Source: Linderina pennispora (Eukaryota; Kickxellomycota; Kickxellomycetes; Kickxellales; Kickxellaceae). Taken from it: a stretch of DNA of 64,000 nt. The DNA lies in the NCBI RefSeq assembly GCF_002104995.1, contig NW_024468263.1, positions 62,001-126,000 of the forward strand, read 5' to 3'. The translations under genes were made by a program, and so were the position numbers. Shown one piece after another: positions 1 to 64,000 of the stretch. Within the stretch, counting starts at the first letter, position 1. Each line of letters opens with the position of its first letter. Under the pieces are notes generated by a model, which did no database searches, was not told the origin of the DNA, and worked only from the letters and a program-made list of their open reading frames with translations.

Positions 1-514
1 CGAGACCGGTCATCTTGTTCAGCAGCTTCTTGTTATCGTTGCCGCGGTTGAACAGCTTGGCGACGCCAAAGCCGTGGGCAGCGCTCTTGACGATCTTGTA
101 GAACGGCGTGATCATGGTCTCAATGTGGCGGTTCGCGACATTGTCGCCATAGACATCGAGATCGTCAAACACAAGGCCAATGCGCTTGGCAAACGGCGGG
201 CCCTGCAGCTGCTGGCGGCCCGAGAGCCAGGTCGTCAGGTCGAAGCCGCCCGGGTTGCCGGCCTCGGCAACGCCTGTGAGCTCCTCCTCGTCGGCCACGC
301 TCTTCGACTTGCTGAAGGTGCGCTGGATCGACTTGAAGCGCGATGTGGCGCGGGTCACGCTGACATGCAGGGGCTCTCCAAACGAAATATCGGCCTCGGC
401 GTCCATTGTGTTTCTCCGCTCCTTCTGGCCTATCGTCTCTGTGCTCATCTGCCTATCGTCACCAGTGGATGACGCGCCAGACGACATGGACGATGGGTTG
501 GCGTGTTGCTCCAT
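1..514 (-). CDS. PDR-type (ABCG) ABC transporter, N-terminal fragment
   Basis: The minus-strand frame stays open from an ATG at 514..512 to the left edge, so only the first 171 codons are present. An in-frame TAG lies eight codons upstream, which supports this start; later in-frame ATGs at 448 and 406 are alternatives. The segment has a Ser/Thr-rich acidic leader, then 'FDLTTWLSGRQQLQG' and 'KRIGLVFDDLDVYGDN'. That arrangement is typical of the N-terminal domain before the first nucleotide-binding domain of fungal pleiotropic drug resistance transporters (plasma-membrane xenobiotic or lipid efflux pumps). No Walker motifs or membrane segments lie inside the window. Family assignment rests on these N-terminal motifs only. 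Confidence 0.75.
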   Translation of the reverse strand, partial: MEQHANPSSMSSGASSTGDDRQMSTETIGQKERRNTMDAEADISFGEPLHVSVTRATSRFKSIQRTFSKSKSVADEEELTGVAEAGNPGGFDLTTWLSGRQQLQGPPFAKRIGLVFDDLDVYGDNVANRHIETMITPFYKIVKSAAHGFGVAKLFNRGNDNKKLLNKMTGL

Positions 515-2705
515 CGTTCGGATATGAAATATTATCTACACGTCGTCATAGGTATTTTTTTAGCCAAGGGAGATGCGTGTACAAATGCCAGATGTTTTCG
601 CTCAGGTGGCAAAGCCTTGCGAGGGAAAACCTAACAAAACTTACGCTTTAGTGAAATCTATATGAAAATTTGCTAGGAAATAATATGAAAAGCAGGAAGT
701 AGGAAGTGAAGCCAGCACAGAAAATATATAAGGAAGCTGTTTGGTTCGTATCAAGATGCCCAGCAGAGCTCGGAGGCGGTCTTTTATAAACAGGTGCCAA
801 GAATCAGCGGTCAAGAGCTGGGGCTGCTCCTCCAGCACACCCAGGCGTCATTGCTAAGAGTGAAAGACCGAAATGATTTTTCCTCTATTCATTCACTGGG
901 CTGTTGCGTCGCCGCCCGCTGGGATTATTTTGTGACAAACAGACAAAAATCCGCGCGACCTTCCCGTTTCGCGCAATCAGAACACAATCTCAAAATATTG
1001 GGGACACTCTGCTGAAACAGCGGGCCCGATCCTGGGTGCGCACTTTGCCGAGGGAAATCGCTTGGTAGAATTCTGCTCTAGATCCAGCTTCACGAGGGCA
1101 AGAGGGCTGATGGCCTGCGGAAAGGGGAGCAGATACGACAGTAGTATCCTTTTTCTGTTGGTCATGGCAACTCCGAGAAAAGTCCATGCAAGCAAAACGG
1201 TAAGCGTATTAATAAAGGGAGAGGATTTGGGGAGGTGGAGTATGAGCCACAATCGGCGTGCAGGGCCAAGCCATTTCGCGGTTACCGCCTCTTGCCTGTG
1301 CGTTTTCCGTCGGCATTCCCCCTTGGCTCAGGTGGGTGGGGACGAGCAGGGTGCGAATAAACCTTCTTCCCTCACCCCAATTCAAACCTATCCACATCGC
1401 TCTCCTGTACCGCAGCGCCCCTGCCATGTGCTACGGTGAGCGGTTCAGCAACGGCTCCTGTAGTCGCACATCCAATGGTTCTATTTATAAGCTGCTCCAG
1501 CTCGGATGCGAGCCCAGAGCCGCCACCAATGAATGATCAGCATTCCCCATCTGAAAGGAGGAGCCAAAACAAAATCTACGTGTTTTTCCTTGATTATCCG
1601 TCAGATACGCGATGTCGCTGATTTCGCGACAATGGCATCTTTGTAGAACGTATTGGCCGAATCCCGAGCTTCGTTTGGCACCACCATGTGCTAGATGCCA
1701 TCTATAGGGAAACTGCCTTTTCAGGGCGGATGAAAGCAAGCGGAGGCGCCCGCGTCCGGAAAGCAAATAAACATGCGTGGTGGAGGAGTCACGAAGCCGC
1801 CCTGGCGCCTTTTTTTAGTGTGCTCCTCATTCGCATCATATATCGCACAAAGTGGGGGCACTGGGAACAGCCGAAGGTCGGAATACTGAGTTTGTCAGCA
1901 TGGAAATTACAGTGTGGAAAAATCACAGGGGTGGCTAACACGGAGACTCCGTGGCCAATTGCGAGTCGAACCAGGCCGGGACCGGGATCAGTCTAGTTTT
2001 CCGGCTCAGGGCTATGGCCTTTTGGGGCGGGCATGGTGGAAAGGGACTTTTCTTTGACGCACAAACCCGACAACGGTGAACGGAAATCTGATGTGCATCT
2101 TTGTTTTATTGTCACGGCGCATACGCCTGGCTGCCTCTCAGAGTGGTGGGGGCGAAACTCGGGGGAGGGGCAGTGGGTCGCCAAGGATATGCCAACAATC
2201 GCAACTCTTCTATTCCAGATCATGTGGCGGAAATGATCTGTAGCCTGCTATTTAGAGGCTTTGCGTGTCAATTTCTAATTTGCTTCACAAATCAAGGATC
2301 ATGGCAGAGTTCTGCTGGAAGCGAGATTGGGGAAAGGCATATGTTGAGCATTTCAAGATGAGTGATGGCTAGTGATGTGGTAGGTCGGAGAGGTCGGTAG
2401 TCAGGATTCAAGTACCAGCGCAATGTAAATGGGGAGGGGGTAAGATGGCGGCATTGGGTGTTTCGAACATGCACATAGCCAGCAGAAAACGTTTCTGATG
2501 ACTAAATATGGAAGTAACAAGGGCACTCACTATATACGCTAACCATTTAGCGAAACGTTTTTGCCGCACCACATTACTGCCCAAAGAAAAGAATTACAAA
2601 AAGACATATAAATGGGCAAAGCTCCGAGCAGGGTTAGAACAGTTCGCTTGAAACCCAATATTCGTCACCCTTGTCCTCCACCATCTAAAAGCATTTTCCG
2701 ATAGA
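515..2705. other. 2.2 kb stretch without a convincing gene
   Basis: Only short overlapping frames on both strands are seen, none with a recognisable motif or sustained codon bias. The left part should hold the promoter of the ABC transporter (reading left) and the right part that of the secreted repeat protein at 2706. I looked for a tRNA around 1925-1990, where a TTCGA motif occurs, but no T-stem forms. A small hairpin (ACGGA-GAC-TCCGT) lies near 1940. Confidence 0.5.
2607..2613 (+). promoter_or_regulatory. TATA-like element of the secreted repeat protein gene
   Basis: TATAAAT lies 93 bases before the ATG at 2706, a plausible fungal TATA position. No other promoter element is clear. Confidence 0.35.
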
Positions 2706-3158
2706 ATGAACATTTTCTTTTCGCTCGTCGCCCTTGCCACCACTGCGTCGGCGGCACTTCCGCTGCTTGACAGCGTGCCGCTGGTGGGCGGCGTCACAGA
2801 CAGTTTGCCTTTGGTCGGCGATGTAGCCAAGACACTTCCAGTGGTCGGCAACTCCCCAGGGCTGCCTCTGGGCGGTGTTCCGGTGGTTGGCGGGGTTGCG
2901 CACCAACTGCCAGTGGTTGGCGATGCAGCAGGCCAAGTTGTCGGTGCACCAGCAGGCGGCCAGGTGCATAGCCCGGCGATTGGCGCGCCTTTTGTCAGCA
3001 GCATTGCACCGAAGCCGCTGGTGGGCAAGCCGGCAGTGCCCACGGTCATAGCGCCTGCAGTGCCTACGCTTTTGGCACCCCCCGCGCCCAGCCTGCCAGC
3101 CAAGAGCCTGCCGGTGGTGGGCGGTGCCAAGCCGACCGTGCGCGTACCCACGCACTGA
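2706..3158 (+). CDS. Small secreted LPxVG-repeat protein
   Basis: 150 residues with a clear signal peptide (hydrophobic core after MNIFF, likely cleavage after 'TTASA' near residue 17). The mature part is almost wholly built from degenerate repeats of Leu-Pro-(Leu/Val)-Val-Gly-Gly/Asp spaced roughly 10-15 residues apart (LPLLDSVPLVGG, SLPLVGD, TLPVVGN, VPVVGG, QLPVVGD, LPVVGG). There are no cysteines and few charged residues. The composition resembles hydrophobic, Gly/Pro/Val-rich wall or surface proteins, but I do not recognise a named family. It could coat the cell surface or be a structural wall component; that is inference from composition. The ATG chosen is the first of the frame and gives the complete signal peptide. 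Confidence 0.7.
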   Translation: MNIFFSLVALATTASAALPLLDSVPLVGGVTDSLPLVGDVAKTLPVVGNSPGLPLGGVPVVGGVAHQLPVVGDAAGQVVGAPAGGQVHSPAIGAPFVSSIAPKPLVGKPAVPTVIAPAVPTLLAPPAPSLPAKSLPVVGGAKPTVRVPTH

Positions 3159-3220
3159 TGATCTACAAAAACATGACCTTAGCGAAAATGTTCGATATTT
3201 ATATATAACTGGCATATTTT

Positions 3221-4826
3221 TTATTCGGTGATCTCCTGGATATACACGTTGTGCAGGTGGGCGATGTACGGGGCGATGTGGGTGTCGTGCAGATGCATGG
3301 TGATGGTTTCGCGGATGGCATGGGTATAGTGGTCCTGCAGGCCATTCAACGACATACATTCGAGGCTGGGCAGGCCCGCCATCAGACACACCAACTGCTC
3401 AACAAACCCCTCGCAGTCCTCAATCTCGGGCTGGTACCCGGTGATGTCCAGGCGCGTAATCCCCGGGTGCACCGGCGCATAGCGGCCATCGGCTATGAAA
3501 TCGTCAATAGTCGCCAGCTCATCAACTGTGGAGATCCTGTCGTAGCACAGCAAGTGCAGGTATGTGAGTCGCTGCAGTCCGCGCGAACGCAATGTCTGGA
3601 CACTGCAGGTGCGCAGAGTAAACAGAGTCAACGCGCGCAGACCGGGGGGAGCATCCAGAAACGGATGCACAAAGGTAGGAAGTTCCAGCATCCGCTCGAG
3701 CTCCTTGTTGTGCCAATCATTCAACACCAATGTCTGCAGACCGACGAATGGGAGGATGTCGACCTGGCCGCCAGTGCTCTTCTCCATGACCTTCAGATGG
3801 CGGATCTGGGCCCGCGGGAATATGGCCAGAAGCCCGTTGATGGAGAACTTGTAGTTGCTGATTGCCAGATCACGCAGCCTGGGAAACACAGCGTGGGCAA
3901 GCAGCGGCCGGCCCAGGGGCACGGTGGGACGCGGTGAGATAAAGTTCAGCTCTAGCGTCTGCAGATTGGCAAACTCCAGCGCATGTCCATCGAAATAAAA
4001 CCGGCTCCAAAAGTCCGCCGGCTGCAGCCCAGCAATGGCCAGATGTTCAAGGGTGCGCGCACACACCTTGGGCAGCTCGCTGGCAGCCAGTCCGCGGTAG
4101 GCCGAAATCCGCAGGAATGTCAGCCCGGGCCGGAACATGTTCAGGGAAAACATACTCAGCTCGGTGGTCTCCAGATGCACTGACTGCAAACACCTCCTGC
4201 TGCCACGGACAAACTTGCCCAGCATGCGCTTCAGATAGTGCTCGCGCGCATGGCCCTGGTACCGCAGCGCAATGGCATTGGGCAGGGATTTCAGTAGCAG
4301 CCCGGCCAGCTGCATGCTGTGGATTTCGGGATACTGCTTAGGTGTGTCGCGGAACACCCCGCGGTAGTCAATCACTAGGGAGCGCACCGACGGCCACCGC
4401 CGCTGCAGAAGCCCGGCCGAATGCAACGCCGAGGTTACGGTCACGGGGCTCGGGTGGTCACTGAGCTTTAGTACCACGCGCTGCACAAGATGCGTGCGCT
4501 GCTTGCGCGTTATGCTGTTGATGTTGGATGAAGTAGATGAATCCGGACACGGAATGCGTCGCCGCATCCACCGCATACAGCCCGTACCGGGCCTCCACCA
4601 CATCGTCGATGTCATTGGCTACCTTGACGAAGGCGCGCCGGCACAATGCCGATTCGCCCAGCTCGTAGAGCCGCCGGCTCAGCATGGCTGTCTCCAGAAA
4701 GGCTTTTTCGTTGCTGTCGCCGATCGGATACTCGTTCGGGTCGACAGTCGGGTCGCTGGTCTCATCAAAGAGCACCTGCAGGATGCGTGCCAGAATCTCA
4801 TCGGGCAGCTGGTCAAGCCGTGGCAT
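3221..4826 (-). CDS. F-box protein (one short intron)
   Basis: The N-terminus 'LDQLPDEILARILQVLF' is an F-box-like helix pair that would bind Skp1 in an SCF ubiquitin ligase. The remaining ~450 residues form a solenoid-like series of short Leu-rich segments (for example 'LRDLAISNY', 'LQTLVLNDW', 'LRALTLFTL', 'LTYLHLL'), the substrate-receptor architecture of F-box/LRR-type proteins. The reading frame changes between 4458 and 4615. A 73-base intron at 4515..4587 (GTACGG...CAACAG on the minus strand) restores the frame exactly, giving EA-R-ITRKQRTHLVQ and about 510 residues. The gene ends with TAA at 3223..3221. The protein target is unknown. Confidence 0.75.
4515..4587 (-). other. Predicted spliceosomal intron in the F-box gene
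   Basis: On the minus strand it begins GTACGG and ends ATCAACAG, 73 bases long. The length is 1 mod 3, exactly what is needed to join the F-box frame to the downstream frame. It is inferred from frame logic and GT-AG ends without transcript support. Confidence 0.55.
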
Positions 4827-4934
4827 ACGTTGAATACAAAAAGGTGGAAAAGAAATAAATATGTAGTTGCTGAGAAGAACTAGGGAGATAGGGATAGCGT
4901 GGCGTAAGCCATTGCCAATTCCTTTCCCACTTCC

Positions 4935-5751
4935 TTATTCTGTACAATCGCCCACTATGCCGTTGTGAGGGTTTCGGCGCCCACGGCACGTCAGGTAGAT
5001 GACGTCGGCAAAGGACCGCCCGACTAGCGCTTCGCGAACATGTCCGTACCGCACAACATCCGGCAAAGCCCGCTTGGCCGCCTGGGCAATCACCTCTTGC
5101 TCCCTTTTATCCAGCCCCTTGACGTTTCTTTCCTTGCATAGCGCCGCCCAGTATCTTGTAGTACTTTTGCTGCACCGCACTTAGCGACCTCTGGTGCCTC
5201 TCCAAAAACTCCTTTATATTGCGCTGATTCGGCGCCGAATACAGCGGACATGTATCCTCCAAGTCCCGCATTTCCCGCTCATCCCACGGCCGCTTCTTTC
5301 CGAGGTCCACCAGGGGCTCGGCAATAAGTGCCTTTTCGTGCGTCTGGGTGAGCTTGCAAAGCCACCCACTGGTCTCCTTGTCGCACTGCCAAGTGCCTGA
5401 AACAAGCTGCTCGGCGCTGATCCCGGCGTCGGTGGTGCGCAGCATATAAGGCGTCAATTTTTTGTGGTGCCGCCAGTTGGTCAGAATGAAATCGTAGGTG
5501 AATTTGCATTCGCTGGCCGTCCGCCCCAGGCTTTTGCCAATGTGGTCGAAGCTGGGACGGGTGCGGCGGTGCGCCGTGATCGCTCGCACATACAGAAACA
5601 GCGCCCGCCGCTCGGCCAATGTCCATGGCCGGTTCAGCGATGGTGATGGGTCGTAGGGCGCGTGCGGGTTGATGTTTGGCCGCAGAAACGTCACGCGCTG
5701 TGAGCTGTACTGGCGCGCACACACACCAGGCTTCAGGAACCGCCAGATCAT
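4935..5751 (-). CDS. Myb/SANT-like protein, frame change near the C-terminus
   Basis: The frame from the ATG at 5751 gives 214 residues. A basic N-terminus ('MIWRFLKPGVCARQYSSQR') looks like a mitochondrial presequence. It is followed by two Myb/SANT-like helical units, 'RPWTLAERRALFLYVRA...IGKSLGRTASECKFTYDFI' (about residues 41-92) and 'KRPWDEREMRDLEDTC...SLSAVQQKYYKIL' (about 150-195). This frame stops at 5107, but another minus frame continues with coding-like composition to TAA at 4935 (motifs VKGLDKREQEVIAQ and RSFADVIYL). The likely full product is about 270 residues, split by a one-base shift or a tiny intron around 5107-5170. A DNA-binding or mitochondrial role is only inferred. Confidence 0.55.
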
Positions 5752-5848
5752 CTGTGGGTATTACATAAAGAAGAAAAAGCTACAGAAATCCTAGGCAAAA
5801 AAAAAAGCCCACAAAGGCTGATAAAGTCCCTGCTTGCAGGGCGAAACC

Positions 5849-7966
5849 TTATGGTTTCTCCGCGGGCCTGTGGGCGCGGCAGAACACGCGGCATGTGCTC
5901 CAGTCCAGCAGCTTCAGGTCATTGACAGCCGCACACATGGGGTGGAACACCCTCAGGCACTTTTTCTGCGCACATTTCACCACCGCGCCAAACGCGGGCA
6001 GCCCGCGCTCTTTGCAGAACTCGCAGTCCATCTGCCAGACATTCGCAGGGACGTTCTCCAGGCCGCACACCACAGCCGACTGCTGGCGCGCGGCGCTTCG
6101 CGTCACCACTCCAGCCGCGGGCATTTCAAAGAACGTCTGGCGGACAAAGTTGGCACACAGGAAATGCGCATGGCTGCCCTGGCGCACCGGCAGTAAAAGG
6201 CCGTTCTGGTATGCACACAGGGCACAGGACACTTCGTCTGTGTCCAGAACGCAGTTGGTGCACCGGTACCGCCCGTCGTCCTCTGGCAACCCCGAGCACG
6301 GCACGTGCAACGTCAGCCCACACTGCTGGCACTCCACCGGCGCTCCGTCGGAGATCGGCTGCAAGCATGCGCCGCACACGCCTGCCGGAGTGTTCAGCGA
6401 CGCCAGCCGCCGCACCGGATCCACTGCTGAGATCTTGGCGCGCTTATTGTCGGAAACCTGCTGCTCCTGGTGGCAATCCGCGGGTTTTCGCTTCCGCGGC
6501 CGGCCCCTGGGCCGTTTCTGCTGCGGCTTCTCAGACCCTGCGCCAATCGTTCGGATCCGGTCGATCAGCCTGCGATCATCCTCGTCCTCCTGGAACCACT
6601 CCTGGATGTCAATCGTCACCGAGTCCCCGACACACTGGCAGTGCTTGGCCACGCGCGCCAGCTCCAGCCACCGCGGCAAGGCAAAATTCACGCTCTCAGC
6701 GCAGTTGAACCCGTGGTTGAACCCGGCATGGTAGCCCATTGGGAACGTCAGCACGATTTCGCCCGCCCGCTGCACCACCTTGTTGCACGGAATCCCCTGC
6801 TGCGCCAACAGCCGTGGCGACAGAAGGAACGCCTTGTGACGAAGAAACTGCGAGCATTTTTGGTACTCGCTGGCAAACACGCCCTGCATTGCGGTCTCGA
6901 ACCGCCCGTGCGCCGAAATCGGCACCGCAAACCACGCCTTGGGCGCTCCGAAATGAATGTAGTTGATCGAATACAGATCCATATCTTCCACGTGCCACGC
7001 AAACGTTGCCTTCCACATCCCCAGGTACAGATACGGGTCGTTCACCCCGGGCACCCGCTGCCGCATCCGCCGCAAAAGCCCTGGCAATGCCCGCACGTTC
7101 CAGTGCGGAAACTGCGCAGGCTCCGGAAACAGCGTCCCCAGCACGTCCGCCCCGTACAATGGCCGGTTGAACGTCAGGTTCTTCCAGTACACGCGCTCCA
7201 GCTCCTCATTCTCCATGTACTCGCGCGCACTGACAAACAGCGCCCGCCCGTCTTTTGTAAACCCGTGTCCACTGCCCTCCATAGCCTCTGACGTGTCTGG
7301 TTGTGCCCTGTACTTGGCTCCGCGCCGCCCGGTACTTTGCCCGTCCCGACTCCGACCGGATCTCTGCCCGCAGCGCTGCAGCTGCCGCCTCTGTCAGCTG
7401 CACCTCGCCATTCTCATAGTCCACCGCAATCCCCACGCTTTCCGACCCATACACTATGGTCTGTGTCTTCCTCTGGCTTTGTGCCCTCCGTCTCCTCTCT
7501 ATCTCCTCCGTCTCTCTTATCTCCTTGTCTTCTGTCTTCTTTGTCTCTTTGTCTCTTTTGTCTCTTTTGTCTCCACCTCAACCTTCACCACCGGAGTCCG
7601 GTAGTCCTGCTCCTGCGACTTTTGGAAAAACTGCGCCAGCCGCAGCTTGCGGTGGAAATCCACATTATACTGGTGGAACGTTCCGCTGTTCCCGTTAAAA
7701 TACTGCTGCAATGGGCGCATCGTCGGAAACCCGTCCTCTGATACCTCCCGCCACCGCTTACTCTCCAGCTGCTCCCGCCAGGCCCGCGGCGGAATGATCT
7801 TGCACACCCCGCCGCGCTGCGCCAACGGCTCTATCGCTGCCACCAGTCCTTCAAAGTCCTCGAACTGCTCCATCGTCGGGCAGAAAACGGGCACCTGTGA
7901 GTTCGGGTAAAAGTAGTACTCGATGGGCTGCGACCGCAGCTGGGGCGCAAACAAGGGGTCTGTCAT
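5849..7966 (-). CDS. KDM4: KDM4-type JmjC histone lysine demethylase
   Basis: Order from the start at 7966 (MTDPLF): a JmjN domain with 'VPVFCPTMEQFEDF' and 'GVCKIIPPRAW'; a Lys/Glu/Arg-rich linker; a JmjC domain with 'ELERVYWKNLTFNRPLYGADV', the iron-binding 'HVEDMDLYSINYIHFGAPKAWF' (first His and Glu) and 'GYHAGFNHGFNCAESVNFA' (second His); a basic 'RPRGRPRKRK' patch; then a PHD finger and an extended PHD ending in 'CRVFCRAHRP'. This is the KDM4/JHDM3 (yeast Rph1/Gis1) architecture, a nuclear Fe(II)/2-oxoglutarate demethylase of methylated histone H3 (K9/K36 in studied relatives). The reading frame changes twice in the linker (about 7450-7540 and 7270-7340), leaving three frames. Introns or indels both remain possible; all catalytic residues lie in one uninterrupted 477-codon frame. 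Confidence 0.88.
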
Positions 7967-8099
7967 TTGTTTGTGTTTATAAAAAGAATAGAATATAAAA
8001 AATTTCGAAAGCAGAGACAAGGAAATGTTTTTCAGAAGGAAGCTAGAATTTTTTGTTTTTTTGGAACAAAAAGCCTTTGCTCATCCTCCACGTGACTGC

Positions 8100-9515
8100 C
8101 TACTGAACCCACTGCAGCGCATAGCTGTCCGCCTGCACCTTGGTCTTGTTGTCCAGCACCCACGCCACCTTCTCCTTGACGCCGATCTTGCGCTTGCGCT
8201 GCACCTCAAAGAACTGGATCACCTGCTCGCGTGTCATTCCCAGGCTGCCGGCCTGCGGGTCCTCGCCACGCACGATTGCCCGGATCTCCGCCTCGCTTGG
8301 CAGCACGTACTTGTGCGGATACTCGTTGAAATCCGCCGCCATCACAAACGGCACTTTGTAGTTGACACCCGTCTCAAAGTACTCCTTGTGCAGCTCCCGC
8401 ATATCCACTCCCGCCAGGCTTGCCGGCTCCCACTTGGCCTTCTCCTTGCGCACAAGCAGCGCATCAATGCCCTCGTGCATGTCGTGCGACTGCAGCCGGT
8501 GGTGCGCCAGCTGCAATTCCAGATCAAAGGCGCTGCGGATTCCCAAATGCCGCCCGTTGCGCAGCTGCTCCAGCGTCACCTTCAACGCGCTCGGCGACAT
8601 CTTGCGCAGCGTCGCCAAAGTGCTCTGAGCCCACTCGCTGCCCTCCTGCTCAAGCGCCTCCTCGATCGCCTCCACTGTGTTGTGCTTGAAGCACCGGTCA
8701 ATCGCCGCCCGCACATCCCGCAGCCCATAGTCGAACTCGGCCGGCTGCTCGACAAACTCCTCGATCGCGTCGTTCACCGCATCGTAGTCCTGGGTGCCCA
8801 GCTCCTGCAGCCGCTGCTCTAGCAGCGGAATCCGCGCATTCGGCACATAGTGCGTGGCAATGCCCGCATACACAACGTCCCGCCCGCGCAGCCAGTGCCC
8901 AGTCATGCCCAGGAACGTGCCCGTCTGGCCGTCCAGCCGAGGCAAAAAGAACGTCGCCCCGACATCCGGGAAAAACCCAATCTTCGTCTCCGGCATCGCA
9001 AACACCGTCGACTCCGTGGCCACCCGGAACGGCGCATGCACCGACAGCCCCACGCCGCCGCCCATAGTGAACCCGCCCATCAATGCCACCACCGGCTTCG
9101 GATACGCTGCCAGCATGTGGTTCACCTGGTACTCGTCCTGGAAGAACGACAGCGCCTTGGCCATCCCCTCCGTCTTGAACGTCGACGACACCTTCACTAC
9201 ATCGCCACCCGCGCAGAACGCCTTCGTGCTGTTCGACCGCAGCATCACCACGTCGCACAGGTCTGACCGCTGCCACTCCGCCAGGTGCCGCTTGATCGAC
9301 TTGACCATTTCGTGCGTCAGCGAGTTCAGCGCCTGCGGCCGGTTCAGGACCAGCGTGCGCCCCGTCAGGTTGCTCGATGTAAGCACCTCCTTGTCGCCCG
9401 AGCTCGTCGCCTGCGTCCCCAGTGTCCGCTGAATGTTGTCCAGCCGTCTTGCCGCTGCCGCCATTCTAAATCCGCCGCTCAATTTGTGAAGCGAAGAAAC
9501 CTTTGAAGCAAACAT
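8100..9515 (-). CDS. EHD3: 3-hydroxyisobutyryl-CoA hydrolase, mitochondrial
   Basis: 471 residues of the crotonase superfamily. Diagnostic stretches are 'LNRPQALNSLTHEMV', 'KAFCAGGDV' (oxyanion-hole loop), 'GGFTMGGGVGLSVH' (second oxyanion Gly) and 'PETKIGFFPDVGATFFLPR', which is characteristic of HIBCH rather than ordinary enoyl-CoA hydratases. The enzyme frees 3-hydroxyisobutyrate from its CoA ester in valine breakdown. The first ~35 residues are rich in Arg, Ser and Ala with no acidic residue before the crotonase fold, fitting a mitochondrial presequence. The length is normal for fungal homologues with a presequence. An in-frame Met at codon 18 is an alternative start. The yeast relative has been described as a mitochondrial ribosome-associated protein as well as a hydrolase. 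Confidence 0.9.
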   Translation of the reverse strand: MFASKVSSLHKLSGGFRMAAAARRLDNIQRTLGTQATSSGDKEVLTSSNLTGRTLVLNRPQALNSLTHEMVKSIKRHLAEWQRSDLCDVVMLRSNSTKAFCAGGDVVKVSSTFKTEGMAKALSFFQDEYQVNHMLAAYPKPVVALMGGFTMGGGVGLSVHAPFRVATESTVFAMPETKIGFFPDVGATFFLPRLDGQTGTFLGMTGHWLRGRDVVYAGIATHYVPNARIPLLEQRLQELGTQDYDAVNDAIEEFVEQPAEFDYGLRDVRAAIDRCFKHNTVEAIEEALEQEGSEWAQSTLATLRKMSPSALKVTLEQLRNGRHLGIRSAFDLELQLAHHRLQSHDMHEGIDALLVRKEKAKWEPASLAGVDMRELHKEYFETGVNYKVPFVMAADFNEYPHKYVLPSEAEIRAIVRGEDPQAGSLGMTREQVIQFFEVQRKRKIGVKEKVAWVLDNKTKVQADSYALQWVQ

Positions 9516-9748
9516 GAATAAAGAAAGTAAAGACTCCTTTTTTGCTCTGTCGAGTATTTATATGCGTTGTATGGAAAAGAAGACAAAAAGGAGAAGAAAA
9601 TTGAGGCGCTTTGTTATCGGAGCATAGAGGAAGAGATAGCCGAGCCCCCCGGATCCCGTAAAAAAGTTCCTGCGGGTGCAGCGGAAGATCGGTTCTCCCA
9701 CCATCCATGCATAATCCGTGGGTAACAATTTTTAATCCTTCTCAGGCG

Positions 9749-11076
9749 CTAATCTGATTTATTTTGATCGCTGCCCTCGCCGACCAAGCTCGCGTCGGCC
9801 AGCGCTGCCTCGTCGATCTGCGACAGCGACCAGTTGTTCGTATCCGGGATCTTGTCCACCACCATCCACACGCATGCCAGCGACACCACCAGGATCCCGC
9901 ACCCCACATACAGCGGCGTCTGCGTGTACTCTCCGCTAATGCTCCGCCCGCCCACCAGCCCGCCCACCATCTGCACTGCAAGCAGCAAGCCTAGGAACCG
10001 CACCGTCGCATCGAAGTGGTTCGTCAGAGTCCCGATAATCCACAGCGTAAATAGCAATGTACACGTCGCTCCCATGCCGCTGAAAAACGACGCCGCATAA
10101 TACAGCCCCTCGTGGTGTTCGATCCGGTACTTGTTGATTGCCTCCAGACCCGCAATCCCCCCATTGCCCTCGGCGTGCTTGGCCACCAGCGCAATCAGCA
10201 GCGCCAAAGTGACCACCACCAGAAGCACGTAAAAGAAAAACCCGTACAGACCGCGCCGCCGCCGCGTCACCGACCCGGTATCCAAAACCGAGCCCAAGGC
10301 CAATGCTGCCAGTGACCCCAAGGTCCGTCACCACCGCCGACAGCTTTGTCGCCGCTACCATCCCCGCCGTCGCCTGTGACGAACGGGAACGAAAATATAA
10401 ACGGCACAAGGAGCCACAGCCAGACGCTGCCCAGAACCTCCAGCACCTTGCCTATCTCTGTCTGGGCCTTTGGCTGGCACCGCCAGCACATATACGCCGG
10501 TGTCCCGCACCACCTGCTCCGCAGGGCTCAGAAGCAGCGTCAGGGGCGTCCCAATGCATATAAACACTAGCTGCACCACCGCCGAGTTCCAGTTGCGCCC
10601 CTCGCCGCCCTCAGGATTTGAACATAACGTCGCCCAATGTCAGGAACAGCTCCAGGCTGATCAGAAACACTGCCACTGCGCGCGCCTTCTGCTGCTCCCG
10701 CGGATACGTCAGCACCATTGTGTTCACTGCCAGCATCGCCATTGCATACCCAATGCTGTTTAGAATCGTGCCTGCAAGGTAAAAGCCCGTGTATAGAGTA
10801 CTTGTGCACACATATAATCCCCGCTGCATACAGGATGCCGCAGAGCCCGCCAAAAAACAGCACCACACGCGCGCCCAGCAGGTTCACTGCAAAGATCCCT
10901 GCTATAAAGGACAGCCCGTATGTCATTTGCTGCTTCCACGTCCCTGCGTACTCAAGCCTGTGCTCTGGTGATACAATTCCCGTTGCGCTCCGCACTGTTA
11001 GTGCCGGTATACACCCGTTTATCAAGAAAACCCCGTACAAAATCAGTAGCTGTGCCTGTGGACTGCGATATCTCAT
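9749..11076 (-). CDS. UNC93-like MFS transporter, frame broken several times
   Basis: Successive minus-strand frames spell one membrane protein. It starts at the ATG at 11076 ('RYRSPQAQLLILYGVFLINGC'), then 'YGLSFIAGIFAVNLLGARVVLF' with 'GFYLAGTILNSIGYAMAMLAV' in another frame, 'VVQLVFICIGTPLTLLL', 'EVLGSVWLWLLVPFIFSF', and a final intact 190-codon piece with four or five membrane spans ('GLYYAASFFSGMGATCTLLFTLW', 'FLGLLLAVQMVGGLVGG'). The order and motifs match the UNC-93/DUF895 group of fungal major-facilitator proteins (11-12 spans), whose substrates are mostly unknown. At least four one-base frame changes lie within 1.3 kb at 10300-10830. No junction I examined has intron ends, so either sequence errors or a young pseudogene is likely. 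Confidence 0.7.
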
Positions 11077-11437
11077 ATTAACGTGGATATAATTTTAAAA
11101 TGGCCCCCGAAATAGATGCTACTGCGACTTGTAGAAAAAGAGAAATGGTATCGAAATAGTCAACGAGTGCATTGCCGTCCCATCCAGCCAAGGGAGGAAA
11201 CCCCGCTCACACAAGCGTCCTCCTTTCCACAGGACTAGCAATATAAAAAAGCTATCCGGTACTCGCGCTGCAGCAGCCATCGCGCTTCGCGACAATGGAG
11301 ACAAGCTAGGTCTCAATTTCCGGCAACAAGAGCTGAAATAAAACAAAACACCACCAGCATGTGGTTCAGCCACCAACCTCACTACACAATAGCCGAACTC
11401 AATACCACGTCCCTCTTCCCACGTAGAGTGCAATGTA
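11077..11437. other. Spacer between transporter start and kinase stop
   Basis: 361 bases that should contain the promoter of the minus-strand UNC93-like gene and the 3' end of the kinase gene. No ORF with recognisable content is seen. Confidence 0.4.
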
Positions 11438-14400
11438 TTACTTTAGCTTCAAGTCAACTAGGCGCTCCAGCTCGCGCACCCGCATGCTCAGCTCCTCGTT
11501 CCGCTGGTTCGCCACCGCCAGCTGCATCTTCAGCACGGTCACCTCCTTGCGCAGCTGCGCCGACTCCAGCGTTGGCACGTCAATCAAATCGCTCATCAGA
11601 ATCTCCTTCGCTGCCGGCCGCTTCTCGGGGTCCTCCGACATCAGCCATAGGATAAATGCCGCTTCCTTTGGCCACATCTGCACAAACGGCTGCGGAAACA
11701 CCCCCCGCCGCAGATCCTTAATCACCAGCATCCGCTCCATTGCCGTCGCAAACGGATAATACAGCTCAAAGAAGATAATCCCCAGCGAGTAGATATCTGC
11801 CTTTTCGTTGTACTCGCTGGTCTGCGTCGTCAGTTGCTCCGGCGCCGCATACGTGATCGTCCCCACATTCGACGTGTGCGTCGCATCCCGCGTCCCCGTC
11901 GAAGCAGCTCCCTGCCCGCGACTCCCGCCCACGGCTGCTCCCCTGGCTCCTCTGGCTGTTTGTGACGAAGGCGTATTCGTCGGTGGTCGACCGGATCTCC
12001 AGCGTTGATTTTGTCGCTAATCCGAAATCACCGATCCGCGGAATAAACGTCACCAGCAGGCGACTTGCCAGTCCCGCTCGCCCGACGCACAGGCGCCCCA
12101 GCTGCATGCCGCATTCCCGCAAGCCGCGCCTTGCTCGCTCCCACTGGCCGCTCATACATGCCACCGGCGCCCTCATGCATGCTGGCTCCTGGCGAGCACA
12201 AGGGTGTGCCCTGCGAGTCGCTGTTCTGGCTGGCAAGGATCGAGTCAAACACGACATCCCAGTCGATCTTGCGGCTACCAGTGCCGCACGCCACACTGTG
12301 CTTCTCCCTTAGGTTGCCGCCGTCAAAGGCATCCCACACATCCGAATGCGACTCGAACAGGGGGCTGCTCACCGACATTGTCCCAGTCGATACAGTCCGC
12401 GACAGCATATCAGGCCGCCCGAACCCGCTGCCGCTGCGACTCAGCGCGCTGCCTGCGGTTGTCTGTAAACATCATGTCCAAAAATACATTGGCACCCTTC
12501 AGGTCTCGGTGGATCACGCCACGGATCATGGAAGTACTTTACGCCCTCCACTATCGCTCGGAACAGCCGGATGTTCAGAATCGGGTCAATAAGCCTGTCA
12601 TGCTCCAGCACGCTGATCCACGGACTCGCCATCGATTGTATGCTCATCGCCCGCTCGTGCCGCTCAGCTATGCGCTAGATTGCGCTGGCTCAGGTACTCT
12701 TGCAGTGTCGTCTGGCACAGCTGCATCTGCACAAACAATGTTGTCTCCACCACGAAATTTTGCGCGAAATCCAGCCCGCCGCTCTGGCTCGGCATCGACC
12801 GTGGGATCACCCCGGGTCCCATGCTGTAGTTCGAGTCCACATCTAGAAGCGGCTGCCCCTGCGGATTACTCAGCCGCGATCCCTGCCGCCGATGCTGCCG
12901 GCCGATACTCCTGCGAGCGGCCGCTTGATCGGAATTGGCTGCGGCGCTTGATGATGCTTGCCGGCCCAATATCTTCCTGGCCCCGACTGCAGTGAGCTGA
13001 ACTGCCATGCCCCTTGTTGCTTGGACAAGTGTCCAGATGAGCTGCTCTCGGGCCATTGCATCTTAAACACAGACTCGTCCTCCTCGAATGAGACAATATC
13101 AAGCTCAGACTCGGCGCAGTCGCACCCGGCGTCATCAGCAAACACGACTCCATCGCTGCAGCTGCTCAGACTGTAGTTGCTTTAGCTCCTCATCGCCATT
13201 GCCATCGCTGCTGTTGCTCGAGTCGCTGCTGTGGTCCTCAAGCACATTGGCAACTAGCACACTGTCGCATGACACGTCATCAATTCCCTCGATCTCCACT
13301 GTATCATCAGGCCACCGCTGCAATACATATATCTTTGCCGCCTGACCGCTCAAACACAATCTTCATCTGCCTCCTGCTGCCACGTAGTCCTTGCCATTGG
13401 TGTGGCCAAGGCTCACCTCAAGCATCACTGCCTCCTCGCCAGTGTAAAACTTGTCGCCAGAAAAGCCCATGCCGCTGATTGCAGTAAGCAGTGACCGGCT
13501 CCGACGCTGTGTTCAATCCGACCGCTCTGCCATTGGCTGCTGGCAGAACCGAGCCACGCCGGCGGCCAAACGGATTGCGCAAAGGCTGCATATGCGTGCC
13601 AGAAGCAAGCTCTGAATCCGATTCTGATTCGTTTGAAGATACAGTCAGCTCCTGATGGCGCCGCTGACTGTCTGGCGTAGCAGATCGGTCAAGCCCTCCG
13701 CTCATCGCAGCGTGGGCACCGAATGGCATGCCATACATAGCCGCCAGCGGCGATGTCGAGTGAGCTAGCCGGTGGTTCCCAAACGACGACTTTTGGCTGG
13801 ACCCCTTGCGCCGGATCTTGGTGACCTCAATCCAGCTGCTATAGTATCTGACGATATTCGGGTGGTCCAAGTTCGCCAATGTCTTGATCTCCCGCAGCGT
13901 CTTCTCTGCTGTGATCTCGCCTTTGATCCGGATCTGCTTCACCGCATAGCGACGCCCATCAAGCTTATTGCGCACCTCATACACCTTGCCGAATCCACCC
14001 TTGCCAAGGCACCGCAGCTGGATAAAGTCATCATGGTACCGGGACCGGTGCATGTCCATCACCATATTTTCAAACGTTGTTGCAGATGAGGCCTGACACG
14101 CGGCTGCTACGCCGCATCCACATTGTCTCGTGCATGCTACTGTTGGCTGCACTGGCGCTACGCGCCCGACCTGACGTAGGCCGCGAGCCCTCTGATACTC
14201 TGCTGCTCCGCGTGGCCATGCGTGGCAAATCAATGCTGTCAAACTGGTTCTCCGAATCAGATTCAGACGACGATGGATGAACGAGTCGCCAGTCTACCAC
14301 CATTGTCGTTGCTCCATGACCACTCATCGCCTATTGCCTTCGCTATCACTGTTGTCGTCGTCATCGTCGTCCGCTGTTGTCGTCATCGTTGGTTAGCGAA

Positions 14401-15163
14401 ATGTCAAATGCAAACGAATCGTCATCATCGTCGCCCAGCCCAGTGGTCAGCGACCGGATTCCTGTCTCAATGTCCCGCTGCTCATACGATGCCAGCGACT
14501 CCTGCGCCTTCACCACCAGCTGCCGGAATGCGTCAGAATAGGTAGCTCTGACTGACGCAACCTCATCAACATACTCTTTGCCAATAATCCCCATTGAGTA
14601 CAGCGTACGGCAGATTGTGAAAAACAGCCGCCGGTTACGCAGAGGGTCGTCGTCGTACGTGCGGCAGTAGTTTTCCAGCAACGATACAAACAGCATCCGG
14701 CTCTGCACATCCCGTCCCATCGTCCCCGAGATTTCCGGCGGCAGACTCATCCCCGGGAGGAGACTGCCCATCCCTGGTGGCAGTGCCTTGCCGAATCCCA
14801 TTGAGTTCTGCCGCACCAGCATTTTGGCTATGCGCTGCCATCAAGTCCGGCAGCTGCTGCATCGGAGACACATCGTTGTTCGCTCCAGGCACCGGCAATT
14901 GCGATGGAGATCGTGTTGCCCAGAATCGCTGCGAACTGCCCGTCTCGCTGCTATTGCCTTCATCCCCGCTGCTATTGCCCTCCCCGCTGCTATTGCCCTC
15001 GTCGCTGCTGTCAGCTCAGCTGCCGGAACCGCCCTGTGGCACCTTGCTGGTACTTTGAACTGTCCGACTTGGATCGCTCGGCGTCGCTGCCGTCATCATC
15101 GACATTTTGTATTTCTGTTGCGCGGCTGCTGGCTTTCGTGTCGCTGCTGGATCGATCAGCCAT
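11438..15163 (-). CDS. HRI-type eIF2-alpha kinase, many frame breaks
   Basis: The putative ATG is at 15163 (MADRSSSDTKASS), followed by an acidic GNSSGEGNSSGDEGNSS repeat. Near 14350-14820 is the segment 'RMLFVSLLENYCRTYDDD...LFFTICRTLYSMGIIG...DEVASVRATYSDAFRQLV', like the N-terminal region of HRI (EIF2AK1) and S. pombe Hri1/Hri2. The kinase domain follows: 'LGKGGFGKVYEV' and 'YAVKQIRIK' near 13930-14010, a long Ser/acidic insert (about 12700-13790) typical of eIF2-alpha kinases, 'VIHRDLKGANVFLD' near 12475-12530, 'IGDFGLATKS' near 12010-12040 and 'TITYAAPEQLT' near 11840. A coiled coil with Leu heptads closes it ('LRKEVTVLKMQLAV', 'RVRELERLVDLKLK'). The kinase would phosphorylate eIF2-alpha to lower translation under stress. 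The pieces sit in different frames separated by one-base shifts (for example near 13380, 13440, 12510, 12660 and 15035), so the sequence as given cannot encode it uninterrupted. Confidence 0.72.
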
Positions 15164-15969
15164 TGAAATGAATAGGCAAAAGTTGTGTGTATGTGTAAAT
15201 ACCGACAGGTGGGAGAAATATTTACAAAACGGGAGGACTGCGGTCTGTGCTTTTATGCCAGCCTATTATGCATATGCCCGGGACAATAAATTATGCAATG
15301 GTGCCTGCACTTTTGTTGACGTTGAGAAATTTAGTGACGATTTGGAAAAGAAGGCGGTGGAAAGCACGGAACATGGAGGAAGAAAAGGAGTCTGCAAAAA
15401 AAAAGTGTCAAGGCCTGCGCCCGCCTAGGTGAAAAAAAAATAAACCGATGGAGCACCGCGATTGGCCGCAGTACCGGAACAAGCTACGTGGCCGGTGCAA
15501 CAAGGCAAATCGGTGTGATATGCAACGAGGCAAACCCAGACCCACCAACGCACAGTGTAGCATTGATGTATGAGTGCTTAATACATATCTCGCCATGGGT
15601 CATCGTATTGACCTAGGTAGCTGCTATTCAAACGAACTCAACATCATAAAAACAAAAAGCCACATTAGGACTGCATGTCCAGCAGTCTCAATATAATGGA
15701 CCCCTCAAGCATCGTTGAAGAAGATGGATACTGTAATGCGTAGGTGACAAGTGCGACCATGGAAAACATCGGATGAAAACACTCTGGCCATATCGTTGGC
15801 TGGCTGCGCTCAGCTTCAACACTGCGTCGCACCCACCGTGTAATTCATCATCGTACAGAAGCATTGGACTCCGCACTCTAATAAACCACTCCTTTGACTC
15901 TTTCCCAGTGACGCACGTCCGATTTACCAAGGTCAAATGGGCCATGGGATATCTTCTTGGTGCCCACGC
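15164..15969. other. Spacer with weak ORFs only
   Basis: Upstream of the kinase gene. A minus-strand frame at 15688-15945 (85 codons) may belong with the 15970-16482 ORF but has no motif I recognise. A-rich runs near 15400 and 15430 are present. Confidence 0.35.
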
Positions 15970-16482
15970 TCAATGTATATGCGGATTGTGTCTCCTAACT
16001 GTTAGAGAATAGCTGTTGGGTCTGTCTGAAATGTCATCGAAATATGACCAGCTGGCATCCTTTTCCATTAGAGGCAATTGAGCATGGACCAGAGCTAGGC
16101 TGAGGCAGCAAGCAGCTGTCCTTTCCACGAGCCTGGAAATCATGTTGAGTCGAGTGACAAGGCGGACCTCCAAGTAGCGAGCCTCAGCGCTCTTCACAAG
16201 ATTTATAGCTAAGACACAAAGCTTGGACAGCTTTTCAGCGATTTCCGCGCACCATAAAAGCATTTACTGGTCATCGCCATCCCTAGTCACAGAAGTTATA
16301 GTGCGCAGGGAATTGCTGCGTTCAGTCAAAGCCTTCTTGAGTTTGTTTAGCCAGCGCAGCAAAATCCCAAGCGTGGTCGCAACGGAGACAAGCAGCACCT
16401 TCCGCTCATCGCTAGCCTCTGCGTTGGCCTGCCTCCTATAGTCCTCAAATAGCTGGTGATAGCGAGAGAAACGACAATCCAT
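15970..16482 (-). CDS. Hypothetical protein, in-frame TAA in the middle
   Basis: A minus-strand frame begins with ATG at 16482 (MDCRFSRYHQLFEDYRRQ) and runs 72 codons to a TAA at 16266..16264. The next codon is ATG, and the same frame continues for 97 codons (MLLWCAEIAEKLSKLCVLAIN...). Both halves are helical with amphipathic Leu/Arg patterns, and the composition does not change at the stop. It may be one gene of about 170 residues with a nonsense change, or two unrelated chance ORFs. No family is recognised. Confidence 0.3.
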
Positions 16483-17035
16483 TGCAGCAGATTTTAGAGA
16501 TAGAAACCAGCTAAAGGAACATTGAACTCAGTCTTAGCATGAAGTGTGCTCGGAGTTTATATGTACAGAAACAAACCGAATACTAACCAGAGTCCGGGTG
16601 GTGCTGTATATAGTGCACTAGGCAAAGCTACATTAGCTTTCGATATTATTTTAAATCGCCCAAGTAAACTCCAGATGTCAGCTCAGTTCAGCTGTCCATG
16701 CACGCTTGGGATCATTGAATAATCTTTGTCAAGCTGGTATTGTCTCAATAGTTCGTAAACAAGGTGTGTAACATCACACTGCATCCCAGAGACCTGGCGT
16801 TCTCTTTTAGAAGCCTCATAGCAGGGAAATCAATGTGTCTGCCAGGTGTCGCATGTAGTGAATATAGTGCGCGAATATCATCCGCATATGCGGACTTTTT
16901 GGACAATAAGCAAACACTGGAAATCAAAGCCAGTTCAGCCACGCTGTGTCTATGTTTAAAAGCAGCAGACAGATCTGTTTTGTCCGTGGTCACAAACTCA
17001 CCTCACTGCACCAATCTACACACTTTATATTTGCC
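16483..17035. other. Spacer with one weak minus-strand frame
   Basis: A minus frame at 16745-16993 encodes 82 codons without an ATG at its start, following a TGA. It could be an exon or gene remnant. Nothing else stands out. Confidence 0.3.
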
Positions 17036-17562
17036 ATGGACTCTGGTCAAGTGTTCACTTTCTTTGATGCCCGGACACTGACAAGTCTGCAGTAGTTTAC
17101 CGCGGCTACTTTAAGAAAAAGCCGATTGCCTCTGACCAGCCGATTGCTTACTCGGTCCGAATCGACGGGCGCGACCTCTCTGTAATCGCCAATCCATCAG
17201 CAAGGAGCCATGTCCTCGTGTCGGGGTCGCGAGAAGGCATGTCCAAGAGTCGAGCATCAATGAGGGGATTTGGTGGTGTCGCATCAGCAAAGAAGGAAGG
17301 TCTCATTAAGGGAGCTTGGTCGTTCACGGATTTCAAGGGAAATGCGTACAAGTGGGATGTCAAGTTTAGTGGCAGCAAGTGGTGGCTGTATGACGCGGTG
17401 AACCAAGAGGTTGCTTTCTTTGAGCGAAAGCCATGGAGAGTTGAGATCGAAGGGTTCCTGTTCATCCGACAGCGCGTCTCAGAGGAGCTCCTTTCCCTGA
17501 TTCTTCTAACAAACAAGCTTGTGCACAATCGTGTCAAAAGTAGCGAGCATCCCAATGGATAA
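17036..17562 (+). CDS. Tubby C-terminal-like domain protein, one frame change
   Basis: Starts at ATG 17036 (MDSGQVFTFFDARTLTS). That frame stops at about 17095, while an overlapping frame continues 'KSAVVYRGYFKKKPIASDQPI', then 'YSVRIDGRDLSVIANP', 'GAWSFTDFKGNAYKWDVKF', 'SGSKWWLYDAVNQEVAFFERK', and ends at TAA-like stop 17562. The alternation of strands with W-S-F-x-D-x-x-G-x-x-Y-K-W and a polar turn resembles the fungal tubby-C-terminal-like/LOR fold family of small proteins with no settled function. A one-base shift near 17085-17095 joins the two parts. The total would be about 174 residues. Assignment is by pattern and is moderate. Confidence 0.45.
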
Positions 17563-17926
17563 AAGGCGCAGTTTCCTTGGACTATCTTATGTTCTGGCTG
17601 GTGGAATTGTCCTATATCTCAGCAAACTGCAATACGTGATTCTATGCAAGCCCCATGAAACGAAATATCTATTCGCAGCAGTGCAATTTTTACGCGCAGC
17701 CTAGTCTACAGTTATCAATAAAAATATTAAACCTGATTCGCACATCTGATTGAATGGGTGTGCTTTGCGGTGCTGCCCACCTGGAGAAGCTACACGATAA
17801 CCCCGTATCATGCTGCTATAAAACCTGTACGGCCATAATCCACTACTCCGTATGAAGCTGCTATTGTTCTGACTCCATAGGTGCTACTAGTTTGCAGATT
17901 CTCTAGTATCTCTAAATATTATTCAA
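17563..17926 (+). promoter_or_regulatory. Leading spacer and promoter region of the tandem array
   Basis: 364 bases preceding the first array gene. TATAAAA at 17817-17823 lies 110 bases before the ATG at 17927, and a similar TATA-like AT-rich element (ATAAA) precedes several later copies at about the same distance (for example near 18812 and 19783). Confidence 0.35.
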
Positions 17927-18700
17927 ATGGCATCTAATCTTTCCTCTTCATCAAACACTGTACCAAAGAAGGCATTGACAGTAAACACCCCCAGCGGCTC
18001 GTCTTCTCAGCAGAATTTAATGGTGGAAATAGCGCGTGCTCCAACCTCATTGCAGCGGGTAATGAATGCTACCGATCCAGCCAGCTTCGGAGTGCTGGAT
18101 CAGTGGAACCAGCAACTAGCAGAGATTGCAATTGGGTTGCAGCAACAACTGGTGGGTCTACTTGCCCACCAGCAATCTGGCTACACACAGTCGCCGCTGC
18201 CGCGTTTACCAGCTGGGCAGATATCTGCGTCACATGTAGACATCGCCCATGTCGATATCCTTCAGCTTATTCCACGTAGCGTGTGTCGAAGCGATGTCAT
18301 TTATGGAATACGTCGAGTATACACTCTGGATTGCTCAAGAAACAAAAAATGCTCGCTAAAGGGCCACCTACAAAAGTTTGACATCAACAAGTCCATGATA
18401 ATCAATTCGCACCCGGTCAGTACCCGGATCGACGAGTTCTTTATTGAGAGTAGCTACGCGGAGACATTCATCCAAAAGATGATTGATGGCAAGGCTGCTT
18501 CGTCTATCGGCATCGATCCGGCCAGTATAATCTGTCAGGAAATCAGGCAGAGTGGACAGAAACCGTCTTCACCATACTACCGCGGGATGCTTCAAAGTGC
18601 ATACTTCGTCATCAAAAATGCTAGGCACACCAGGGCCCTAGAGTACATCGCAGCCTACACAAAAGAGATTGGTGTTGGGATACCAGTGCACGAGAAATAG
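17927..18700 (+). CDS. Tandem-array family member A (unrecognised family, short type)
   Basis: 257 residues, single exon. An unstructured Ser/Thr-rich N-terminus precedes a helix 'FGVLDQWNQQLAEIAIGLQQQL' (Trp60). After a Pro/His/Ser linker comes the C-terminal domain from 'CRSDVIYGIRRVYTLDC' (about 120-135) through 'SHPVSTRIDEFFIESSYAE' to 'YIAAYTKEIGVGI'. These are the three hallmarks shared by every array gene. The predicted order strand-helix-strand-strand-helix-strand suggests a ferredoxin/RRM-like domain, by inference. It is the first intact copy and closest to B and C. Function unknown. The family's nuclear-localisation-like patch is weak here (VPKKA). Confidence 0.75.
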   Translation: MASNLSSSSNTVPKKALTVNTPSGSSSQQNLMVEIARAPTSLQRVMNATDPASFGVLDQWNQQLAEIAIGLQQQLVGLLAHQQSGYTQSPLPRLPAGQISASHVDIAHVDILQLIPRSVCRSDVIYGIRRVYTLDCSRNKKCSLKGHLQKFDINKSMIINSHPVSTRIDEFFIESSYAETFIQKMIDGKAASSIGIDPASIICQEIRQSGQKPSSPYYRGMLQSAYFVIKNARHTRALEYIAAYTKEIGVGIPVHEK

Positions 18701-18925
18701 CTGGCCAAGACGGACTGGCCCGATGCACTCTATCCTATGGGTCCATTGCGGTATTACTCACCTGCCGCAATAGCTGCACAGCAGGGGCTGGTGTAGTATT
18801 AGTCCCCCTCCCCATAAAGTCACACTCATCACGCTACTATCAAAGACAGTATTGGCGTTTGCCGGTGCATCATTTTTATATTCGCTTTTGCACATACTCA
18901 TATCTCATTGTATTGATCAACAAAT

Positions 18926-19720
18926 ATGGCTAATGATTTCACCAACGACCCCACCTACCCTTTTTCCCAGAAAGGCGAAGCTGTTGACCCGAGAAAGAGA
19001 TCTGCAGATACCCTTTACGTGTATAGCGAGGGAACGAAGAGGCGCAATATTTCGGTTTCATTGCGACCCCCAGCCACACCGTTTTCCGATATACTAAACA
19101 CCACCAGCCCGTCTTCCATCGTGCAACTGGATCAGTGGAACCAGCAGCTCGCCGAGATGGTCATTGGGATGCAGCAGCGACTGGCAGAGCTCATTGCTAA
19201 CCAGCATGCGAAGTCTGCGCTCTCTCCACCTCAACTTACAACGTCAAAGGCGCCGGCGGCTCTAGATATGGACAAGGCTGGCATTGATATCTCCACAGCA
19301 GTGCCTCAATGCGACTGTCCAAGCGATATCAAATACAGAGTTCGAAGGATCTACACAGTTGACTGTGTCAAAGACCGCTCAATTTCAGTCAAACGACACC
19401 TACAAAAGTACGGTATTACCAGCTCGATGATCATATATTCTCACCCGATTAACGACCGCTTCGACGAGTTCATTGTTGAGAGCACTTACGCGGACACGTT
19501 TGTACATGCTCTGTACGATGCGCATGCCGTCGCAGTTATCGGCTATAATCTTTCCGGTGTTGTCAGTCAGGCGATATCGCTGGGCGCGCCGGTGCCAACC
19601 TATAGCCAGTACTGCCGCAGCCTAGTCAGTGCTTACAAAATTGCGCGAGGAACGAAGCAGTTCCGAAGCAAAGAGTTTCTGCAGGAGTACGCCGCTGAGA
19701 TTGGCATCAGGCTGCTGTAG
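18926..19720 (+). CDS. Tandem-array family member B (short type)
   Basis: 264 residues. A two-part basic patch ('DPRKRSADTL', 'EGTKRRNISVSL') comes before the QWNQQL helix (Trp71: 'QLDQWNQQLAEMVIGMQQRL'). The C-terminal domain starts 'CPSDIKYRVRRIYTVDC', with 'RFDEFIVESTYADTF' and ends 'FLQEYAAEIGIRLL'. The start ATG is the first in the frame and follows an AT-rich leader. It is strongly similar to A and C over the helix and the C-terminal domain, and lies 225 bases downstream of A on the same strand. Nuclear location is inferred from the basic patch. Confidence 0.75.
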   Translation: MANDFTNDPTYPFSQKGEAVDPRKRSADTLYVYSEGTKRRNISVSLRPPATPFSDILNTTSPSSIVQLDQWNQQLAEMVIGMQQRLAELIANQHAKSALSPPQLTTSKAPAALDMDKAGIDISTAVPQCDCPSDIKYRVRRIYTVDCVKDRSISVKRHLQKYGITSSMIIYSHPINDRFDEFIVESTYADTFVHALYDAHAVAVIGYNLSGVVSQAISLGAPVPTYSQYCRSLVSAYKIARGTKQFRSKEFLQEYAAEIGIRLL

Positions 19721-19895
19721 TGCTGACTGGTCATTTATGCCACTTGAGTACTGGCCACTTTCGCTTGGCTCCTCCACCCCCATAAATATATTAATTCGGT
19801 CATCGCTGCTATAACGGACGGCTGTGTGGAGGGCAAACATCACAACGTACCAGCTCCGCACGTCAATAACTTGTTTGCTTCCAACATTGTACGCC

Positions 19896-20702
19896 ATGTC
19901 GCTTAGCTTACCAAATGCTGCTTTTGACCATTTCTCTCAAACAGGCGAAGAAAATGCAACAAAAAAGCGGCTAGCAGAGCCCAGCTACGGCGGTGCTAAG
20001 GGTCAGAAGCGGCAAATGTACACTGTCGTTCTACAGTCTGCGCAAGCACCATTCCTCGGTGTGCTGAATACAGTTGACCCCTCCGGCATCATGCAGCTGG
20101 ATGAGTGGAACCGACAGCTGGCAGAGCTAGTGGTACATTTCCAAACCAGGATCTCTGAGCTTACCCTACCTCCAGCTGACGAGCCGCAGCAATTGTCAGA
20201 TCCTGCCCGCTCCATGGAAATATTCAGCCCGAAAAAGAGTCAGGCTGCCAATCACGCAGAGTCATGTGCCTATATTTTCATTCCTTCTAATGCATGCCCC
20301 AGCGATAAGAAGCACAGCGTTCGGCGGGTTTATATATTGGACTTTCCAAGAATCAGCGGGAAGAAAGCTAAGCCTAAAAAGCGCCTGAGTACCCATGGTG
20401 TTAATACTGCCAAGATTCTCCTTTCCCACCCAATCTGCCCGCGGGTCGACGAGTTTTTTGTTGAAAGCAGCTATGTAAACGAATTCGTCACCAAAGTTCG
20501 CAGTTCAGGGCTGACTACGCTCTGCACTACCGATGCCAGCAAGGCACTGTGCATTGCTCAGCGCACATCCAAGCCAATACTGTCCTTTCAGAGATATTGC
20601 AGCAAATTCAGGACCGCATATATCACTCTCCCGAAAGCGGCTAAAGGCCGATGCACCAGGTATCTTCAAGACTATGCAATAGAGGTTGGGATTAAACTCT
20701 GA
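19896..20702 (+). CDS. Tandem-array family member C (short type)
   Basis: 268 residues from ATG 19896 (MSLSLPNAAFDHFSQ); the frame extends upstream but without an earlier ATG. A basic patch 'TKKRLAEP...GQKRQ' precedes 'QLDEWNRQLAELVVHFQTRI'. The C-terminal domain runs 'CPSDKKHSVRRVYILDF', 'RVDEFFVESSYVNEF', to 'YLQDYAIEVGIKL'. The α1 segment here is unusually Lys-rich ('KKAKPKKRLSTHG'). The decayed copy D just downstream is clearly derived from this gene. Confidence 0.75.
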   Translation: MSLSLPNAAFDHFSQTGEENATKKRLAEPSYGGAKGQKRQMYTVVLQSAQAPFLGVLNTVDPSGIMQLDEWNRQLAELVVHFQTRISELTLPPADEPQQLSDPARSMEIFSPKKSQAANHAESCAYIFIPSNACPSDKKHSVRRVYILDFPRISGKKAKPKKRLSTHGVNTAKILLSHPICPRVDEFFVESSYVNEFVTKVRSSGLTTLCTTDASKALCIAQRTSKPILSFQRYCSKFRTAYITLPKAAKGRCTRYLQDYAIEVGIKL

Positions 20703-20899
20703 TGTACTTTAGTTAAATAAACAGACCCATATATGGCAATGGTACGGTGCCTCTCAGATAATGCATGGTGTCTTGTATTCTTCCATAAACATGCCGTTTG
20801 ATGCCATTTTGTTATAGCAATATGGCCATGAGTGAGTAGGCACATCATTAAGTAATATATCACGCAATGCCCCCAATATTTCCTACCGCCATTTATCTC

Positions 20900-21674
20900 G
20901 GAGTGCTGACACAGTTGACAGCAAGAAGAGGCCAGCGGATTCCAATAAGTTTGGCGTCGTGATTCAGAAGCGGTAGCAGTATTTTGTCCTACAATTTGCG
21001 CAAGCACCATTCCTCAGGATGCCAAATGCCGTTGACCCATCCAGCGTCATGCAGCTGGATGAGCGGAGCTGACAGCTGACGGACCTAGTGATAAACCTCC
21101 GAACCAGGATCTCTGACCTTGTCCTGTCTGCAGTTGCAGGCTGCAGCAATTGGCAGATCCTGCCCGCTCCTTGGAGACATTCAAGTCGAAAGCAGCCCCT
21201 GGTTCCAGGCTCGGTAAAGCCGATCTACCCTGGCTTATTCATCCTTGCGGGTGTCCCAGAGATAAGAAGCACAGCGCTAGGTGAGTCTATATGCTGGAAC
21301 TCCTCAGAGCTATTGGGTAGAAAGCAATGGTTAAGGAACTCTTGAGGGCCTGTGGCACGAGTACTGTCAGGATCCTCTTTTACTGCCCAAACTGCCTGCT
21401 GGTCAATGAAATTTTTGCTGAAGGCGGTTAAGCAAACGAATTAGTTACCAAGACTGGCAGCTCAGGGCTGACTACGCCATGCACTACCGATGCCACTGAA
21501 GTACTTTGCATTGCTCAGCGTGAAAGCAGCCCATCGCTACCCTGTCAGGAATATGGCAACAAATTTAGGATAACATATTTTAATGCCAAACAGCAAGACA
21601 GCAGCCAGTCCATTGAGTATTTTGCGCAGTATGCTGCGGAGGTCGGGATGGATGCTGTCAAGCAGCTGGCGTAA
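20900..21674 (+). pseudogene. Decayed array copy D, relic of member C
   Basis: Broken frames match member C in order: 'KKRPADSN', 'AQAPFLRMPNAVDPSSVMQLDE' and 'LVINLRTRISDL' correspond to C's 'AQAPFLGVLNTVDPSGIMQLDE' and 'LVVHFQTRISEL'. The copy ends 'YFAQYAAEVGMDAV...' and a TAA at 21672. In-frame TAG and TGA codons (for example just after 'DERS') and several frame changes leave no long ORF. It is a tandem duplicate of C that lost function. Confidence 0.75.
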
Positions 21675-21975
21675 TTGACGCATTTCTGGCAGCAGAGTGG
21701 TGTATAGCAGTCACAGTTGAGCTACTGTCCTTTTAGCATTTGTTGTGTCCCAACATGAATGCTCTCTCGTTACACTGGTGATAACTATTGAAGCTAGAGT
21801 CACTCAGCGTTTCTGTTCCCAGCTGGCATTCCGCAGGCACTGATCAAGGATATCCGATCATAATTATCTCATTCTGGCCATTTTATTTCGCCACAACACA
21901 CTGCAGACAGAGCTAGCCTTTTGTTCCACTTGCCTGCAATTTTTCCTCGTTTCAAGTATTTTGCAAGTTGCTGGA

Positions 21976-22815
21976 ATGTCTTTTACTCAGCTAACAGTGT
22001 CGCGGCCAGCGTTTGTCGGAGATGGGTCAAATAGCGGCGACAGTGCAAAGCGAGTGAAGCTCGAATTCCCTACGAAAGCACGGACCGAGAGAAATTCAGT
22101 TGTCCTGCTGCAACCTGTCTCGGTTGTAATCCCCCACGGGATGCAGCCCGAGGACGCTGCTGGTCTTGTGCGCATGTGTCAGTGGAACCAGGAGCTGTCA
22201 GCAATGGTGATGCATCTGCAGAACCGGGTAGCTGAGCTCCGCCAGGCGCAACAGCATGCACCAGGCCAGATGCCATCAGATTCGCCCATGAGTTCTGCAT
22301 CGACACTCGCTCCAACGAGCCCGCTGAACCAGCAGCCAGACAGGCCATACCAATCACTACGGCACTGCGACTTCAAATACGGGGTTCGGCGCATATACAT
22401 ATTGAAACTTCGTGCAACCAAAGCGAATATGGCGCAGAAGCTTAGTGACATAGGGATTGACTCTGACTGGGCAGTGCATGTCCAGTTTTTGACGCTGAGT
22501 GTGGTTGAGGCCTTCGTCAAAGCAGAGTTTTCCAAGCAGTTCTTCGATAAGCTCATGGAAGCTGGTATTCAGGTGCTTGATGGGTATGAGCCGATGACAA
22601 AGGCCCACCCAGGCCTTACAGATGGCGAGGCGACGCATATAGCAGCGTCATACGGTACGGTGCTGAGAAAAACACTCAAAAAGTTGTCCGCGCCGACTTG
22701 CTCTGTAGAGGAAAAGTTCCTTCATTACCTCCGAGAATATGCCAAGGAGATTGGCGCTCCGCTTAAGGCCACCGTCGTCCAAATGGTGTCACGGCCAGCC
22801 CAGCAGACACATTGA
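21976..22815 (+). CDS. Tandem-array family member E (intermediate type)
   Basis: 279 residues from ATG 21976 (MSFTQLTVSRPAF). It carries 'SAKRVKLEF' at about 23-31, nearly the classic c-Myc-type nuclear-localisation core. Next come 'PVSVVIPHGMQPEDAAGLVRMCQWNQEL', which links the short type (QWN) and the long type (VPILPT..DM..LVRM), then 'VMHLQNRVAELRQ'. Its C-terminal domain starts 'HCDFKYGVRRIYILKL' (the CRSD box is altered to HCDF), has 'SVVEAFVKAEFSKQF', and ends 'YLREYAKEIGAPL' with a 14-residue tail. The sequence suggests it is a link between the two subfamilies. Confidence 0.72.
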   Translation: MSFTQLTVSRPAFVGDGSNSGDSAKRVKLEFPTKARTERNSVVLLQPVSVVIPHGMQPEDAAGLVRMCQWNQELSAMVMHLQNRVAELRQAQQHAPGQMPSDSPMSSASTLAPTSPLNQQPDRPYQSLRHCDFKYGVRRIYILKLRATKANMAQKLSDIGIDSDWAVHVQFLTLSVVEAFVKAEFSKQFFDKLMEAGIQVLDGYEPMTKAHPGLTDGEATHIAASYGTVLRKTLKKLSAPTCSVEEKFLHYLREYAKEIGAPLKATVVQMVSRPAQQTH

Positions 22816-22977
22816 TAAACTTTAGCAATCAGCCCAGCAGAGCTGCACGATCGGCTAAGATCTGTTGTTTTAAATTGCCAGCTGTGACACAGCCCTCGTC
22901 TCACCTCTCTTCTCCACTCTGCCTCCAATCGACTTTTTTTTTCTCTCTTTACACTACTCGTATTCTAGCAATATTTG

Positions 22978-23841
22978 ATGCTTCCATCGCCTAGCCACTC
23001 GCCAGATCAGCTGCAGCACCACGCAGACCAGTCGCCACACACCGTGTTGCCGCCAAAAGAATTTACAGTGTACAGGCCGAGGCTGTCCGATTTTTCATCG
23101 CCGCAAATGTCTAGCCCATGCGCTTCACTTGAACCCGTTAAGGTTAAGATAGCACCAGAAACCCCACCAGAAGAGGCGAAAGAGATCGCAAAAATGTGCG
23201 AGTACAACAACGAGCTCCGGCTGATAGCCGAACTGCTTCAGAAAAGGATCACAATATACGAGCAGCAACAACAACAGCGGAATCAACAGATACAAGAATA
23301 CAAAGCAGTAAACCAGGAAACAACGCCAACCAATTCTGATAAAGCCAGCACACAAAGCCGCTCTCTCAACCCTTCCCCCGAACGACACAGCTACGCCAAG
23401 AAGGATTCTTGTGGAGTTTGCACACACGGCCTGCCTGAGCCATCACCTGTCGAGGCCAAGTATGCCATCCGCACGCTGTACATAAAAGGCATGCGTGTCT
23501 TTCCATACCCCTACATGGACAAGGTCCTGCGGCACTACGATATCGACGATCTGGAGATCTACCATGTCAACTATGTGCTTCCTGATGTCTGTGAGATATT
23601 TGTTTCTCAGCGAGATGCTGAGGTTTTGGTGCGGAGACTACGGCGATACGACAAGGCTATTTTTAAGGGCTTTCACCCACTGCATATTTCGCTCAGGAGC
23701 AAGATGTCGCTGGAGACAAAGAAAACCGAGTACAGAAAGCGCTTGCTGACCAGCTATCACAGATGTGACAATGGGAATTTCCGCCGGTTCGTGAAGAACT
23801 ACTCCTACAGCTTGGGAATTCCACTAGGCTCTACGATATAG
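22978..23841 (+). CDS. Tandem-array family member F (long-type subfamily)
   Basis: 287 residues from ATG 22978. It opens with Pro/His/Gln-rich sequence, then 'EFTVYRPRLSDF' (the 'TVYRP' box is shared with H and N) and the helix 'IAKMCEYNNELRLIAELLQKRI', in which Tyr replaces Trp of the short type, followed by a short Gln run. The C-terminal domain is of the second kind: 'EAKYAIRTLYIKGM', 'RHYDIDDLEIYHVNYVLPDV', 'CEIFVSQRDAEVLVRRLRRY', 'FKGFHPL' and 'RRFVKNYSYSLGIPL'. There is no obvious KR-rich patch before the helix. Same strand and spacing as its neighbours. Confidence 0.72.
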   Translation: MLPSPSHSPDQLQHHADQSPHTVLPPKEFTVYRPRLSDFSSPQMSSPCASLEPVKVKIAPETPPEEAKEIAKMCEYNNELRLIAELLQKRITIYEQQQQQRNQQIQEYKAVNQETTPTNSDKASTQSRSLNPSPERHSYAKKDSCGVCTHGLPEPSPVEAKYAIRTLYIKGMRVFPYPYMDKVLRHYDIDDLEIYHVNYVLPDVCEIFVSQRDAEVLVRRLRRYDKAIFKGFHPLHISLRSKMSLETKKTEYRKRLLTSYHRCDNGNFRRFVKNYSYSLGIPLGSTI

Positions 23842-24114
23842 ATCAGGGGCAGGGCGTATGTGTCCTGACAGACACGCGGACAGCCGGGATGTGCATCTGC
23901 ACGTCGTTTGTGCTGTGCATCGTTGCCTGGGGATTGTGTTACAGGAAGTCTGCTTCCTTCTTCTTGCACATCCTGCCTCCCGCTGATATTTTCAACCATG
24001 CTGCCACCTGTTATTTCACAAGGGTGAGACGATGCCTTCAGCAGTGGCACAAAGAGACAGCGGGTTGAGGAGCACGCGCATAGGGTCGTTTTGAAGACCT
24101 CACCAGTGCAAATA

Positions 24115-24825
24115 ATGGACCTGGGAACCGGTGGCGGTCCGAGCCAGCTCGCACAGTGGAACGACCAGCCCTCTAGCCTACTTTATGGTCTCCAAGGAGA
24201 GCTGTACTTGCTATTGCCGATGCTCCCAACTGGTCACCTGTCATCATCGACCGCGCCCGGGCCGCTGTCACCATTTCTGCTGCTTGGTCCCTCCACCGAC
24301 CATGTGTCTGATGACTGCACTGAGGAATTTGCTTCCTGTGACCAACACCTGCACCCACACTCACCCTTGCCCTCGCCTCTCTCACGCAAACTTGGCACAT
24401 ACACTGTCGACATCCGTCCCTCACACACCTGTCGCAGCGATAAGCGGCACAGCATGCATCGCATCTACACGCTCGGCTTGATGCGACCGCAAAACTCATC
24501 CATGCGAACTCAACAGAGGAAGATGGGTATTGACTCTTCATATGTTGTACATTCGCATAATGTTGTGTGTGGTGTGAACAAGTTTGTCGTTGAAGCGTCG
24601 TATGGGCGTATGTTTGTCAGGCATTTGAATAGCATCAAAGGTGTCAAGGTCATACGGTTTTTTGACCTGCTGCACCCGACCTACAGTGAGCTGTCCCCGG
24701 CGCAGTGGGCAGCACCCCCTGGCATGTACAAGCAACGAGTGAGGACGACATTTTGCGATTCCAAGCCTAGCAGACCCGGATTTATGGCGTACGCGAGGGA
24801 TTACAAGAGAGAAATCGGGCTCTAG
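24115..24825 (+). CDS. Tandem-array family member G (N-terminally short)
   Basis: 236 residues from ATG 24115 (MDLGTGGGPSQLAQWND); the frame is open upstream to 24091 without another ATG. The protein begins directly at the QWN helix ('LAQWNDQPSSLLYGLQ') and lacks the basic N-terminal region of its paralogues. A different frame just upstream (from 24030) has coding-like content, so a frame change may have removed the original N-terminus. The C-terminal domain is intact: 'CRSDKRHSMHRIYTLGL', 'MRPQNSSMRTQQRKMGIDSS', 'VNKFVVEASYGRMFVRHL', 'FFDLLHP' and 'YARDYKREIGL'. It is closest to I, K and L. Confidence 0.62.
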   Translation: MDLGTGGGPSQLAQWNDQPSSLLYGLQGELYLLLPMLPTGHLSSSTAPGPLSPFLLLGPSTDHVSDDCTEEFASCDQHLHPHSPLPSPLSRKLGTYTVDIRPSHTCRSDKRHSMHRIYTLGLMRPQNSSMRTQQRKMGIDSSYVVHSHNVVCGVNKFVVEASYGRMFVRHLNSIKGVKVIRFFDLLHPTYSELSPAQWAAPPGMYKQRVRTTFCDSKPSRPGFMAYARDYKREIGL

Positions 24826-24988
24826 CCAGCTTCCACAAAGCGGATGCAGGAGTGAGATCTGCAAAGCAGACATAGGCACTTGCTGCGCCTGATATCAAAC
24901 GTCGGGAGATGTGGTGCGGGCTGTAAACTCTTTCCTCTCTGTATTCCAAATATCTTGAAATAAACTCATTTTCTCTACCTCACCAGTC

Positions 24989-26410
24989 ATGTCATCTAGC
25001 CTAAGTGTGGGCCAAGAACAGCAGCAAGAACAGCACCAGTTGCACCAGCAGTGTGAAGCAAATATTTCGATGCCACCACAGAATCAAGCACAGCAAACGG
25101 CACCGCTACAGTCACTGCACCTGGTAGAGGCGTTGCAGCAATCTCTGCTTGCAGAGCAGGTATCTCAACAACCACTGTCAGAGGAACCTGCGCTAGTGGA
25201 AGCAACTTCTGAGCGAGGGCAGCTACTGGGGCTAACGCAAAAATCGCCTGTGCACCAGCAGCTCCACCAACAGCTCCAGCGACAGAAGCTCCATCAACAG
25301 CTCCAGCAGCAGCGCCAGCAACAGAAGCGCCAGCAGCAGTTACCAAGGCCTTTTCTTGAACAGGATAGTATGGAACCAGCCGCTGCTGTTACCTCACTGA
25401 CAATTGACCCACCACTCTCCGCAGTAGCATCGTTTGCGCAGCTACCTATCTATTCACCATCGCCAATCTACCCACCACCACCCATGCTAACGGTGTACCA
25501 GCCAGTATTTCCATCATTCGATAGTAGCAGCTTCAGTCCAAAGAAAGTGAAGTTTAGCATCGACACTATGCAAGACGTGCTGCCAGCATCAGCGTGCCAG
25601 GTCGAGCTTGTTCCCATCACCGTTCCCATCCTGCCTACTATGACGATGCAGGATGTCACAAACATAGTGCAAATGGGGGAACGCAACCGCGAGCTGGTCT
25701 CAGCGCTGTTGGCTACTCAAGACAATGTCCTGGCTCTTGAGCATGGCCAGCTCCAGAAGCGAATCCTCGCCCTGCAGTCGCCAATCCTACCAGCTAAGAT
25801 TGGCAGTGCTGCAGCGACATTTGGCTCCGTGTCAAGCCTGCAGAACTTTGCTGTGTCAGCAGCCAACTCAGGGACAACAGCAACAGTCGAAAAACTGTCG
25901 GCAGGTCTTTCCCAAAGCCATGTGACTCTAGCTGCACAGCCCAGGTCACGCGCGCGTGTGGTCAGAAAGAATGTACGCACACTCAAGTATGGCATGCCCA
26001 AGCAAAGTGCGGCCGAGGAGAAGTACTGCATGTGGCGCATCTATGCCAAGGGCCTGCGCGAGTACGGGTCGGAGCACGAAGGGAATTTCCTGGCGCATTA
26101 TGACATCGGCGACCTTGACATATTCCACGTGTACTTTTCTCCATCAGGCACCTGTGAGTTTATTGTAGCTGAACGTGATGCCTACAAGCTTGTTAAGAGG
26201 CTACGCAAGCTGAACAAGACAATTTTGGACGGGTATGGCCCGCTTCGGGATGTGGGGAAAGCAGAGGACACTGAGCTTGTCCGGACGCAGTACACAAAGC
26301 AGCTGGCTGCTAGCCTCGCCAAGTGCCACAATCGAGACTTTAAACATTACGTCGACAGATATGCGCGAGATGTCAATCTCAGCCTGCCAGCCAATCAGTC
26401 GGGGAGCTAG
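24989..26410 (+). CDS. Tandem-array family member H (long, Gln-rich type)
   Basis: 473 residues, the longest copy. The first ~120 residues are Gln/Leu/His-rich ('QQQEQHQLHQQ', 'LHQQLQQQRQQQKRQQQ'). Then come 'LTVYQPVFPSF', a basic 'SPKKVKFSI' (SV40-like nuclear signal pattern) and 'ITVPILPTMTMQDVTNIVQM', followed by 'GERNRELVSALLATQ' and 'LQKRILALQSPI'. The C-terminal domain: 'AEEKYCMWRIYAKGLREYG', 'AHYDIGDLDIFHVYF', 'CEFIVAERDAYKLVKRLRK', 'ILDGYGPL' and 'YVDRYARDVNLSLP'. Gln-rich plus nuclear-type signals suggest a transcription-associated protein, by inference only. Confidence 0.72.
   Translation: MSSSLSVGQEQQQEQHQLHQQCEANISMPPQNQAQQTAPLQSLHLVEALQQSLLAEQVSQQPLSEEPALVEATSERGQLLGLTQKSPVHQQLHQQLQRQKLHQQLQQQRQQQKRQQQLPRPFLEQDSMEPAAAVTSLTIDPPLSAVASFAQLPIYSPSPIYPPPPMLTVYQPVFPSFDSSSFSPKKVKFSIDTMQDVLPASACQVELVPITVPILPTMTMQDVTNIVQMGERNRELVSALLATQDNVLALEHGQLQKRILALQSPILPAKIGSAAATFGSVSSLQNFAVSAANSGTTATVEKLSAGLSQSHVTLAAQPRSRARVVRKNVRTLKYGMPKQSAAEEKYCMWRIYAKGLREYGSEHEGNFLAHYDIGDLDIFHVYFSPSGTCEFIVAERDAYKLVKRLRKLNKTILDGYGPLRDVGKAEDTELVRTQYTKQLAASLAKCHNRDFKHYVDRYARDVNLSLPANQSGS
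25016..25347 (+). repeat. CAG/CAA-rich glutamine-coding tract in member H
   Basis: Imperfect CAG/CAA/CTC triplets encoding the Gln/Leu-rich N-terminus of member H. The triplets are mixed rather than pure, so the tract should be more stable than a simple microsatellite. Confidence 0.55.
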
Positions 26411-26619
26411 GCGACTGTGGGATGTCGATATCTATTATTGTACTTATTGAGCATTGTTTCCGACATGTGTAGTTCGACCCAAGTCTTGCCACAGTGTGTT
26501 TCTGGCATGTCTGGCTGCAGCTTGCTGGCTTGAATAAGGACACGCAGCGCTAGCGGTAAAAGAGAGTGAGGCATGTTGGCCACTTGTCCTTTTCCACTAA
26601 CTTTCTAATTCAATCAAAC

Positions 26620-27606
26620 ATGTCTTTTGTTAGCAAGCAGCCTTTTATGTATGCCTCTCACCAGGACAATCTAAGCAGCGGTATGAAGCGACAGAGAAAT
26701 GGGAACCCAGCACGATACTCAGTCTCTCTGAAGAGTGAAACGGGTGCTGTTGCAACGACGGTTCATGGCGACGCTGCTGTGAGTGTGGGCCAAATTTCGC
26801 AATGGAGTGAGCAGCTTTCCAGCCTTGTTTCCAACGCCCAGGACTATTTGAGTGAGCGCACTGTAACCGAGGCAACCCACATCCATCCTGAATACTCTGC
26901 TATTTCTCCGTCCCTTATGCTGGTGGAGTCACTGAGTGAATCCAGCAGCAATGTGACACCAGCCACGCTCTCCAACCCTTCAGACATTCCTGTCATTTAT
27001 GTGTCAGACTTTCCAAAGGAGCCAAGTGTCTCTGACAAGCGAAAGCCGCGTATCCCGATTTCACAGCGGCTGGGCCCCAGAATAAGTAAACCAACTAATA
27101 GCAGGGCATACACAGCCGACAACTTGAAAAGGCGCAGAAAACACTCAGTTGTATGCAAAAGTGACTTCGTTCACAATATCAGACGTGTCTATATCTATGG
27201 GCTCATGAAGCCCCCAAATATCTCGATGCGAGCTTGCCTCAGCAACAGCTACGGTGTTGACCCAACGGGCATCATATTTTCACACTACATCGCCTATCAA
27301 GTAACTGAACTATTTGTTCATGGCCAGCACACGCAAAGACTAACCAACGGGCTATCCAAATTGAATAGCGTATTGCATCTGAAGGGGTTTAAACCATTGG
27401 AGCCGAATGTCCTACCACACTATATACTTTCATTGGCGCAACTAGATGCTTTTCCAGGCATATACAAAGAGAGCATTAGGGCCACGTTTGGGAATCCACA
27501 TATGTTGAGGGGAACGTTTGAGAGATACGCGCAAGAGTATATGGTGGAAATTGGAGCCGTGGCTCTCGACAACACCATGGCCGCTCCTGGAAGACACATT
27601 CTCTAG
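26620..27606 (+). CDS. Tandem-array family member I (short type, IPISQRLG group)
   Basis: 328 residues from ATG 26620 (MSFVSKQPFMYAS). Basic 'GMKRQRNGNPARYSVSL', then 'VGQISQWSEQLSSLVSNAQDYL'. A linker contains 'KPRIPISQRLGPRISK', a box shared only with K and L, and a second basic patch 'LKRRRKH'. The C-terminal domain runs 'CKSDFVHNIRRVYIYGLMKP', 'ISMRACLSNSYGVDPT', 'QVTELFVHGQHTQRL', 'FKPLEP' and 'YAQEYMVEIGAVAL', with a 13-residue tail. In the α2/β3 part it is more divergent than K and L. Confidence 0.73.
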   Translation: MSFVSKQPFMYASHQDNLSSGMKRQRNGNPARYSVSLKSETGAVATTVHGDAAVSVGQISQWSEQLSSLVSNAQDYLSERTVTEATHIHPEYSAISPSLMLVESLSESSSNVTPATLSNPSDIPVIYVSDFPKEPSVSDKRKPRIPISQRLGPRISKPTNSRAYTADNLKRRRKHSVVCKSDFVHNIRRVYIYGLMKPPNISMRACLSNSYGVDPTGIIFSHYIAYQVTELFVHGQHTQRLTNGLSKLNSVLHLKGFKPLEPNVLPHYILSLAQLDAFPGIYKESIRATFGNPHMLRGTFERYAQEYMVEIGAVALDNTMAAPGRHIL

Positions 27607-28773
27607 CTCATGGCCAATAGTGACCCCTGTACGCCTCTGTTTGGGCGCTACCCACCTATATAAGCAGGTTTTACGGCTAGTCACCTCAATATTCCTCCTT
27701 CCTTATTTCATATAGCATGTTATCATACATTGCAACATACTTCATGGAAAAGTACTCGGAAAGCCACCTTATTACGAACTGCTGCAGGAGGTTGTTTGCT
27801 AGGTACATTGCATACGAGATACTACAGGAGCCTTCAACTGAGCGCCATCAAGTCGATGCCGCTATGCGATATTGAAGAGCTGCACACATATTTGATACAA
27901 TTTGCTGTGTCTCGCGTACGAACTACCCAGGGGATAGCCCTCTGCAACTGTTTAGATATGTTTGCAAACACCTTTCCACAACGTATGTCAGCATTTAATG
28001 ATGTTAGACGAAGGAATGAAGGAGGAACCCTTAGGCTGTTGCAAAGCCGAGTTAATTTCTGCAAACCATGCTGAATCGGAGGGGCAACGAGCCTATGTCC
28101 AGGACCTTGATATGCAGCCTGCCGGCACGTTGTCACAAGACAAACTCTGATAAGAGCTTGAGGTATTTGGTGGGATATGGTGGGATATGGCCACCTCTCA
28201 CATTAATCTCATCTTTGGTTCATTTGTATTCAAATAAAATACTGTTAATGTATGTGGCATATATTGTTGATATTATCCCACTCGTGACAGTGCAGAGCAG
28301 GGTGTATATATACCATGACGTCAGAATCTGCAGCTTGCTTTTCTAACAAACGTGTACGAGAGAATTGCTTCATGTGCGTGTGCGAGAGAGTGCTTGTGTA
28401 GAGACAGCAAGTATTGTGTGCTTGCAGGGCGACCCATGCATTCCCATGGTGAAGCCTGGAGAAGCATATGTCCCTTCAACCACTCAGGAGCGCTCTAGCG
28501 GGCAGACGGACACTTTTGGACAACTGTAGTGTATGGGCACGTGAGACTAGCCACGAGGGAACAAAGCACACCCCCAGGACGCACAGATAAAAGGCCGTAT
28601 GTGACAGAGATACAGATTGTTTCCACAGGTTTATTCTTTTACTCAAAATACAAACACGTCACAACAAAATCGTATGTGCCATAAATTCGGTCAAACAGGC
28701 TCGGGTGTGATTATGACAAGCCATCCTTTTTTCATTTTTCATTCTCAACCATTTTGGTTCTTTTGTTGTATCA
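27607..28773. other. 1.2 kb array gap with broken ORFs
   Basis: Between members I and K. A plus-strand frame from ATG 27718 (MLSYIATYFMEKYSE) runs 48 codons. Overlapping frames to about 28150 ('ELHTYLIQFAVSRVRTT', 'CLQTPFHNVCQHLMMLDEGMKEE') look like pieces of one decayed or intron-split small gene that I cannot name and that does not look like the array family. A tandem GGTGGGATAT repeat lies near 28170. AT-rich leader sequence with GATAAAAGG near 28586 precedes member K. Confidence 0.4.
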
Positions 28774-29742
28774 ATGCCATTCGATAGCCAGCATTCGTTT
28801 CTATCTGTCTCAGACGGCAGCGGTCAGAGTAGCAGCACTAAGCGTGTCAGAGAAGATGAGCCGGTGCGGTATGCAGTTTCGCTGCAAGAGACACCGGGGG
28901 CTGTCATGCAGGTCCTGAACTTGGACACATCGGCAAACATCGGCCATATTTCGCAATGGAACGAACAGCTGGCCAGCCTGATTTGTAACGTCCAGGAGCG
29001 TATCAGTGCTCTCTCAGCAGCGCCTGGGCCGATTGAGCAGCAACCCACAGCTACAATAATCTCGCAACCGCATATTTCAAGAGAGCAAGCGAGCAGCTGC
29101 ACCAGCACATTGGCACTGGCTGAATCACATGACACCAAGCAGTTTTCAAGCGGCTACGAGCCAGATCAGCGGTATAAATCCGATTCAGACGAATCGTACT
29201 TGTCAGATAAAGCACCGCGCATTCCGATCTCGCAACGGCTTGGTTACACGGCCGAATTGCAATTAGCGACTGGCCATGCGTCACTGACAAGGAGTATTAC
29301 TGGCGTGTTTACGACAAAGTCTGGGCGACGCTCAACTACATGCAAAAGCGATAGAGAGCACGGCCTTCGTCGGGTGTACACGATGGGTCTAATGAAACCA
29401 AAGAACTGCTCACTCCGTCAGTACTTGGCGGGAATTGGTATCGATCCAGCTGGTATCGTGTTCTCGCACCATGTTGCGTACACGGTCAATGAACTCATAG
29501 TTAAAGTCGACTCAGTGCAGGCGTTATGCAGAGAGTTAGGCAGGGCTGACGGCGTAAAGGTCCTCAAATTCTTTGACCCACTGAGACCCATGCATTCGGA
29601 ATTATCGTATGAACAAAAACAGGCTTTTCCGGGAATATACAAGAAGAGGCTAAGGGCAACGTTCTCTCCCACCTATTCATCGAGAATTGGATTTGGTGAC
29701 TACGCACGTTCTTATACACGGGAAATCGGGATAGACGTCTGA
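28774..29742 (+). CDS. Tandem-array family member K (short type, IPISQRLG group)
   Basis: 322 residues. Basic 'STKRVREDEPVRYAVSLQE' precedes 'NIGHISQWNEQLASLICNVQERI'. The linker holds 'APRIPISQRLGYTAE'. The C-terminal domain begins 'CKSDREHGLRRVYTMGLMKP', continues 'CSLRQYLAGIGIDPAGIVFS', 'YTVNELIVKVDSVQALCREL', 'VLKFFDPLRPMHSELSYEQ' and ends 'YARSYTREIGIDV'. It is close to L across its whole length, implying a recent duplication. The ATG at 28774 is the first in frame after an AT-rich leader. Confidence 0.76.
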   Translation: MPFDSQHSFLSVSDGSGQSSSTKRVREDEPVRYAVSLQETPGAVMQVLNLDTSANIGHISQWNEQLASLICNVQERISALSAAPGPIEQQPTATIISQPHISREQASSCTSTLALAESHDTKQFSSGYEPDQRYKSDSDESYLSDKAPRIPISQRLGYTAELQLATGHASLTRSITGVFTTKSGRRSTTCKSDREHGLRRVYTMGLMKPKNCSLRQYLAGIGIDPAGIVFSHHVAYTVNELIVKVDSVQALCRELGRADGVKVLKFFDPLRPMHSELSYEQKQAFPGIYKKRLRATFSPTYSSRIGFGDYARSYTREIGIDV

Positions 29743-29993
29743 GTGCATGTTTGAAGCTGCAGCCACCCACGGCGTGTTTGCTGGAGGGCTTTGGCAAATA
29801 CACTCAAAGTAGAAGCACAAGCGAAGCTGTAGGTCGAGTGGGCACTAGCCCGCCAACTAATCTATCTAGAGGGCCGCATATGGAGCGGCGGTTGGCCATA
29901 AGTCTTATGCAATCGGTGTGAAGATATCCATTCTCTATACCCCCTCGTCAAAACAGCGCATATGACTATCCTTTTATTTTTCTCGCATTTACC

Positions 29994-30905
29994 ATGGTCC
30001 TTGGCACTCAGCATACAGATCTTTCAGCCCCATGCGATGCTAGCCAGAGCAGGAATGCAAAACGACAGAGGACGGAGCAACCCACGCAGTATTCTGTCTC
30101 ACTGCAAGAAGTTTCGGGCGCTATAACGCATATGCTTAATGCCGATACAAGTATGAGCATGGGCTATATCTCTCAGTGGAACGAGCAGCTGATGAGTCTA
30201 GTATGCAGCTTCCAGAATAGAATCGACGATATGTCTGCAGCCCCTGAGCCAACCGAGAGCCAGCCCATTTCCACACGAGTATCGCAGCTGTATGTGGCAC
30301 CACCAGGGTTGGCCAGCGAGACTATCGGTACTTTGGCGCAAAGCGATCCAGATAGCTCGACTACTACTTCTCCTGCAGCATCCCCTTCAGACGATTCATC
30401 GCGGCATATTCCGATCTCACAACGACTCGGCAGCCGAGTGACAGAAACAGCTAGTCCACTGGCAAAAACAAGAGTGGTAGTAACAAAATCAGGGCTGCGC
30501 TCGACGACATGCGAGAGTGACTATAAGCATCGAGTCCGCCGTATATACACGATGGGTCTGATGCGACCCAGAGACACCTCCATGCGCCAGTACTTGGCAG
30601 ACCACGGGATTGATTCTACCTGTGTCATGTACTCGCACCATATCGCCTATACGGTCAATGAGTTTATTGTCAGGGTCAAGTATGTGCCGACACTATGTAG
30701 AGCGCTAGACAGGATCGAGGGCGTAGCAGTACTCCGGTTTTTCGATCCGCTGAATCCAGACCACCGGGGGCTATCGTATGAGCAGCGGCAATCGTTTCCA
30801 ATACTGTACCGCAACTGTGTGAAAGGGAGATACGACACAGCCATCACAGCAAGACGGGGCTTCATCGAGTACGCACTGGACTATTTAAAGGAGATTGGTA
30901 TTTGA
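29994..30905 (+). CDS. Tandem-array family member L (short type, IPISQRLG group)
   Basis: 303 residues. 'NAKRQRTEQPTQYSVSLQE' then 'SMGYISQWNEQLMSLVCSFQNRI'; linker box 'SRHIPISQRLGSRVTE'; C-terminal domain 'CESDYKHRVRRIYTMGLMRP', 'TSMRQYLADHGIDSTCVMYS', 'YTVNEFIVRVKYVPTLCRAL', 'VLRFFDPLNPDHRGLSYEQ' and 'YALDYLKEIGI'. It is the closest relative of K and the probable source of relic M directly downstream. Confidence 0.76.
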   Translation: MVLGTQHTDLSAPCDASQSRNAKRQRTEQPTQYSVSLQEVSGAITHMLNADTSMSMGYISQWNEQLMSLVCSFQNRIDDMSAAPEPTESQPISTRVSQLYVAPPGLASETIGTLAQSDPDSSTTTSPAASPSDDSSRHIPISQRLGSRVTETASPLAKTRVVVTKSGLRSTTCESDYKHRVRRIYTMGLMRPRDTSMRQYLADHGIDSTCVMYSHHIAYTVNEFIVRVKYVPTLCRALDRIEGVAVLRFFDPLNPDHRGLSYEQRQSFPILYRNCVKGRYDTAITARRGFIEYALDYLKEIGI

Positions 30906-31189
30906 GCAGCAGTGTAGAACCGACTACCATATCTGTATCTTACAATTGATTCTATAAATAAGAGGCCTTCATACTGCCATTTTATCTTCGCAAGGTGGGT
31001 AGCTGCATGGTGTTTTCCACGTTTCATGGGCTAGTGATGTCGCATATACACCGAAATGCCATGGCAGTGTGGTATTGTGGAAGGGAGAGCAGACACCGAG
31101 GAATACTGAGGGGCTGTCATTGAGCAGGCTAAAGAGGATAGTAGCTCCATATATGAGACTTCCGAGTCATCCAGCTGCCGAGAGACTCA

Positions 31190-31420
31190 TACTGCGTTTA
31201 CTGCCAACGAGTTTGTAGTCAACATCGGCTATATGCAAATGTTTATCAGTGGGCTGGTGTGGAGTCCTAAAGTGCTAGTTCTGAATATCTTTGATCTCTT
31301 GAACCTTGCTCACACTCCACTTGCAAAAGCTCAGCAGTTCGGCGTTGCATCATTTCAGGTGCAATGCATAAGGAATACGTGCACATCCAGGTATACGTCG
31401 ACCGACAAGTGCAGAAAATA
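31190..31420 (+). pseudogene. Array relic M (C-terminal domain fragment)
   Basis: A short plus frame reads 'AFTANEFVVNIGYMQMF' and 'VLVLNIFDLLNLAHTPLAKAQ', aligning with 'YTVNEFIVRVKYVPTL' and 'VLRFFDPLNPDHRGLSYEQ' of member L. No N-terminal part or QWN helix is found and no long frame exists. It is a truncated, decayed copy. Confidence 0.65.
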
Positions 31421-31595
31421 GGTGCACGACAGCATGCACGAGCATCGTGTGCTGATAGTGGCCGGTGCAGCGTGATCGGCAGCACTGAAATGTACCGCGC
31501 TCAAATTTATCTGGGGTACTATCGTGCAGATTTTGTAGCGACTTTTTTGACACCTTTTCACCTCCACAAAATTGCACTTTTCATTTCCTATAATT

Positions 31596-32921
31596 ATGCT
31601 TCCGTTCAATGCGTCCACAGCGAACCTGACGACGAGTCCGATGTACTTGTCAACTTCACCGGCTCTATCTCCTGTACAGCAGCAGCAGCAGCAGCAGCAG
31701 CACCAGCAGCAGCACCAGCACCAGCAGCAGGGGCAGGAGCAGGAGCAGCAATTCCCGTACGAGACATACCAGCAGCAGCAGCAGCATGGGCAGCAGCTTA
31801 GGCAGCAACCCTATTCAGAGCCAGCACAGTTAGCCACACCCCCAGCTGTCATGGCAACGCCTGCAACAGGACCCCCAGCCACTCCATCTGTATTGACGGT
31901 TTATCGACCAGTATTCAAAGAAGTGACAGAATCCTCGCAATATGGCGAGCCCAGCGCAAAGCGAGCGAAGCTGGGTGCTGGTTCGAGCCAGTGCTTTCGG
32001 ACGCAGCAGGTTGTAATTGAGCCAATAAGTGTGCCCATTCTACCAACAATGCCTATAGAAGACATGGACGGACTGGTGCGGATGAGTGAGTATAACCGCG
32101 AGCTAGTATCGGTCTTAATGTTGTCGCAAGACAAGCTTGCCAGCATGGAACGGGAGCAGCTGCAGAAGCGGATTTTAGCCCTGCAGGCACCCATCATGGC
32201 ATCGAGCGTTTCTGCGAATCCGGCACCACTGGGCTTCCCGGCGGCACCAGCCCTAACGCCTGTGTCGAAACCTGTGCTGGTGATGGCGTCAACGCCAGCA
32301 GTCAAAATGTCACCGACAAGTACACCTACACCCAAGCCTGCGGAGTCACCTCAGCATAAAATAGCGTCAAAGCCTGAAACCAAGCCTGTCGGAATAACCA
32401 TAAAGTCAGCCAGCAGCGCAGCTTTGACACATGGTTCGCGTACATCCTCAGTCCATTCTGCACAGAAAAACGGCCACGAATGCAGACACACGATGCCTTG
32501 GCAGTCGAAGACAGAGCAAAAGCACTACGTCTGGCGCGTGTATGTCAAGGGCCTGGTGGAATACAAACCCGAGCAGTCACGCGAATTTCTCAGCCACTAT
32601 GACATCGACGACCTCGATGTCTACCACTTCTACTTTTGCACCTCAGATGTGTGCGAGCTTATCACCACCAACCATGATGCGCCGCGGCTCGTGCGGCGAC
32701 TGCGCAAACGCGGCAAAATCATACTCGATGGATTCGACCCACTGATGTTCCGCGACTCCGATGGCGAGTGGCGGAAGGTGAACCAGTGGATGAGGAGCCG
32801 CTATGCGAAGCGCCTCCTGAGCAGCTACTCTAAAAGCAGCCACCGCGACTTCCGACGCTATATCCACGCCTATGCGCGGGACATTGGCTTGGAGCTCCCG
32901 TTTGATGATATACAGCCGTGA
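31596..32921 (+). CDS. Tandem-array family member N (long, Gln-rich type)
   Basis: 441 residues from ATG 31596 (MLPFNASTANLTTSP). It has a Gln/His run from about residue 28, 'LTVYRPVFKEV', basic 'SAKRAKLGAG', 'ISVPILPTMPIEDMDGLVRM', the helix 'SEYNRELVSVLMLSQDKL' and 'LQKRILALQAPI', then a Pro/Thr/Lys-rich linker. The C-terminal domain: 'EQKHYVWRVYVKGLVEYK', 'SHYDIDDLDVYHFYF', 'CELITTNHDAPRLVRRLRKR', 'ILDGFDPL' and 'YIHAYARDIGLELP'. It is the sister of H and shares every box with it. Confidence 0.74.
   Translation: MLPFNASTANLTTSPMYLSTSPALSPVQQQQQQQQHQQQHQHQQQGQEQEQQFPYETYQQQQQHGQQLRQQPYSEPAQLATPPAVMATPATGPPATPSVLTVYRPVFKEVTESSQYGEPSAKRAKLGAGSSQCFRTQQVVIEPISVPILPTMPIEDMDGLVRMSEYNRELVSVLMLSQDKLASMEREQLQKRILALQAPIMASSVSANPAPLGFPAAPALTPVSKPVLVMASTPAVKMSPTSTPTPKPAESPQHKIASKPETKPVGITIKSASSAALTHGSRTSSVHSAQKNGHECRHTMPWQSKTEQKHYVWRVYVKGLVEYKPEQSREFLSHYDIDDLDVYHFYFCTSDVCELITTNHDAPRLVRRLRKRGKIILDGFDPLMFRDSDGEWRKVNQWMRSRYAKRLLSSYSKSSHRDFRRYIHAYARDIGLELPFDDIQP
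31677..31812 (+). repeat. CAG microsatellite / polyglutamine tract in member N
   Basis: Starts with eight uninterrupted CAG triplets (31677-31700), then CAG mixed with CAC, GGG and GAG. It encodes a Gln/His-rich stretch within the N-terminal region of member N. The pure part is prone to length change by slippage. Confidence 0.7.
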
Positions 32922-32980
32922 GGAATGCAGCTGCCAGCACACTATTCTCTTCTCCGCTCCTTTTCGCCAATACAGCTTCC

Positions 32981-33706
32981 ATGGCAGCACATTCCCGAAA
33001 CCAGAATGAGGGGGGCTCGGAGACCACCAACAGTACCCCTGCAATAGTCTCAGGAAACGCCGACACAATGAGAAGGCTGGGCACCTGGAACGATCAGCTT
33101 GCAAGTACCGTGTTGCAGCTCCAGCAGAGAGTGGCGAGGTTTTCTGCTGACCAGCTTGCGTCAGAGGCGACGAGGGAGCCTCCCAGGCTGCCACAAAGGC
33201 GAGCGAAGAGCCCATCTTCAACATGACCGATGAGCCGGTCGCCAGGGCCACATGGGGGCCGTTCATCGAGAGCACGGAGGAGCGAGTCGCCAGCATCATC
33301 AAAACCCCTATCTCGGAACATTGCGCATAGCTACTCCACGTCAGAGCCCGGCAGAGCGCCAAGGGCCAGTGCTAGTTGCACTAGTGACTTTAAGCGCCGG
33401 ATCCGACGCGTGTACACCCGTGGCCTGTTCAGACCAGATCAGCGCTACAAGGTCGTCTTTTGGCACAGGGTCTGCTCTGACATTTGCGAGTTCTTCGTCG
33501 ACAAGGACTACGTGAGACAATTTGTGGACAGGCTTCATGAGAAAAAAATCGGGACTATTCGGTCCTTCATGCCTCTGCGTCCCACGCATCTGTCGCTGTC
33601 AGTCGACGAGCAGAGCCTACGCCAGTCATATAGAGATTGCCAGGAAAGGCGGTTCCAGGCACTCCTTCAGAACTATGCCAGCGAATTTGATATCAGGCTC
33701 TGCTGA
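32981..33706 (+). pseudogene. Tandem-array member O, interrupted by one in-frame TGA
   Basis: From ATG 32981 (MAAHSRNQNEGGSE) the frame encodes the helix 'RRLGTWNDQLASTVLQLQQRV' and stops at a TGA at 33224-33226. The same frame resumes at once (ATG 33230) and encodes a complete C-terminal domain: 'CTSDFKRRIRRVYTRGLFRP', 'SDICEFFVDKDYVRQFVDRL', 'IRSFMPLRPTHLSLSVDEQ' and 'LLQNYASEFDIRLC'. No frame shift is involved, so one base change (or a read error) is enough to split it. A separately expressed C-terminal protein of 158 residues starting at 33230 is possible. Overall length without the stop would be 241 residues. Confidence 0.6.
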
Positions 33707-33819
33707 ATCCAGGGCTTTCAGCTTGGCTAATTACGCCACAGCCGGGCCAGCCCCACTGTTTTTTTGGCTTTCTTGGCTCCACTTGTAAAAAAAATTCTTT
33801 GCATAGCTCACATTCTGAA

Positions 33820-34560
33820 ATGCTACCTTCCACACTCAGCAACGGGGCGAGGAAGCACAACACGCAAGATAACGCGCCAGCACATGTGTCTGTACAGCTG
33901 GGGCAGCCGTCAAAGCTGGAGCCAACGCTGTTCCCTGGCCAGGACATGGGCGAGTCAGCAGCGAAGTTGAGCGACTGGAACAACGAGCTTGTGACGCTGG
34001 CGCTGCACTTGCAGGAGCAGCTCAATGATCTGCTTGCTGCACAGCAGCGGCAACCATCGTTATTAATTGCCCAGCCTTTCACGTATCCGCTGCCTCCTGA
34101 ATCTCACAAGCAGGAGATGCCAGTACTGCCACCAGCAAAGCTGGACCTGTCCCGACCATGTCGCAGCGACTACAAGCATGGCGTTCGGCGTGTGTATACT
34201 AAAGGGCTGGAGAAAGCACAGAACATGACAATGAAGAAGAAGCTTGCTTCCCTCGGCGTTGATGCCGAAAAGGTCATCTTCTCGCACACCCTCCCCTTCC
34301 AGACACGCGAGTTTATAGTCGTTAGCGACTATGTAAAAGATTTCTGCGCAAAGATTCAGCAGTCTGGGTTCGAAATACTCGATAAATTTGACCCCCTGGA
34401 TCCACAGCACCCGCTTCTCACCAGTAAACAGCAGAAGCAGTATCCTTCGCGATACCGTGCGTCTCTAGCTCCTGTGCTCAAGGCCTGTGTCGGAAAGGTG
34501 TACAGTCGATTCAAATCCTATGCCAGGGACTATGCAAAGGACATCGGGTACAAGGTGTAA
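33820..34560 (+). CDS. Tandem-array family member P (short type, last copy)
   Basis: 246 residues from ATG 33820 (MLPSTLSNGARKHNT). The QWN motif appears as 'KLSDWNNELVTLALHLQEQL'. The C-terminal domain is highly typical: 'CRSDYKHGVRRVYTKGLEKA', 'MTMKKKLASLGVDAEKVIFS', 'QTREFIVVSDYVKDF', 'ILDKFDPLDPQHPLL' and 'YARDYAKDIGYKV'. The N-terminal basic patch is weak (GARKH). It closes the array, 344 bases before the RFWD3-like gene. Confidence 0.75.
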   Translation: MLPSTLSNGARKHNTQDNAPAHVSVQLGQPSKLEPTLFPGQDMGESAAKLSDWNNELVTLALHLQEQLNDLLAAQQRQPSLLIAQPFTYPLPPESHKQEMPVLPPAKLDLSRPCRSDYKHGVRRVYTKGLEKAQNMTMKKKLASLGVDAEKVIFSHTLPFQTREFIVVSDYVKDFCAKIQQSGFEILDKFDPLDPQHPLLTSKQQKQYPSRYRASLAPVLKACVGKVYSRFKSYARDYAKDIGYKV

Positions 34561-34904
34561 CCTGGAGTCTTTGGACACCCAGCGTGGTTGAGGTTTAGGA
34601 ATCCTTGCAGCCGTTTCTTGCAAATAACAAGCTCGTACTGCGCCCAGCAGCTGACAATTGCCGCGTATTGCCCAGGATCCCTGGCAAGGACGCCGACAAA
34701 AAGTGCGCGTGCAGCCCAGCTTTTTGCTGGTGCTGATCAGCACCGTGCTAAGCGCCAAGGGCGGCGGAGGCTGTCTTCATCGCGGTGGCCCCATTTAGGC
34801 CTCCCTGCATTGGTGCAGAATTTTCTCGTCACTCTGCTCTGCTTTGTTGCGTCTTTGCTGTCTTTTTCTTACTCTCGCTCACCTCGAATGCGCTGCTTTA
34901 CGTA

Positions 34905-37661
34905 ATGTCGCAAACACGAACGCGAAATGCGCAGCTTGCTACAGAGCTATCGTCTAGCCCGCCGACCCTTTCTCAGGTTCTGCGGCTGACACCAGAACTT
35001 GGCCCGCAGCAGCAGGCGCAGTCTGCAGAGCAACCAGAGCAGGAGCCGCTGAACCAGCTAGCGCGCAGCGACTCTGCAGCAGGCACAGGAGCGGAGGGCA
35101 TTGTCACCGAATCAGCAGAGCAGCCCACAAACCAGGCTGGCACCAGCACACTACGCGCTAGCGAACTGGAAAGCCAAGCTCAGCAGCAGCAGCCTCCAGT
35201 GCTCGGCCGCCAGCGCTCAGGCAGCTCGGAAGGTAGGGAAGATACACAGCCGACTGATGTTGCCTGGCAGCCCAAGCGGATATGTGTGCGTCCAGAAGGA
35301 GTGAGCCCAGCCTTCACCGGCAGTCAGCAATCGAGGTTCTTTCCGCGCCAGGTGACTGATGCGCCTGGCAATGCGCAAACGACTGATGATTTCCAGTTGC
35401 CTAGGGTTCGTTTGAATGAGGACCAAGTGGGCACAGAAGCGGTGCAGGTCGAAAGCAGCCCAGTGGTATTGGTCCACGATCCCTCGGGTGATGCTGGCGA
35501 ACCAGCAGCACATGGACAGGAGGAACATCCAGACCACAGCAATGAAGATGACGACGACTTTGCCAGGCCACCAATTCCGCCACATTCGTTGGCTGAGAGA
35601 GCATATGCACGGCCAGCGCTACACCGTGCGTCCATGTCGGCAGCGAGCTCAATCGGTGATATGTGCACTGACAGCGGCACTGCCACGCCCAAACTAGACG
35701 ACGCTGCTGCAGCTGCTGACGATATTGAAGCTGAGGAGAGCAACACATGTATAATCTGCTACGAGCGCTGGACGCATCGCGGCAACCATCAGCTGGTGTC
35801 GCTGAAGTGCGGACATCTGTTTGGTTACAGCTGCATTAAACGATGGATCGTGCGCGGTCCTAGCGGCCGAGGACGCCAGAGTGGCTACAACAAGGACAAA
35901 GCAGGATGCCCTGTTTGCAAGCAAAAAACAGCAGTCAAGGATATCCGTAAGCTAGTGGCCACGGCTATTACAGCGGTCGATGGCGAAAAGCTGGAGAATG
36001 CGCGTGCAGAGATTAAGCAGCTGCAAGACAAGTGTGCTAAGCTCGAGGGTGACGCCTCCCACTACCAATTCGAGTACCACCGTATGTTCAATGAGGTCCA
36101 GAAGCTGCGCAACCAACTCGATGAGGCCGTACAGCAGAAGCAATGGATCCTGATGGAGAAGGAGAACCTCGAGAAGCACCTGGCAGAGACTCTCACCTGT
36201 AGGCCAGCCAGCGAACCAAAGCCGAGTTTGCCACAGGCAGTCAGCATGGAGGAGAGCACGCTGGCTAATGGAGAAAAGCTAGCGGTGCGTGCGGCCAGTC
36301 TCGGCAACATTCCGGCGCGGGTTGATGATAGCCAGCTGGACTTTAATATCGGCGATATCGACATTGATTTCGGTGCCGCCATTCCCAGTTCACCAGGAGC
36401 CACCGACAACGACACAAAGGGTGCTCCTACACTGCTCCTACATCCACACTCACGCCCACAGATGCAGAGCTTTTATTTGCCACGGATGCGGCTAGCTGCA
36501 ACAGTGCCAATCGCAAAGAGATCCGGAGACTCGGCACGTCTGCTGGCGTTTCACCCACATGAGCCAGTACTCTATGTGAGCCATTCCAATGCCAAGACAC
36601 GCAAGCACACAATGGCACAGGTCAATGTGCATGACCCGGCAGCACCGCCCTTCTTCATGCAGCCACTGCACAGCGAAGAAATCCGCGGCGCAGAAGTCAG
36701 TCCACATATGTCAGGTGTGCGGTATCTGCTGACGGCAAGCATGGACCACACGGCTGCCCTGACAAGCTTAGGGTCGGGAGTCGGTGGAAGCAGATCGCCG
36801 CCCATGGTGGCCAATCGGTTTAAGCTGGGCGAGCGCGGGTGGTCGTGTGCGTGGGATCCGATCGATCCAAATGTGTGTTATGTTGGAACTGCCAAGGGCC
36901 TTGTCCAGATGTTTGACATACGCAAGCCCAGTTTGGCGGTTCATGTCTGGGATGGCCCAGCCAGTGGGGCCCGCCTGCTGAGGCCAGCGGTGAATTCGAA
37001 TGGTAAAATCATCACTGGATGCTCGCCGATCCACAGCATTGCCGTCGTACCGTCGTCCCGGTGCAGTCGGTTGCTGGTGGCGAATTCGCTGCACGTGTAC
37101 TCGCTGCCTACCCCTGAATTCAAGCTTGGCCTCGCTGATTCCAGCACTGCAAAGACCTCAAACGAGTGGATACGCCTGACTGATAGCGAAGCACACAACA
37201 ACCCATGCTACTCGGTGTCGTTTGATCCGCGACAGAGTTTGGCCGCTGCATCGTTTAGATCGCCTGGCGGGTCGTCACGGCGGCAAGAGACAATACACGA
37301 GATGTTTGATGTCGAATTCGGCAAAGACAACCAGGTGTCATGGAATCGGCGCCATCAGATCAACGTCGAGTCGTGGCAGAGCAAAATGACACGGTCGACA
37401 ATCTTTTCCTACTACGCAGAGCCACCGTACAACCGCTGGCAGTCTCTGATGTGTGCTGGCATCGAGAGGTCGCGCCAGGTCAAAGTGTGGGACGGTAGTG
37501 CTGCGCAGGCCAAAGAGCTCGTTTCGCTGAGCGATGTTCCGGCCACCGAGTACGTGGTCGACATCAAAGGGTGCCAGTGGGGGCTGTCGGATACGGGTAA
37601 CCAAAAGACCACTCTGGCAACCCTGACAAACTCCACGGTCCGGTTGTACGATATTCGATAA
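34905..37661 (+). CDS. RFWD3: RFWD3-like RING/WD40 E3 ubiquitin ligase
   Basis: 918 residues from ATG 34905 (MSQTRTRNAQLA). A long acidic, Gln/Ser-rich N-terminus is followed by a RING finger, 'CIICYERW...LVSLKCGHLFGYSCIKRWI...CPVCKQK' (about residues 282-345), with C3HC4 spacing. A coiled coil comes next ('KLENARAEIKQLQDKCAKLE', 'EVQKLRNQLDEAVQQK'), then a WD40-like propeller to the C-terminus ('RLLAFHPHEPVLYVSHSN', 'WSCAWDPIDPNVCYVGTAKG', 'CQWGLSDTGNQKTTLATL'). This is the order of vertebrate RFWD3, an E3 ligase acting on RPA/RAD51 and p53 in the DNA damage response. The fungal role is presumed to be similar. It is about 150 residues longer than the human protein, mainly at the N-terminus. 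Confidence 0.85.
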   Translation: MSQTRTRNAQLATELSSSPPTLSQVLRLTPELGPQQQAQSAEQPEQEPLNQLARSDSAAGTGAEGIVTESAEQPTNQAGTSTLRASELESQAQQQQPPVLGRQRSGSSEGREDTQPTDVAWQPKRICVRPEGVSPAFTGSQQSRFFPRQVTDAPGNAQTTDDFQLPRVRLNEDQVGTEAVQVESSPVVLVHDPSGDAGEPAAHGQEEHPDHSNEDDDDFARPPIPPHSLAERAYARPALHRASMSAASSIGDMCTDSGTATPKLDDAAAAADDIEAEESNTCIICYERWTHRGNHQLVSLKCGHLFGYSCIKRWIVRGPSGRGRQSGYNKDKAGCPVCKQKTAVKDIRKLVATAITAVDGEKLENARAEIKQLQDKCAKLEGDASHYQFEYHRMFNEVQKLRNQLDEAVQQKQWILMEKENLEKHLAETLTCRPASEPKPSLPQAVSMEESTLANGEKLAVRAASLGNIPARVDDSQLDFNIGDIDIDFGAAIPSSPGATDNDTKGAPTLLLHPHSRPQMQSFYLPRMRLAATVPIAKRSGDSARLLAFHPHEPVLYVSHSNAKTRKHTMAQVNVHDPAAPPFFMQPLHSEEIRGAEVSPHMSGVRYLLTASMDHTAALTSLGSGVGGSRSPPMVANRFKLGERGWSCAWDPIDPNVCYVGTAKGLVQMFDIRKPSLAVHVWDGPASGARLLRPAVNSNGKIITGCSPIHSIAVVPSSRCSRLLVANSLHVYSLPTPEFKLGLADSSTAKTSNEWIRLTDSEAHNNPCYSVSFDPRQSLAAASFRSPGGSSRRQETIHEMFDVEFGKDNQVSWNRRHQINVESWQSKMTRSTIFSYYAEPPYNRWQSLMCAGIERSRQVKVWDGSAAQAKELVSLSDVPATEYVVDIKGCQWGLSDTGNQKTTLATLTNSTVRLYDIR

Positions 37662-37743
37662 GCATACGCAACTATGAAATAAAGAGCTTTTTTGTTTTTA
37701 GTTTAGCAAGCACAGTGGCTCCTGGCTGAGTAAACAAGTGTAT

Positions 37744-38442
37744 CTAGAAAAAGTCCGCAAAATCGTCGGCATGCCGGGTTGGAACGGCGTCGTCACTGTC
37801 GTCGTCTCCATCATCGCCAAACAGATCCTCGGCGACAGCGCTCTTCTTCTTCTTGCCACTCATCTCAGCCTTCTTGAACACCGCGTCATAGCTGCGCGCT
37901 TCCTTTTCACTCTTGCGCTCTTTAATAATCTTGAGCTCCTCTGCACGCTTCTTCTCATACACCCTCTTCAGCTCGCGCTTCTCATCCTTGTCCCTGTCAG
38001 CCCTTTGCTGACGCAGATCTGGGTGCTCCTCGCGCTTGGTCTTGTTTAACCGGTTCACAATCGCGTTCTCGCGCTGCTTTACGTGCACACGCTTCACCTG
38101 CCGCGGGTTGTGGAAGCTCACCTGGCCGGTCGCCATATCACCGCGCTTCAGCAGGTTTGCCCAGGGCGTGTAGATAACTGTAATGTCGTTCTTTTTGTTG
38201 CCCTCGATACTGTTCGCCTTTACGAGCTGCGCCATGTCGTCGAGCAGCTCCTGCGGGATCGTTTCCCAGGATTGGCCATGGCTAAGACGCAGATATACGT
38301 GGGCAGAGGAGAGCTTGTCGACGTGGAACCAGACATCCTCAGGCCATCCGTACTTTATCAGGTCCTCGTTCTCAAACTTATCCTTGCCCATGTATACCAT
38401 GGCGGGCGGGTCGACGACATTGGACGTAAAGTACAAGACCAT
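37744..38442 (-). CDS. JLP2: CCDC25/Jlp2 homologue (NFACT-R domain)
   Basis: 232 residues. The NFACT-R (DUF814) domain is clear from the start: 'VLYFTSNVVDPPAMVYMGKD', 'DLIKYGWPEDVWFHVDKLSS', 'HVYLRLSHGQSWETIP' and 'DITVIYTPWANLLKRGDMATG'. A charged Lys/Arg/Glu coiled coil follows ('RVYEKKRAEELKIIKERK'), then an acidic tail 'EDLFGDDGDDDSDD' ending in FADFF. The length and order match human CCDC25 and yeast Jlp2. Human CCDC25 has been reported as a sensor of extracellular DNA, but the ancestral role of this domain is in RNA/ribosome quality-control proteins; the function here is unknown. Confidence 0.9.
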   Translation of the reverse strand: MVLYFTSNVVDPPAMVYMGKDKFENEDLIKYGWPEDVWFHVDKLSSAHVYLRLSHGQSWETIPQELLDDMAQLVKANSIEGNKKNDITVIYTPWANLLKRGDMATGQVSFHNPRQVKRVHVKQRENAIVNRLNKTKREEHPDLRQQRADRDKDEKRELKRVYEKKRAEELKIIKERKSEKEARSYDAVFKKAEMSGKKKKSAVAEDLFGDDGDDDSDDAVPTRHADDFADFF

Positions 38443-38464
38443 TTTTTTTTAAAAAAAAAAAAAA
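38442..38464. repeat. Adjoining poly-T and poly-A tract at the CCDC25 start
   Basis: Nine T followed directly by fourteen A, with the ATG of the minus-strand CCDC25 gene touching the T run. Poly(dA:dT) tracts commonly keep promoters nucleosome-poor; such a role here is inferred. Homopolymer lengths are the least reliable part of a raw sequence. Confidence 0.55.
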
Positions 38465-38822
38465 GAACGAATTCAGAGCGTGAATTGAAAAGAGCAAAGG
38501 TAAAGAGGGCAAAAATCGGCGAGCCGATAATTTTTGGGGACAAGAAAAACTCTTGTATGAACAGTGCGCCCTGCAATGGCAGGGCAGTGAAACAGCACCA
38601 AACCCGGGCTAGTTGCCGTAGAGCGAATAAATGCAGCCATCACTACCACTACATCATCACATCAGGCATGTGTACACAGTGTTTGACATGAGTGGACGAT
38701 GAGTGTATCGGCCAGTAACACAGATCGTTCTACAAGCAGGCATACCAGTAGCATTGGGTCTGTTAGAGAGGCGATTGATGGAAATGTATGTATCAGATGT
38801 GGATGATATAGTTATTATTTCT

Positions 38823-39647
38823 TTAGCACTTGACAGTGGTGGTCTTGCCGTCGTTGTCCAGAGCCTTGATCGAGCTGCCCCACTTGTACTGCTTCTGGGC
38901 AACCACGTACTGGTACGACTTGACGCGGGTGATGCTGTCTGCCCACTCCTCCTGCGTCTCCTTGTTGTGCGGGTTCTTCAGGTCATCCATGCGCACCTGC
39001 AGGAACTTTGTCAGCCAGACGATTTCATCGACATTGTGGCCGTTGATCTTGAGCGTGCTGCCCGACGAGCCCTTGGCATCGGCCTTGAACGACGCGCTGG
39101 TCTTCTTGATCAGTGCACCGACCGAATCGGGATCCGAGCCATCGCCGTGCTGGATTGTTGTGTCGTACAGCTGGGCGCGGGTCACGTCGAGCTGCGCACC
39201 CAGCTTATCCGCCAGCTTCTGCGACGGGTCAAAGTACATCTCGTCGCGCACCTTGTCCTGCGCCGCGCGGAACTTTGCGTCCGACTTGCCCAGCTTGCCC
39301 CACACCGAGCAGTAGCCGTCCAGCCCGCTGACCGAGCCGCTGTTCGACTGGTCCAGCTTCTTCATGACCGCGTCGTACTTGCTGAATGCGTCCTTGCCGC
39401 CGGTCATCTTGTGGTACTCCTGCAGGACGACCCAGGCGTCCGAGGTGCCGGTGCAGAACCCAGCAATGCCGGCTGTGTAGCCGCGCCCGTCCTTGAGGTT
39501 CTCGCAGTAGTCGTAGTGGAAGGCGGTGTCGCCGTTCTCGTAGATGTTGGTCAGACCCAGAGCGATCTTCTTGGAGCAGGCAGACATGGCGGCGTTGGTC
39601 GTGGCGATGGTGGCAAGGAGGCCAAGAGCGGTGGCAGTGAACTTCAT
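38823..39647 (-). CDS. Secreted GH46 endo-chitosanase
   Basis: 274 residues with a signal peptide (MKFTATALGLLATIATTNA, cleavage near 19). The GH46 core is evident: 'NIYENGDTAFHYDYCENLKDGRGYTAGIAGFCTGTSDA' holds the catalytic acid Glu (in IYEN) and the general-base Asp (in KDGRGYT), matching Glu22 and Asp40 of the Streptomyces N174 enzyme. Later 'SVWGKLGKSDAKFRAAQD' and 'AQLYDTTIQHGDGSDPDS' are also family features. It would hydrolyse beta-1,4-linked glucosamine in chitosan, for wall turnover or for feeding on other fungi. GH46 is chiefly bacterial and sporadic in fungi, where Kickxellales are known carriers, so ancient transfer is plausible. No intron is seen. A TATA box lies about 105 bases upstream. 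Confidence 0.92.
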   Translation of the reverse strand: MKFTATALGLLATIATTNAAMSACSKKIALGLTNIYENGDTAFHYDYCENLKDGRGYTAGIAGFCTGTSDAWVVLQEYHKMTGGKDAFSKYDAVMKKLDQSNSGSVSGLDGYCSVWGKLGKSDAKFRAAQDKVRDEMYFDPSQKLADKLGAQLDVTRAQLYDTTIQHGDGSDPDSVGALIKKTSASFKADAKGSSGSTLKINGHNVDEIVWLTKFLQVRMDDLKNPHNKETQEEWADSITRVKSYQYVVAQKQYKWGSSIKALDNDGKTTTVKC

Positions 39648-39750
39648 GGCTTATTAGTGCTGTTGCTGGAGTGGAATGGGTGTGTGAGGTGGTTGCTGGT
39701 GTTGTGCTGGTGTTGTGATGATGTAGTGGTAGTTGCAGCCAGCAACCTGC

Positions 39751-39758
39751 CTTTTATA
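39751..39758 (-). promoter_or_regulatory. TATA box of the chitosanase gene
   Basis: The minus strand reads GATATAAAAG, about 105 bases upstream of the chitosanase ATG, in a suitable position and context. Confidence 0.4.
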
Positions 39759-39760
39759 TC

Positions 39761-41768
39761 TAGCGATTCAGACTGCGTTTTCGAAACACGGCTTGAGTGC
39801 ACCGCCGGTAGCCAAGAACCGACTCAAAGACCAGGACGGGCTTTCTGGCACCAACTACCAAGAAACTCGGTTTCTGGAAACGGCTGGGATATCCTGCTGA
39901 GCAGACCTTGGCTGCACGGATTTGCCACACAGCCAGGTTTTGCACCTGCCTTATTTTCCAGGCAGCGGCGATCCTTCTGTCTGGCCAGCTAAAAATAGGA
40001 GCGTGTCCGCCAGGAGACCTCCCGGACCGGCGCTTGGCATACCTTGGCGGTCCTAAAGACGAAGGATACGCCTGGTGTTGTTCCGCGGTATCCTGAACAG
40101 GCAAGTGGATCTGTTCTGGATTCAGTTAGCGGGCATGTGCTGCAGCCGACACCAGCTATAGGCTCCTGCCGTAGCAACGCCAAGCGGATCTGGTTCAAGA
40201 GATCCAGGCAATGTGTTTTTAGGACTCACAATCTGCGAATCAAGCGTACCGGCATTTTAGGCTCGTCCACTTGCTACTACACTGTCTCGAACACCTAGTG
40301 GCAGTAAGGGATGCGGTGGTGCCAATCCACTCATTCACTGGTGGTAAAAGTGGCATAATCGACCAGCTTTGTAGGTGCATCCTCAGCCCATTCTCTCGAG
40401 AGAAAAAGAGGTTTGGGCTATCCTAGTGATAAGCTTATGAGCAAAGCTGTCTGGGATATCGAGCTCGCTTGCTGCTTTAGCTGCAGTCACTCTATGCGCA
40501 AACGTCCTTCCAGCAATTTCGTCTTTGGCAATCCACATGTAATTCGATACAGCAATAAAATTGAGCAGCAGCATATTTGGGAAGTGCTTTTCGATGAAGC
40601 TGCGCATCCTGCTGGGAAGGTCTCATGTAGACGTTCGGTGATTGTATGTCTGATGCTGCTTCCCCTTGTCACATGCATTGCACTCCAAAAATTCAGGCCC
40701 CAGCAGCTCCCACCAGCTTTGCAATGGCTGCCCAGTCGACACACGATCTTGGCTCCAGTTGTTTTACTTCAGACAACATGTATGTGTGGATCCTCAGCCT
40801 CATGTGGACCAGTAATATGGTTAATCGTATGAACGCGAGTTTTACATTGCACTAGAAAACGGCCAACCTGTTCAACAGCAGCCATCCAATCAAAGCTATT
40901 GCCGTGTTCGTGAAGGCGAGCCAGTCAAGCGGGCTCTGTATCTGTACCTGTATCATCTGTCCAGTCGTTCGTTTCTGACCCAGCTTGTTCCATGTCCAAC
41001 ATCCCACCAACTACTTCAGTATTGGCCATGCGTAACACCCCATCCACATTGACTATTTAGCTTCCATGGGTCGCAGCCATATTTCGACTGGAGGATCGAG
41101 AGCCCCATCCACGCAGAGGTTGTATGGGACGTATTCTGCGTTGATGGACTATGAAGTCTATAGCTAGATAGGGATCTGCTGAAAGTGTCAAGGAAAGAAA
41201 GACACGGCCTATGTGAAATACGAAATGCTCATTTATACATAGCGGCATGCTGCTTCTGATTTCTGGACGAGCGTGAGATGCTTACTGATTCGCAATTGTC
41301 GTATTCGTCGCAGAGCAGCACTGTCCTTTGCTAGCATCAATGTTCTAGCTGGTTTAGTAGAGCACAAAAGATAACTCCTATGCCATGGGAAAGACGTTAG
41401 TTCTACATAGATTCGCATATAGTATATATCCACTTCAGGAAAATAGTCTCCATTATACAACACTTGAACCTATGTGTATTAGGAGGTTTCTAATTTTATT
41501 GTTGCTTAATTTGTTTAAAATTTCACCGCGATCCAAGAACCGCATTTGGTTTCGAAGGCCATCATATTTCGACTATTTTTCTTACGATTCAGTGCATAAT
41601 CGGTAGAATGATCGGTTCATAATAAAGGCGCTGGTATCCCAGAGGTTTGCCTACATACACAGCTGGCGACATAGCACCTGAAGAACACAAATGATGGACT
41701 GTCGATTCGTTATTGAGTCTTTGGGAAGAAATATACTGATGATGAAAAGTAAGGAATACTCCAAAAGC
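39761..41768. other. 2 kb stretch with no intact gene
   Basis: Both strands are full of stops. The best frames are a 74-codon minus ORF at 40383-40607 (MRSFIEKHFPNMLLLNF) and overlapping frames on both strands around 40413-40832; none has a motif I recognise. They may be remains of a decayed gene. A perfect 6-base inverted repeat (GGATCT...AGATCC) lies near 40188-40207 around a GGTTCAAG loop; it does not fold as a tRNA. Confidence 0.45.
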
Positions 41769-43442
41769 CTAGTTGCTGTCGGTACTCAAACGAGTAGCAA
41801 GCTCAACGAAATGCTTGACTCTCATGAGGTCTGAGCGCGATATGACAATATCAATACAGGAAAATGAGCGAAAAGTACGGACTGTTGGGCACCGTAACGC
41901 TAGACTGATTATCAGCCGTGCAGACTGTACATATCCTTCACACTCGCTGGGAAAGATGGTAATACTTTGCAGAGTCTTAGAGATGGGAGAACCAGGTAGA
42001 GCTGCACTGCTAGCACTGGTCATAGCCCGGCAAATGTGGCCAATGAGATTGACGGCGTCGTTTTTTGTCAAGCCCACCTGCACCAGAGATTTGACCATGT
42101 CTGGTAGATCTGCTGTGTCCCCCAAAGCAGCATTTCTGCGACAAGTCACTGAAAGCTCGCGAAGGAATGGCAGTGAGCCAATCAAGTGAAGAACTTGCTC
42201 AGAAGTACATTTCACTCCAGGGATCTTCAGAGAACGGAGGGTTGGGGCGAAGCTATCGATATGTGGCTGAAGAACGGCGTAGTCAAAATAAAAACCATTG
42301 CTGACCTCGATCACTGGTGTCCGGTGAAAAGCACAGAGTATGACCGGAATATGATCTTCAGTAATTGTGCTGGGGCTAGAATCTGGAGTCCTTAGTCTCA
42401 AAAACTCCAATGCCCTAAACTGTCCCTTGTCCAGTAAATTGGCCCGGATGAGTGTCTCGATAGTACTGTTCCATACATGCATATCCAGGAACGTAAGCGA
42501 ATCTTCTGATCCACGGAGAATGGAGTCGTCCAAAAATGAATTCCGCCCATGGATAACCAAAGTTTTAAGTGCCGGGAATGGCACGCCCGCAGATGAAGAG
42601 CGTGCTGCCACATTCCTGGAATTGTCCATAGTACATAAACGAAGATCATGGAGTTTGGGGTACACAACCACTGAACCGTCGCTGTCAGCCACGATGCGCC
42701 TGATCAGAACAGCCTCACTCAGCCTTAGGCGTAGTTGTTGTAGAGACTGCGAGTTTTGACGGATAAGTGCAAAAGTATTTTCCATTTTACCACAAGCAGA
42801 GGTGACGAAGCTCTGCAAGGGAGTGGTATCTACAGGGAATGGAAGTACATAGGACAGACAATTCCCGCCAGCAGTAATGGCAGCTCTTCCAGCGAGCAGA
42901 CATTTTAAGAGATCAACTATATAAGAAGGAAGAATATAACGTGAGAGATCCCAGCTGTACTTCACTACAATGTGCGTAATGGATGGAAATATGCGGAATA
43001 GCTCATCACCGAATTGGTGTGAATGTAGTTTGGCCAGTTGGGGGTTTACCCTGTTAGACGTTCCGTTAAAGATGAAAGTGAGACTTCTAATGCTTGGCAG
43101 CGTGAGGTCGCTTGGTACATGCTGCCTTAACAGGGCTGCTTCTGGATTCTGGAATATGTTGTTCGTTTGAAGTTTAATCGTGATTCCTTTAATCAGGTCA
43201 CAAGCACCAAGTTTATGAGCCCAGTTAAGTGACGGCTGGGTATTGGTGCCTACATAAACACAACGGAATATATGGCCGAGGGAAGTCTGTCTCCATGACT
43301 GGCAAACATGAGACACTGGCATTAGGATCGCATATGCCGGTTTCAGACCATGCTGACCAACACGTATGGATTTTCCGGGCTTAAGGTAATAAATAATACG
43401 GTCCAAAATGATAATAGGAGGGCGTTGTGCAATAGACTCCAT
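41769..43442 (-). CDS. Kickxellomycete F-box-like/LRR-like protein
   Basis: About 557 residues from ATG 43442 (MESIAQRPPIIILDRIIYYL); the frame also contains an earlier ATG at 43586, which would add 48 mostly hydrophobic residues and is less likely. The N-terminus 'IIILDRIIYYLKPG...ILMPVSHVCQSWRQTSLGHIF' is an F-box-type helix pair followed by 'HVCQSWR', the usual conserved end of this motif. The rest is a series of irregular Leu-rich segments ('IRSLTFIFNGTS', 'LKTLVIHGRNSF', 'LEFLRLRTPD', 'LRSLKIPGVKCTSEQVLHLI', 'LRELSVTCRR'). It probably acts as a ubiquitin-ligase substrate receptor. Such genes occur in large families in these fungi; the individual target is unknown. Confidence 0.68.
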   Translation of the reverse strand: MESIAQRPPIIILDRIIYYLKPGKSIRVGQHGLKPAYAILMPVSHVCQSWRQTSLGHIFRCVYVGTNTQPSLNWAHKLGACDLIKGITIKLQTNNIFQNPEAALLRQHVPSDLTLPSIRSLTFIFNGTSNRVNPQLAKLHSHQFGDELFRIFPSITHIVVKYSWDLSRYILPSYIVDLLKCLLAGRAAITAGGNCLSYVLPFPVDTTPLQSFVTSACGKMENTFALIRQNSQSLQQLRLRLSEAVLIRRIVADSDGSVVVYPKLHDLRLCTMDNSRNVAARSSSAGVPFPALKTLVIHGRNSFLDDSILRGSEDSLTFLDMHVWNSTIETLIRANLLDKGQFRALEFLRLRTPDSSPSTITEDHIPVILCAFHRTPVIEVSNGFYFDYAVLQPHIDSFAPTLRSLKIPGVKCTSEQVLHLIGSLPFLRELSVTCRRNAALGDTADLPDMVKSLVQVGLTKNDAVNLIGHICRAMTSASSAALPGSPISKTLQSITIFPSECEGYVQSARLIISLALRCPTVRTFRSFSCIDIVISRSDLMRVKHFVELATRLSTDSN

Positions 43443-44714
43443 TGCAGGAAAATGAAGAAATGAGGGTTGAAACGAAAAAGTGGGAGCTTGAATAAACCAA
43501 TATGCTTGAGGTGAGACACAGGAGATATTGGAAGAAAGGCGACTAGAGCAGAAGAAAAGTGGTGTCGGGAGGAGGAGCCGAGGCATTTCGCTGAATCTAG
43601 CAGGTTTATAAACACACTCGTTGGTGGCATTAGGAACAGGTGCATTCCTAAGTTGCCATCTTCGGCAGCAGCTCTAGCATGCTGCTTTTGCCAGTTCCTG
43701 GCCTGGCTGCGTATGGTTCAGTATCTGGCCATCTTTGAGAGCGTGAGTGTGAGGGTGAGTGAGAAAGCCTCTTGTTTCAAATCCACATGGTGAGCTGCGT
43801 ACCCCCTGTTGGGGCACAGTCATGGCAAACAATGGCCATCGTATCTTTTTATCAGAGCCAAATATATTGCTAAAAACCACCTACATTCCATATTTGTAAA
43901 CATTTTGCTGCAGCATATATTGCCGTGCGATGTGTTGCCATTGTTCATGGCAGCTCCAAAATATATTTTTAGGTTTTCCTCATCGGCACAGATTCTTGTC
44001 ATGAGCCGCCTACAGTGGAACTTTGGCCCCGCGAGAGTGAGGAGAAACAGGGGGAAGAAAACCCACTCCTGGCTCATAAAAGCAGGCCAGATTTCGCCCT
44101 CTCCAAAACCCTTTCTCCTCGTCCTGCAAATAAAATCTCACTACATGTAATTCTCCCTCTATTCGCATATTTGCACACCCTCTCTTTCGTGGTATTCACC
44201 TGTTGCATCAGTCGTGCAAACTCACCAACTATTCTTCTCACAATACTGCTGCTCCACCACTCGCTGCTCCGTACCACTCTCTGAACAGGCAAGTACTCGA
44301 TCACAGCTGTTTGCTTCGTATTCTGCGCTAACCATTTTTATTGTCGTTTTCTGCTAACGCACGCTTGTCAATATAATGGAGCTTTGTTTATTGCTTTTGC
44401 TCCACTTGTAATTCGCAACACCGCTACACATTTGCACATCATGTTTTGGACCTGCCCTTGCAGGTTTCTGGTCGCTGTTCGATCTCTCCTCTCTCTTGCC
44501 TTTGTCTTCACTCTGACTCGCAAGTCTGTTCTAGTCGATATGTGGTGTTTGAACCGATCCGGCTTTCCATGCTCGTACACTCACCCACGAAAGTATTGTC
44601 CCGTGCTGTCCGGTGCTGGGTAATGGGGGATCGTCACCTGGTGGTGTCCCGGGAAGGTGGTGATGGTTGGGATTCCATCAGGCCCGGTTTAAGGGGTGCT
44701 GTGAGGCCCACGTG
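43443..44714. other. 1.3 kb spacer without a clear gene
   Basis: Short frames occur on both strands, none with a recognisable domain. CT-rich sequence near 44090-44290 and 44450-44530 could belong to the leader of the small plus-strand ORF that follows. I saw no RNA gene. Confidence 0.4.
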
Positions 44715-45011
44715 GCAATGGCCGTAGTGCAGGAGTTGCATGAGTTTGGTAGGTCTGGTAAGTCATTCATTTTCGCTCAGCTGAACTTTCTAGTGGGCCA
44801 GTACTGCATTTGGAATATTAAAGGCGAACCAGGGACTGAGAGGCAGTGGCGACTAGAGATCTGCAAGCGCTGGTGCAAAATATGCTGTACAATTGTTGGC
44901 GAAAATGGTGTTACTCCTTCGACCCAAGACATACGTAGACACTTCAAGAGCCTATTCAAGACAGCAGACGGTTTCTGGCAGCGCTACCCTGCGTATAGAC
45001 TAGAGGAATAG
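44715..45011 (+). CDS. Hypothetical small protein
   Basis: A 98-codon plus frame from ATG 44715 (MAVVQELHEFGRSGKSF) to TAG. It includes 'LVGQYCIWNIKGEP', 'WRLEICKRWCKICCTIVGENG' and 'IRRHFKSLFKTADGFWQRYP'; this aromatic and basic pattern is unlike a chance ORF. The frame is open upstream (to 44667) without an ATG, so an upstream exon is possible. I do not recognise a family. Confidence 0.35.
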   Translation, partial: AMAVVQELHEFGRSGKSFIFAQLNFLVGQYCIWNIKGEPGTERQWRLEICKRWCKICCTIVGENGVTPSTQDIRRHFKSLFKTADGFWQRYPAYRLEE

Positions 45012-45830
45012 CGAGGTTCAGTACGTTAGTCTCTGAAGGTGTAGTTTTCGAATAATCTGTAATCGGATATATTGCACAATTTTCAATGGACATGGCGAGA
45101 CACAGATAATAAGTATGCCATATACACTTCAAACACGTGGTGAACCGCATGGAAGTGTATCATAAAACTACATGGTAGCCTAAGTTGTCCAGCACTTGAC
45201 AGTGGAGGATGCCCTTTATACACCAGATTTGGGTCTGAACTAGTTCTCTATTTGACAAAGTGATTCCTTTTCCGCATGACGCTTACAGAACTCACTGTGC
45301 GTAGACATTATCTAGCTGCAAAATCACATGAGAGAGTAGTAAGTGAAGCAATTCATGGTGCCGAGAAATTACATGGCCGTTTTTTGATAGCCATTCACCG
45401 CAATGCGAGACACTGCCACAAGCAACGCTGCCGGCATTAGAATATAGCATAGAGAGACGCAGTGTATCTGGGCTGTCGTATTGGCAACAGTTGATATCGC
45501 TGTACAGGTATTTCGATACTGCCTTACTTGAATCTCCAGTGTCAGATTTGGCGATTTGCAGGTCGGATAAGCACATTCGTTACATTGGCTCCTTCTCCAG
45601 TTGGTATGGGCAAACAGAAACACAGGAGGGCTGAGTATCAACATCTTGCGTGGCTGAAAGAGGCAAAGTCTAACGGAGCTACCTATATCTATTCAATCTC
45701 AGGAATGATAACGATATGCAATCAAGGTAGCTGAAGTTATTGCAAAGGACGAACCGATATTGTACTAATAGTTAAGGCAAATAGGCATACTTTAAAGGTT
45801 CCCATCAACCATAGTAAAGTAATATCATTT
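45012..45830. other. Spacer with short ORFs only
   Basis: Overlapping short frames at 45292-45734 on both strands have no recognisable motif. The right end is the 3' flank of the TatD gene. Confidence 0.35.
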
Positions 45831-46838
45831 CTAGATATCCTGATCAGGGAAGAACACTTTGCGCGTGTTCTCAAACACCTGGTCAGCAAGATCCTGCTCG
45901 CTAATGCCATGCAGCGATGCAAGAACCTGGAGAACCTGGCGTATCATGCACGGCTCATTGCGGCTTTTGACCATGCACTCGGGAGTCCACCGCTCCTTCT
46001 TCTTCGCCTCAGGTGCCTTCCAACCGTCGGAGTTCTCAGGCTTCAGCAATTTGTGACTCGCATGGGTCGGTCTAATTTCACAATACGGGCAGTCAGTTTC
46101 AATCATCAGCCGGTCCACTGGAATCTGCTTGGCAACTTCCAGGTTCTCCTCGGTCTTGAGCGAGCAGCCATTGAGGCCAATGTACAAGCCCATTTCAAGC
46201 AGCTCTTTGGCTTCGTCGATTGGGCCAGTATACGAGTGGACAACGCCTGTCGAGAACCTGTGCCGGTTCTCCTTAATCATCTTGGCAAAGTCGCCTCCCG
46301 TATTGCGGTTGTGCAGAAACATAGGCAGCTTGGTAGCTTCAGCCAGCGCAAATTGACGTGCAAAATACTTGTGCTGTGGTTCCTTGTCCGAGAAATGCAG
46401 GCGGTCATAGTCTAGCCCACATTCACCAATAGCCACCACCTTATCGCGGTTCTTCTCAGCAAGGTCTTGCAGCTCCGCAAAATACGCATCTGCTCCTGCG
46501 CTATGCTTGTCGACCTCGCTGGTCCGTGTTGGGTGACACCCAACGGTTGCATAGAGACCAGGGAACTCGCGCGCCAGTGCAATCGCTTCTTTGCTCTCGT
46601 GGAGGTTTCCACCTGTAACCATCATGGCGACAACTCCAGCTGCCCTTGCCCGGTCCAATATCTGCTGCATGTCGTCCGGATGCGACTGTTTGCCCCGGTA
46701 GAGGCCGCGGAACACGGGGTCTGTGAGGTTGGCTCCAATGTCGATCAGTTTCATGCCTTGCCTGGTTAGTTGCGTGCGCAAGTGGTTCATAAAGTGAAGG
46801 AGTGCAAAAATTATTTCCAAAACGACCTTGCATGCCAT
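45831..46838 (-). CDS. TATDN1: TatD-family 3'-5' deoxyribonuclease (TATDN1-like)
   Basis: 335 residues from ATG 46838; the conserved part begins 'MKLIDIGANLTDPVFRGLYRG' at codon 29 (46754), a possible alternative start that drops a hydrophobic/basic leader which might be a targeting signal. Metal-site and family motifs: 'YATVGCHPTRTSE', 'VVAIGECGLDYDRLHF' (metal-binding Glu), 'LPMFLHNRNTGGDF' (His), 'TGVVHSYTGP' (His), 'LMIETDCPYCEIRPTHAS' (catalytic Asp). 'NLTDPVFRGLYRGKQ' is specific to the TATDN1/yeast Tat-D group. TatD enzymes are TIM-barrel metal nucleases linked to DNA repair and to DNA degradation in apoptosis-like death. Confidence 0.9.
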   Translation of the reverse strand: MACKVVLEIIFALLHFMNHLRTQLTRQGMKLIDIGANLTDPVFRGLYRGKQSHPDDMQQILDRARAAGVVAMMVTGGNLHESKEAIALAREFPGLYATVGCHPTRTSEVDKHSAGADAYFAELQDLAEKNRDKVVAIGECGLDYDRLHFSDKEPQHKYFARQFALAEATKLPMFLHNRNTGGDFAKMIKENRHRFSTGVVHSYTGPIDEAKELLEMGLYIGLNGCSLKTEENLEVAKQIPVDRLMIETDCPYCEIRPTHASHKLLKPENSDGWKAPEAKKKERWTPECMVKSRNEPCMIRQVLQVLASLHGISEQDLADQVFENTRKVFFPDQDI

Positions 46839-46973
46839 GTTTCACACTCAAGCTGCTCGGGTCTCTGATTTTCTTGCAATCTACAGCGGTTATGGATGAA
46901 TTCAAACCCCGCCAATTGTCATGTGCTTGGCCTACACCGTATATTTAAAATGGCTAATATTATGTAAAGCTGT

Positions 46974-47288
46974 TTAGAGTTTGCATGTTGGGAACATCGC
47001 CTTGGCCGTCGAACTGCCCACCATTCCGAGCGCCCTCTCGATGTGCCCCTTGGTTGGGTTAGGGATCAAATCGTCAAAGTAACCAACAATCATATGGTAA
47101 ATACCCTTGCCGTCTTTGCTGAGCGTGGGATATCTCTTATCAAGCTTGGTGCGCAAGTTACGCTGCTGATCTGGCCACTGACCAAGTACACATTCAAACC
47201 GAGCATTTGTAATTGCCATGCGCAGTTGCTCACTTGCATGAACAAGCAGGGCAAATATGGCGAGGAGGATGAGAGTCAATTTCAGCAT
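46974..47288 (-). CDS. Small secreted protein, unrecognised
   Basis: 104 residues: a strong signal peptide (MLKLTLILLAIFALLVHA, cleavage near 18), then a mature part of about 86 residues with two cysteines ('FECVLGQWPDQQRNLR', 'MFPTCKL') that could pair. 'DGKGIYHMIVGYFDDLIP' is its most distinctive stretch. No known family is seen. It could be an extracellular effector or wall-associated protein; that is inference from secretion and size. Confidence 0.55.
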   Translation of the reverse strand: MLKLTLILLAIFALLVHASEQLRMAITNARFECVLGQWPDQQRNLRTKLDKRYPTLSKDGKGIYHMIVGYFDDLIPNPTKGHIERALGMVGSSTAKAMFPTCKL

Positions 47289-47621
47289 ATTCTAGAGATA
47301 TTGGGTGTTTTCACATCAGTATGGAGACAGGATGCAATGGAAATAGACAGGGGTAAATATTGTTACATGATGCCAGTGTCGGTGCGGTCAGCTACTAGAG
47401 ACATAGTACCGCTACAAGCGGGGTATAGGTGTCACCCATATATAGGTTAAAAATAGATCCCAGCCTCTTGTTTTCAGCCTGGCCAGGTAGAATGTAATGC
47501 TGACAGAGTACCGCCCTACTGCAAGCGTCACTTGGCAAAGTGACAGTACTCGGCAAATACAGCACTGGGGATTTTGATGGTTTATATATTTGATATTAGT
47601 GTTGGCGAGCAGGTGGTGTGC
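47289..47621. other. Spacer
   Basis: 333 bases that should include the promoter of the minus-strand secreted protein and the 3' end of the START-like gene. No further ORF is supported. Confidence 0.35.
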
Positions 47622-48047
47622 TTAGTTCTCCAGAGCCTTAGCCAGATCAGCCAGGGCCTCCAGCTTCTTGTACTTGGAGTCAGCGACGGCGGCCTCCGAG
47701 CCCACCGAGCTGAAATCAGACGACCACTGGACAAAGGTCGAGTCATCGGCCGACACGCGGAACACACGGATGGTGTGCTGGGCAGAGAGCACGGGGACAG
47801 CGGGCTCCGAGTCGACAATCTCGTAGGTCAGGGTGTTGTGCAGCTCGGAGAACTCAACCAGACGGTAGTCCTGGACGGTGCCGTCGGTGAAGGTCACCTT
47901 GCGGGTGCTGCCGACCTCGGTAGCAGAGGCGGTCTGCTCGACGGTCTTGACCAGCGACCAGAACTTGAAATCCTGGGCACGCAGAGCGGACCACACCTTC
48001 TGGACGGGAGCGTTGATGACACGGGACTCGGTGTTCTGGGACGACAT
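47622..48047 (-). CDS. START/SRPBCC-fold (polyketide-cyclase-like) protein
   Basis: 141 residues. 'SRVINAPVQKVWSALRAQDF' at the start (strand, then the 'APxxxVW' helix), 'GSTRKVTFTDGTVQDYRLVEF', 'NTLTYEIVDSEPAVPV' and 'STFVQWSSDFSS' give the Bet v 1/SRPBCC cradle pattern of the polyketide cyclase/dehydrase family 2. Such small fungal proteins bind hydrophobic ligands or act as simple cyclases; no specific substrate can be read. The C-terminal helix 'KLEALADLAKALEN' closes the pocket in this fold. Codons mostly end in C or G, which suggests good expression. Confidence 0.75.
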   Translation of the reverse strand: MSSQNTESRVINAPVQKVWSALRAQDFKFWSLVKTVEQTASATEVGSTRKVTFTDGTVQDYRLVEFSELHNTLTYEIVDSEPAVPVLSAQHTIRVFRVSADDSTFVQWSSDFSSVGSEAAVADSKYKKLEALADLAKALEN

Positions 48048-48562
48048 GGCGACAAAAGAAAAAGTACGGTGGAAAAGGTTTTGGTTATCGGAGACGATGG
48101 AGAGGGGAAAAAGATGTTTGTTTGCGCCGATTTTTTTTGGCTGAAGTTCAATACGAAAAGCTGAAAATTTTTGTTAAGGAAAACAAGGGTTGGGGGAGGC
48201 AGTCTTGGAGAAAAATTTTCCTTTGCTCTCAACGCATCGTCGACTATGCTAACGTCTGCCTCAATATGCAAGAAATTCGTTTGGGCCGAGTGGGTGAATA
48301 GGGATTGTGTATTGTGAACACGGCGCTTTGATGGCATCAGGAAAGTCTCATTTTGCAGCTCGCTAAAAAGGACTTTCAATATCCAAATGCTTAGTCACAA
48401 AGTCTGCATTGGTAATCTCTAGTCTTACATGCCATTTAATAAAGCTGTATGTGGGAAACGGTCAGCAGCGGGCTGCTATAAATGCGCCTGGCCTTGGTTC
48501 TCGACACCAGCTCTGGTTTTGCACATTTTCCCGACATTTTCCTGACGTCTGCTTTCATTGTC
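48048..48562. other. Divergent promoter region of START-like and S1-fold genes
   Basis: 515 bases between two divergent starts (ATG 48047 on minus, ATG 48563 on plus). The plus frame is open upstream of 48563 back to 48482 but the signal peptide begins only at 48563. No other ORF is supported. Confidence 0.35.
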
Positions 48563-49468
48563 ATGCATTTTTCACTCATACTTGCTACAGCTGCATTTGC
48601 ATACCTCCATTTCACATACGGTGCCGCTGTCCCTGCTCGCCCCATCCGTATGACACCGCTGGGCGGGGAAACTATAGGCACCGCCAATCCAGCGGCCATG
48701 CAGAAGCTCACAAGTGCCAGATTCATTGCTGGCCTGTTCTGGGTGACCACATCCGGAGTAGCATACCGCCGGTGTGCGGCAACAATCATCACAGACAGCG
48801 TGCTGGTGACCAGTGCAGTTTGTGTCGATAGTGCAGATGTTGCAGCCAGGCACGGTGCTGGCAGTTGGCTGGTCACTGCAGGCAGCATTGACCGATACAT
48901 GCAGAACATTAGCGGCAATCTGACGGGCAATCGGCTTAGCCATATCGATATCAACGATGATACAAATATGGCAGTCATCAAGCTGCAGATGCCGCTAGCA
49001 GTCGATGGCAATAACATCAAGACCATCTCCGTGTCATCCAAAGTGCCAATCCCAGATGGTACCTCGTTGACGCTTTTCAACACCACCGACACGACTGACG
49101 GACCAATGCTGATTGTTACGCAAGGCAGAGACGATGCGTGCAGGCTAGCCGTTGCTGACTACGCAAGCCGGCACCTGATGTGCACACAGCCTGTCCAAAA
49201 CCAGTACGTGTACGCCGATGCTCTGGGCGGTGACCCCATCATCGGCTATGCCTTGAGCAACGCAAAAGGCGAGCCGCCAAAGGTGACGCTGGCCGGGGTC
49301 TCTGGGATGTACTACACCAGCAAGCAGGCAACGCTCTCGGGCGCGGAGAACGACAAGGCTGCGTTCCGCTTTCATAGCATCATCGGATACCATATTGACC
49401 ACATCGTGCGGGTCGCCGGCGTGGATGCGCGCTCCATCGTCAATGATAGCGAACTAGTCTTACTATGA
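48563..49468 (+). CDS. Secreted trypsin-fold protein, probable pseudoprotease
   Basis: 301 residues from ATG 48563 (MHFSLILATAAFAYLHFTYG, a signal peptide). The trypsin (S1) fold is seen in 'CAATIITDSVLVTSAVC' (71-87), 'NDDTNMAVIKLQMPL' (131-145), 'HLMC' with an upstream Cys (193 and 207), and 'DALGGDPIIGY' (219-229). In active trypsins these positions read TAAHC, D-I-A-L-L-K-L and GDSGGP. Here His57 is Val86, Asp102 is Asn135 and Ser195 is Leu221, so no catalytic residue remains. The two disulfide pairs of the fold (71-87, 193-207) are kept. It is probably a non-enzymatic extracellular binding protein, which is inference. Confidence 0.7.
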   Translation: MHFSLILATAAFAYLHFTYGAAVPARPIRMTPLGGETIGTANPAAMQKLTSARFIAGLFWVTTSGVAYRRCAATIITDSVLVTSAVCVDSADVAARHGAGSWLVTAGSIDRYMQNISGNLTGNRLSHIDINDDTNMAVIKLQMPLAVDGNNIKTISVSSKVPIPDGTSLTLFNTTDTTDGPMLIVTQGRDDACRLAVADYASRHLMCTQPVQNQYVYADALGGDPIIGYALSNAKGEPPKVTLAGVSGMYYTSKQATLSGAENDKAAFRFHSIIGYHIDHIVRVAGVDARSIVNDSELVLL

Positions 49469-49490
49469 CAAAAATACTTGCATTTTTTGT

Positions 49491-50657
49491 TTAGAACTCT
49501 GTCTTGTGTGCCTGCATGTACTGCTCGATCGAATTCCACAGACCGACTACGGTCGCACGGTCCGTATGGCGCTTGGACCGCTCAATGTTGAGCATGTTGA
49601 TGCCCCATGTACGCGTCGAGTCCTTTGGCCGCTCGTCCTGGTACTTTGGATAGAACCCAAGGCAGTTCTTGAAGACCTCTTCTGGCGACTTCCACGTCCA
49701 ATTCTTGAACTGCCAGGCAGCGCCCTGGGTGAATACGCAGACGATCGCTGCCCAGTCATTGTCGGTAAAGTCCTGCACCGAATCAATTACCCTGAAGCGC
49801 ATCTGTGAGCCATCAGCCAAAGTGTGCTCGATGTGCACTTCGCGCGGCTTGGGCCCGCCCTTCTCCATGACTTCGCGGCTTTCGACAAACTTGTGATCCT
49901 GCAGCAGATCCTTGATGTTGTACATGTTGAACATGGCTGTGGTGGCTGCGGGAACGACAATGATCGGGTCACGGCGCTTGCGACTGGCGCCGTGCTTGCG
50001 CGTTCCAGCGCTGTGCGATTTGCTGCCGGCACCGTTGACGCCCAGCTGCTTCGACGGAAACACCTCCTTGATCAGGTCTGGCACGCGCGCAAAGCTCTTG
50101 TTGCTGCTTAGCGCCGACGACGTGGTGACGATAAGCCGCTCGCGCCTTATAATATCCCTCGCTAGATCGTTAGCTGCCGTACCACTGCCTGTATCGTCGC
50201 CGCCCGCAGCAGTCTTGGGCCGTTTGCGCCTGCCATCGCCAGTGCTGGAGTCCTCTACTGCGTGCTTGCTGCTTGTATGTGCTGTGCTCTCCGCAGCCTG
50301 TGCCGTCTCCGATGTCTTTCCGGTCAAGTAGTTTAGCAGATTGATACGGTCGCTAAATGACACTGTCTGCAGGCCCACCGAGTTCGCTGTTTTCATGTAC
50401 TCATAAAAGCTCTGCTCGCGGTGGTCCAGAAAGTGCAGGAGCGCCGAGAGAGTGTATTGATCTGATTCGTTGTTGCCGCGGGCGTAGCTGGTCGGCGTGT
50501 CGCGTGGAAATGACGCGTCTTCGCCAAACCTGACGGTCTCGGCTTGTAGCAGCTCTTTGGTTGGATTGCCATCTTTGTCGAGGAATTCAACGCTCTTGTG
50601 CTGAATTGTGTAGTCGCGCAGCAGTTTGAGCGGGTCGGCGGTGGCGGCAGCTGACAT
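49491..50657 (-). CDS. CDC73: Cdc73/parafibromin, Paf1 complex subunit
   Basis: 388 residues. The N-terminal part has 'DPLKLLRDYTIQHKSVEFLD' and 'YTLSALLHFLDHREQSFYEYM', the parafibromin N-terminal region. A basic nuclear patch is present ('GDGRRKRPKT'), then 'LARDIIRRERLIVTTSSALSS'. The C-terminal Ras-like Cdc73 domain begins 'DPIIVVPAATTAMFNMYNIKD' and holds 'WAAIVCVFTQGAAWQFKNW' and 'VFKNCLGFYPKY', ending 'MLNIERSKRHTDRATVVGLW'. It is a subunit of the RNA polymerase II-associated Paf1 complex, which acts in elongation and histone modification. The length is close to yeast Cdc73 (393). It is transcribed divergently from MDN1 across 303 bases. Confidence 0.95.
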   Translation of the reverse strand: MSAAATADPLKLLRDYTIQHKSVEFLDKDGNPTKELLQAETVRFGEDASFPRDTPTSYARGNNESDQYTLSALLHFLDHREQSFYEYMKTANSVGLQTVSFSDRINLLNYLTGKTSETAQAAESTAHTSSKHAVEDSSTGDGRRKRPKTAAGGDDTGSGTAANDLARDIIRRERLIVTTSSALSSNKSFARVPDLIKEVFPSKQLGVNGAGSKSHSAGTRKHGASRKRRDPIIVVPAATTAMFNMYNIKDLLQDHKFVESREVMEKGGPKPREVHIEHTLADGSQMRFRVIDSVQDFTDNDWAAIVCVFTQGAAWQFKNWTWKSPEEVFKNCLGFYPKYQDERPKDSTRTWGINMLNIERSKRHTDRATVVGLWNSIEQYMQAHKTEF

Positions 50658-50960
50658 AATTGAACACGCGAAAATATAGACTAGAGGGTATGGTGACGAG
50701 GAACGAAAAAAAAAGGTGTGTATTGCATTTGCGTGGAATTGAATGGCCTATTCTATGGAGATGGAATCACTGGATTGGCTCAACAGATCAACTCTGCTGC
50801 TGAGGATGGAAAAAAATTAACACAGATCGGTGCGGCCAGAAAAAATGGCAGCGAGAAAAAAAAAAGTTTGAGCCCTGGCCTGGCTGCATGCGCTTTTATT
50901 TCATTTTACACTACTTTCTAAAGTCAACCAAAAAAATACTGCAATTGCCTCAACTGAACA
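50658..50960. promoter_or_regulatory. Shared CDC73-MDN1 divergent promoter region
   Basis: 303 bases between two divergent starts, with several poly-A runs (near 50706, 50858) and an AT-rich core. No conserved factor site is recognised. Confidence 0.4.
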
Positions 50961-53900
50961 ATGGCAGTTATCAAAGACCAACCCGCGCGCGGCGTGAACA
51001 TGGTCGAGCATGGGATCGAGAAGCTGACCATTGCTGCACACGGCGCAACTGCTGATGGCGATGATACAGCGATGGACACAGACGAGCACCCCAGCGAGGC
51101 TGCAGACGCCAGAAAGCCCACCATTGACTCGTGCATTCAAGTAGTGGACGTTGATCCGCTCAGCGCCGACCTGCCCAAGGCCATCCGGCACCTTTGTGCG
51201 CTAGTAGACAGCCAGGGGGCACCGGAGCTGGGCCAAACGCTACTGCAAAAGCTGCGCACATGGGCGAATGCCCCGAGCAAGGACTCGGTGCCACAGATAT
51301 TGAATGTGATCTCTGCGCTGCTACTGGTGGAGGGGGCATCGATGGACAGCGTGCGTCTAGGTGAGGGTGTCGAGTGGACAGACGGACAGTTCACGATCCT
51401 GGTGGCAATGGTGTTTAGGCCAATTCTGGTCGACCTGGTAGCGCGGTGGACGCTGGCAGAGGCACCGGTGTCGGTGTTCCACCAGATCTCGACGCACATG
51501 GATAAGCAGCAAGCACAGGTCTGCGTTGCATATGCTGCTGGCATTCTTCTGGCAACCGCTCCGCAAGTAAAGAGGTAAGTGGCGATTTTCGGCGACATGT
51601 GTCGCAAAGCGGACATGCAACTAAAAACTTTTGCCGGTTAACGTAGTTTGGTGATGGCGTACTTTCAGAATTCCACAGCAGCCAGCATACTTGATCACGG
51701 CGCAGCTTCACAGAATACCAGCACGATCCAGCAGAGCCTGGTGGTGGTGTTCCGGCTGCTCCGCCGGCTGCCTGAGGTGATTAGCGGCATTGATTTGTGG
51801 GACTGGGCCACGCCACTTACAGCGCTGATGGCGCCCGAATACCCGCAGATGATCCGCCTCTTGGCGTGCGAGTGCCTATGCCTTGTCAGCGCGTACTCTG
51901 ACCATGGTCGTGCCGAGCTGCTCGGAAAGCTCAATTTAGACAGCGAGTTTGTTGCGCAGATACTGACACATCTGGTTTACGGCGAGAATCAGTTTGACAG
52001 AAAGGCAGCTAACGATATGGTGGCTCACAACAAGGAGAACCTGGATCTGGGGCTTTGGCAGCCAATTCCCAGTACCGAGCACCCGTGGATCGACGATTCA
52101 GCGCTCAGTTCGTGTGTGGCCAACGTGGGCGGGGTGTTCCTGCACTCGCAAAAGTCAGCTAGACTCTCTGCCGACCTGGTTCTGACGCCCACGGTCACGC
52201 AAAACATCCACGGAATGGCCCTGGCGACCTCGCGTGGCGAGCCAGTTCTGCTGCAGGGCCCGATCGGCAGCGGCAAAACGTCCCTGGTCGAATGGGTAGC
52301 CAAGCGCACCGGCAACGAGCTAGTGACGATCCACCTGAGCAGCAACATGGACGCCAAGGTCCTGCTAGGAAACTACGTGACGACGCAGAAGGCTGGCGAT
52401 TTCGAGTGGCGGTCGGGACTTTTGACGACGGCGGTCAGCGAGGGCAAGTGGATCTTGATTGAGGACATTGATCTGGCTCCGTCCGATGTGATCCAGACGC
52501 TGGTGCCGCTGCTTGAATCGCGCACGCTGTTTGTTGCGAACCGTGGCGAGAGCATTCCAGCGCATATCCAGTTCCGGCTGTTTGCGACTCTTTCGACGCA
52601 TGGGCGTGCGTCGCAGCGCGCTGGCATGGACGGTCTGCTTGGCAGCAGCATCTGGACGCGCCTGGAGATCAGCTCGTTGGAGTCCGAGATGCCGCAGATT
52701 ATTGAGGGTGTGTTCCCGAATCTGGCTCAGCATGCCGGGCTCCTTGCGCAGTCGTTCAACCAGGTGGCCGAAATTATCTCGGGCCAAGGGAGCGTGTCAT
52801 CGGCAAGCCGGTCGGCAATGGCACTGAGCATGAGCGATCTGATCAAGTGGTGCACGCGGCTGAGCAAGTTCTTTGACAGCGACAAGTTCTTGCTGTTCCA
52901 CGAGGCCGTCGATACGTTTACGATGAAGGAGAGTGACTACGACAAATGGCGGGTGCTGGTGCACCGCATTGGGTCTGTGTTTGGCATTTCGAAGCAGCGT
53001 GTTGATCTGTATATCGACCAGCACAACCCGGGTGTCACTGCTACGGGCAAGACGCTGAAGGTCGGCAGGGCAACCTTGGAGATCGACACGTCGGCGTCCA
53101 TGGACCGCATGCCGTTTGCCGATACGCACCATTCGCGCTGCTTGATCGAACGCATCGCCACCTGCGTGCAGTTGGCTGAGCCCGCATTGCTGTCTGGTGA
53201 AACCGGCACAGGCAAGACCACTGTGGTGCAGCACCTGGCCACCCTGGCGGGCCGCTCCCTAGCTGTATTCAACCTGTCGCAGCAGAGCGACTCATCCGAC
53301 CTGCTTGGCGGATTCCGTCCCGTCGACATCTCGTTGCTGGCGCTGCGTTTGCGCGAGTCATTCGACAGTCTGTTTGGTCGCACAGTGTCTGTGCGCAAGA
53401 ACGCCGCATTCCTGGACAAGCTGCGCATGGCGCATGGTAAGAAGGAGTGGAAGCGGCTGGTGACCATGTACAAGTCGGCGATCAAGATGGCTCGCCAGGT
53501 CATTGCAAAGGCGAGGGAGGCGGGGAGCGGCGATGACGACTCGGCGCCCAAGAAGCGCCAGAAGCTGTCGGCTGACAATGTGCGGCAGCTGGACCAGGAG
53601 TGGACCGAATTTGAGACCAGCGTCGAGGACTTCAACGGCCTCAAGAGCGCCCGCATGGTGTTCAGCTTTGTCGAAGGCGCGCTGGTCAAGGCCGCACGCA
53701 CAGGCGGCTGGATCCTGCTCGATGAGATCAATCTTGCCACTGCCGAGACGCTGGCGTGCCTGGGCGGTCTTTTGCAGAAGGAAAAGTACCTGCTGCTGGC
53801 TGAGACCGGCACCCGCATTCCGTGCCACCCTGGGTTCCGCCTGTTTGCCTGCATGAACCCGTCCAACGACGTCGGTAAGCGTGATCTGCCGCCGGGCTTG

Positions 53901-56900
53901 CGCAGCAGCTTCACCGAGTTCTTTGTGCATCCGCCAGACAACAACAACGACGACCTGATGTCGATTATCCGCACGCACCTGCCGAACAACGTGCCCCCGA
54001 TGGTCTGCCACCGCGTGATCGACTTTTACCGGTCTGCAAAGAAACTCGCCGCAGAGCACAAGCTCGTCGACGGAGCAAACCAGAAGCCGCACTACAGCCT
54101 GCGTACGCTGACTCGTAGTCTGACGTATGCACGCCAAAATGCGCTGGCGTACTCGCTGAAGCGGGCGCTCTTCGATGGTCTGTTCATGACGTTTGTGACG
54201 CAGCTCGAGAACACTACGCAGGCGCTGCTGACGGCCGAGCTGTTCAAAGTATTTTCGGGCGACAACATGAAGCAGCTACTGAACCAGGTGCCGCAGGCCC
54301 GGTCTTCGGATGCTGTGCTGGTGCAGAGCTTCTGGCTGCCGACTCTGGATTCCGACAAGTGCGAGGAGGACACGTCGTATGTATTGACATCGTCGGTGGT
54401 CACCAAGATCAAGTCGTTGGCGCGTGCAGTCATGTGTGGCCGCTACCCAGTGCTGATCCAGGGCCCGACCTCGGCCGGAAAGACCAGTATGGTGCAGTAT
54501 CTGGCCCGAAAGACCGGGCACAAGTTTGTGCGCATCAACAACCACGAGCACACGGACCTGCAGGAGTATCTGGGCTCGTACACATCTGTCGACGGCAAGC
54601 TTGTGTTCGAGGAAGGGCTGCTTGTCAAGGCGCTGCGTCACGGGCACTGGCTGGTACTGGACGAGCTCAACCTGGCGCCATCTGATGTTCTGGAGGCTCT
54701 GAACCGTCTGCTCGACGATAACCGCGAGCTGGTGATCCCCGAGACCCAGGAGGTCGTGCGTCCGCACCCGCACTTTATGCTGTTTGCGACGCAGAACCCG
54801 GCAGGCCTATACGGCGGTCGCAAGGCGTTGTCTAGGGCGTTCCGTAACCGCTTCGTGGAACTGCACTTTGACGACATCCCCGAAAAGGAGCTGCAGCAGA
54901 TCATCGTTGATTCGTGCAAGGTGCCACCCACGCACGCCAAGCTGCTGGTTGACGTGTATCGTAATCTGACGCAGGTGCGTGCCCAGACCCGTATCTTCGA
55001 AGCCAGCCACGGGTTCATCACCCTGCGCGACCTGTTCCGCTGGGCCAACCGCCACGCTACCACCAAGCAAGAGCTGGCCGAGCATGGGTACATGCTGATT
55101 GCCGAGCGTGTGCGCAATGACGAGGAAAAGTCTGTGGTCAGGCGTGCGATCGAGAAGGCGTTCTATTCGAAGCTGTCCGACGAGCCATCGCATGCCAATG
55201 TGCATCGTGGCATTGATGTCGAGGGGCTTTACTCGGAAAAGCGGCTGAGGGAAATGCCCGAGTTCCAGATGTACGAGAAAGTGAAGGGCATGTCGACGAT
55301 CGCGTGGACTAAGGCTATGCGCCGGCTGTTCATCCTGACGGCGCTCTGTCTGCGGTTCCACGAGCCTGTGCTGCTTGTGGGCGAGACCGGGTGCGGCAAA
55401 ACCACCGTGTGCCAGATGCTGGCCGAGGCCAAATCGCAGCTCCTGCACATTGTCAACTGCCACCAGAACACCGAGTCGTCGGATATCCTCGGTGGCCAGC
55501 GGCCCGTGCGCAACCGCAACGCACTGATCACGTCTGCCCACGAAATCCTAGCCCAGGTGCTTGGCCAGGAAGCCCTAGCTAACCGCAAGATCGATACGCC
55601 CGAGCTTTTGAAGGAGTTCATCGAGCAGTGGCAGGCCAATGCTCCGGAGGCCCAGCAGATCATCGAGGCTCAGGGCGGCAGACTAGAGGAGGCATATGAG
55701 CTGATGACGCGGTCCCAGGACTTGTTTGCGTGGCACGACGGCCCGCTGGTCCAGGCGATGAAGCAGGGCGACATGTTCCTGATGGACGAGCTTAATCTGG
55801 CTGACGACTCGGTGCTCGAGCGCCTGAACAGCGTTCTGGAGCCCTCACGCACGCTGGTTCTGGCCGAGCAGATCGGCGCGGCGGCCCTGGTAGGCGCCGA
55901 TGGGTTCGAGTTTGTCGCAACCATGAATCCGGGCGGCGACTACGGTAAGCGTGAGCTCAGCCCGGCACTCCGCAACCGCTTCACCGAGCTCTGGGCCCCA
56001 ACCACCACCGATTCTGACGACCTGGCGATGATCCTCGACAAGCGTTTGGCGGGAGTGCCTGACGCCGCAGCCTGCACCCGGGTCATCCTGGAGTTTGTAA
56101 AATACCTGGACAGCGAGCTCAGGGTCCTGCAGCACCCGCTCAGTCTGCGCGACTACTTGTTCTGGGCAGAGTTCATCTCCAAGACCCACAGTCTGATGGA
56201 CTCGCGCAGCAGCGTTGTCCACGGCGCCTGCCTGGTGCTCCTAGACAGTGTTGGCACCCAGGGGTCAATCTTCAACACTACCACGCGCTCGCCAGCGGCA
56301 ATCAAGGCCGAGTGCGTCGACAGGCTCCGTGAGATGGTCGAGTGGGGTGCGGCCAGCGGCGGGTATGAGCTTGGCGTGGTGCCGGCCCGCACGCTGATTG
56401 CAGACCACGGGTTAGACCTGATGTCGATGGTCACGCACACGACCTCCCCGCATCCATCGGTCGGTGTCGCGCCGTTCCTTGTCGCTGAGGGCTCGCTAGA
56501 GTCCTCGTCGGGCGGATTTGCACTGCACGCGCCGACCACGTTCGACAATCTTGTCAAGATACTGCGCGCCATGCAAGTCGGCAAGCCCCTATTGCTCGAG
56601 GGCAGCCCAGGAGTCGGCAAAACCACGCTGGTTAGCACGCTGGCCAAGCTTGCTGGCCACCGCCTTGTGCGTATCAATCTGTCAGACCAGACAGACCTGA
56701 TAGATCTGTTTGGCACCGACCTTCCGGTTGACGACGGATTCGCGTGGTGTGATGCGCCGTTCCTGCAGGCGCTGAAGCAGGGCGACTGGGTGCTGCTCGA
56801 CGAGATCAACCTGGCATCGCAGAGCGTCCTGGAGGGCCTGAACTCGTGTCTTGACCACCGCGGCACCGTGTATATCTCGGAGCTTGACCGCGAATTCACC

Positions 56901-59900
56901 CTGTCGCCTGGGTTCCGCCTGTTTGCCGCGCAGAACCCGCTTGGCCAAGGTGGCGGCCGCAAGGGGCTTCCGCGGTCATTCGTGAACCGTTTCACGCAAG
57001 TGTACATGGACGAGCTAACGCGCGACGACCTGCAGATTATCTGTGACAACATCTACAATCACCATGCGAGCATCGAGCGCGTGCTCGAGTTCAACTGGCG
57101 GATGCACTCAGCGACCATGGTTAAGCGCCTGTTTGGCTCATCGGGTTCGCCCTGGGAGTTCAACCTGCGTGATGTCAGCCGGTTCATGGAGCTAGCGCTG
57201 GCCAGATCGCCACTGGAGCAGAGCCCCAAGCCTGTCGATGAGTTCATCGAAATGCTGTATGTCCATCGTATGCGCACACACCAGGACCGCGTGCAGGTTA
57301 TTGATTTGTACAACGATGTGTTTGGCGCCAAGCTGGCTCTGTCGACGCCGTCATTGCATATCACCGAGCAGATGCTGCAGGTTGGCAATGCGGTTTTGCC
57401 GCGCCGCACCGAGAACGCACGCATTACGCGTCTGCGCAGTCTGCACTCGCAGTTGCCCTATATGGAGTCGCTGATGAAGTGCATTGAGATGCGCTGGATG
57501 GCGATCATGGTTGGCCCAGCAGGCTCGGGCAAGACCTCGCTGGTGCGCTGGCTGGCCAATGCCACCGGTAACAAGCTGGTCGAGTTCTCGATGAACTCAG
57601 GCGTAGATACGAGCGAGATTCTCGGTGGATTCGAGCAAGTCGACATGCAGCGTCACCATTTGGCGCTGGTACGCAAGATCGGCAAGCTCGTGAACCTGGC
57701 CGTGTTTGCTTCCAGCTACCAGAACACCAAGCAGCTGGCGCAGCTGTGCAGTGTGTACCATGCCACCCGCCACTGCACCAGGGCCCAGGACCTGTGTGCT
57801 CTGGTCGAGCAGATCGCGGCTCTGGCCAACGTCACCGACGAGTTGTTTGTGCGGCTGCTGAGCGAAATCCAGGCCGAAATGGCGGATTTCGCAGCCCTGG
57901 AGGTTGCAGGCAAGTTCGAGTGGGTGGACGGCATCCTTGTCGATGCGCTGCTTAACGGCCACTGGCTTTTGATTGATCGGGCCAACCTCTGCAGCGCCTC
58001 TGTCCTGGACCGTCTCAATGGTTTGCTGGAGCCTAACGGTGTCCTGTACGTCAACGAGGACCCGAAGCGGCAGGACGCGATTGTGCCGCACGACAATTTC
58101 CGCATCATCATGGCGGTCGACCCACAGTACGGCGAGCTGTCGCGTGCAATGCGTAACCGTGGAATCGAAATCTGCGTTCTGCCTTCCGAATCCCCCGAGT
58201 GCCGCTCTGATGACCAGTCAATGGTCGCCGAGGCCATTGGTGTAGGCTCGAGCCTGCTTCACAGTGACGTGAGCCCGCAAGATAGCCTGACTGGCATTGT
58301 GCAGTATGCGATGCAGCTGGCGGAGCGCACGCAGCGCGGAGCAGTTGCTGTAGGCGAGGCTACCGGAGATGCAGCTCTAAGGATCTCGTTTGTGGTGGAT
58401 CCCGATTGACTCGACAGTCTCGGTAGCCAAATGGCAGTCTGAGCTTATCAGGCATGGACTGAGCAGCGGAGACGCAGTGTTTGGCCAGCGCATGCTGCTG
58501 GCAGCCCTGAATACGCTGCCACCCAAGTCGCTCTCCAGATGCATCGCTAAAGGCGATTGTAGGCAATGGTCTGGTCGACGCATTGCTGGATTCGCCTATC
58601 TCTGGCGTCTACTGTCGCCGCACGCAAGGCTCTGGCAGGCGAAGCCGGCGTTGACGCACACCTGCTTGATAACAGCCCTCTGTATGACTCCGCTAAACCA
58701 CAGCATGTTCCGCGTGCTGCAGCAGGACATGCAGATGGCCCTGCAGCACGCTGGCACCAGGCGCTGGTGGAGACACTGATGTTCCAGCGCGAGCGACTTG
58801 TTTATGGCAAGCAGGGCGGGCAGGCCGAGCGCGAGCTAGTTCTGCAGCGGCCCAATCTCGACATTGGCTTTATCGAGACAGTGTTTGCGCTGATCGACGG
58901 CTGCGACGAGCTGGTGGCAACGTGGGAGTCGTTCATCACCGATGCGTCTGCTGTCGAGCCGATCGCTGCTGCTAGCGACGGTGATTTGGGCAAATATGTT
59001 GCTCGTCTGCGGGACCCTGCATCTGCTCAAGCTGCGTACAGGAGAAGCTGCTAGCTGCGGAGCGCGGCATGGCCAGTGAGCTTGCAGTGGCATTTGAGTC
59101 GATGCAGAGTGTGCTTTCTCAGCTGTCCTCAATGCCAAGCCCTGCCAATGCGGTGGTCGAGCGCTTGCTCGGTATGGTCAAGGGTTTGGTGCTTGATGCG
59201 TCGTATAGTGCCAAGCTGTGGACGCTGGTCCACCCGACGACCCTTGCTGATGAGCAGTCGCGGGAGATCGAGCAGCGGCTGGTTGCAGCGGCCAAGGCTG
59301 CGGACCCAGAGCAGCGGCTCGACCATTACTGAGGCCCTGGCGATGCTCTATGCGACCACCACGCGCAAGGACCGGCATCTTGTGCTTGCTGCATTGGCCA
59401 AATTCGCTGATTCGCTGGTGGCCGGCGAATCTAAGTGCCACTGCGGCGTCTGCAGAGCCCACTACGGGTGAGCCGCCAGCCTCTGTCGCCAATCGAGATC
59501 ATCACCGATGTCAGCGAGCTGACAAGCTGGCACGCAATCGCCGATCTGGCCATAGTTGCTGGCAGCCTGTCCAGTGCCATGGCAATCGAGGACTTGCTGC
59601 GTATCGTCAAGCACACGAATGTCAAGGACACGTCGTCGTGGGCTTTGCTGTTCACCAGACTCAACTGGGCACTGAATGATGCACAGCACAACATGCTGCC
59701 AGCTGTTTTCTGACATCGCCTTTGAGTGGTACCAGAGACTCAATGATCATGCGGTCGATGGGGCAATCAGCGCGTCCAATGTCTCGCGGATCAACTTGCC
59801 AGTGGCTACGTCGTTGACTCTGCAGCAGGCAGGGCAGCTTGACTGTGGTATTTCCGAGCGCGAGGCGGTGGCTAAGGAGAGCAGACAGCTATTACGCGCC

Positions 59901-62900
59901 TTGTCGCGGTTCCGGGCGGCTGCCAGGACGCCTGCAACGGAGCTGGACTGTGCTTCTTGCGCTAGTCATGCAAGGTCGCCAGTGTGCTGACGTCCAAAGA
60001 TATCGACCAGCTCACCACGACCTCGGAGTCTATTATTGCGACTCTCCAGGCCGGCAGTGATGTCGACCAAAAGCTTGTCGGGCAATGGCACGCCGAGCTC
60101 ACAGCCATTGCATCGCCTGTCGCTGATACCGTCAAGCCCGCGGCCGACGCCCTGGCTGCTGCACTGGACGGATTGCAGGCCGGAGCTTGTGTACGTGGCG
60201 TGGATCGAAATCGGTGTGTGTATGCTCATGGTGTCGCTTCCCAAGCGGCCGGTGGACCCTGCAGCGAAGGCGCAGACACGGTTCGACTGGCTCGGCGAAG
60301 ACCACGCGGTGACTGAAGCTGACCTGATCGCCTACCGGCTGATCCAGCACAGTATGACCGGCGAGACCGCGACAGCAGCAACCAGGCCGATTTCCGACAA
60401 GCTGTCGAGTATCGATACTGAGCGGTCGGCGATTGAGCTTGTGTACCGACCAAAAGCCACCACGGCACCTTTTTCGGAGCTGTGGCAGGAGGCGAAGAAC
60501 CTGCAGAAGAACGTGCTGGCGCGTGCCCGGGATGTTTACGAGAAGCTCCTGGATCCCAGTCTGACGGCCTCGGGACTGCAGAGTATCCAGGGCTCGGCCA
60601 AATCCCTGGATATCACCTTGGAGCAGTTCGAGAGCCGCGTGAAGCGCCGGTATTTCTCCGCGTACCGGGATGTGGCCCAGATCTGGTGCACGTACGTCCA
60701 CCACATCAAGTATGGTCTATTGCAGCTTGTGGAGCTACGCAAGGCTGCCGTCAATGACCAGATGATGGAGCGCGCGGCGATGATCAACTCGCTGTACTCG
60801 CAACCGATTGCCAGCCAGCCAGCATCGCACATGTCCAACGCCAGCATGCAGTCTCTGCTGTCGCAAATCAAGACGCTGGTATATTTCACACCGGACAGCA
60901 ATCCGATCAAGGTGTATGGCGAGCTGATCGTCACGCTTCTGATGCGGACGACCCTGGGCGTGCAGTTCCGCGGCCACATTGCGCCATCGGACCTAGAGGC
61001 CCTGGATATGGTGTTCCGCGACGCCTACGAGATCCATCAGCGCTCCGTTGACGAGAAGCGTAAAAGAGACATTGAGGCGTCCAAGCTGTTCAAGTCCAAG
61101 GTCACCAAGGAGCAGACAGACGAGGAGCTGATGGCTGAGATCTTCCCGGCTTCGAGGACCTGTACGATGCCGAGGATGAAGTGACCGCCAGCTACGAGGA
61201 CCTGTCGGACTCTGTGGTTGGTACGATTGCGGCGTGCCACCAGTACGTGATGCTGCGGTTTGGCGTGCTGAACGGCGCCAGGGACGTGCAGCCGAGGCTC
61301 ATTGAGGACGCGCAGCAAAGCACGTTCCGCCTGGCCGCCAGCCTTAACCGGATCCGCCCGGATCTCCTGGAGCTGCAGGGACCTGGCATTGATGAGTCGC
61401 TGCGTGGCGCTAACCTTTTGTCGCTGGCCGCTGTTGCCTCGGCCACCACTGCCGATGTGTCTAGTGACATGCAGACCGACGGGCTGCGGTTCGTGCAGGT
61501 GTGCAATTTCTACAAGGACGCCAAGCCCTCGGAGGCGGATTCTACTAAAGCCCCTTGTGGCTGGCATTGTCGAGCGCATGGAGCAGCTTCTGGAGGAGTG
61601 GCCAGACCACGCCGTCCTGCAGGACATCTGCAAGCTGGCCAGGCAGCTCCTCCAATTGCCTGTGACGGCGCCGCTGGCCAAGCTACTGACCGGCCTGGAG
61701 ATGCTGTACCAAAAGTCGCAGGAATGGCAGGCGTACGCCAGCCGCGACGTGTCGATCGAGCAGCTGGCCGATGTGGCCAGACTGATTGTGCGCTGGCGCC
61801 AGCAGGAACTGAACGCCTGGCCGCACTTGCTGTTGTCGCAGGAGCTGGAGTTTGCGCGGCGGCCCAATGAGTGGTGGTTCAATCTGTACTCGTCGCTTCT
61901 GGGCGACACTGCGGATTTTGCCGGGCTGGTCAGCGCCATCGACCAGTTCATGCAGGGCAGTCCTGCCGGCGAGTTCCGCGGCCGTCTCAACATGCTTCAT
62001 GCATTCTGCGGCCACCGCGCCGCCCTACTCTCCGCCCAAGCTTTGCAGGAGCACAAGAGCGTAATGGACCTGAAGCGCTCGGACCCCGTCTACGCCCCGC
62101 TATCCAATGCCATTGACTACTATAGCCAGTATGCTGTGGTGATTGCCGAGCATCTAGCAGCTGCGAAGAAGACTGGTCAAGAAGGACCTGACGCAGTATG
62201 TCAAGATCTCGTCGTGGAAGGATGTGAACCCGGCGGCATTGAAGGAGAGTGCATTGCGCACCCACCGTCATCTGACAAAGTGTGTCAGGCAGTGGCGCGA
62301 GGCACTGAGCCAGCCGATCTTCCAAATCATCCAGATTGCGCAATCCGCCAATATTGCCCATGCCAAGGTGCCCACCGTCCAGCTGGTGCCTTTGCCGCTG
62401 AGCGATGCGGGCATTGAGGTTGCGCCCACGAAGGCCCTGGCCACCACCGCTGTTACTGCGCTGCCGTGGAGATGCGCTGGAGGTCGACGGCCAAAAGGCA
62501 CTGGAGCTTCGCGAAGCTTGCACCCGACAGTCTGGCCAAGGTTCTGGAGCTGAGCCCGGCCCACCTGCAGCAGCTGCACAGGATGATGAAAAGATCCGAC
62601 ATTTTCACTGGCAGTCTCGACGGCAGCTCAAGCCCCGACACGCTCGAGGAATTTGCTCTGCAGATAGTCGGCGACATTAACCACTTCCAGAACGTCGAGA
62701 CGCCGAAGCATCTGACCAAGAAGCCAGTGACGGGCAAGTCCGAGGAGCCAATCCAAGAAGAAGAAGAAGCTGATTATCAAATCGAAGAAGCAGGCAGAGG
62801 AGGAGGAAGAGGAGTATATCGAGGACGATGAGGAGCGGCAGCGCAAGATCATGCAGTTCTGGGGCGAGCAGCGCAATCTGCGCCGCACCCGACTCAAGGA

Positions 62901-64000
62901 GATCCTCAAGGCCCTGGCGGGACTCGGCCTGAAGCGCAATTTCCGGCCGGTCGCCGATGAAGCGCAGGGCCTGTCTTCGGTCCTGAAGCAGCCACCGCTG
63001 GCCACTTCTGCGTGGTCTGAGGCCGTCCACGCCCTAGCCACATGCAACGTCAATTGCGTGCACCGCGACTCGCTGCGTGCCCAGCGGCAATGGCAAGTTG
63101 GCAAACACCGCCTTCTTCCGCCTGTCGTCGCAGCTGGCGCAAGCTGCGCACCGTCATGCATGACGAGCACAGCGATGAGATTAACGCACAGCAGGTTCTG
63201 CACATCAGCGGACTGATGGAGAGCCTGAACCAGCAGGTTGTGCGTGACCGCACGCAGGCTGCCGAACTGGTCGCATTGGCTACCGACTGGATGCATTTGG
63301 CCACCGTGTGGGCAAACGAGCCGGCGAGTGACGCAGGCTGCGTGGATGTGGACGATCTGAAATTCGCTGTTGATGAGCTGGCGTTGCTGCTGACCCAGTG
63401 CGTGGTCGGTGTGCGCAAGGTGTCGAATGCCGACGGGTGGGAGCGCGATGATGCGGATGGTTATTGGCCAGATTGCTAGCAAGTTCGACGACGCCATTAC
63501 GCAGGTCACCGAGTGCTGCCGAGGCCCTAGCAGTCTCCCATGCCGCAATGGCCGCACCAAAACTTGCCTGGACTCGCGGACTCCAGTGTGACTGCTTACC
63601 TGGCTTCGTTCGAGCAGTCCATCAGTGCCACGCAGTCTGCCCGTGCTGCCATCGCATCTGTCCAGGACTGTGCTTGATTATGTGGCAGAGTCTGGCTGGG
63701 ACTCCATGCCAATGCAGTCCTGGCTGGCGCCGATCGCTGCGTGTGTTTCGCGTCCTGGATAAGCTGTTTGACTCTGGCAGTCTCCCGGACCTTGACCGAT
63801 TTGCCATCGGAGCTTGCCCTTGCAGACCGCACAGTGGGCCACGGCGGTCATGAATGTGTGGCAGCAGGTGCACAAGGCTGAGCAGCAGTTCCGTGCATAC
63901 GGCGACGAGACCGACATGTGGGGGCTGCGGTCCAAGGAGCTTGTGCACAGAGTCGAGCTAATGCAGGAGTACGTTCCAGGCCCTGCATTTGCCCAAGATG
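50961..64000 (+). CDS. MDN1: Midasin (MDN1/Rea1), partial, 3' half frame-broken
   Basis: The giant dynein-like AAA ATPase that strips assembly factors from pre-60S ribosomes in the nucleus. Exon 1 is 50961-51574; a 72-base intron (51575-51646) joins to exon 2 in frame, and the merged frame is open to 58409 (about 2,458 codons). Six Walker A motifs occur in order: GPIGSGKTS (AAA1, about residue 408), GETGTGKTT (AAA2, ~723), GPTSAGKTS (AAA3, ~1144), GETGCGKTT (AAA4, ~1450), GSPGVGKTT (AAA5, ~1857), GPAGSGKTS (AAA6, ~2161). Walker B sites are normal except AAA6 (LLIDRANL). From 58400 the midasin linker continues ('STVSVAKWQSELIRHGLSSG', 'NAWPHLLLSQELEFARR', 'ISSWKDVNPAALKESALRTH') but in frequently changing frames, at least a dozen shifts to the window edge. 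The D/E-rich region and MIDAS domain lie beyond. Confidence 0.93.
51575..51646 (+). other. Spliceosomal intron of MDN1
   Basis: GTAAGT donor after AAG-AG and TAG acceptor before TTTGG, 72 bases, with GTTAAC just before the acceptor as a possible branch site. Joining gives K-S-L-V-M-A-Y-F-Q in frame, and the midasin ORF continues. It is strongly supported by frame and signals, and its length is like the F-box intron. Confidence 0.85.

Follow-up and report, generated by a model that had tools for sequence, protein, structure and literature searches.

The window, that is, the whole 64,000-nucleotide stretch of Linderina pennispora DNA that was analyzed, contains one gene family in 15 slots, arranged as a tandem array on the plus strand at 17927–34560 (~16 kb; Table 1). 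Eleven members (A, B, C, E, F, H, I, K, L, N, and P) have intact frames with an ATG and a stop codon. The first-pass annotation had proposed about 15 single-exon copies at these coordinates and on this strand, which was confirmed by re-reading the frames and by a search of the gap at 27607–28773, where family sequence gave no match. The single-exon layout is little proof here, because several neighboring genes are likewise long single open frames.

Twelve frames had been described as open, and this held, with a correction for G. The frame of G opens directly after a stop codon and has no in-frame ATG before codon 30 (24115), which lies behind a KR cluster, and its allele in the second haplotype (contig C192, see below) is frameshifted. 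Because of the late ATG, this frameshift, and its dN/dS value, G is better called a relic. The single stop described for O was found in the window haplotype, while the C192 allele is open and encodes 250 aa. D and M were upheld as relics.

Table 1. Members of the array and modeled parts of K, with dN/dS between the two haplotypes (p values uncorrected)
Feature	Position in window	Strand	Description	dN/dS	p
A	17927..18700	+	257 aa, subfamily A/B/C	0.43	0.07
B	18926..19720	+	264 aa, subfamily A/B/C	0.53	0.20
C	19896..20702	+	268 aa, subfamily A/B/C	0.25	0.016
D	20857..21653	+	C-like relic with in-frame stops (45-47% to C); C192 copy shorter by ~100 bases		
E	21976..22815	+	279 aa, divergent, AKRVKLE signal	0.15	3.4e-5
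F	22978..23841	+	287 aa, subfamily F/H/N	0.16	1.7e-4
G	24028..24825	+	open frame in window haplotype, probable pseudogene; indels	1.02	
H	24989..26410	+	473 aa, Q-rich N-terminus, subfamily F/H/N	0.51	0.075
I	26620..27606	+	328 aa	0.49	0.034
K	28774..29742	+	322 aa, lowest dN/dS, AlphaFold2-modeled member	0.07	6e-6
K helix, residues 52-82	28927..29019	+	long, predicted (AlphaFold2), holds QWNEQL motif		
K C-terminal domain	29341..29739	+	predicted RRM-like order plus two helices		
L	29994..30905	+	303 aa	0.09	9e-5
M	31206..31391	+	relic fragment, G-like (35%)		
N	31596..32921	+	441 aa, poly-Q N-terminus, subfamily F/H/N	0.37	0.014
O	32981..33706	+	in-frame stop 33224-33226 in window haplotype only		
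P	33820..34560	+	246 aa	0.37	0.23

Protein probes joined the paralogs far above chance, the lowest E-value being 3.7e-82 (K to L). When QWNxQL was searched as a DNA pattern in 26 Mb, four matches were obtained, all within the two haplotypes of the array, and a reversed-pattern control gave none. A QWNxQL-type helix and a CRSD domain had been claimed for every member, which was too strong: the C.SD motif is present in nine of 13 members (absent from E, F, H, and N), and the W of QWN is kept in nine of 12 helices, with Y in F and N and R in H. Common to the 12 helices are the hydrophobic spacing, kept in 9–12 of 12 at each position, and the Gln at position 15 (12/12). No upstream motif shared by 12 genes was detected beyond shuffles (best 6-mer p = 0.095, 7-mer 0.22, 8-mer 1.0).

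Ten neighboring frames were scanned against Pfam. The left side includes JmjC/PHD, ECH_2, protein kinase, and DUF6593 genes, and the right side RFWD3-like, NFACT-R_1, GH46, TatD, and CDC73 genes. One of the ten frames (41772–43586) gave no match. The glycosyl hydrolase family 46 gene lies close to the array (38823–39647). A single open frame of 2253 aa at 51648–58409, which we take to resemble midasin, fits an intron-poor genome. In the public gene model P0001 (17068–19717), the DUF6593 gene that lies upstream is fused to parts of A and B, and thus the family is partly hidden in the annotation.

Two haplotypes of one locus

The genome assembly comprises 26.2 Mb in 222 contigs, with the array on contig C57 (the window is C57:62001–126000) and its second haplotype on C192. 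Protein probes from six of the 13 members (K, B, N, P, F, and E), run at an E cut-off of 0.01 or 1 with the best candidates scored, located the family only on these two contigs. Two weak matches elsewhere were to F only (E = 0.12 and 0.17) and covered its N-terminal half. C192 is taken as the other haplotype of the region because it is colinear with window positions 13960–51126 (compared up to 51126) in five main pieces at 95.6–97.5% identity. Of two added probes, window 3001–3800 had a 98% partner on C197 and window 62001–63000 had none. According to PMC6784888, three of four genomes in Zoopagomycota are non-haploid, and L. pennispora is a member of Kickxellomycotina.

The divergence between haplotypes was 1.4–5.5% per kb in the array, within the range of the flanks (0.8–8.1%). 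The slots are identical in both haplotypes, and the differences are losses (G, O, the N-terminus of A, and a shorter D), without gains. In C192, A has an N-terminal frameshift behind which a later ATG remains, and B has one additional base near the start, by which its initial residues are changed. The Q-rich N-termini also differ in length: that of N (31677–31750) is 54 bases longer in C192, and that of H (25253–25339) shows a 12-base difference. Outside the array, divergence reaches 6–8% per kb at 40000–43000 and 45000–46000, compared to ~1–4% in most of the compared sequence, and this peak surrounds a 605-aa minus-strand frame (41769–43586) without a Pfam match.

Codons were compared between haplotypes in 14 pieces from 13 members, with O as two pieces and G from the first base past the stop. 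There were 170 nonsynonymous and 133 synonymous changes, giving a pooled dN/dS of 0.38 (p = 4e-15 versus neutrality; sites counted without transition bias and p values uncorrected). Neutrality was rejected for E, F, K, and L after Bonferroni correction over the 14 pieces, and their constraint (0.15, 0.16, 0.07, and 0.09) is on par with that of the RFWD3-like neighbor (0.16). Uncorrected p values also fell below 0.05 for C, I, and N. The direction was the same for A, B, H, P, and the 3′ piece of O, though individually non-significant; G was neutral (1.02); the 5′ piece of O had zero synonymous changes, so that its non-significant dN/dS is undefined. The whole array is looser than the RFWD3-like neighbor (Fisher p = 0.003). 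Among the 11 intact genes, dN/dS was 0.16 in the helix and 0.22 in the C-domain, compared to 0.47 in the N-termini and 0.43 in the linkers (Fisher p = 0.014). An absence of constraint in all copies, named by the first-pass annotation as grounds for rejection, is contradicted by the pooled value.

The C-domains of the 13 members are 12–54% identical to each other. In the tree, F/H/N (support 100/100) and A/B/C (99/99) form groups, and the other branching is without resolution. Synonymous sites were near or at saturation in eight of eight paralog pairs, five being saturated and three at dS 1.7–2.6. Because of this paralog divergence and synonymous saturation, the array is judged to be old; the copy differences between its haplotypes are losses. 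The earlier description of a rapidly growing family is not supported, given the same values, the shared slots, and the occurrence of losses only; rapid growth was rejected on the paralog divergence.

All named protein matches of the array were from L. pennispora (DL89DRAFT and EC988 entries); a further match, P0005, equals L of the window. In strain EC988, H has a counterpart, P0003, with 91% identity in the C-domain, and P has P0006, with 97% identity in the portion that aligned (60% of the query). Relatives outside the species were not found within the word-limited reach of searches over 5.8 billion proteins, in which shared 5-letter words are required and, in one search, the best 8000 candidates were scored. 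Within that reach, the family is lineage-specific, as had been proposed; distant relatives may exist unseen, because the search needs shared words and scores the best candidates. Among the papers listed on L. pennispora, on the group to which it belongs, and on lineage-specific expansions or related arrays, no title or opening of an abstract dealt with this family, which is nameless.

Predicted fold of the C-terminal domain

A Pfam scan of 15 proteins and 14 C-domains yielded no family above the curated cut-off. Sub-threshold matches were scattered, confined to single members, and had E-values of 0.012 or worse, with scores for two proteins below the cut-offs. These results agree with the view of an unrecognised family, and the scan of the C-domains provided no profile match to a well-described family that would speak against it. 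A sequence search of the PDB gave weak matches only (best E = 0.36 for CEP57 and SPF27, and 0.22 for saposins).

The claim that no domain could be named thus stands by sequence and gives way by model. AlphaFold2, applied to K only, predicted with high confidence a strand-helix-strand-strand-helix C-domain in RRM/ferredoxin-like order. The predicted structure consists of a 31-residue helix on the N-terminal side and the RRM-like C-domain with two extra helices. A crude Chou-Fasman average was in rough agreement with the later K model. Among the 50 matches listed for the K fold, those with RRM in the title formed the largest named group; the fold score was weak.

The C-domain may resemble RRM_1 in its predicted strand-helix order and in an RNP2-like strand 1 with an aromatic residue at position 2, found in nine of 13 members (A, B, C, and E misfit) and in as many in none of 5000 shuffles. 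This pattern was picked after the sequences had been seen, and a slightly laxer one fits nine of 12 Linderina RRMs. The strand-1 tyrosine is present in all 13 window copies, and a histidine occupies the site in the H counterpart of EC988. In contrast to RRM_1, the C-domain has two added helices, a weak fold score, and neither RNP1 nor a profile match. None of the 13 members has an RNP1-like motif in strand 3; among the Linderina RRMs, 11 of 12 carry one. The RRM_1 profile (PF00076) gave no row for any scanned protein or C-domain, nor within the array. Alignment of the C-domain profile to the 12 Linderina RRMs by hhalign yielded a probability of 0.2, and 53 of 200 shuffles scored equally high. 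A canonical RRM was not found by sequence. We regard the family as new and its predicted fold as familiar; the C-domain may act in an RRM-like manner, though it is not filed as an RRM.

Interpretation and alternative explanations

We tentatively favor, with somewhat less than even confidence, the reading that the array encodes nuclear, self-associating, nucleic-acid-binding proteins of a single locus that arose by old tandem duplication. The N-terminus would be disordered and, often bearing a basic nuclear-import-like signal, would direct nuclear entry. Such signals were found in the sequences, in agreement with the earlier suggestion of putative nuclear proteins. The short coiled-coil-like QWNxQL helix would pair subunits, either with themselves or with sister proteins, and a disordered linker would connect it to the C-terminal RRM-like domain and its two helices. 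The beta sheet of the C-domains, with its strand-1 tyrosine, may serve as the binding surface for RNA or single-stranded DNA. The subfamilies A/B/C and F/H/N and the E/I/K/L/P group might assemble into distinct complexes, on nuclear transcripts for instance, and the family may have a regulatory role. The histidine in strand 1 of EC988 H slightly weakens the nucleic-acid-binding reading. That this is a new nuclear RNA-binding family, with an RRM-like fold without sequence kinship, lineage-made paralogs, and combinatorial helix-paired complexes, we regard as unlikely though conceivable. The term undescribed system, used in the first-pass annotation, is too strong for one gene family with no partner genes shown.

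The same anatomy could serve nuclear adaptors or transcription co-regulators, in which the C-domain would be a ferredoxin-like protein-protein domain without nucleic-acid contact. The RNP2-like strand 1 in nine of 13 members and the prevalence of RRM titles among the 50 listed matches argue against such adaptors, which are nevertheless a realistic, if somewhat doubtful, possibility.

Descent from a LINE retrotransposon ORF1 protein, captured by the host and then tandemly duplicated, appears quite improbable. The predicted layout of K (helix, RRM-like domain, and C-terminal helices) resembles that of L1 ORF1p, and LINE-like elements exist in the L. pennispora genome. The coiled coil of L1 is longer than the 31-residue K helix. 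The six-member probes found no relatives beyond the array, save the two weak F matches, and none of the 43 RVT_1 matches in the genome (E 0.001) lies on C57 or C192. Furthermore, ORF1 of the two LINEs that were read failed to align with the family (hhalign probability 0.1). The LINE-like elements L081 and L082 carry a long ORF1 together with endonuclease-like frames. L1 ORF1p (see also PMC9410894 and PMC5940361) is similar to the predicted layout in its basic N-terminus, coiled-coil-like helix, RRM-like domain, and C-terminal part, and differs in that the array contigs are without a reverse transcriptase match. ORF1 takeover has a fungal precedent in the EKA effector family of the powdery mildew Blumeria (PMC4641428), which is likewise lineage-restricted; however, its >1350 homologues are tied to LINE copies, whereas the Linderina family occupies a single array at a single locus.

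A selfish or recognition locus, such as killer-type drive or self/non-self genes with variability maintained by conflict, is very improbable. It would suit the tandem array and the alleles broken in one haplotype (O, G, and the N-terminus of A), but the array diverges within the range of its flanks, the slots are shared, and dN/dS is below 1 in every piece except G and the undefined 5′ piece of O. It is scarcely credible that the array consists of decaying, dead duplicates or of spurious frames. G, D, and M appear dead and one haplotype has a broken O, but neutrality is rejected for E, F, K, and L after correction and also in the pooled test, and EC988 has proteins matching H and P; for the array as a whole, dN/dS refutes this reading.

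KRAB zinc-finger clusters are tandem clusters of nuclear regulators. The Linderina array is similar to them as a set of apparently old, modular, probably nuclear tandem paralogs, but it has neither a zinc finger nor any Pfam domain above the cut-off.

The array offers a multi-copy family that is conserved, probably nuclear, absent from Pfam, and confined to one locus, as a test case for the origin of nuclear proteins. Its host lineage is little studied, and annotation partly conceals the family. It also serves as an example of a fold suggested by structure prediction where sequence searches came up empty.
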